DNA of 25,326 nucleotides from IMG/VR virus record IMGVR_UViG_3300047373_000698, positions 1 to 25,326 of that record. One strand, 5' to 3'. Position 1 is the stretch's first letter, and the number at the start of each line of letters is the position of its first letter. The translations under genes were made by a program, and so were the position numbers. The notes under the pieces were generated by a model that made no database searches, was not told the DNA's origin, and saw only the letters and a list, made by a program, of their open reading frames with translations. Origin of the DNA: a virus. Of the stretch, positions 1 through 25,326 are shown piece after piece.

Positions 1-1381
1 TAAAACCTAATTCAAAATATAGATTACGAGCAAAGTTATCTTCAAAAACCCATAAAGAGGCAGTTTCAAGTTGAGATAACATATGAATATAAGCTTTTTT
101 AGCATATCCTTTTCTTCTATGTTTAGGGTGAATGTCACATCCTAATTCAATTATTTCTTCGCCATTAATTTCAGTCATATATCTTCTAGTATAACCAATA
201 GGAAGTTCAATTTCAAAAAAATTAGATTTTTGACGTAAATAATTTCCTTCATTTTGAATATACTTTCTTTCTATACGTGATATAATCTGATATGGGAATA
301 GTGTTTTGTCTAAATTTTTAAACCATTCTTGAGCTTCATTTAAACTAAATATACTATTATCTAATAAAAAATTTCTAGTTGAATCATCATTTCTTACCTC
401 TAAAAACCACTTTAAATCAGATTCAGTCATATCTCTAAATTTAATTTCCTTATCATCATTTACTAATTCTTGCCCATTAGATAAAACTGTTTTTGGTGGA
501 CCATACTCATAAGGTTTTATTGGGCAATAATCTGATATATTACCAAAATCTTTTATTTTATTATTATTCTGAATATCAAAAGGAACATAACATATATCAC
601 TAATACTTTTTAATTTATAACCCTCATCTGTAATATAATTAGTAAATATTATTTGTTCTTTAGCTCTGGTAGATAAATTAGCATTTTCAAAATCTGATAG
701 GTTAAATTCAAATACATTTTTATATTTTTTAAGAATAGTTTTTGCTATGTTTAAATTTAAAAATCCATTACTTACAGCGGCATGTTTTTGAGTATGGTGG
801 GTATTTATACTACCTACACCTTTTTTATAAACATTTCTATGATACTTAACATCATCTATATGTTGAGCTATATACCCAACATTATTACTTTTGTCTTTAT
901 CAAATTTAAAAAAGAATGGTTTGTAAAATTCTTCATCAACAGGTAAATAATCATCTTCACATAAAAATGCATAATCAGATTTACTTCCATCTTCAATTAA
1001 TTGTTTAATTCCTTTATTCCAAGCACCATAAGAATGATTAGTATTATCATGAAATATAACTTTAATTTTACCTTCTAACCCATACCATTTAACTACTTCT
1101 AATACTTCGTAATATACTTTTGAATTATCTTGTTCTTCCCACTCATTAATAACAAAATAAACTTTATTTAAATTATCTATATTATTATTTTTAATAAATT
1201 TACAATGAGCATTAACTAGATAATAATGGTGAACTTGTTGGTACCATTGACCATAAACAAGAGCTAATTGTTTAGCTGTTTTACTCTTAGGATCGTATTT
1301 ATATCTTTTTTTTGTTGATCTAGGACCAAACCAAAAATTTACAACATAATCAAATGTTTTAATTTCCCAAGCTTTTCTCAT
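1..1381 (-). CDS. Glycosyltransferase-GNAT acetyltransferase fusion (partial, 3' end missing)
   Basis: The minus-strand frame is open for 460 codons from an ATG at 1381 and runs off the left edge without a stop. Residues about 70-210 look like a GT-A glycosyltransferase: an ICE-like strand, HSYGAWNKGI (117-126) like the G-x-x-x-x-x-N-x-G segment of GT2 enzymes, and an acidic metal-binding motif CEDDY (141-145). Residues about 312-460 look like a GNAT N-acetyltransferase, with the acetyl-CoA loop RRKGYA (422-427) and the usual N-x-x-A-x-x-x-Y-x-x-x-G-F ending. The ATG overlaps the stop of the upstream aminotransferase as TAATG, so the two are probably co-translated. Transfer plus acylation of an amino sugar is a plausible joint role (inference). 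The fusion is seen directly; the sugar and acceptor are unknown. Confidence 0.78.
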   Translation of the reverse strand, partial: MRKAWEIKTFDYVVNFWFGPRSTKKRYKYDPKSKTAKQLALVYGQWYQQVHHYYLVNAHCKFIKNNNIDNLNKVYFVINEWEEQDNSKVYYEVLEVVKWYGLEGKIKVIFHDNTNHSYGAWNKGIKQLIEDGSKSDYAFLCEDDYLPVDEEFYKPFFFKFDKDKSNNVGYIAQHIDDVKYHRNVYKKGVGSINTHHTQKHAAVSNGFLNLNIAKTILKKYKNVFEFNLSDFENANLSTRAKEQIIFTNYITDEGYKLKSISDICYVPFDIQNNNKIKDFGNISDYCPIKPYEYGPPKTVLSNGQELVNDDKEIKFRDMTESDLKWFLEVRNDDSTRNFLLDNSIFSLNEAQEWFKNLDKTLFPYQIISRIERKYIQNEGNYLRQKSNFFEIELPIGYTRRYMTEINGEEIIELGCDIHPKHRRKGYAKKAYIHMLSQLETASLWVFEDNFARNLYFELGF

Positions 1382-2577
1382 TACCAGCCCTTTCTAATAC
1401 ATTTTACGATATATTCTCTTTGTTCAGGTGTAACCCACCACCCAACAGGTATATTTACTATTTTACCAATTGTTTTATCTAAATTAGGTAATTGAGATTT
1501 AAATTCTTTTACACAGCTATGTTTATCATTTCTTTCATGTACTTGGGATACTGAAATTTTACATTCATCCATGTATTTATAAAAACCATCTCTATCATCT
1601 ACTAACATAGAATAAATCCAAAATGCGGATTCAAATCCTTCTTTTCTTTCTAATAAAGTTACTCCTGGGGTATTTTGTAAATGTTCATCATAGTAAGCAG
1701 CATTTTCTTTATGTTTAGAAATTATATTATCTAAATGTTTAAAGTTTTCCATTCCTACTGTAGCACAAACATCATTCATATGAAATTTATAACCCCATTC
1801 AGGTATATCAGCTTCACATCTAAAATCTTTTCTATCACCATCTCTATCAATACCATACCATCTAATTAATTTACCTCTATCATGTAATTCTTTATGAGGG
1901 CTAAATAATAAACCACCATCAATAGAAGTAATATGTTTTATAGCTTGTAAAGAAAACATAGTTAAATTATCATTAGTACCAATAAATTTACCTTTATATT
2001 TAGACCCAAATGAATGAGCACCATCTTCTATAACAGCAGGAGCCCAACCAAATTCACCTCTAAAACTAGTTCTAATTTTTCTTAATTCATCTAAATCAAT
2101 AGGATAACCACCCCAATGAACACCCATTATTACTTTAGTTTTTGGTGTTATTTTTCTTTTTAAATCATCAAGATCCATATTTAATGTTTTTGGATCTATA
2201 TCTACCCATTTTATTTTTAAACCATTAGCTAAAACTGGCCAATTAGAAGCTGTACAAGTCATTGCTGTACATAATACTTCATCACCAGGTTCTAAACCAG
2301 GCCAATTATGAGATACCCAAGCTACACCTTGAAATACATCTTCATCCCAGTGAGGTTTAGGTTTTTTTAGCAAATGAAGAGCCATATGTAAAGCAGAAGT
2401 ACCAGCATTTAAAGTTTGAATATGTTTATGACCAAAGTAATCTTGTAATTGATTTTCAAATTGATCTACTTTTGGACCTTGACCTATAAACCCACTATTA
2501 AGTACTTTAGTAACTTCAGGGGCGGCTGTATCAGCCATAAAAACTTTAAATAAAGGTATTGTTTCAGATGGTTTCAT
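1381..2577 (-). CDS. DegT/DnrJ/EryC1/StrS-family PLP sugar aminotransferase
   Basis: A 398-residue protein of the usual family length. The PLP-binding lysine is K214 in SLQAIKHITSIDGG, the cofactor-stacking acidic segment is EDGAHSFGS (184-192), and NAGTSALHMAL (57-67) is the phosphate-binding turn. The N-terminus has the family pattern around F-I-G-Q-G-P. Members transaminate nucleotide-linked keto-sugars (3- or 4-keto-6-deoxy hexoses) using glutamate. A short insertion at about 72-95 lengthens the stretch before P-G-D-E. It overlaps the upstream GT2 gene by 14 nt and the downstream GT-GNAT gene by 1 nt, so the neighbourhood suggests making and transferring an N-acylated amino sugar, perhaps for a virion or host-surface glycan (inference). 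Substrate cannot be read from sequence. Confidence 0.92.
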   Translation of the reverse strand: MKPSETIPLFKVFMADTAAPEVTKVLNSGFIGQGPKVDQFENQLQDYFGHKHIQTLNAGTSALHMALHLLKKPKPHWDEDVFQGVAWVSHNWPGLEPGDEVLCTAMTCTASNWPVLANGLKIKWVDIDPKTLNMDLDDLKRKITPKTKVIMGVHWGGYPIDLDELRKIRTSFRGEFGWAPAVIEDGAHSFGSKYKGKFIGTNDNLTMFSLQAIKHITSIDGGLLFSPHKELHDRGKLIRWYGIDRDGDRKDFRCEADIPEWGYKFHMNDVCATVGMENFKHLDNIISKHKENAAYYDEHLQNTPGVTLLERKEGFESAFWIYSMLVDDRDGFYKYMDECKISVSQVHERNDKHSCVKEFKSQLPNLDKTIGKIVNIPVGWWVTPEQREYIVKCIRKGW

Positions 2578-3187
2578 AAAATGCGTTTTGTTTTTCTTGT
2601 TTTTCTATTGTCTTAGGATGATATAATGCATATTGTTCTGCTTTGGGTAAAGGTGCATAAGTTAAGAATCCATCTAATTTTTCATGTACTTTATTTACCC
2701 ACTTTATTTCTGGTTTATTTTTCCAAATTCTCCATTGATAATCAGGCCAATTTACCCATCCTTCATTTGATACTCTCCAACCCCATTTTTTTACGTGTTC
2801 TGTTAATAAACCTTTGACAGTATTAACTCGCGGTACTAAATATACTTCATTATCAGGGTTGCTCTCAAGTATTTCAGGTAATGCTTCAATTAAAATAGTA
2901 TGAGGTATTTCATCGGCATCAATTTGAAAAATATAATCACCACTACATAAAGTAGTTAGGTGATTTTTCCAATCCGCAAAATGTTTTTTAAATGTTTTAG
3001 CATGATAAGTACAACAATCATCTCCTTTTAATTCAGCTAATCTATCCCATACTTCAGGAGAACCGCTAGCTTTATCAAATAAAATAACTATTTCATCTTG
3101 TTTACGTTTTTTCTTAATAAGAAAATTTAGTAATTTTGTTACTTCATCTAACTCATTACAAACTGTTATTGCGTAACTTATCTTCAT
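2564..3187 (-). CDS. GT2-like glycosyltransferase
   Basis: A 207-residue protein starting with the typical GT2 strand MKISYAITVCNE. FADWKNHL (70-77) occupies the place of the family's R-N-x-A/G segment, and the DxD-type metal/nucleotide-sugar site is IDADE (89-93). Later tryptophan-rich segments (WGWRV, WVNWPDYQWRIW) and KVHE resemble the C-terminal acceptor part of small GT2 enzymes. No membrane segment is visible, so it should be a soluble sugar transferase. It overlaps the aminotransferase gene by 14 nt and starts 3 nt after the upstream 147-residue gene. A weak promoter-like TATATTGGAG lies inside that gene, 15 nt before the start. Donor sugar and acceptor are unknown. Confidence 0.82.
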   Translation of the reverse strand: MKISYAITVCNELDEVTKLLNFLIKKKRKQDEIVILFDKASGSPEVWDRLAELKGDDCCTYHAKTFKKHFADWKNHLTTLCSGDYIFQIDADEIPHTILIEALPEILESNPDNEVYLVPRVNTVKGLLTEHVKKWGWRVSNEGWVNWPDYQWRIWKNKPEIKWVNKVHEKLDGFLTYAPLPKAEQYALYHPKTIEKQEKQNAFYETI

Positions 3188-3190
3188 AAT

Positions 3191-3634
3191 TTATTCAGGT
3201 AATACTCCAATATACGAAAGAGCTTCCATATAATCACGTTCTGTAAATGATTTCAATGTAGACATATCCATTTTGTGTGTTTGTCCTTCTACTTTTGCTT
3301 CATCTCCTTCTTCTAATTTTACAGCTTTTACACCAGCCCAACTCCATTCATCTTTACTTGCACCATTAGCAAAAACCATTCCTGATTCTGGAAGGTTAAT
3401 AGTATTTGGAATCCAAATTAGTTTAGTATCTGGATCTTCCCAAGCTAAATCTTTATAAAGTTCAGGTAATGTAATTAATTGTTCATTATAAAATTCAGAA
3501 CCTTCTTTCATTAAAGTATTTGTCCAAAAACCACAAGATAAACTTAAATAGTTAGTTATATCTTTACTTATTTCAACTTTATAACATAAGTCACCTCCTG
3601 ACTTAGGACAATTTATAATTTCATCGTATTGCAT
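3191..3634 (-). CDS. Conserved-looking hypothetical protein in the glycosyltransferase cluster
   Basis: A 147-residue soluble protein that I do not recognise. The N-terminus has CPKSGGDLCY (9-18), a cysteine pair reminiscent of a degenerate zinc-binding turn, followed by a segment rich in aromatics. The middle has WIPNTINLPESGMVF and DEWSWAGVKAV; the C-terminus is charged and ends GVLPE. It sits 2 nt after the GT4 gene and 3 nt before the GT2 gene, so it is almost certainly co-expressed with them. The reading frame fills the gap exactly, with no competing frame. Because it lies among sugar genes it may act with them, but it could equally be a virion or assembly-associated protein. Confidence 0.75.
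   Translation of the reverse strand: MQYDEIINCPKSGGDLCYKVEISKDITNYLSLSCGFWTNTLMKEGSEFYNEQLITLPELYKDLAWEDPDTKLIWIPNTINLPESGMVFANGASKDEWSWAGVKAVKLEEGDEAKVEGQTHKMDMSTLKSFTERDYMEALSYIGVLPE
3209..3237 (-). promoter_or_regulatory. Weak promoter-like box TATATTGGAG before the GT2 gene
   Basis: -10 TATATT (3209-3214) preceded by TTTCG, as in the copies at 8247, 10064 and 12396, but the -35 position reads GTGATT. The predicted leader to the GT2 ATG is 15 nt. It lies in the end of the 147-residue gene. Confidence 0.35.
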
Positions 3635-3636
3635 AA

Positions 3637-4938
3637 TTAATTTATTTTAGGTAATTCTACGTTTGTTTTAGGGTTTAAAGTAGGTAATTTTAAATCTACT
3701 TGTTTAGGAAATTCAGGTATATTATGTTTTAATATATTACCTACTAATTCCCTCATTTTATCTTTACTAAAATTAGTTCTTATATGATGACCCTGTTGTT
3801 TAGCTGATACTATATATTTTTTATAATTACTAAATACATTTTTAAATGCTTTACTAGCATGTCCTTGATCAACACTAAACCATTGGTAATCTTTTAATAG
3901 CCATTTATTAGCAGCTGATGGGTGTACATTTTCCATCTTACCTGGTAATAAATAAGCAAATGAAGGGTGTAAAAAATCTAATTGACCTGACCAACCAGAA
4001 GCAATTACTGGTTTTTTAGATAAACAAAATTCCATTAAAGGTCTACCATAACCTTCTCCCTTAGTATGAGAAACCATAGCTTTTACTTTTGAATGATTAT
4101 ATAATTCATTCATTTCTTGGTTTGTAAAATCACCTTGTAATAAATAAACATTAGGTAAATCATTTCCGCCTATGGAATCTCTAATTTCTTTAACTCTATC
4201 TTGTATAGTATCTTTACTGATATGATTATCTACTCCAGTTGATGCTTTTAAAATTAAAGCAGGTTTAGTACCTTTTTTATTTTTAAATGTTTCATAGAAA
4301 TTTTTAATCATTAAACCAACATTTTTTCTATCATGTCCTACAGCACCTTCCATCCACATACCAACAAATAGAAAACAAAATGATTCTTTAATTTCATCTA
4401 GTTTTAATTTATTATCTTTAGAAGGTAAATGTTTATAAATATCTAAATCTGCACCCTCAAAAACAACATGAATTGGTTTTTGGTTACGAATCATTTGCCC
4501 TGTAGACTTTCCAGCCTTATCTAAAGCATCAAATTCAATATTTTCAAATATATGTTTACTGTGTTTAGATGAAACAAAGTTCATATTCATCCTATTTAAA
4601 CCTACAATCCAATCACCAGTACAACCTGTACTTTCAATACCTGCTGTACAACCAATATTAAATTTTCCTATAGGTTGAAATTCATTTGGAATAGTAATTT
4701 GCATCCATACATCTGGTTGGATGCCTTGAGGTACTCCTTGAACTGCATGATCCCATAAAAATTTCCACTCTTCATGTTTAGCACAAAAACCCCATGTTGT
4801 ATCACCCCATTTTTGAGGTAATAGTTTAACATCATATTGATCTAACTCAATAATAGCTTTAACAATATCTCTAGAACGTGCCCCATAACCACTATAGGTA
4901 TCAAAAGGACAGCTTATATAAAACGTTGGTTTACTCAT
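3637..4938 (-). CDS. GT4-type glycosyltransferase (GT-B fold)
   Basis: A 433-residue protein with a GT-B layout. The N-terminal domain begins YISCPFDTYSGYGARSRD, the glycine-rich acceptor-side loop of GT4 enzymes. The C-terminal domain has the strand CFLFVGMW, a helical donor region, and the EX7E motif at E295-E303 (EGYGRPLME), followed by KPVIASGWSGQLDF, the nucleotide-sugar ribose/phosphate part. These enzymes are retaining transferases using nucleotide-sugar donors. The start overlaps the stop of the upstream GT4 gene (1 nt), so the two are coupled. Two GT4, one GT2, an aminotransferase and a GT-GNAT fusion in a row suggest assembly of a short oligosaccharide (inference). The acceptor might be a lipid, a virion protein or DNA; nothing here decides. 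Confidence 0.88.
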   Translation of the reverse strand: MSKPTFYISCPFDTYSGYGARSRDIVKAIIELDQYDVKLLPQKWGDTTWGFCAKHEEWKFLWDHAVQGVPQGIQPDVWMQITIPNEFQPIGKFNIGCTAGIESTGCTGDWIVGLNRMNMNFVSSKHSKHIFENIEFDALDKAGKSTGQMIRNQKPIHVVFEGADLDIYKHLPSKDNKLKLDEIKESFCFLFVGMWMEGAVGHDRKNVGLMIKNFYETFKNKKGTKPALILKASTGVDNHISKDTIQDRVKEIRDSIGGNDLPNVYLLQGDFTNQEMNELYNHSKVKAMVSHTKGEGYGRPLMEFCLSKKPVIASGWSGQLDFLHPSFAYLLPGKMENVHPSAANKWLLKDYQWFSVDQGHASKAFKNVFSNYKKYIVSAKQQGHHIRTNFSKDKMRELVGNILKHNIPEFPKQVDLKLPTLNPKTNVELPKIN

Positions 4939-6386
4939 TAATATATTAATTTATGATTTAAAAATTTACCTTTATACTCATTAAGGTTTGTAATCGACAT
5001 TTTAGGTCTTGGCTCCCAAATTTGAAATAATTCATCAAATGCCTCCAAAACTCTCTGACCTTGATGTTTAGCTGTAAAGCCAGCTTCATCACCAATAGCC
5101 CATTCTCTACCTGCCAATCCTCTTTTATTTCTTTCTTCTGGGGATAAATTATATACTTCAGTTAATCTATCAACTGCATCTTCCCATTTACATCTATCAT
5201 CAAAAATATAAGGTGTTGGAGGTGAACCTTGAACTGATCTACTCGATGGATAAACTGGGAATGCCCATTCACCATGTTCTTTATAAGTACCTCTATGATT
5301 AGAAGGTACATCAGGACTTGGAGTAAACCATTTTCCATTTTCATCTACAAATCTCATTTGATCCTGCATTCCACCTGTTGTGTTAGCTATAATTGGTGTT
5401 CCAGCTAAGATAGCTTCAGTTATAGTTAATCCCCAACCTTCATTTGAGGTTAATAACATTTGGACATCAGCTAAATTATAAAAATAATTTAACTCTTCCC
5501 TGGATAATTTGTTAGTTGAAAATAATACAGCGTTTGGATATTTTTCTCCAAATAAAAATTCGTTAACTTTAGCTAAATTAGTTCCATGTTGAGATATTAC
5601 TTCAGTATGTAACACTAATTTACAACTTTCAGCTTCTTCTTTAGGTAATGAATCTAAAAATACTCTAAAAGCCATCATTGTATCTGGAATTTGTTTTCTT
5701 CTAATGTTTCTAGAATTAAAGAAAGCAACAAACTTTGTTTTGTTATCATCTTTACCTAATACTCGCTTTCTAAAAGCTAAATATTTTTTATCTTTTTTAT
5801 CTATTGGGTAGTAATGTTCGGAATTTAAACCATGAGGAACATATTTAAATACTCTTTTGCTATTATCAACATCATCTAAAACAAGCTTGTTAATATTAAC
5901 TGTTTGTTTTGAAATACCCATTAACATATCACAAGACTCATAAAATGGTTTATTATACATTGGAGCTGGATAATCATCCCAAATATTTAGATAAGTAATA
6001 GGACATACTTTTCTAATTTCATGTTCCATATTAAATACCCAAGTAAAATATCTTGGATCTGTAATAAGTAAAATAGCATCTGGTTTTTCAGTTGCCATTA
6101 CTTGTCTTAATAGATCTGCTGTTCCATATCCATCTACACACCAAAGAAATACACTAGCATCTTTAATATTAGCTTGTTTAGAACAATCATTACTAATATC
6201 TAATCTTTTGCCTTTATCTGGGTGTTTTAATGCTCCAGCTAACTGCACCCAGTTATAATGGTGACAAGTCTCTAATACAATTTCTTTACCTACTGTAGCA
6301 ACACCAGAATGTACTCTTATATCATCTGTGATTAATAATATTTTCTTCCTTTTATCCTTAGGAAGATACTTATAACTTTTATTCAT
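4938..6386 (-). CDS. GT4-type glycosyltransferase (GT-B fold)
   Basis: A 482-residue GT-B enzyme. ILLITDDIRVHSGVATVGKE (16-35) is the N-terminal Rossmann strand and glycine loop; AFFNSRNIRRKQ (221-232) is the family's inter-domain strand with the basic phosphate-binding residues; the catalytic EX7E motif is E316-E324 (EGWGLTITE), followed by GTPIIANTTGGMQD. The C-terminal tail of about 100 residues, with many aromatics, is typical of phage GT4 proteins. It shares only low similarity with the next gene's product beyond the fold. It starts 11 nt after the small RHH-like gene and overlaps the next GT4 gene by 1 nt. The promoter before the RHH-like gene is the nearest upstream promoter and may drive the whole sugar cluster (inference). 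Confidence 0.9.
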   Translation of the reverse strand: MNKSYKYLPKDKRKKILLITDDIRVHSGVATVGKEIVLETCHHYNWVQLAGALKHPDKGKRLDISNDCSKQANIKDASVFLWCVDGYGTADLLRQVMATEKPDAILLITDPRYFTWVFNMEHEIRKVCPITYLNIWDDYPAPMYNKPFYESCDMLMGISKQTVNINKLVLDDVDNSKRVFKYVPHGLNSEHYYPIDKKDKKYLAFRKRVLGKDDNKTKFVAFFNSRNIRRKQIPDTMMAFRVFLDSLPKEEAESCKLVLHTEVISQHGTNLAKVNEFLFGEKYPNAVLFSTNKLSREELNYFYNLADVQMLLTSNEGWGLTITEAILAGTPIIANTTGGMQDQMRFVDENGKWFTPSPDVPSNHRGTYKEHGEWAFPVYPSSRSVQGSPPTPYIFDDRCKWEDAVDRLTEVYNLSPEERNKRGLAGREWAIGDEAGFTAKHQGQRVLEAFDELFQIWEPRPKMSITNLNEYKGKFLNHKLIY

Positions 6387-6397
6387 TAATTTTTTGT

Positions 6398-6586
6398 TTA
6401 AAGTTCTATATTAGTTTGGTTTGTTATTTGTTTTCTAAAATCTTCATCTGTAAGGTACAAAAAGATTGCTCTATCAGCAAGTTTTTGGAATGAGAATTTT
6501 CTCTTTACACATTCAATTTTAAAATTTTCGAATAGGCCAGCTTGAACTTTTACACTTGTAAGTGTCATTGGTTTTTTATTACTCAT
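6398..6586 (-). CDS. Small ribbon-helix-helix-like protein, candidate autorepressor
   Basis: A 62-residue protein whose layout fits a ribbon-helix-helix (Arc/MetJ-type) DNA-binding domain: a short basic start, a strand MTLTSVKVQ, then helix GLFENFKIECVKRK, a turn at FS, and helix FQKLADRAIFLYL. Such proteins bind DNA as dimers through the strand and often repress their own gene. Consistent with that, the promoter 41 nt upstream has a perfect 12-bp palindrome (6622-6633) lying over the predicted transcription start. The gene heads the glycosyltransferase cluster with an 11-nt gap, so it could control sugar genes. Assignment rests on predicted secondary structure and context, not on a recognised family; another small helical phage protein is possible. 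Confidence 0.6.
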   Translation of the reverse strand: MSNKKPMTLTSVKVQAGLFENFKIECVKRKFSFQKLADRAIFLYLTDEDFRKQITNQTNIEL

Positions 6587-6621
6587 AATCTTAATTATTT
6601 AATAACATTTATATTTGATTA

Positions 6622-6633
6622 TACATATATGTA
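6622..6633. promoter_or_regulatory. Perfect 12-bp palindrome, candidate operator
   Basis: TACATATATGTA is perfectly self-complementary. It follows the -10 box at 6634-6639 directly, so it spans about -6 to +6 of the predicted transcript, where a bound repressor would block initiation. The first gene downstream encodes an RHH-like protein. In DNA this AT-rich a 12-bp palindrome can arise by chance, so the position is the main evidence. Confidence 0.4.
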
Positions 6634-6662
6634 AATATATAAAAATAAATATCTAAGTCCAA
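6634..6662 (-). promoter_or_regulatory. Promoter TTGGAC-N17-TATATT before the RHH-like gene
   Basis: Minus-strand -35 TTGGAC (6657-6662) and -10 TATATT (6634-6639) are separated by exactly 17 bp. The -35 overlaps the last codons of the nuclease gene. The predicted start at about 6627 gives a 41-nt leader to the ATG at 6586. It belongs to the promoter family seen at eleven places in the window. Confidence 0.6.
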
Positions 6663-7558
6663 ATAGTTTGGCATTGTCCACACTTACAAGGATATTTCAT
6701 ATCTTTAATTTCACCCTTTGAATTAAATACTTCATTAATAAAATCAGTAATAGCTTTTTTAGCTTTATTCAATTTTATTTTTCCACTTGCGGGTTTAAAT
6801 TCTTGTATTCTAGTTTGGGGCCAATCACTTTTTTCCCAGATTTTTCTTTTAACTATAAAATACTTAATATCAATTTTATCTAAAGGAATACCAAACTGTT
6901 CTGAGAAGTATTGCTTATATAATATTAATTGAAATTGTTTATCTTCATCTTTTTTCATTCTATCACCCCAACCTTTAGTACTTGTTTTTATATCAATAAT
7001 ATCAAATGTATCACTATTTTCATTATATAAAACAACATCTAAAAATCCACTATAAAATAAATTATTTAACATTTTATTAGGACGATTAAGAATAGGTAAC
7101 TCAATTCCTACTAAATGAGTACCTCGTTTTGAAAAATAACCACCCACTTTTTTCTTAAAGAATTTAAGTATTTCAACTCCATCTTCGTAAAATTCTCTCA
7201 TTTGAACAGCTGATGAGAAATGAGTTTCATTATTTTTCTTGTATTGAGTTTGATATTCATCCATCAATACTGTTTGGAATTTTTCTTCTAAATCTAATGC
7301 TTGTGCCGCAACTTTAGACTTACCATAAAATACAGTTAAATATTCTTGAATTGTTTCATGAATAGCAATACCAAAAATCATGTAAATATTAGGTTCTCTT
7401 TGATTGATTTTATCTTTGTACTGCAACTTCCATTTATGTGGGCATTGCTTGTACATTGTCAATTGAGAATAAGATACATTCTTTTGAAATGCATAGTTTA
7501 ACTTCTCAGGAAGATTCTTTTGAATTTCCTTAACTATTTTAGGTATTTTTTTAGCCAA
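6653..7558 (-). CDS. PD-(D/E)XK nuclease, RecB/Cas4-like
   Basis: A 301-residue protein of the RecB-type PD-(D/E)XK superfamily. N-terminal YSQLTMYKQCPHKWKLQY (30-47) is the classic start; GIAIHETIQEYL (63-74) carries H67; FLDVV gives D174; IIDIKTS gives D189 and K191; QFQLILYKQY (208-217) is the Q-x-x-x-x-x-Y motif. This is the full metal-binding active-site set, so it should be active. There are also C39 near the start and C-K-C-G-Q-C at the very end: one N-terminal and three C-terminal cysteines, the arrangement of the iron-sulfur cluster in Cas4, AddB and Dna2, although the spacing is tighter. Related proteins are common in T4-like marine phages, probably for replication or recombination. 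It follows the DUF1599-like gene by 3 nt. Confidence 0.88.
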   Translation of the reverse strand: MAKKIPKIVKEIQKNLPEKLNYAFQKNVSYSQLTMYKQCPHKWKLQYKDKINQREPNIYMIFGIAIHETIQEYLTVFYGKSKVAAQALDLEEKFQTVLMDEYQTQYKKNNETHFSSAVQMREFYEDGVEILKFFKKKVGGYFSKRGTHLVGIELPILNRPNKMLNNLFYSGFLDVVLYNENSDTFDIIDIKTSTKGWGDRMKKDEDKQFQLILYKQYFSEQFGIPLDKIDIKYFIVKRKIWEKSDWPQTRIQEFKPASGKIKLNKAKKAITDFINEVFNSKGEIKDMKYPCKCGQCQTIWT

Positions 7559-7561
7559 AAC

Positions 7562-7984
7562 TTATTTTTTCCATTTATCACGTCCTACTAATAAACCAAT
7601 AATTCCATAATTAGCTATATCAATAAACGTGTCTTCCATTCCTTCTCCTTTAACAAAGTTTTTACCGTTATTAAGAAGATTTTTTAGTCTTGAAATTTTA
7701 TCAGTTAATCTGATGCATAAACCAGTAAGTGAAAATTTCTTATCTGCTTCATTTTTTAAATCACCACCTAAAGCAATATTATTTAAACCATAATCCATAT
7801 GCTTACGAGCAAACATCTCATACATTTCATCTTGAATTTTTTTAAATTCACTAGATAACTCTGGATATGATGTTTCAAATACTTCAACTACTCCTAAACC
7901 TGCAATAGTATTTTCTTTTTCAACTGCTTTATCGAATTCTGCTTCGCTTACTAACTCAAAATGTTTTTTTACACTATCACCCAT
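7562..7984 (-). CDS. DUF1599-like protein (nucleotide-modification-associated domain 1 type)
   Basis: A 140-residue protein. The C-terminal part resembles DUF1599: FARKHMDYGLNN (58-69) corresponds to the family's F-x-x-K-x-x-D-Y-G motif, then LCIRLTDKISRLKNLL, a helix with the D-K-x-x-R-x-x-x-L pattern, and EDTFIDIANYGIIGLL, the D-x-x-N-Y segment. The family is all-helical, related to MazG-type NTP pyrophosphohydrolases, and was named from association with phage nucleotide-modification genes. That is interesting next to a preQ0 pathway, but no reaction is proven. It overlaps the 75-residue gene by 8 nt and precedes the nuclease by 3 nt. The first 50 residues are not recognised. Confidence 0.65.
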   Translation of the reverse strand: MGDSVKKHFELVSEAEFDKAVEKENTIAGLGVVEVFETSYPELSSEFKKIQDEMYEMFARKHMDYGLNNIALGGDLKNEADKKFSLTGLCIRLTDKISRLKNLLNNGKNFVKGEGMEDTFIDIANYGIIGLLVGRDKWKK

Positions 7985-8204
7985 TAACTTGTGCTTTAGG
8001 TTTAAAATATTTCTCTAAAATCTCTAATCTTTCTTCAGATGAAGCAAGTAATTTAAGTGCTTCAGTACAGTTGTCCCAATAATCTTTTGTTGAGTGATCA
8101 CCTATACCTGCAGGATTATTTGTTAATAATTCAACACTAGCTAGAGCTTTATTTTTATCCGCCTCTGCTTCGGATTTTAAAAATTTGTAAACTTCTAATT
8201 TCAT
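7977..8204 (-). CDS. Hypothetical small protein
   Basis: A 75-residue, probably helical, soluble protein that I do not recognise. It has an acidic/lysine-rich first helix (EVYKFLKSEAEADKNKALAS) and a second leucine-rich helical part (EALKLLASSEERLEILEKYF). The frame is supported by tight packing: the ATG overlaps the end of the gp62-like gene by 4 nt and its stop overlaps the next gene by 8 nt. A family promoter lies inside the gp62-like gene with a predicted start 36 nt upstream, so this gene probably heads a short transcript with the DUF1599-like and nuclease genes. Confidence 0.68.
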   Translation of the reverse strand: MKLEVYKFLKSEAEADKNKALASVELLTNNPAGIGDHSTKDYWDNCTEALKLLASSEERLEILEKYFKPKAQVNG

Positions 8205-8614
8205 AATAATTTATTTATTTCTTTTTTTTGTATTCCCATACGCTCCAATATACGAAAAATTTCGTCATCTCCCAAAAAGTTCAAATATTCTCTTACTTCA
8301 TTTTGTGAACATTCCCAATATTTAGATAAATATACTAATAACTCTGTTTTTTGTTGTTTGATATTAGATTTAATATACTTATTCCATTTATTATTCTTAG
8401 GAATATATTCTCTATAAATTGAGTATATTTGTTCCTTATTTTGAGGGTGAATTTTCTGAGCTTCATTTACTAACTCCAAAAAGTCACTATTCATAGACAT
8501 AAATCTATGAATCATATAACTATTCCAAAGTTCCCAATCTTTATCTGAGAATGATGAGGGATCGGATTTAATTGAATTAATCTGTTTTAACCAATCCCAA
8601 ACATTTTTAACCAT
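8201..8614 (-). CDS. 62: Clamp loader small subunit (T4 gp62-like)
   Basis: A 137-residue protein that matches the marine T4-like version of gp62 in pattern: SFSDKDWELWNSYMIHRFMSMN (family: x-x-x-Y-x-P-F-x-x-N-R-x-L-S), then FLELVNEAQKI, then IYREYIPKNNKWNKYIK, and a helical end LSKYWECSQNEVREYLNFLG. gp62 binds four gp44 ATPase subunits to form the complex that loads gp45 on primed DNA. It is shorter than T4 gp62 (187 residues). Context is strong: gp44 is one gene upstream, as T4 also keeps 62 and 44 adjacent. It starts 1 nt after the 90-residue gene. The call is from motif memory plus position; sequence conservation in this family is low. Confidence 0.68.
   Translation of the reverse strand: MVKNVWDWLKQINSIKSDPSSFSDKDWELWNSYMIHRFMSMNSDFLELVNEAQKIHPQNKEQIYSIYREYIPKNNKWNKYIKSNIKQQKTELLVYLSKYWECSQNEVREYLNFLGDDEIFRILERMGIQKKEINKLL
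8247..8275 (-). promoter_or_regulatory. Promoter TTGGGA-N17-TATATT inside the gp62-like gene
   Basis: -35 TTGGGA (8270-8275), -10 TATATT (8247-8252), 17-bp spacer ending CG, as in several other copies. The predicted start near 8240 gives a 36-nt leader to the ATG at 8204. The downstream sequence reads TATATTGGAG, identical to the copies at 3209 and 18899. Confidence 0.55.
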
Positions 8615-8615
8615 T

Positions 8616-8888
8616 CTACTCAGATAAAATACTTGAATCAGCTAATTCTTCTCTTAACTCCATTGGTAATCCATCTGCTAATATCTTATCAGTATAAGGA
8701 TCAACAAAAACTGGAATAGGCATGATAGCATCGCTTTCAGTACCTGCAACGTATTTTGAAATTTTTCTAAGGATAACTCTTGACTTCCAAATGTCTGTAC
8801 CTTTAGAATTTTTAACTGGTTTAGTTGATGTTAAATCAACATTTACTTGTGGTTGTTGTGGTGTAGCACCACCTGCACTTCCTCTCAT
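8616..8888 (-). CDS. Hypothetical protein between gp44-like and gp62-like genes
   Basis: A 90-residue protein I do not recognise. The first 30 residues look disordered (glycine, proline, glutamine), followed by a compact segment: DIWKSRVILRKISKYV (32-47), then AIMPIPVFVDPYTDKILAD and a helical acidic end ELREELADSSILSE. The strand-rich centre with D-P-x-T-x-K-I suggests a small folded domain. It starts 1 nt after the gp44-like stop and ends 1 nt before the gp62-like start, so it is locked into the clamp-loader operon and may be expressed in proportion with it. Function unknown. Confidence 0.72.
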   Translation of the reverse strand: MRGSAGGATPQQPQVNVDLTSTKPVKNSKGTDIWKSRVILRKISKYVAGTESDAIMPIPVFVDPYTDKILADGLPMELREELADSSILSE

Positions 8889-8889
8889 A

Positions 8890-9804
8890 TTATTTATTAT
8901 TTATTAAATTATTAATTAAACTCATTATATTAATTTCCTTATCAATTCGGAAATTAGCTTTGTATTGATGGTCATTAACTAAAATAGCTACTGTACCTTC
9001 TTTACCAGGCATATAATCACTTGCTTTATCATATAAAGTTCTAAATAGATCTTCATAATCATCTGTATTAGCGTTAGCAACTATTTGTCTAATATTTTTA
9101 AAATTTGGTTTAGATTTCTTTAATTCATCTATAATTCCATCTATATAATTAGATGAAAATAAAACTGATTTATCTAATTTAAGTTCACCATTAACTGTAT
9201 TAGCTTGAATTGTATTAATACATTTTCTTAAATCGGGATAAAATTGTAATACTATGGATCCTAAACTGTCCATATCAAATGCAATTTTTTCTAGATCCAT
9301 AATCCAAGATAAATGGTAAGCAACTTGTTTTTTGCTTGGTGGAACTACTTTTAATACTTGACATCTTGATTGTAGTGGATCTATTATTCGTTCCACATAA
9401 TTACAAGTTAAAATGAATCTAGTAGTTCTGGAGAATGTTTCTATTATATTACGTAATGATGCTTGGGCTTGTATAGTAAGAAAATCTGCTTCATCTAATA
9501 TAACTACTTTAAGTGGTTTAAATGATGCTACGGAAGCAAAGCTAGATACTTTATCTCTAATAGTTTCAATACCTCTTTCATCTGAAGCATTTATATAAAC
9601 ATGGTCACAGTCTAAATTATTAACTATTAATTTAGCTAATGTAGTTTTACCTGTACCAGCAGGTCCATAAAATATAAAATTTTGGATATCATTATTATAT
9701 AATTGAGATGCAATGGAAGATTTTAAATTCTCATTACCAACATAATCTTTTAATTTTACTGGTCTGTATTTTTCTACTAGTAAACTATGATTAGTATTCT
9801 CCAT
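8890..9804 (-). CDS. 44: Clamp loader ATPase large subunit (T4 gp44-like)
   Basis: A 304-residue AAA+ ATPase of the RFC/gp44 group. KYRPVKLKDYVGN (12-24) is the clamp-loader signature; Walker A GPAGTGKT is at 47-54; Walker B VVILDEAD at 100-107; sensor 1 TCNY at 133-136; the trans-acting SRC arginine motif at 146-148. The rest is the helical lid and collar. Length is close to T4 gp44 (319). In the cell it works with the gp62-like subunit to open the gp45 clamp with ATP. Its start overlaps the upstream 88-residue gene by 14 nt. All catalytic residues are present. Confidence 0.95.
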   Translation of the reverse strand: MENTNHSLLVEKYRPVKLKDYVGNENLKSSIASQLYNNDIQNFIFYGPAGTGKTTLAKLIVNNLDCDHVYINASDERGIETIRDKVSSFASVASFKPLKVVILDEADFLTIQAQASLRNIIETFSRTTRFILTCNYVERIIDPLQSRCQVLKVVPPSKKQVAYHLSWIMDLEKIAFDMDSLGSIVLQFYPDLRKCINTIQANTVNGELKLDKSVLFSSNYIDGIIDELKKSKPNFKNIRQIVANANTDDYEDLFRTLYDKASDYMPGKEGTVAILVNDHQYKANFRIDKEINIMSLINNLINNK

Positions 9805-10057
9805 AAATTGAATATTGTTTAATTGGTTCAGGTTTTACTTCTTCTTCAGTTGTAGAAATAGCATATAACTCACTTTTTAGGGGAGCTAACCTATACTCCC
9901 CTTTAAAGCCAGTTTTCACCATATAAGCTTCTAAGGCATCAGTAAGCGTTTTATGGATAGGACCATCAGGTTCATTTGCAATAAGTCTCCACTTATCACC
10001 TGGTGGTACCCTGCGAGCAATTAAAATATTCTCTTCTATAACCTTCTTTTTTGACAT
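9791..10057 (-). CDS. Hypothetical small protein with predicted leaderless mRNA
   Basis: An 88-residue protein not recognised. It has a basic start (MSKKKVIEENILIARRV), a compact middle with PPGDKWRLIANEPDG, a helix TLTDALEAYMVKTGF, and an acidic C-terminal tail rich in E, K, P and Y. No membrane segment. The gene has its own promoter (TTGGAA-N17-TATATT); the sixth base after the -10 box is followed by ATG, so the predicted first transcribed base is the A of the start codon. It overlaps the gp44-like gene by 14 nt, so this promoter probably supplies the clamp loader too. Confidence 0.7.
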   Translation of the reverse strand: MSKKKVIEENILIARRVPPGDKWRLIANEPDGPIHKTLTDALEAYMVKTGFKGEYRLAPLKSELYAISTTEEEVKPEPIKQYSIYGEY

Positions 10058-10063
10058 AACTAT

Positions 10064-10092
10064 AATATACGAAATTATTTATTAAATTCCAA
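10064..10092 (-). promoter_or_regulatory. Promoter TTGGAA-N17-TATATT, predicted +1 at ATG 10057
   Basis: -35 TTGGAA (10087-10092) lies within the last codons of groEL; -10 TATATT is at 10064-10069, preceded by TTTCG. With six bases between -10 and +1, transcription starts at 10057, which is the A of the ATG. No leader and no ribosome-binding site would exist. Confidence 0.65.
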
Positions 10093-11728
10093 GTCCTGAT
10101 TGAGGTACTCCATTATTTTCATAACCTCTATCTTTAAACTCATCACTATCTTTATCTTCAATAATAGTACATTCTGTTAATAAAACTGTACCTGCTACTG
10201 AAGCTGCATTTTGTAATGCTAATCTAGTAACTTTAGTTGGATCAATAATTCCTGCTTCCTTATAATCTATTACTTTTCCTTCATCAATGTGAATTCCTGC
10301 CCAATGATCATTACCTGAATCTACTAGTTTATATTTACCTAGTAATTGTGCTTCAGTTGAATCATAACCAGCATTAAGTAATATTTGTTCAAATGGTTTA
10401 CCACATGCTTTATATACAATCTCAGCTCCAATACTTTCTTTATTTTTAATAGCTTCTCTAGCATAAAGTAAAGCAACACCACCACCTGGGAGTATTCCTT
10501 CTTCAATTGCAGCTTTTGTAGCATGTAATGCATCATCAACTCTATCTTTTCTTTCATTCATTTCAGTTTCTGTAAATCCACCTACATGAATAATAGCGAC
10601 ACCACCTACAAATTTAGCTAATCTATTTTGTAACTGTTCAGTTTCATAAGGTGTTTTTGATTTATCAAGTTGAACTTTAATTTCTTCAATTCTTGATTCA
10701 ATTTTTTCAACTTCACCTTTACCATCAACTATAGTAGTTTGTTCTTTTTCTACAGTTACTATTCTAGCTTCACCAAACCAATCCCAACTAAATTTGTCTA
10801 ACTTCATTCCTTTATCTTTACTAAATACAGTACCACCTGTAGTAATAGCTATATCTTCTAAGATAAGTTTTCTTCTATCTCCAAAATCGGGAGCTTTAAC
10901 AGCACAAACACTTAATGTACCTCTCATTTTATTAACTATAAGAGTAGCTAATGCTTCATTATCTATATCTTCAGCAATTATTAATAAAGATTTACCTTGA
11001 GCACCTACTGCTTCTAAAATTGGAAGTAATTCTTTAACTGAAGATAATCTACCATCAACAATAAGAATAGCAGGATTTTCAAGTACTGAAGTCATATCAT
11101 TGTTGTTAGTAACAAAATATGGAGATTTATAACCTCTAGCAAATTGCATTCCTTCCACAGTTTCAATATAATTATCTGCTGTTCTAGATGATTCAATATG
11201 AACTACACCTTGTTGACCAACTTTATCTACTGCAGTAGCAATTAATTTTCCTACTTCATTATCATTATTAGCTGAAACTGTAGCAATTTGTTCTAATTGA
11301 TTTTCTTCACCTATATCCTCAGATAATTTTTTCAATTGTGAAACAACTTCTTTTACTGATTGGTCAATATCTCTTTTGATTTGAACTGCATTTTCTTTAT
11401 TATCTAGAGCTGTTAAACCATTTTTAATGATTTCTCTAGCCAATAGTGTTGATGTAGTTGTACCATCACCAGCCTTATCTGCTGTTTTAATTGCAGCATA
11501 CTTAACTAATTGAACTCCAAGTTCTTGATTAGTTTCTTTTAATACAATATTTCTAGCAACTGTAACACCATCTTTAGTACTTTGAGGTGGGTCAATAATA
11601 CCCTTACCTATAACAACATTTCTTCCGTTAGGTCCTAAAGTTGAAACTACAGCATCAGCTAAAATATCTATACCTTTAATTAAATTTTTTCTGGCTTGTT
11701 TGCCAAATTCTACTTTTTTCATAATCAT
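10082..11728 (-). CDS. groL: Phage-encoded GroEL-type chaperonin
   Basis: A full-length 548-residue group I chaperonin. Visible landmarks: LGPNGRNVVI (31-40), the ATP-binding TKDGVTVA (51-58) and GDGTTT (87-92), the segment DRVDDALHATKAAIEEG with the catalytic aspartate equivalent to E. coli D398, and LPGGGVALLYARE. The true start may be the second ATG (residue 3), which gives the usual MKKVEFG beginning. The C-terminus ends NNGVPQSGLGI, without the Gly-Gly-Met tail of most bacterial GroEL. It follows groES by 2 nt, the normal groES-groEL order. T4 encodes only a GroES substitute (gp31), so a phage carrying both parts could supply a complete folding machine, for example for capsid protein (inference). 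Confidence 0.97.
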   Translation of the reverse strand: MIMKKVEFGKQARKNLIKGIDILADAVVSTLGPNGRNVVIGKGIIDPPQSTKDGVTVARNIVLKETNQELGVQLVKYAAIKTADKAGDGTTTSTLLAREIIKNGLTALDNKENAVQIKRDIDQSVKEVVSQLKKLSEDIGEENQLEQIATVSANNDNEVGKLIATAVDKVGQQGVVHIESSRTADNYIETVEGMQFARGYKSPYFVTNNNDMTSVLENPAILIVDGRLSSVKELLPILEAVGAQGKSLLIIAEDIDNEALATLIVNKMRGTLSVCAVKAPDFGDRRKLILEDIAITTGGTVFSKDKGMKLDKFSWDWFGEARIVTVEKEQTTIVDGKGEVEKIESRIEEIKVQLDKSKTPYETEQLQNRLAKFVGGVAIIHVGGFTETEMNERKDRVDDALHATKAAIEEGILPGGGVALLYAREAIKNKESIGAEIVYKACGKPFEQILLNAGYDSTEAQLLGKYKLVDSGNDHWAGIHIDEGKVIDYKEAGIIDPTKVTRLALQNAASVAGTVLLTECTIIEDKDSDEFKDRGYENNGVPQSGLGI

Positions 11729-11730
11729 TT

Positions 11731-12087
11731 TTATATATCTGTTAAATGTTCTTTATCAATTTCACTTACTTCTGTTTCCGCCAGTACATCTTCTACTGGT
11801 ACAGTTACTTTGGCTAAGATTTGATTCTCAGGACCAACATAATATTCTTCACCATCAAATTGTAGTTTAGTGAATCCCATAGTTGGTAAGACAATTCTAT
11901 CTCCCACCTTAATAATTGTTTGTAAAAATTCTCCTGAATGTGTATGCTTTCCAGGACCTACAGCTATAACTTCACCTACTTCATTTAATTCTTTACCCAT
12001 GTCTGGTACAATAATACCCCCATAAGTAACTTCCTCATTTTCAATAGGTTTAACAATAACTGCGTCAAATAGTGCTTCTAAGTTCAT
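11731..12087 (-). CDS. groS: Phage-encoded GroES-type co-chaperonin
   Basis: A 118-residue co-chaperonin. AVIVKPIENEEVTYGGIIVP covers the N-terminal strand and mobile loop that docks on GroEL (core GGIIVPD, compared with the usual G-G-I-V-L/I). GEVIAVGPGK is the signature turn, and VKVGDRIVLP-like IKVGDRIVLPTMGFTKLQFDGEEYYV is the family's C-terminal beta part. It is about 20 residues longer than bacterial GroES because of an acidic tail after the core. It overlaps the upstream 101-residue gene by 4 nt and precedes groEL by 2 nt. Length is similar to T4 gp31 (111), but the sequence is closer to bacterial GroES. Confidence 0.95.
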   Translation of the reverse strand: MNLEALFDAVIVKPIENEEVTYGGIIVPDMGKELNEVGEVIAVGPGKHTHSGEFLQTIIKVGDRIVLPTMGFTKLQFDGEEYYVGPENQILAKVTVPVEDVLAETEVSEIDKEHLTDI

Positions 12088-12389
12088 AATTGTGTAATGT
12101 ATTGTTTAATATTTGATTCGATTTTTTTATAATTTTCTATAACATCATCAATAGATGTATAATTTTCTTTCGTATGCAATTGCATTTTTGAAATAGATTC
12201 TAATGCACTTCCCAAATTGGGATGGTAAGTTTGGGGTTTACTATATTCCTTTCCTTTACCTTTTGTTCTAAAATGGTCAGCATTAGGTTTAATACGTTCT
12301 TGTACAGTATAACAATGGTCATCCTTTGTTATAAAGTAAGGATCCAATTTAGGATCTTCTATAATTGTAAGTTGTTTGCTTTTTTTCAT
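12084..12389 (-). CDS. Hypothetical protein upstream of groES, predicted leaderless
   Basis: A 101-residue soluble protein I do not recognise. After a basic start it has PKLDPYFITKDDHCYTVQER (13-32), a compact segment with aromatic and charged residues, then a lysine/glycine-rich linker (FRTKGKGKEYSKPQTYHPNL) and a helical second half (LGSALESISKMQL, IDDVIENYKKIESNIKQYI). Its stop overlaps the groES start by 4 nt, so the two are translationally coupled. A TATATTG box ends 5 nt before the ATG, so the transcript should begin at the start codon. It could be linked to the chaperone function by expression, but no evidence gives a role. Confidence 0.68.
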   Translation of the reverse strand: MKKSKQLTIIEDPKLDPYFITKDDHCYTVQERIKPNADHFRTKGKGKEYSKPQTYHPNLGSALESISKMQLHTKENYTSIDDVIENYKKIESNIKQYITQL

Positions 12390-12395
12390 AACGTC

Positions 12396-12424
12396 AATAT
12401 ACGAAAAAACATTTGCTAGGACAC
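12396..12424 (-). promoter_or_regulatory. Promoter-like TATATTG box, predicted +1 at ATG 12389
   Basis: -10 TATATT (12396-12401) preceded by TTTCG, exactly as upstream of the 88-residue gene; the -35 position (12419-12424) reads GTGTCC, which is poor. The spacing to ATG is identical to three other genes, putting +1 at the A of the start codon at 12389. Probably the chaperonin operon promoter. Confidence 0.5.
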
Positions 12425-12442
12425 GTTTTTTCAGTAAAACTT

Positions 12443-12865
12443 TTATTTAATCTTAATAGATTTTGGTTTAGCTTCATCAGCTAAAGGTATAAAAATATCT
12501 AATAGACCATTTTCTAAAATAGCATCAATACCACTTAAATCAAATTTAGGTGCTATTTTGTATCTTAAATCAAATGATTTTTTAGATAAACCATTATGAA
12601 TCATTCCATCATGGAATTTCTCATCTTCTAGTTTAGTATAACTAATTTTTAAAATATCCCCTTCAATATCTACTACAATGTCTTTTTTAGTAAGACCCGT
12701 ACAAGCTACTTCAAAATGAAGTCCTGCATCATTGAAAAAAATATTAACGGGATGTGGTTGTTTGAAATTTCCAACAGGTTGAAATGTGCTGTCAGATTTA
12801 AAGTGATTCCTAAAAAGGATGTCGAAAGGACTTATATGCCTTTCAAAGATTTCTAATGTACTCAT
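12443..12865 (-). CDS. Small heat shock protein (Hsp20, alpha-crystallin domain)
   Basis: A 140-residue protein with an alpha-crystallin domain from about residue 36 to 130: PHPVNIFFNDAGLHFEV, CTGLTKKDIVVDIEGDILKIS, and the diagnostic A-x-x-x-x-G-x-L strand AILENGLLDIFIP. The C-terminal I-x-I anchor is SIKIK at the very end. These holdases form oligomers that keep unfolding proteins soluble; Hsp20 genes are known in T4-like marine cyanophages. The gene has its own promoter and an 83-nt leader containing a strong UUCG hairpin 15 nt before the ATG. It is followed by the 101-residue, groES and groEL genes, so a whole chaperone block is present. Confidence 0.93.
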   Translation of the reverse strand: MSTLEIFERHISPFDILFRNHFKSDSTFQPVGNFKQPHPVNIFFNDAGLHFEVACTGLTKKDIVVDIEGDILKISYTKLEDEKFHDGMIHNGLSKKSFDLRYKIAPKFDLSGIDAILENGLLDIFIPLADEAKPKSIKIK

Positions 12866-12880
12866 ATCATTTTATTTTAT

Positions 12881-12895
12881 GGGGCCGAAGCTCCC
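12881..12895 (-). promoter_or_regulatory. Stable UUCG-tetraloop hairpin in the hsp20 leader
   Basis: The RNA GGGAGCUUCGGCCCC folds as GGG-(A bulge)-GC / UUCG / GC-CCC with the very stable C(UUCG)G loop. It ends 15 nt before the hsp20 ATG, and the intervening RNA is A-rich. It is followed by A/U mix rather than a U-run, so it is not a standard terminator. It is one of the few GC-rich spots in the window. Confidence 0.55.
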
Positions 12896-12954
12896 GGTTA
12901 ATTTAAAAACACAACTTGTGCCCTAGCTACAATGTTTTGTTTATTATACATATC

Positions 12955-12983
12955 AATATAATAAGGAAAATTCACTTCTCCAA
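12955..12983 (-). promoter_or_regulatory. Promoter TTGGAG-N17-TATATT for hsp20
   Basis: -35 TTGGAG (12978-12983) and -10 TATATT (12955-12960) with a 17-bp spacer; this is one of the copies with the full TTGGAG and TATATTG consensus. Predicted +1 near 12948, giving an 83-nt leader to the ATG at 12865. The -35 overlaps the end of the DUF6445-like gene. Confidence 0.68.
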
Positions 12984-12984
12984 A

Positions 12985-13665
12985 TTATTTTATTTGACCT
13001 GGCAATAATTCTGTATCAAAGAAAAACATATGCCATAATCTACCAGACTCAATATCCCACCCAAAATAATCCTGAGCTGCATGAATACATTTAGCATCAA
13101 AAATAACTAATCTATTGTAAACATTTCCTGCAACATCAACATCTTCATAAGGATGAGGATCAACAAATGTATGTTGATTAAAAGCATGATCAATATTTTT
13201 ACCATTTACTGGTTCTTGACTGTGTCTTATTTTAGTTTCTTTATGTTGCATCAATCTTGTACCTGAAGCAACAGGAGCATTTGGAGTTAAATAAATCATT
13301 CCTGCCCACATTTGTTGGTCACAATGGTAAACTAAAGAAGTACCTGAGCTAGCAGATTGGAATCTTCCATTCATACCATAATCTTCCCACATTTCTCTAC
13401 CAACAATTTTTGAGCCAATAATCTGTTCAAATCTTTCTTTAACCCCATCAAATAAATATTGTTTTCTGGTTCTCATACCTAAATAACCTGGGTCATCAAA
13501 GTAATATTGTTTTAAGGCAAATTCCCTAATAGCATCTGGATCTTCATAGAAATTGTCTACAATCCACATTCTAGGTTTTGGTTCAGGATTAGGTTTAAAT
13601 TCATTAGTATAAATTTGACCCCACTGGCTATCTGGTGCAGAATCTACTCTTTTAATTTTACTCAT
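12985..13665 (-). CDS. DUF6445-like / 2OG-Fe(II) oxygenase-fold protein
   Basis: A 226-residue protein. IVDNFYEDPDAIREFAL (35-51) is the typical beginning of DUF6445-type proteins. A possible facial triad is H114-x-D116 (YHCDQQ) with H195 (CIHAA), and R209 (GRLW) is placed to bind 2-oxoglutarate; between them lie the core strands MIYLTP, GTRL and NRLVIFD. This suggests an iron/2OG-dependent hydroxylase of unknown substrate. It sits between the sliding clamp and hsp20, 10 nt after the clamp gene. It is one of three proteins with this fold in the window. The family link is from pattern recall. Confidence 0.75.
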   Translation of the reverse strand: MSKIKRVDSAPDSQWGQIYTNEFKPNPEPKPRMWIVDNFYEDPDAIREFALKQYYFDDPGYLGMRTRKQYLFDGVKERFEQIIGSKIVGREMWEDYGMNGRFQSASSGTSLVYHCDQQMWAGMIYLTPNAPVASGTRLMQHKETKIRHSQEPVNGKNIDHAFNQHTFVDPHPYEDVDVAGNVYNRLVIFDAKCIHAAQDYFGWDIESGRLWHMFFFDTELLPGQIK

Positions 13666-13675
13666 AGTTTTTAAT

Positions 13676-14398
13676 TTATTCGTTTCGTGCTATATAATAA
13701 ATACTGTTTATATCTCCTTCAAATGCAATTTTCATCATCCCTTGTTTAGAGATTTTAATAGAACAATTATCTATATCTTTATTTGCATTTAAAATATCTT
13801 TAAATATATCAGAATTAAATGGTAATTTTACATCACTATCTTTTATAATTCCTTGTAATTGGTACTCTATTTTATTTGAAAATCCTGTATTATCACCAAA
13901 TAAAAATTGGCAAACTAAATTTCCATCTAAATCTTTAGTTGATTGAATTAACATATTGTCTACATCATTTAAAGCATTTTTAGCTTTAATTAAATTATCT
14001 ACTTCTTCTCTTTCTAAGTCTAATTCAATTTCAAAACCTTCATCTGGATCACTATACCAAGGTGTTTTTCCCATGATAAGTGTATCAGCTAAAGCGTAAG
14101 CTAGTTCAAAATTAGTATCTGATATGTTTAATTTGGTATGTAATTCACCTTGTTTTTCAGATGATAATAATAAATCACCATTTGTAATAGCTAAAAGTTT
14201 TATTAATTTATTTGTATCGAATACTCCTACTTCACAATCCTCAAATTCAAAATTATCTAAAACTACTTTACATACCCTACCTGATTCACCAGCATAAACA
14301 GTTAATGTATTATCCTTGATTCTCCATTTAACCTGATTATTTAATCCATTAATGTAATATTTTGCAATAAAAGATTGTAGTGTGTTTTTGTTTATCAT
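13676..14398 (-). CDS. 45: Sliding clamp, DNA polymerase processivity factor (T4 gp45-like)
   Basis: A 240-residue protein (T4 gp45 is 228) that fits the trimeric phage clamp: an N-terminal LQSFIAKYYINGL helix, a strand-rich first half with NTLTVYAGESGRVCKV and a second repeat-like half with KLPFNSDIFKDILNANKD and SIKISKQGMMKIAFEGD, equal to the end of PCNA-type domains. Clamp sequences are weakly conserved, so context matters: the polymerase C-terminal half is 23 nt upstream and the clamp loader is downstream. The ATG is the predicted transcription start of its own promoter (TTTGAG-N17-TATATTG), so translation would be leaderless. The polymerase C-terminus has a matching clamp-binding peptide. 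Confidence 0.85.
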   Translation of the reverse strand: MINKNTLQSFIAKYYINGLNNQVKWRIKDNTLTVYAGESGRVCKVVLDNFEFEDCEVGVFDTNKLIKLLAITNGDLLLSSEKQGELHTKLNISDTNFELAYALADTLIMGKTPWYSDPDEGFEIELDLEREEVDNLIKAKNALNDVDNMLIQSTKDLDGNLVCQFLFGDNTGFSNKIEYQLQGIIKDSDVKLPFNSDIFKDILNANKDIDNCSIKISKQGMMKIAFEGDINSIYYIARNE

Positions 14399-14404
14399 AT
14401 CGTC

Positions 14405-14433
14405 AATATACGTAAGTTTCTTTATACCTCAAA
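14405..14433 (-). promoter_or_regulatory. Promoter TTTGAG-N17-TATATT, predicted +1 at clamp ATG 14398
   Basis: -35 TTTGAG (14428-14433) lies in the last codons of the polymerase C-half; -10 TATATT is at 14405-14410 preceded by ACG. Six bases separate the -10 box from the clamp ATG, so the predicted +1 is the A of the start codon. Confidence 0.62.
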
Positions 14434-15363
14434 GGAATCAAATGCATTTATGTAGGGGTTTAAATCTAAACTCCATTGTAAATCACTAAAAAATCCTTCT
14501 AATTTATTTAATAATATAGATTCAAATACTTTTTGTCTATCAGCATAAGCATTTAAAAATTCCTTAATCTTATCTGGCATGTCATAATCAAAAAATGCTA
14601 GTGCCTCTATTTTATATGGGTTATCTTTTAGATAGATCCATTTAACTTTATCAGCCATAGTAATAAGATTATATTTTCTATCTAATTTCCATAATTTAAG
14701 TAAATCATTATAACGAATAGCTGCACGAACAGGTGCAGGTGCTCCCTTTAATATTTCAGTAAATAATTCTCCAGCTCTAGCTGAATGTCCAGAATATTTT
14801 TGTAATTTTTTTACAGCAGTAGGATTACCTAATTTAGTTAATGGTATTTTACCACTAATTATTTTATGTTTAAAATCCTTAATCTGTTTTATTATATTAT
14901 CCTTTTTCTCACCCTTTAGAACTTGTTGAAGGATATCGTTGAAAAATTCCCCCAAAATAGGTGGAAAGTTTGCTTTCATAAACTCTAGACCTTTGATATC
15001 CAAGACTTCTTTGTTTATACCTTCTTGCTTTGTAATCCATTGTGCGTATCTTCTTGTTGCCCTGAAATAAGCTGAACGAATAACACATTCAGTTTTCATT
15101 TCAAGTCTGTGATTCGTGACGTTGAAGGTCTCACGAGCTAACCTATTATAATCTTCTGTTATTATATCTTGATAAGCTAAAGCTACTTTTTCTAAGTTAC
15201 CATCTTTTTCTTCATCAGATAAATTTTCAAAATTAGGAAATAAATGTAAAAGTATTGGTTCAGCATTAAAGTAATTTGAGTCTGTATCCACATAAGCACA
15301 ATAATTTGTGTCTTCTTTATCGCAAATAAACCAAGGTGTTTCTTCTAAATGCTTCATTTCCAA
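14422..15363 (-). CDS. 43B: DNA polymerase family B, C-terminal half (motif C and thumb; gp43B-like)
   Basis: A 313-residue protein that is the missing end of the polymerase. It has motif C YVDTDS at 24-29 with both catalytic aspartates (D26, D28), the K-x-x-Y-type segment in TECVIRSAYFRATRRYAQWI, then GLEFMKANFPPILG and a helical thumb. The last residues, NAFDSFEV, resemble the clamp-binding tail of T4/RB69 gp43 (LFDMFDF). There is no exonuclease and no motif A or B. With the N-half (567) the total is 880 residues, near T4 gp43 (898). The ATG could also be residue 3. It overlaps the sulfotransferase gene by 10 nt. No intein-like sequence is present, so the halves must assemble non-covalently to be active (inference). 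Confidence 0.92.
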   Translation of the reverse strand: MEMKHLEETPWFICDKEDTNYCAYVDTDSNYFNAEPILLHLFPNFENLSDEEKDGNLEKVALAYQDIITEDYNRLARETFNVTNHRLEMKTECVIRSAYFRATRRYAQWITKQEGINKEVLDIKGLEFMKANFPPILGEFFNDILQQVLKGEKKDNIIKQIKDFKHKIISGKIPLTKLGNPTAVKKLQKYSGHSARAGELFTEILKGAPAPVRAAIRYNDLLKLWKLDRKYNLITMADKVKWIYLKDNPYKIEALAFFDYDMPDKIKEFLNAYADRQKVFESILLNKLEGFFSDLQWSLDLNPYINAFDSFEV

Positions 15364-15974
15364 CTATCTTTATTATAGTTACCTAATTTAAAAATTATAT
15401 TATCTTTTTCATAAATAAAATCAGCTATTTCCTGATCCATAAATCTAGTAACTTTTTGATGTCCATTATCATCATATTCATCTAATGGTTTTTCTCCAGC
15501 TACTGAATTATGTAATATTTGAGGTTTAATTTTTTCCCAATTTTTAATATTATTAATAAATTGAGGAATACTTTCCCAATCCTCAGCTATATGTTCCAAT
15601 CTAATAAAATAATCTGGAACAGCCAAGTCTTTCCATTCATACCAATAAAACATATCTAAATCATCAGGATAATTTTTATATCTATGTTCATAACAATATT
15701 CTTTAAAATCAAAAGTAGCACCATCTGCCCTTAAATCAATATAAGCTGATACTGCTCTAGTATAAGGATTTCTAATAGAACAAATGATTTGATAATCTTC
15801 ACAACCTGGAGGGATGCCTTGATCATGTAAAAATTGTCCAAATTTTTCTTCTTTTTCTTCCCAAGGATAATAAACGTATCTATCTCCTAAACTATCAAAA
15901 GCAGCTAAATTACTTCTACTGGCACAGCCAGCAGTAGCCCAATAAATTAAACCATGTTCTTTATTATAGTTCAT
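15354..15974 (-). CDS. Sulfotransferase-like protein
   Basis: A 206-residue protein of the PAPS-dependent sulfotransferase fold. TAGCASRS (14-21) takes the place of the 5'-phosphosulfate loop, IRNPYTRAVSAY (67-78) is the 3'-phosphate-binding R-x-P-x-x-R-x-x-S-x-Y motif with R68 and S76, and the end ADFIYEKDNIIFKLGNY matches the I-Y-x-x-D-x-x-x-F-x-Y finish of Sulfotransfer_2-type proteins. It would move sulfate from PAPS to a hydroxyl or amine, often on a sugar. The loop has C-A-S-R-S rather than K-T/A-G-S/T, so the catalytic lysine is missing and activity is uncertain. It lies between the two polymerase halves, overlapping both neighbours by about 10 nt. Confidence 0.8.
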   Translation of the reverse strand: MNYNKEHGLIYWATAGCASRSNLAAFDSLGDRYVYYPWEEKEEKFGQFLHDQGIPPGCEDYQIICSIRNPYTRAVSAYIDLRADGATFDFKEYCYEHRYKNYPDDLDMFYWYEWKDLAVPDYFIRLEHIAEDWESIPQFINNIKNWEKIKPQILHNSVAGEKPLDEYDDNGHQKVTRFMDQEIADFIYEKDNIIFKLGNYNKDSWK

Positions 15975-16335
15975 ATTCTTTTACATCAAGATAATCACTT
16001 CCAGTTACAAGATTAATATCATTTTTAAGATCATTCCTTTCTTCATTTAATTCAAATATTTTTCTTGAAGCTTTTATAAATTCCTTATCTTTAATTTTTT
16101 TATTTCTTACTATATTTTCTAAATCCCATAACATTCCATTAATACGAGCTAAATTTAAATATAACATTTGAAGCGAGCTATCATTTTTAGTAAATAAACT
16201 AACACATTTAGGGTTTAGCTCTAAAAATTCTCTTTCTACCGCAGCTAATTTAGCTGAATCTTCTACTCTAAGTTTTTTTAACTCTAAAATAGAAATTCTA
16301 TCTAATAACTCACCATTTGAAATTTTTATCTTCAT
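15964..16335 (-). CDS. DUF6165-like protein
   Basis: A 123-residue helical protein. MKIKISNGELLDRISILELKKLRV matches the DUF6165 start (I-x-x-G-E-L-L-D-K-x-x-I-L-x-I-K), and the rest follows the family pattern: E-x-x-x-L near 35, LARINGMLWDLEN (62-74), FIKASRKIFELNEERNDLKNDIN and a final K-E-Y. Biochemical function is unknown; relatives are often near sugar-transfer genes, which fits the sulfotransferase next door. Overlaps it by 11 nt and ends against the 87-residue gene. Between the polymerase halves. Family name is from pattern recall. Confidence 0.75.
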   Translation of the reverse strand: MKIKISNGELLDRISILELKKLRVEDSAKLAAVEREFLELNPKCVSLFTKNDSSLQMLYLNLARINGMLWDLENIVRNKKIKDKEFIKASRKIFELNEERNDLKNDINLVTGSDYLDVKEYEL

Positions 16336-16599
16336 CTAAAATCTTGTATCACCTGGGATTTTAATTACAGGTCCAGGTTTTTTACCTTGTGAATCCCTTA
16401 AAGGGCTATCTAAATCAATTTGAAATGTTACATTATTTATTTTAAATCTAAATACTCCTTGTTTTAGAAATTTTTTAAATGCTTTTTCTTGTTTTTCAGA
16501 CCAAAGTTCACTCATAGTAATTAACTCTTCTTTACTGATAGTTTCCCCATTTGCTATAATATGCATATTTTTTCTAATAGATTGTTTTTTTAATGTCAT
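16336..16599 (-). CDS. Hypothetical protein next to polymerase N-half
   Basis: An 87-residue basic protein I do not recognise. The first third is helical (NMHIIANGETISKEELITMSELW), then KQEKAFKKFLKQGVFRFKINNVTFQIDLDSP, and a proline/glycine tail with KKPGPVIKIPGDTRF. A start at the second methionine (residue 12) is possible. Its first codon overlaps the end of the polymerase N-half by 4 nt, so the frame is well supported by packing. It resembles no endonuclease or intein, so it does not explain how the polymerase gene was split. Confidence 0.65.
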   Translation of the reverse strand: MTLKKQSIRKNMHIIANGETISKEELITMSELWSEKQEKAFKKFLKQGVFRFKINNVTFQIDLDSPLRDSQGKKPGPVIKIPGDTRF

Positions 16600-18299
16600 A
16601 TGTTTAATTTAATTTCATTTCTTATTACTTTATTCATATGCTTATTTGCACATAAAGCAGATTCTTGAATAATTCTGTGACCAGATAAAGTAATTGCTTC
16701 ACTTAATATAGATTCTGGTAATCCATATCTAAATCCAGGTAATGCTGTAGCACCATATAAACTATTAAGCAAAATTTTCATTGTATATTGCATTAAATAA
16801 TAATAATCCCCCATTACTTTATCTCCTGATTTAAATGCTTTTTTCATTTTGTTTTTGTAATCAACTCTTTCATCAAACCATTTATTTAAAACAGTTGATA
16901 ATGTTGATTCTTTTTCAGTTGAAAAAATAGAACCATTAGCAGATATTGAAAAATTATTTTGTTCAATCATTGCCACTAATCTACCAACATTAACTCTAGT
17001 AGATTTATCTTTAGAATTTCTAATTAATAATTCTTCTTCAGGATCACGTTTTTTTAAATCGTTAAGACCCAATCTATTATTACGGTCATCTGCATCAATA
17101 ATACGCCCTACAAAAGTTTCTCTACCTATGTTTAAAGACATAATTATAGATGGATACAGCGATGTTAAATCCTCATCAAACATATATTTGTACAATCCAG
17201 CTTTGGGGCAAAACAAATAACCCCCAGCATATCCTTTTTTAGCTTTAGGGTTAGCATGTCTAGCAGGTGGAATAATTCCTTGTGATAATAAGTAAGCTGA
17301 TATAGCTCCATCTTGTGTAACACTATTAGCATATACTTCACTATAATTATGTTTACCCTTATGTGATAGATTTTTAGTTAAAGCAATATATTGAAGTTTT
17401 TCATCTAATAACTTTAATATCTCAACATCACGGAAGTTATATTGGATAAATTTATGTATATCAGATTCAAATAATTGATCTAAATTACCTTCATATTCTA
17501 CTTTACCTATACCAGTATATTTTTCTCCAATAGCATCTAATTTCCAACTAGGCTCATCTTTCCAACTGTACTTTTTATGTAAACGAATATAATCTAAAGA
17601 TTCAACTCCAATTATATCTACAAACTGATTACGTTTAAAGAAATATTCATTATTCTTTTTTGCATTAACTTTACCAATTGGTGATAAATGATCAGCCCAA
17701 TCTTTACCTAATACATTACACATTCTATAATATAAATAAGGTATATCAAAGAAATCACTATTATAACCTATTAAAATGTCAGGATCAATTTCTCTAAACT
17801 TTTCTAAAAATTTACCTAATAATTCACTTTCTGTTTTACAAGGTATAATTTCTTTATTTTTAGCTTTAGTATGATTTAATTCTGATTTTTTATCTAAAAT
17901 TAAAATAGACCACCAATCTTCTTGTTTATCCCACCAAGCTATAGAAGTAATAGGCATTGGAGCACTTTCAATATATTCCTCGGTTAAGGCGCCTCCAATT
18001 TCACACTCGATATCAAAAAATAATTCTTTATGGCTTGTAGAAGGTTCATCAGCAGTACCATATCTTTCAACAAGATATTTTTGATGAGGTTTCATATCAT
18101 GAAAATGTAAATTAGGTGTATTTCTATCCCAATTTGTTGTTTTCTTTAATTTTTCCCCATTAATACCTTTTAAATCACCTTCATTATCTTCTACATAAGA
18201 AGCATTATACCAAATAATTTCATCGTACCCAATGTCATCCCAAAGAAATACTTTGTATTTATTATCTTTTATTTTTTGGGTATAACACTTTTTATACAT
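16596..18299 (-). CDS. 43A: DNA polymerase family B, N-terminal half (exonuclease, motifs A and B; gp43A-like)
   Basis: A 567-residue protein with the proofreading exonuclease and most of the polymerase fold. Exo I FFDIECE (D96, E98), Exo II YNSDFFD (179-185), Exo III YNFRD (Y287, D291), motif A DLTSLYPS (377-384) and motif B KILLNSLYG (508-516) are all intact. It stops 51 residues after motif B, before the motif C aspartates, which are in another gene 1.2 kb further on. Two-piece gp43 has been described in some Aeromonas T4-type phages. Its start overlaps the MazG-like stop by 8 nt; a promoter inside that gene gives an 85-nt leader. All catalytic residues of the split pair are present, so this looks like a working split enzyme, not a decayed gene. 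Confidence 0.96.
   Translation of the reverse strand: MYKKCYTQKIKDNKYKVFLWDDIGYDEIIWYNASYVEDNEGDLKGINGEKLKKTTNWDRNTPNLHFHDMKPHQKYLVERYGTADEPSTSHKELFFDIECEIGGALTEEYIESAPMPITSIAWWDKQEDWWSILILDKKSELNHTKAKNKEIIPCKTESELLGKFLEKFREIDPDILIGYNSDFFDIPYLYYRMCNVLGKDWADHLSPIGKVNAKKNNEYFFKRNQFVDIIGVESLDYIRLHKKYSWKDEPSWKLDAIGEKYTGIGKVEYEGNLDQLFESDIHKFIQYNFRDVEILKLLDEKLQYIALTKNLSHKGKHNYSEVYANSVTQDGAISAYLLSQGIIPPARHANPKAKKGYAGGYLFCPKAGLYKYMFDEDLTSLYPSIIMSLNIGRETFVGRIIDADDRNNRLGLNDLKKRDPEEELLIRNSKDKSTRVNVGRLVAMIEQNNFSISANGSIFSTEKESTLSTVLNKWFDERVDYKNKMKKAFKSGDKVMGDYYYLMQYTMKILLNSLYGATALPGFRYGLPESILSEAITLSGHRIIQESALCANKHMNKVIRNEIKLNI
17970..17998 (-). promoter_or_regulatory. Consensus promoter inside the polymerase N-half gene
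   Basis: A full consensus copy, -35 TTGGAG (17993-17998), 17 bp, -10 TATATT (17970-17975) followed by G. The next gene start is 1.36 kb away, so its role is unclear: it could express a shorter in-frame polymerase piece or just be a chance match in codons for E-E-Y-I-E. Confidence 0.35.
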
Positions 18300-18837
18300 T
18301 ATCTATTTCTTGTTGTGTAAAAAATTTACGTAAATTGGGTTTAAAATAGTTAATTGATTTCATTACTTTTTTGTCTCTCGTTCTGTAGACAATATACCTT
18401 CCTTCCTCAAGTTTCTCAAAATGGCAGGCCTCACCTTGTTCCTCACTTCGAACCCTGACGGTATCCAAGGCTTCTTTTTCAGATTTGCAAGCTTTTGACA
18501 TATTAGATGCTTGTACTTCTTGATATGCAGGCCATATCTTATCTTTAAGGCCGTGTAACATAGTACCGTTCCCAATGGAAACGTAAGCAATATCGCACAA
18601 AGCGTCCAAAACCTCCACGATGTCTCCTCTTTCGCAAGCTTCCTTATATTCTTCAAGTTCTTCAAGGATGAAGTCATAAACGAACTTCCATTCCTTTTTT
18701 TCTGGTATTGTTGTTTCATAATTGTTTGGTTTGCCAAATGTGGCATTAAATATTTCTACTTCGTCTACGAAAGGTACCGACGGAGATGCAGGTACTTCGT
18801 AGTTTAATTCATCAAAAATTGTTAATTGTTTAGTCAT
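18292..18837 (-). CDS. MazG-like / PRA-PH-type NTP pyrophosphohydrolase
   Basis: A 181-residue all-alpha NTP pyrophosphohydrolase. After about 25 extra residues, VEIFNATFGKP begins the fold; the metal site is E59-E60-x-x-E63 (LEELEEYKEA) with E75, D78 and D82 in VEVLDALCD; ASNMSKA and the end KKVMKSINYFKPNLRKFF match a subgroup common in Bacteroidota. These enzymes hydrolyse (d)NTPs to monophosphates, adjusting nucleotide pools. Base composition is visibly richer in G+C, with different codon choice from the neighbours, which suggests recent acquisition. It overlaps both flanking genes by 8 nt. A promoter in the upstream gene gives a 55-nt leader. Confidence 0.88.
   Translation of the reverse strand: MTKQLTIFDELNYEVPASPSVPFVDEVEIFNATFGKPNNYETTIPEKKEWKFVYDFILEELEEYKEACERGDIVEVLDALCDIAYVSIGNGTMLHGLKDKIWPAYQEVQASNMSKACKSEKEALDTVRVRSEEQGEACHFEKLEEGRYIVYRTRDKKVMKSINYFKPNLRKFFTQQEIDNV
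18391..18419 (-). promoter_or_regulatory. Promoter TTGAGA-N17-TATATT for the DNA polymerase N-half
   Basis: -35 TTGAGA (18414-18419), -10 TATATT (18391-18396) followed by G, 17-bp spacer. It lies in the MazG-like gene; predicted +1 near 18384 gives an 85-nt leader to the polymerase ATG at 18299. Confidence 0.55.
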
Positions 18838-19318
18838 TATTACTTATTTTTTTCCACCAGGATGTTTTTTCACTACCTCGTGGCATGCTTAATCCTCCAA
18901 TATAATTAGCATCTCCCAGATGCTCAAATTCTTTTAAATAATCAGGTAATGCTTCTGAATCTTTTCTTTCCCAAGGATAAACAATCCATTCTGGGCCAAC
19001 TTCTTTAGCATAAAAAGTGGGTTTAAATTTTGAAGATGATTTATGATGTAACACAGCATGATATCTTCCTGGTGCATTACTTAATGTTTCTCCTGTATCA
19101 TTAATATCATCTACAATTATAGTATTATTTTCAGGTTCAAATACTAAAGGTATACCCAATTCATGAGAAATTAATACTGCTGGTATTAATCCTCCTCTTG
19201 GTAATCCCATAACTGAATCTATATTAGGATAATCCATGAATATTGTTCTACTTAAAATTTGTATACAATCTATTATCTCATCCCAGTCTAGATATACTTT
19301 AGATATTGTGTCCCCCAT
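18830..19318 (-). CDS. Type I phosphoribosyltransferase-fold protein
   Basis: A 162-residue protein. SVMGLPRGGLIPAVLISHEL (35-54) is the pyrophosphate loop region and TIIVDDINDTGETL (66-79) is the PRPP-binding motif with D70-D71 and T75-G76, so the type I PRTase fold is clear. Enzymes of this fold join or remove a base and phosphoribose; the base is unknown. It overlaps the FolE gene by 20 nt. Its place next to FolE suggests a job in purine or deazapurine metabolism, for example salvage of a released base (inference). The C-terminal third, with PEWIVYPWERKD, is typical of xanthine/hypoxanthine-type PRTases. Confidence 0.88.
   Translation of the reverse strand: MGDTISKVYLDWDEIIDCIQILSRTIFMDYPNIDSVMGLPRGGLIPAVLISHELGIPLVFEPENNTIIVDDINDTGETLSNAPGRYHAVLHHKSSSKFKPTFYAKEVGPEWIVYPWERKDSEALPDYLKEFEHLGDANYIGGLSMPRGSEKTSWWKKISNND
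18899..18927 (-). promoter_or_regulatory. Promoter TTGAGC-N17-TATATT before the MazG-like gene
   Basis: -35 TTGAGC (18922-18927), -10 TATATT (18899-18904) inside the phosphoribosyltransferase gene. Sequence after the -10 is GGAGG, so it shares TATATTGGAG with the copies at 3209 and 8247. Predicted leader to 18837 is 55 nt. Confidence 0.45.
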
Positions 19319-19988
19319 TATTTATTTTTAAACTATCAAAAAATTCTTTTCTAGCTAAATTATCATTATCTCTAAATACTCCTGTTGCTTTAGTTGTAAC
19401 CATGGCTGCTCCTTGATGTTTAACTCCTCTACAACTTACACAATTATGTGTACCTACAATAGTAACAATAACACCTTTATTATTTTCACAAATTTTATCC
19501 ACAGCATTATGAATAGCTGATGTTAGTTGTTCTTGAATTGCTCCCCTCCTTCCAAACAATTCTACTATTCTATTTAATTTAGATAATCCAATTACTCTAC
19601 CATTATCCCCAACAACATATCCAACATGAACTACACCTCCAATTGTTTGGTGGTGATGAGAACACATTGAAGTTAACGGTATATTTCGTTCTATAACAAT
19701 ACCATCATAACCATCTGATGGAAATGATGTAATTGGAGACATCTGTGTGTATCTACCAGCCCATAAATCATTTACATATGCTTTAGCTACTCTGTGAGGT
19801 GTATCAGCTGAATTAGGATCGTTTTGCCAATCACACTTTAATGCTTCTAAAAACCTGGCATAGGCCTTAGTAGCTTTATTAATCATTTTCTGTTTTTCTT
19901 TATCATTTAGAGGAAAACCAGGTGCAACTCCATTTGCAAAACCTTCTTGTACTACTTCTAAATCTGTATGTTGTTTTTTTCTTGCCAT
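19299..19988 (-). CDS. folE: GTP cyclohydrolase I (first step to preQ0)
   Basis: A 229-residue enzyme converting GTP to dihydroneopterin triphosphate. Zinc ligands are C109 and H112 in MCSHHHQTIGG, and C183 in HNCVSCRGVK; GTP-binding residues are in GLSKLNRIVELFGRR (134-148), followed by QEQLT. The first zinc motif is C-S-H-H-H rather than the common C-E-H-H, and a 20-residue N-terminal extension is present. In this setting the product feeds QueD, QueE and QueC rather than folate. The ATG is exactly where its own promoter (TTGGAG-N17-TATATTA) predicts the first transcribed base, so the mRNA would be leaderless. It overlaps the phosphoribosyltransferase gene by 20 nt. Confidence 0.95.
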   Translation of the reverse strand: MARKKQHTDLEVVQEGFANGVAPGFPLNDKEKQKMINKATKAYARFLEALKCDWQNDPNSADTPHRVAKAYVNDLWAGRYTQMSPITSFPSDGYDGIVIERNIPLTSMCSHHHQTIGGVVHVGYVVGDNGRVIGLSKLNRIVELFGRRGAIQEQLTSAIHNAVDKICENNKGVIVTIVGTHNCVSCRGVKHQGAAMVTTKATGVFRDNDNLARKEFFDSLKINNGGHNI

Positions 19989-19994
19989 AACTGT

Positions 19995-20023
19995 AATATA
20001 ATAAAATTTTTAATTAACTCCAA
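19995..20023 (-). promoter_or_regulatory. Promoter TTGGAG-N17-TATATT, predicted +1 at folE ATG 19988
   Basis: -35 TTGGAG (20018-20023), -10 TATATT (19995-20000), 17-bp spacer. Six bases separate the -10 from the folE ATG, so the predicted +1 is the start codon. It lies between the oxygenase stop and folE. Confidence 0.68.
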
Positions 20024-20635
20024 CTAATTTGCATATTGAAGCCATGTTGTTAAAATGTATTTATCATCCGATTCTGGCATATATCCTTTATGAATATAAG
20101 GCCAACTAGCTGGGTGGATGATTAATTTACCCAGTGAAGGTTTTACTTTATAAAAATCTTTACCTTCTTTAAATAAAAATCCAGTTTCACCTCCCTTATC
20201 TACATCATTTAAATAAAGAATATAAACAAATTGTCTAATTGATGATTCTAAATTTTCTTTTTCTACATGCCAAGCATTATAATGACCTGATCCTTTGTCA
20301 TATTTTTGGATTTGTAATAAAGGATAATATGTTTTATCTTCTACAATCATATTATGACGATAAAGATCATGATGAGGAAAATTATTTAAATAAGTATCTG
20401 TATACTGATTAAATCTTTCCATAACAAAATTAGATAAATTATCATCACTAGTATTATTTTGATTTAAAATATTATAATCATTGCTTTTTTTATATTCATT
20501 TATACCACCATCACCACTCATACCTTTATATGATAATCCCTCATTATGAACAGTTTCAAACCTGTCAATTAGTAATTGACATTCAAAGGGTGTAAAAGCT
20601 TTTTTGTATACTCCTATTGTATCTTTAAATTTCAT
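20024..20635 (-). CDS. 2OG-Fe(II) oxygenase, prolyl-4-hydroxylase-like
   Basis: A 203-residue double-stranded beta-helix oxygenase. PLLQIQKYDKGSGHYNAWHVE has the typical Y-x-x-G-x-x-x-x-x-H turn; the iron triad is H123-x-E125 (Glu replaces the usual Asp) with H182 (YIHKG); K192 is placed to bind 2-oxoglutarate as in P4H enzymes. VYILYLNDVDKGGETGF and GKLIIHPASWPY are the core strands. It would use O2 and 2OG to hydroxylate an unknown substrate. The H-x-E variant may reduce hydroxylation or favour other chemistry. It overlaps the upstream 66-residue gene by 11 nt and sits inside the preQ0 gene run. Confidence 0.85.
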   Translation of the reverse strand: MKFKDTIGVYKKAFTPFECQLLIDRFETVHNEGLSYKGMSGDGGINEYKKSNDYNILNQNNTSDDNLSNFVMERFNQYTDTYLNNFPHHDLYRHNMIVEDKTYYPLLQIQKYDKGSGHYNAWHVEKENLESSIRQFVYILYLNDVDKGGETGFLFKEGKDFYKVKPSLGKLIIHPASWPYIHKGYMPESDDKYILTTWLQYAN

Positions 20636-20825
20636 TTAAATATTCTTTTAATTTATCAATTAATACTAATACCTCATCAGGTTCCATTGTGATTGCACAA
20701 CAAACCCCTACATTTTCTTCAATTTCTTCTAAGATTTCTAATGCTTCTTCTCTAGACACATCTTTCAGTGTTAAATGCCATGATATGAGAACGGCCTGTA
20801 AATCTCCATCCTTTATCTCTAACAA
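20625..20825 (-). CDS. Small acidic helical protein overlapping queE
   Basis: A 66-residue protein, probably one or two acidic helices (SREEALEILEEIEENVG, then PDEVLVLIDKLKEYLNEI). As given, the start lies 74 nt inside queE in another frame; a GTG near 20757 (VSREEALEI) would reduce this to a few bases overlapping the queE stop and is at least as likely. The downstream overlap with the oxygenase gene, ATGAAATTTAA, supports real coding. I do not recognise the family. Function unknown. Confidence 0.55.
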   Translation of the reverse strand: MLEIKDGDLQAVLISWHLTLKDVSREEALEILEEIEENVGVCCAITMEPDEVLVLIDKLKEYLNEI

Positions 20826-21534
20826 AATTCATAACAGGACCATAAGATTCCATTAAGCTTTCCCTATCATCTCCAGCAGGCATAGCCCAAACTTTATCTT
20901 TTGGTATTTTACATTCATTAAGAAATTCTTCTACTTCACTAACCATAGATAATTTATTATCCAATACAGGTTTAATGTGGTAATCATCATGATATTCAAT
21001 AGATTGTTTTATTGCTTCAATATTTAATCTTTTTGAATTATGTTTCTTAACCATCTTTTCATCAACTACAGCTCCTTGAGGTGTTACCGCGCCAATAACT
21101 GGCACGCTATTACTAAATTTAGGGCTAATAGATAATAAATTAATAGGGTAGTCTGTTGGGAGAAAGTGACTCCCTTCAGTTTCGATAGTAATAAAAATAT
21201 CGTTTTCATGTGCAAAATGTGTTAATTCATTAACCAAAGCAGGATGCATTGTAGGCGATCCTCCTGTTAACATCATCTCTTTTATATGAGGATGTTCATT
21301 GTACATATCAATAATGTCTTGAAAACAAAATGTACCCTTTTCTGGGTGTATACTAGTATACCAAGAATCACACCACCCACCTTCTCCAAAGTAGCATCTA
21401 TGTGTGCATCCTGATGTTCTAACTACGATTGTTGGGTAACCTTGTCTTGACCCTTCTGATTGTACTGCAGTGTATAATTCTAATACACCTAGTGTTTTTT
21501 GATAGTCTTCTATCCTTTTTAATTGTTTGTGCAT
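20752..21534 (-). CDS. queE: 7-carboxy-7-deazaguanine synthase (radical SAM)
   Basis: A 260-residue radical SAM enzyme making CDG from 6-carboxytetrahydropterin. LYTAVQSEGS (20-29) is the QueE beginning (family S-x-Q-G-E-G), the cluster-binding cysteines are C43, C47 and C55, i.e. C-x3-C-x7-C (SGCTHRCYFGEGGWC) instead of C-x3-C-x2-C, and LTGGSPTMHP is the SAM-binding motif with Ser in place of the usual Glu. IETEGS and LLSISPKFS follow. Insertions in the QueE cluster loop are known in the family. The end RCV-stop overlaps the 66-residue gene. It is 44 nt downstream of queD and part of the same gene run. Confidence 0.93.
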   Translation of the reverse strand: MHKQLKRIEDYQKTLGVLELYTAVQSEGSRQGYPTIVVRTSGCTHRCYFGEGGWCDSWYTSIHPEKGTFCFQDIIDMYNEHPHIKEMMLTGGSPTMHPALVNELTHFAHENDIFITIETEGSHFLPTDYPINLLSISPKFSNSVPVIGAVTPQGAVVDEKMVKKHNSKRLNIEAIKQSIEYHDDYHIKPVLDNKLSMVSEVEEFLNECKIPKDKVWAMPAGDDRESLMESYGPVMNFVRDKGWRFTGRSHIMAFNTERCV

Positions 21535-21578
21535 ATTGTTAATTTTTTAAAGTGGTTTTTCATTCACTAATAACCTAT

Positions 21579-22043
21579 TTACTCGCTATAATAAGCGGCA
21601 TTTTTTCCATGTTCCGCAAACTTAACTTTAGTAACTCTTACTCTTCCATCTGTTTCCGTCGTTACGAATTCATTAAGCTTGTTATAAATATATTCAGCAA
21701 ATTTTTCCGCGCCAGTTGCTTCAATAACTCTAACTTGAGCTACGCCTGCAGTATCCATCATTCTAAATGCTTGCAATTCAGGATCATCTTCTGCTATAAC
21801 CATAGTATGATCAAACATATAATCCATCCATTCTTTAGGAGATAAACCATCTATTTTAGTTTTAGCTCTTTTCATTCCACCAAAATCCCAAACCCAGTTT
21901 CTATGATCTAAATCACCTTCAAAGTATACTTTAAATGAAATACCATAACCATGTACAAATCTACAATGTGTATCTGTTGCTTTCCATTGACGAAACACTG
22001 TACTAAATCCGTCAAAAACTTTACTTGATTGAAATTTACCCAT
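21579..22043 (-). CDS. queD: 6-carboxy-5,6,7,8-tetrahydropterin synthase
   Basis: A 154-residue PTPS/QueD-type protein that turns dihydroneopterin triphosphate into 6-carboxytetrahydropterin. The nucleophile C27, D78-H79 (FDHT) and E109 in IEATGAEKFAEYI are present, and the fold order is normal. The zinc site is unusual: HGYG (31-34) replaces HGH and the first histidine after F-S is absent (FSTVFRQW), so only one of three usual zinc ligands is left at the standard positions. Related sequences with HGYG seem to occur in other phages and bacteria, so this may be a subfamily. It overlaps thioredoxin by 8 nt. Confidence 0.88.
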   Translation of the reverse strand: MGKFQSSKVFDGFSTVFRQWKATDTHCRFVHGYGISFKVYFEGDLDHRNWVWDFGGMKRAKTKIDGLSPKEWMDYMFDHTMVIAEDDPELQAFRMMDTAGVAQVRVIEATGAEKFAEYIYNKLNEFVTTETDGRVRVTKVKFAEHGKNAAYYSE

Positions 22044-22287
22044 TATACCATTCTTTAATTTCTTCTGGTCTAGCTAGACCTACTAATCTTTCTCCTAGTT
22101 GATTTCCATTTCCATCAACTTTAATTAGTGTTGGGACACTCCTAACACTATATCTTAATGATAACTCACTATCCTCATCAACATTAACTTTTTGATAAGG
22201 TAATTGGCTACCTAAACCTTCCATAATAGGACCTAATGCTTTACAAGGTCCACACCAAGGAGCGGTAAAATAAAGTACTTTACTCAT
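22036..22287 (-). CDS. Short thioredoxin
   Basis: An 83-residue thioredoxin with active site WCGPC (C12, C15) and the cis-proline P52 in RSVPTLIK. It lacks the first strand and helix of a normal 105-residue thioredoxin, starting directly at KVLYFTAPW; such minimal forms occur in phages. It can reduce disulfides, for example for ribonucleotide reductase. It precedes queD with an 8-nt overlap. A consensus promoter inside the upstream 68-residue membrane gene gives a 49-nt leader to its ATG. Confidence 0.92.
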   Translation of the reverse strand: MSKVLYFTAPWCGPCKALGPIMEGLGSQLPYQKVNVDEDSELSLRYSVRSVPTLIKVDGNGNQLGERLVGLARPEEIKEWYNG

Positions 22288-22305
22288 AATATTAATTTTA
22301 ATTTG

Positions 22306-22512
22306 TTATACTAATTCTTCTACGATACCTATAATCTCCGACAATATAAGAATCCCTACTGCAACCTCCAAGTTAAATAGCAGAAGAAAATATCCTCCTA
22401 ATCTTATACCCGATTTTATAAAACTTACTATTTTATGCCATTTTTGATTTGGCATATGATCTAAGTTTTCTCTTTCTTTTATAATTCCATCCATATCTTT
22501 TATTTTTATCAT
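22306..22512 (-). CDS. Small membrane protein
   Basis: A 68-residue protein with a charged, histidine-containing N-terminal half and a hydrophobic C-terminal half (about 38-66, including GGYFLLLFNLEVAVGILILS), enough for one long or two short membrane helices. The family is not recognised. Its ATG overlaps the stop of the upstream 63-residue membrane gene as ATGA, so the two are translated together. A small paired membrane unit could be a holin-type or anchoring pair, but no hallmark decides that. Confidence 0.65.
   Translation of the reverse strand: MIKIKDMDGIIKERENLDHMPNQKWHKIVSFIKSGIRLGGYFLLLFNLEVAVGILILSEIIGIVEELV
22343..22371 (-). promoter_or_regulatory. Promoter TTGGAG-N17-TATATT for thioredoxin
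   Basis: -35 TTGGAG (22366-22371), 17-bp spacer, -10 TATATT (22343-22348) followed by G. It lies within the small membrane gene; predicted leader to the thioredoxin ATG is 49 nt. It would serve trx, queD, queE and later genes. Confidence 0.6.
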
Positions 22513-22700
22513 TTTTTTCCGTTTTTTTTATAATCAATCACAAATCCTACTCCCACTAATATGTTTAATCCTAAACTAGCTAATATTTCATGTATATCCT
22601 GATAAACATTTAAACTTAAATGAATATGTCCAATAATCCAAAAGGGGATAGCCATTTGTTGACTATACCATATTAAAGCAAATTCTATAAATTTTTTCAT
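22509..22700 (-). CDS. Small membrane protein
   Basis: A 63-residue hydrophobic protein with two probable membrane helices, roughly 5-28 (LIWYSQQMAIPFWIIGHI) and 42-56 (LGLNILVGVGFVI), ending in a lysine-rich tail DYKKNGKK, so both ends are probably cytoplasmic (positive-inside). It starts 5 nt after the upstream oxygenase gene and shares an ATGA overlap with the next membrane gene. Not recognised; holin-like size is the only functional hint. Confidence 0.62.
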   Translation of the reverse strand: MKKFIEFALIWYSQQMAIPFWIIGHIHLSLNVYQDIHEILASLGLNILVGVGFVIDYKKNGKK

Positions 22701-22705
22701 AATTA

Positions 22706-23401
22706 TTAATCAAACCAACCTGTAAACCCAATTCTTTTGTTATTACAACCTTGACTTACTTCAGTTACCATATGAGGGTTTCCTGGTTTACCATTTAAAA
22801 CTGTATCAAAAACAACTAAAGAATCAAATGGTGGTACAATAGCTTTTATAAGGTTATGATCCCAATCTAATTTACAAAATAACCCTCCATTTTGTACCCC
22901 CCAATCTTTAGATAAATGATAAACAAATGCAATTCTCCCATTTGGTCCATCAGTATGAACACCATTATAATGTCCACTTGAATATCTAGAAGTAAAACAA
23001 TTTTCTGGGTTTAAGTTTGTATTCTTATAACCTGTACATTTTGAAATATAATCAAAAAATTTAGGATTAAAAAATAAATTTTCTATTAAAGGGTGAAAAT
23101 GATTATCATTTCGTTCATAACAATAAGAAAATCCTTCTTGATTTCTTACATTATAGATATGATTAATTCTTTTTTGTAAATCAGGAGCATCTTTTTTAAT
23201 ATATGGAATATAATATTCTTTATGCTCTACTAAATCTGGGTAGACTGCTAAATCCCAAGGTACATCATCATAAAAATAATACTCCCATATTGTATTAGCA
23301 CTTTCTCCAAATAAATTAGTTAATTCAAACATACCATGTTTATCCCACTCTTCTTTTACTAAAGTTGGTTCCGGTAAATTGAATTTTATATTATAATCCA
23401 T
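22706..23401 (-). CDS. 2OG-Fe(II) oxygenase
   Basis: A 231-residue oxygenase. The iron triad is H149-x-D151 (GVHTDG) with H210 (NPHMVTEV); R223 (NKRIGFTGW) binds 2-oxoglutarate; core strands are IAFVYHLS, GGLFCKLD and DSLVVFD. All key residues are intact, so it should be active. The N-terminal 130 residues are specific to its subgroup. Its ATG lies just 14 nt after the 3' end of the tRNA-like gene. It could act on a nucleotide, protein or metabolite; position among preQ0 genes permits but does not prove a role in base modification. Confidence 0.9.
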   Translation of the reverse strand: MDYNIKFNLPEPTLVKEEWDKHGMFELTNLFGESANTIWEYYFYDDVPWDLAVYPDLVEHKEYYIPYIKKDAPDLQKRINHIYNVRNQEGFSYCYERNDNHFHPLIENLFFNPKFFDYISKCTGYKNTNLNPENCFTSRYSSGHYNGVHTDGPNGRIAFVYHLSKDWGVQNGGLFCKLDWDHNLIKAIVPPFDSLVVFDTVLNGKPGNPHMVTEVSQGCNNKRIGFTGWFD

Positions 23402-23414
23402 ATTTCTTTTTTAG

Positions 23415-23558
23415 TTACCCAGACAGGACTCGAACCTGTGACCTCCTTGACCTCTTTGCTTTTCACGATCGTATCTATTACGAGTTTCACTTTTACGTAT
23501 AAGTTACTTCTCCGCGCCGAGTTAAGCCAAAGCGAGCTACCTACTGCTCTACTGGGTT
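23415..23558 (-). tRNA. tRNA-like gene with about 70 extra bases in the anticodon arm
   Basis: The minus strand has acceptor halves ACCCAG/CTGGGT (6 bp, with an A-A mismatch at position 1-72), D-arm GAGC-AGTAGGTA-GCTC, and T-arm ACAGG-TTCGAGT-CCTGT. The expected anticodon stem CTTTG (23528-23532) follows the D-arm, but its partner is far away: CAAAG at 23454-23458 (69-nt loop) or CAAGG at 23445-23449 (78-nt loop, then a normal AGGTC variable loop). The extra sequence includes a 5-bp hairpin (TCGTA/TACGA). It is too short for a group I intron. No anticodon can be read, since the usual T33 context is unclear. It may be an intron-bearing tRNA, a decayed tRNA or a non-tRNA stable RNA. Confidence 0.55.
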
Positions 23559-23560
23559 TG

Positions 23561-23633
23561 TTGGCTCGCTAGGGATCGAACCTAGACTCTTCTGGACCAA
23601 AACCAGACGTGTTGCCAGTTACACCACGAGCCA
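23561..23633 (-). tRNA. tRNA-Gln (anticodon UUG)
   Basis: A complete 73-nt cloverleaf: acceptor TGGCTCG/CGAGCCA (7 bp), D-arm GTGT-AACTGGCA-ACAC, anticodon arm TCTGG-TTTTGGT-CCAGA with anticodon TTG, variable AGAGT, T-arm CTAGG-TTCGATC-CCTAG, and discriminator A. CCA is not encoded. It reads CAA, the natural Gln codon in an AT-rich genome. It lies 2 nt upstream of the tRNA-like gene and 6 nt after the queC stop. Confidence 0.95.
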
Positions 23634-23639
23634 AGCCCT

Positions 23640-24434
23640 TTATGCTGAATAATCAGCTAAGACCTTTGCTACAGAATCTCTAGCTACTTCCCAAGCCACT
23701 GGACCAGTTTCGTCTTCATATTGAACGGGATCTGGACGATCCAAAGCAATAAACGCTTCAATTCTTTCAACAGATGAAGCAGACTTATAATCACTGTTCC
23801 CACTAGGATAAGGCTTATAACTAGTATTAGTTCGAGAATAGACTTCATTAAAATCGAGTTCTAAAATTTCACATAAATACTCCCCATTTTGAAGTATCCC
23901 TAACTTGTCTGTATCGAGATAAGGTGTAAAATACCCTACCCTTTCAGCATCCCAATTACCGACTCTAAATGCATTATCATCTGCATCTCTAAATTCTTGT
24001 CTACAATCAGGGTAAATAGCATGATCACCAGCATGTATCCCTAAACAAATATCTACTTTTTCCTCTGTAGCATTTGCTTTAGATAAAGCAACGGCTTGAG
24101 TAATAGAAGCAAACATTTTATTTCTATTGGGTACTACTGTTTCTTTCATATTATCTTGCTCATAATGTCCTTCTGGAACATCATCACCACCTTGAACAAG
24201 GGCAGAATTTAATAAATCAACTAAACCATCAAGTTTAATTTGTTTATAAGTTACATTGTGACCTTTACTAGCCAGATAATCTATAAGAGACTGTGCTCTT
24301 TCCAATTCAACTCTATGTTTTTGACCATAGTCAAATGATAAAGCTGTAACTGAATCATACTCAGATAACGCTCTGAGAAGAAGTGTGGAACTATCCATTC
24401 CTCCACTTAACGAAACAACTGCATGTTTATTCAT
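23640..24434 (-). CDS. queC: 7-cyano-7-deazaguanine (preQ0) synthase
   Basis: A 264-residue enzyme that converts CDG to preQ0 with ATP and ammonia. The PP-loop SGGMDSS is at 10-16, SFDYGQ at 33-38, VPNRN at 101-105, and YPDCR at 141-145. The C-terminal zinc region is changed: where the family has four cysteines (pattern S-C-Y ... C-x-x-C-x-x-C-x-x-R-x-x-A-F), residues 201-228 have T-S-Y ... S-A-S-S-V-E-R-I-E-A-F, with no cysteine at all. R-x-E-A-F is still aligned. There is also a 30-residue C-terminal extension. G+C is a little higher than average. It follows the transglycosylase-like gene by 14 nt. Confidence 0.94.
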   Translation of the reverse strand: MNKHAVVSLSGGMDSSTLLLRALSEYDSVTALSFDYGQKHRVELERAQSLIDYLASKGHNVTYKQIKLDGLVDLLNSALVQGGDDVPEGHYEQDNMKETVVPNRNKMFASITQAVALSKANATEEKVDICLGIHAGDHAIYPDCRQEFRDADDNAFRVGNWDAERVGYFTPYLDTDKLGILQNGEYLCEILELDFNEVYSRTNTSYKPYPSGNSDYKSASSVERIEAFIALDRPDPVQYEDETGPVAWEVARDSVAKVLADYSA

Positions 24435-24448
24435 AATAATTAAAAATA

Positions 24449-25285
24449 TTAAAGTGACCCGGTATGTTCCGGATAGGGCCTAAATCCGTTTTCTATTTTT
24501 TTAAATCCATTAATCTCTCTAAATACTGTTGTATTATGCAATATATCTTCATATTGTATATCTTCAAATTTAGTATCAAAATGATCATTCATATTTGCCT
24601 TAGGTTTTTTATTTAATCCATTATCCCAAAGTAAATTACCTTCTAATGCTGCCATTATTGGGTTAGAGGTATCAATTGATTCTATTCTTGGGTTATTATC
24701 ATACCACCCAAATTCTTGTGGTATTGAACATCCTAATAAATGAAAGTTAACATCTTTAAGATGATCTAAAGCTAATAATCCTTGTACAAATCTTATTCTA
24801 CCTAATGCTTTACCCATATCTGGGTTAGTATGTGGGAAGAAATCATTATACCATGTTGCTCCATAAGAAACACATAATTTTTTATAACCTAAATTAGATA
24901 ATAGGTTAGCACATAAATATGCATCATTTTTATCTTTACCTTGAATTACGGCAGTTATTTTTGTTTTTTTAGGATATTTAAATTGCTTCCAATATTTAGC
25001 CTGAGCTGCTGTTTGGTGTCCTTCCATCCAAACATCAGGAACAATAAATTCATTTGGCTTTAATTCCCCAACCCAATGTAATAATCTTTTATGGTCATAT
25101 GCTTCTCCTAATTCATGAAGTGAATTATCCATAATAACATATCTACCTTTATCTCTAGCATCAATAAAATATTGTTTATATTCATCATCTTGATCTAACA
25201 AATGAGGTAAACAATAGTCATAATCATTAAATTCAGGTGATGCTGTTAAAAGACATCTAGGTACTTCATGTGATATTTTAGGCAT
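24449..25285 (-). CDS. dpdA: DpdA-like tRNA-guanine transglycosylase paralogue, probable DNA 7-deazaguanine inserter
   Basis: A 278-residue protein that follows the TGT barrel landmarks: MDNSLHE (52-58) where TGT has D-S-G-G-F (D53 would be the general acid/base), AVIQGKD where TGT has V-Q-G-G, CVSYGATW, HLLGCSIPQEF (182-192) like the L-M-G-V-G turn, and SIDTSNP (203-209) where the TGT nucleophile Asp sits (D205). It is shorter than bacterial TGT and lacks an obvious C-terminal zinc motif, as phage DpdA-type proteins do. Next to all preQ0-making genes, the best role is swapping guanine for preQ0 in phage DNA (inference). Starts 8 nt inside the previous gene. Confidence 0.72.
   Translation of the reverse strand: MPKISHEVPRCLLTASPEFNDYDYCLPHLLDQDDEYKQYFIDARDKGRYVIMDNSLHELGEAYDHKRLLHWVGELKPNEFIVPDVWMEGHQTAAQAKYWKQFKYPKKTKITAVIQGKDKNDAYLCANLLSNLGYKKLCVSYGATWYNDFFPHTNPDMGKALGRIRFVQGLLALDHLKDVNFHLLGCSIPQEFGWYDNNPRIESIDTSNPIMAALEGNLLWDNGLNKKPKANMNDHFDTKFEDIQYEDILHNTTVFREINGFKKIENGFRPYPEHTGSL
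24540..24568 (-). promoter_or_regulatory. Possible promoter TTTGAA-N17-TATATT before queC
   Basis: -35 TTTGAA (24563-24568), -10 TATATT (24540-24545) followed by G, 17-bp spacer; inside the dpdA-like gene. The predicted leader to queC is 99 nt, which makes this one of the weaker copies. Confidence 0.35.
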
Positions 25286-25326
25286 ATTTTTTAGGACGAC
25301 CGCGTTTTGATATTATTAATTTTTTT
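25278..25326 (-). CDS. C-terminal end of an unknown protein with AT-hook-like tail (partial)
   Basis: Only the last 15 codons are in the window. The minus-strand frame reads KKLIISKRGRPKKYA and then stops (TAA, 25278-25280), overlapping the dpdA-like ATG by 8 nt like other junctions here. K-R-G-R-P-K-K is the core of an AT-hook, which binds the minor groove of AT-rich DNA. The rest of the gene is outside the window, so neither family nor start is known. Confidence 0.45.
   Translation of the reverse strand, partial: KKLIISKRGRPKKYA

Follow-up and report, generated by a model that had tools for sequence, protein, structure and literature searches.

Family B DNA polymerases (PolB) encoded in two pieces occur in both cellular organisms and phages. 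Methanothermobacter, an archaeon, has a two-gene PolB, and Petrov, Ratnayaka and Karam reportedly described in 2010 a split gp43 (43A/43B) in the Aeromonas phages 44RR2.8t and 25. According to a passage of a review, the two phage 25 proteins 43A and 43B purify together and have activity (PMC2988022). In addition, a split-intein ("fractured") PolB with an HNH endonuclease is described for Pseudomonas phage MIJ3 in the part of its report drawn on here (PMC6892783). In this study, a stretch of viral DNA of 25,326 bases (the window) was analysed, in which a PolB split between motifs B and C had been predicted.

Two polymerase genes and the gap between them

Judged from its open reading frames (ORFs), the window encodes a T4-type family B polymerase (gp43) as two ORFs, an N piece and a C piece, and not as a single chain. 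The relevant features are as follows.

8890..9804, minus strand: clamp loader large subunit (gp44-like; phrog_168, 1e-76)
13676..14398, minus strand: sliding clamp (gp45-like; phrog_223, 8e-6), the first gene past the C piece
14422..15357, minus strand: C piece of the gp43-type PolB, with motif C and thumb; 311 aa from the ATG at 15357
15280..15288, minus strand: motif C codons GAT ACA GAC, that is D24, T25 and D26 of the C piece
15354..15974, minus strand: 206-aa protein, variable gap resident; sulfotransferase-like at best, below the Pfam cut-off
15964..16335, minus strand: 123-aa DUF4254/DUF6165 protein, variable gap resident; both models over the Pfam cut-off
16336..16599, minus strand: o87, 87 aa, the commonest gap resident; its ATG overlaps the N-piece stop; no significant family match
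16596..18299, minus strand: N piece of the gp43-type PolB, ATG start, 567 aa; exonuclease domain, motif A, fingers and motif B
17169..17171, minus strand: codon of the motif A aspartate D377 of the N piece, counted from the gene start

The predicted position of the break, between motif B and motif C, was confirmed by the motifs and by profile coverage. On phrog_262 (DNA polymerase, 856 positions), the N piece covers positions 57-569 (3e-107) and the C piece positions 565-842 (1e-43), which thus tile the family profile with no part missing. The N piece contains FFDIECE, GYNSDFFDIPYL and YNFRDVEIL, corresponding to ExoI, ExoII and ExoIII, as well as DLTSLYPS (motif A, with D377) and KILLNSLYGA (motif B, starting at residue 508). 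Motif C (YVDTDS) and the thumb are found in the C piece, and all catalytic residues are kept, as had been foreseen; D377 is invariant in 20 aligned rows and the DTDS of motif C in 25. Both PF03104 and PF00136 are above the Pfam cut-off in the N piece, and PF00136 reaches 20.4 bits in the C piece against a cut-off of 23. The ends of both pieces at the break are conserved across relatives. For placing the N-piece end on RB69, the third domain match was weak (6.9 bits), and a single-chain model of the C piece gave a confident, RB69-like thumb and palm parts with pLDDT <50.

Each gene had been expected to possess its own start and stop, and does, but the C piece probably does not begin at its listed start (14422-15363, TTG, 313 aa). 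The ATG at 15357 is the likelier start, since it shares ATGA with the preceding stop and is the aligned C-piece start in relatives. Of the palm aspartates originally given as D377 and D26/D28, D377 stands, and the C-piece pair becomes D24/D26 when counted from this ATG.

Three unrelated genes (87, 123 and 206 aa) do lie between the pieces as predicted, but they represent one state of a variable slot and not a fixed insert. Among relatives, the gap ranges from a stop/start overlap with no filling up to ~4.3 kb and its gene contents change; it is a slot for exchangeable, unrelated genes. The N-piece stop is overlapped by the ATG of the next ORF in 96/126 junctions, and the C-piece ATG overlaps the preceding stop in 89/120, suggesting that gap genes and polymerase pieces are translationally coupled. 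No endonuclease model was over the cut-off in the three window gap genes, and no endonuclease was found in the clade's own gaps among the subset of gap genes scanned. A promoter scan gave 32 promoter-like sites versus 29.2 in shuffles, and terminator-like sites numbered 3 versus 1.2.

The break across relatives and rival explanations

A search for the same break across phage sequences found it in all 126 junctions that differ in sequence, none of which was fused; they count as separate sequences and not as independent lineages. By the same method, control loci found with a one-piece relative were in one frame in 47 of 50 cases, in two frames in one and uninformative in two. The break was also present in contigs from bacterial genome bins. 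For the rows sampled, the split clade forms a single group in both the N tree and the C tree (support 100/100 in each), within which the divergence of N pieces reaches almost half of the residues. Median dN/dS values of 0.20 for the N piece and 0.16 for the C piece indicate purifying selection on both. Pairwise distances of the N and C pieces are correlated (0.89); as the correlation between the N piece and the clamp is also 0.80, much of this reflects shared descent. The corresponding values for the N piece with o87 and with the DUF6165 protein are 0.24 and 0.34.

Several other explanations of the split were considered. The gene might be broken, or the split might be an assembly or frameshift error, with another polymerase replicating the genome, and the availability of the genomes only as fragments would be compatible with this. 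Such an error, named beforehand as one outcome that would overturn the prediction, was looked for and not borne out, and this explanation is exceedingly improbable given the identical break in so many distinct junctions and in the bin-derived contigs, together with the low dN/dS. Moreover, with regard to a second intact polymerase, the other such outcome, the only PolB matches in the window record (25,326 bases only) are the N and C pieces, and two long clade records of uncertain completeness (119 kb and 139 kb) yielded no additional match to PolB, PolA or PolIII-alpha; in one of the two, the Pfam model matched the N piece only. Joining of the pieces after translation by a split intein is very unlikely. 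Compared with one-piece kin, there are only ~20 extra residues at the break (counted from alignments), fewer than known intein halves need, and Pfam searches of the two window pieces at E up to 0.1 brought up no intein/Hint model. Nevertheless, split-intein PolBs do exist, in phage MIJ3 according to the available part of its report (PMC6892783) and probably in locus L199, where intein-like halves (below the Pfam cut-off) surround a 322-aa gene. Joining of the transcripts by cis- or trans-splicing of an intron has a precedent in the group I introns of gene 43, namely in 43B of phage 25 and in JSE, as noted in a passage of PMC2993671. It is nonetheless just as hard to sustain, as a scan of window positions 14300-18400 against Rfam at E up to 1 was negative, the gap is occupied by ORFs linked via stop/start overlaps, and its filling varies from none to ~4.3 kb with changing genes.

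The possibility that o87 is an obligatory third subunit bridging the two pieces was favoured at first for its near-universal presence: it occurs in 122 of the 126 gaps, is the sole resident of the shortest filled ones, and stands in the order N-o87-C in 75 of the best 80 o87 loci (4/80 end at a contig edge). This role is now considered unlikely, although less so than the joining mechanisms above. The gaps of L013, L304, L305 and L343 are without o87, which could be encoded elsewhere there; of 16 deeper split loci, 5 yielded no o87, which could likewise lie elsewhere in those genomes; one copy (L226) adjoins a cupin gene outside any polymerase break; and its distances track those of the N and C pieces poorly. 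With respect to its identity, o87 had no match over the Pfam cut-off and no NCBIfam match, only weak PHROG matches (best E 0.0033, in 1/39 members), and a best E of 0.048 against PDB sequences (a designed protein). Its AF2 model (pLDDT 73.8) yielded nothing at E<=0.001 in Foldseek and a best VIA-align Z of 2.1, a middling model that excludes no identity. Of the named relatives, Mel-JY01 had no o87 match and LR756508 two weak ones (E 0.004 and 0.007).

Proposed assembly and origin of the two chains

The reading we prefer, with a probability of roughly 0.85, is that the replicative gp43 of this uncultured phage lineage consists of two chains forming one noncovalent palm, that the split had an endonuclease-type origin and that the gap is now a gene slot. 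The break falls between the palm helix after motif B and the hairpin bearing motif C. As the sequence shows, the N piece supplies the exonuclease, motif A and fingers and the C piece motif C and the thumb; both would meet without a covalent link to build one palm, so that the motif A and motif C aspartates would belong to different chains. Sequence-based tests lend support to this part of the original prediction: coverage of gp43 is full and non-redundant, the motifs are kept, selection is purifying, divergence is correlated, the stretch matched no intein model and no Rfam family, and the two long relatives showed no other polymerase match. The two chains most likely assemble into one active polymerase, for which the reported behaviour of 43A/43B of phage 25 is the experimental precedent.

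With regard to origin, the split most likely started when a homing endonuclease or a comparable element inserted into this loop, with ordinary genes taking its place later. The proposal comes from the sister group of the split clade, which includes one-piece genes and in which one contig, L364, has a GIY-YIG/NUMOD1, homing-endonuclease-like gene at the equivalent site (GIY-YIG match below Pfam's cut-off). As in the window, L364 is interrupted after the palm helix and ahead of motif C, and its C part begins anew at an ATG shortly before that motif. In contrast to the window, the endonuclease-like gene is still present, the C piece has no added head, and the split is a separate event, as its sister L366 is one piece in both trees. 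The gap of the window clade now serves as a slot for exchangeable genes, mostly tied to the pieces by stop/start overlaps.

The split of LR756508 is also likelier, though not certain, to be a separate event. It groups with Mel-JY01 and other one-piece rows in the N tree (92/90) and beside L365/L366 plus the window group in the C tree (82/76); neither tree places it in the split clade or among that clade's one-piece sisters, and these positions disfavour a shared event. Its C part, used as a query, retrieved no relatives.

A more tentative possibility, which we consider rather doubtful, is that selection keeps the two chains, the N tail and C head (MKH..TPW) being a new docking element and the break a lasting landing slot. 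Such a docking element would explain why no re-fusion is seen even where the insert has been lost (L343, L304/L305), and the slot would let these phages exchange accessory genes, among them sugar-nucleotide and amino-acid ones, and express them together with a core replication gene.

If the two-chain reading is true, one active site of a replicative polymerase is placed on two separate chains, by a break that differs from the one in the 44RR polymerase and is kept throughout a phage clade. Nature would thereby have tested how much cutting a B-family palm tolerates while still functioning, and two-part, switchable polymerases could perhaps be developed from it; L364 opens the step from selfish insertion to fixed two-subunit enzyme to study. 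Surveys counting full-length PolB could miss this phage group.

Comparison with known split polymerases

Aeromonas gp43, invoked originally as the precedent, is a known split but not the same break, as 44RR breaks before motif B. Like the window, it is a T4-type PolB in two adjacent genes, with no intein reported in the passages of the review drawn on (PMC2988022). Motif B of 44RR is in the second piece, ~46 residues from its start, whereas in the window it is in the first, and the two breaks therefore differ; the 44RR break position is read from this motif location, the alignment of the 43A end being unreliable (an end effect). Moreover, the 44RR gap is 49 nt and that of the window a gene slot, and the window-type split marks a whole lineage, unlike that of 44RR/25. 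The Methanothermobacter enzyme likewise belongs to family B and is encoded by two genes, but it is archaeal and cellular.

In L199, as in the window, the PolB break is close to motif C and a gene separates the two parts. The window pieces show no intein halves, unlike L199 and MIJ3, and the window gap shows no endonuclease, unlike MIJ3 as described in the part of its report used here. In some jumbo phages, the catalytic part of PolIII alpha is likewise found on two proteins, but this is another polymerase family and the genes are far apart, as stated in passages of PMC7824862. No published description of the present break was recognised among titles, abstracts and passages, with subscription papers outside this scope, and it may still be published. 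The split belongs to a known kind, the split PolB; what appears new is that the break falls within the palm, involves no intein, is shared by a whole lineage and serves as a gene slot.

Position of the break in the polymerase

The family B DNA polymerase (PolB) of the window is encoded in two pieces, arranged as follows:

16596-18299, minus strand: N piece of PolB (exonuclease, motifs A and B), 567 aa
between the N and C pieces, minus strand: gap genes of 87 aa (o87, at the N-piece stop), 123 aa (DUF6165 protein) and 206 aa (sulfotransferase-like protein)
ATG 15357 to 14422, minus strand: C piece of PolB (motif C, thumb), 311 aa
13676-14398, minus strand: clamp gene, after the C piece

All polymerase motifs are present across the two pieces, and of the 856 positions of the DNA polymerase family phrog_262, 57-569 were matched by the N piece and 565-842 by the C piece. 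In sequence comparison, the N piece matched RB69 gp43 at E 2e-46; its third RB69 domain match is weak and stops close to residue 611, just ahead of motif C (D621/D623). No significant PDB match to the C piece was found by sequence, and the top Foldseek match of its predicted model was RB69 gp43 (E 1.8e-7). Based on the phrog_262 coverage and the RB69 matches of both pieces, the break falls within the palm, past the helix that follows motif B and ahead of the hairpin bearing motif C. Together with the motifs, these matches bear out the original observation of a PolB divided into two genes between motifs B and C.

Elsewhere in the window, GroEL (NCBIfam, above cut-off) is followed by GroES- and Hsp20-like genes recognized by eye (10082-12865). 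FolE- and QueE-like genes (NCBIfam, under cut-off) and a QueC-like gene (by eye) occupy 19299-21534 and 23640-24434, and perhaps represent the 7-deazaguanine pathway, which serves DNA modification in some phages.

Conservation of the split among relatives

IMG/VR was searched with both pieces, keeping the best 80 of 227 N relatives and the best 80 of 477 C relatives. In these sets, all 66 distinct complete N/C pairs were split, with gaps of 210-4214 nt (median 660), after exclusion of 31 loci that were partial, one-sided or had a C piece for which no ATG was found. Later searches extended the collection to 281 loci, 18 of them too fragmentary; the other 263 represent 126 distinct junctions, which are distinct sequences rather than independent lineages (L304 and L305, for example, are close copies). 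The same break was found in all 126, with -1 to 4286 nt between the matches (median 656). An assembly or frameshift error had been considered as an alternative source of the split; none of the 126 junctions was fused, and in a control set of 50 loci retrieved by searching with the undivided polymerase of Microcystis phage Mel-JY01, 47 were in one frame (one, L199, was in two frames and two did not show both matches), which argues strongly against such an error. The deepest search yielded 32 loci, 31 of them new: 17 were split (including L364, and L361, whose C match sits in a short frame), 12 were in one frame and two had no C match.

Three contigs from bacterial genome collections were matched, two with N, o87 and C all present (L302, L303) and one with N and part of C spaced 90 nt apart (L304); Flavobacteriaceae in the titles of two of the three hints at a possible host. 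No record of the named phage collection reached at least 60% identity to either piece. In the 138,667-bp and 119,075-bp clade records, whose completeness is uncertain, the split gene was the only PolB match (by the N piece only in the former), and neither PolA nor PolIII-alpha was matched.

Both pieces are under purifying selection: by simple counting over pairs with dS 0.1-1.5, the N and C pieces had median dN/dS values of 0.20 and 0.16, and the clamp, DUF6165 and o87 had medians of 0.32, 0.36 and 0.42. The distance correlations were drawn from 58 representatives of 112 (58 N, 57 C, 58 clamp, 49 o87 and 36 DUF6165 sequences). Pairwise distances correlated at 0.89 for N-C, 0.80 for N-clamp, 0.34 for N-DUF6165 and 0.24 for N-o87. 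The two pieces descend together, as does the neighbouring clamp; o87 and DUF6165, the gap genes included in this test, track them only loosely.

Junction structure, gap contents and possible origin of the split

The N piece typically ends in NKVxRxExKLxI in the 66-pair survey, with longer tails in a few cases, and the C piece begins with MKHLEETPW in 63/126 junctions and with near variants in all others. Six C-piece starts lack ATG (five GTG/valine, one leucine codon). Approximately 20 residues, counted by hand, have been added at the break compared with one-piece kin. The N stop is overlapped by the ATG of the next ORF in 96/126 junctions, and the C start overlaps the preceding stop in 89 of the 120 having ATG. 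Such overlaps may couple translation of the pieces and gap genes.

Among the 66 pairs, the commonest gap families were o87 (58, by ORF pick) and DUF6165 (40), followed by a mannose-isomerase-type cupin (15), a cytidylyltransferase-like protein (12), and sulfotransferase-like protein and DegT aminotransferase (5 each); rarer families include GNAT acetyltransferase (3) and formyltransferase-like protein (2). By tblastn, o87 was detected in 122/126 gaps, and in 11/16 split loci of the deepest search, L364 aside. Cysteine-synthase-type PLP enzymes lie inside the break in L352 (2937-3842; PF00291, 1e-62) and, by eye, L353 (7631-8509); the L354 gap holds a 71-aa protein that is Smr-like by eye only and had no Pfam match. 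Outside any polymerase break, o87 and a cupin gene stand beside a QueC-like gene (by eye) in L226 (3658-5169), a 43-kb record with neither N nor C match. Window positions 1-6386 carry a gene run resembling, by eye, glycosyltransferases and a DegT-type aminotransferase, the latter a gene kind that also occurs in the polymerase slot of relatives.

In L343 the gap is empty and the C start overlaps the N stop (ATGA), and in L305 the pieces share a frame, separated by one stop and 9 nt. Because both nest within a supported 42-row clade group (quick tree, SH-aLRT 95), the insert was probably lost and the split retained. Split rows formed one group in both the N and C trees (100/100). Their nearest outside group, with support for the join of 100/100 and 98/99 (N tree, C tree), comprises L365 and L366, with PolB in one piece, and L364, sister of L366 (100/98 in both trees). 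PolB of L364 (5863-9121) is split at a place equivalent to the window break, with an N piece ending INKELGII, a 211-aa protein and a C piece from MKDFIVTGDTDS; L366 reads INTELQTDKDYVVTADTDS at the equivalent site. The 211-aa protein matched NUMOD1 above the Pfam cut-off and GIY-YIG under it (E 0.0015), and looks like a recent endonuclease insertion. By analogy, this suggests that the older clade split may have begun in the same manner.

Probable assembly of the pieces and comparison with known split polymerases

The N and C chains would assemble without a covalent bond and form one active site common to both; no match was found to Pfam intein models on the window pieces or to Rfam families across the split-gene stretch. 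In the single-chain C-piece model, block means of pLDDT were 75-95 in the thumb (131-290) and palm parts (1-13, 23-26, 88-128) fell under 50, as if half a palm had been modelled without its partner; a shallow alignment could also produce this low confidence.

Other breaks occur near motif C. In L199 (6001-10084), the PolB break falls at motif C and intein-like halves flank a 322-aa gene, a layout like the fractured gene reported for phage MIJ3. LR756508 (1928-9852), a 484-kb uncultured phage record, has a two-piece PolB; intein-like stretches occur at both motif B and motif C, and the insert, ~3 kb long, includes a cytidine deaminase gene. For both, Pfam intein/Hint scores were under cut-off and other features were read by eye.

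Split gp43 is known in Aeromonas phages, and the pieces of phage 25 co-purify and are active according to a review (PMC2988022). In Aeromonas phage 44RR, motif B is in 43B, ~46 residues past its start, whereas in the window it is in the N piece. To judge from how they match the window pieces, phrog_2062 and phrog_1918 may represent polymerases split before motif B. The window split would work like the Aeromonas 43A/43B pair but, because the break position differs, stands outside that arrangement. A split-intein PolB is likewise described for phage MIJ3 (PMC6892783). Split gp43 and split-intein PolB are both already known, and the window variant breaks elsewhere than 44RR.
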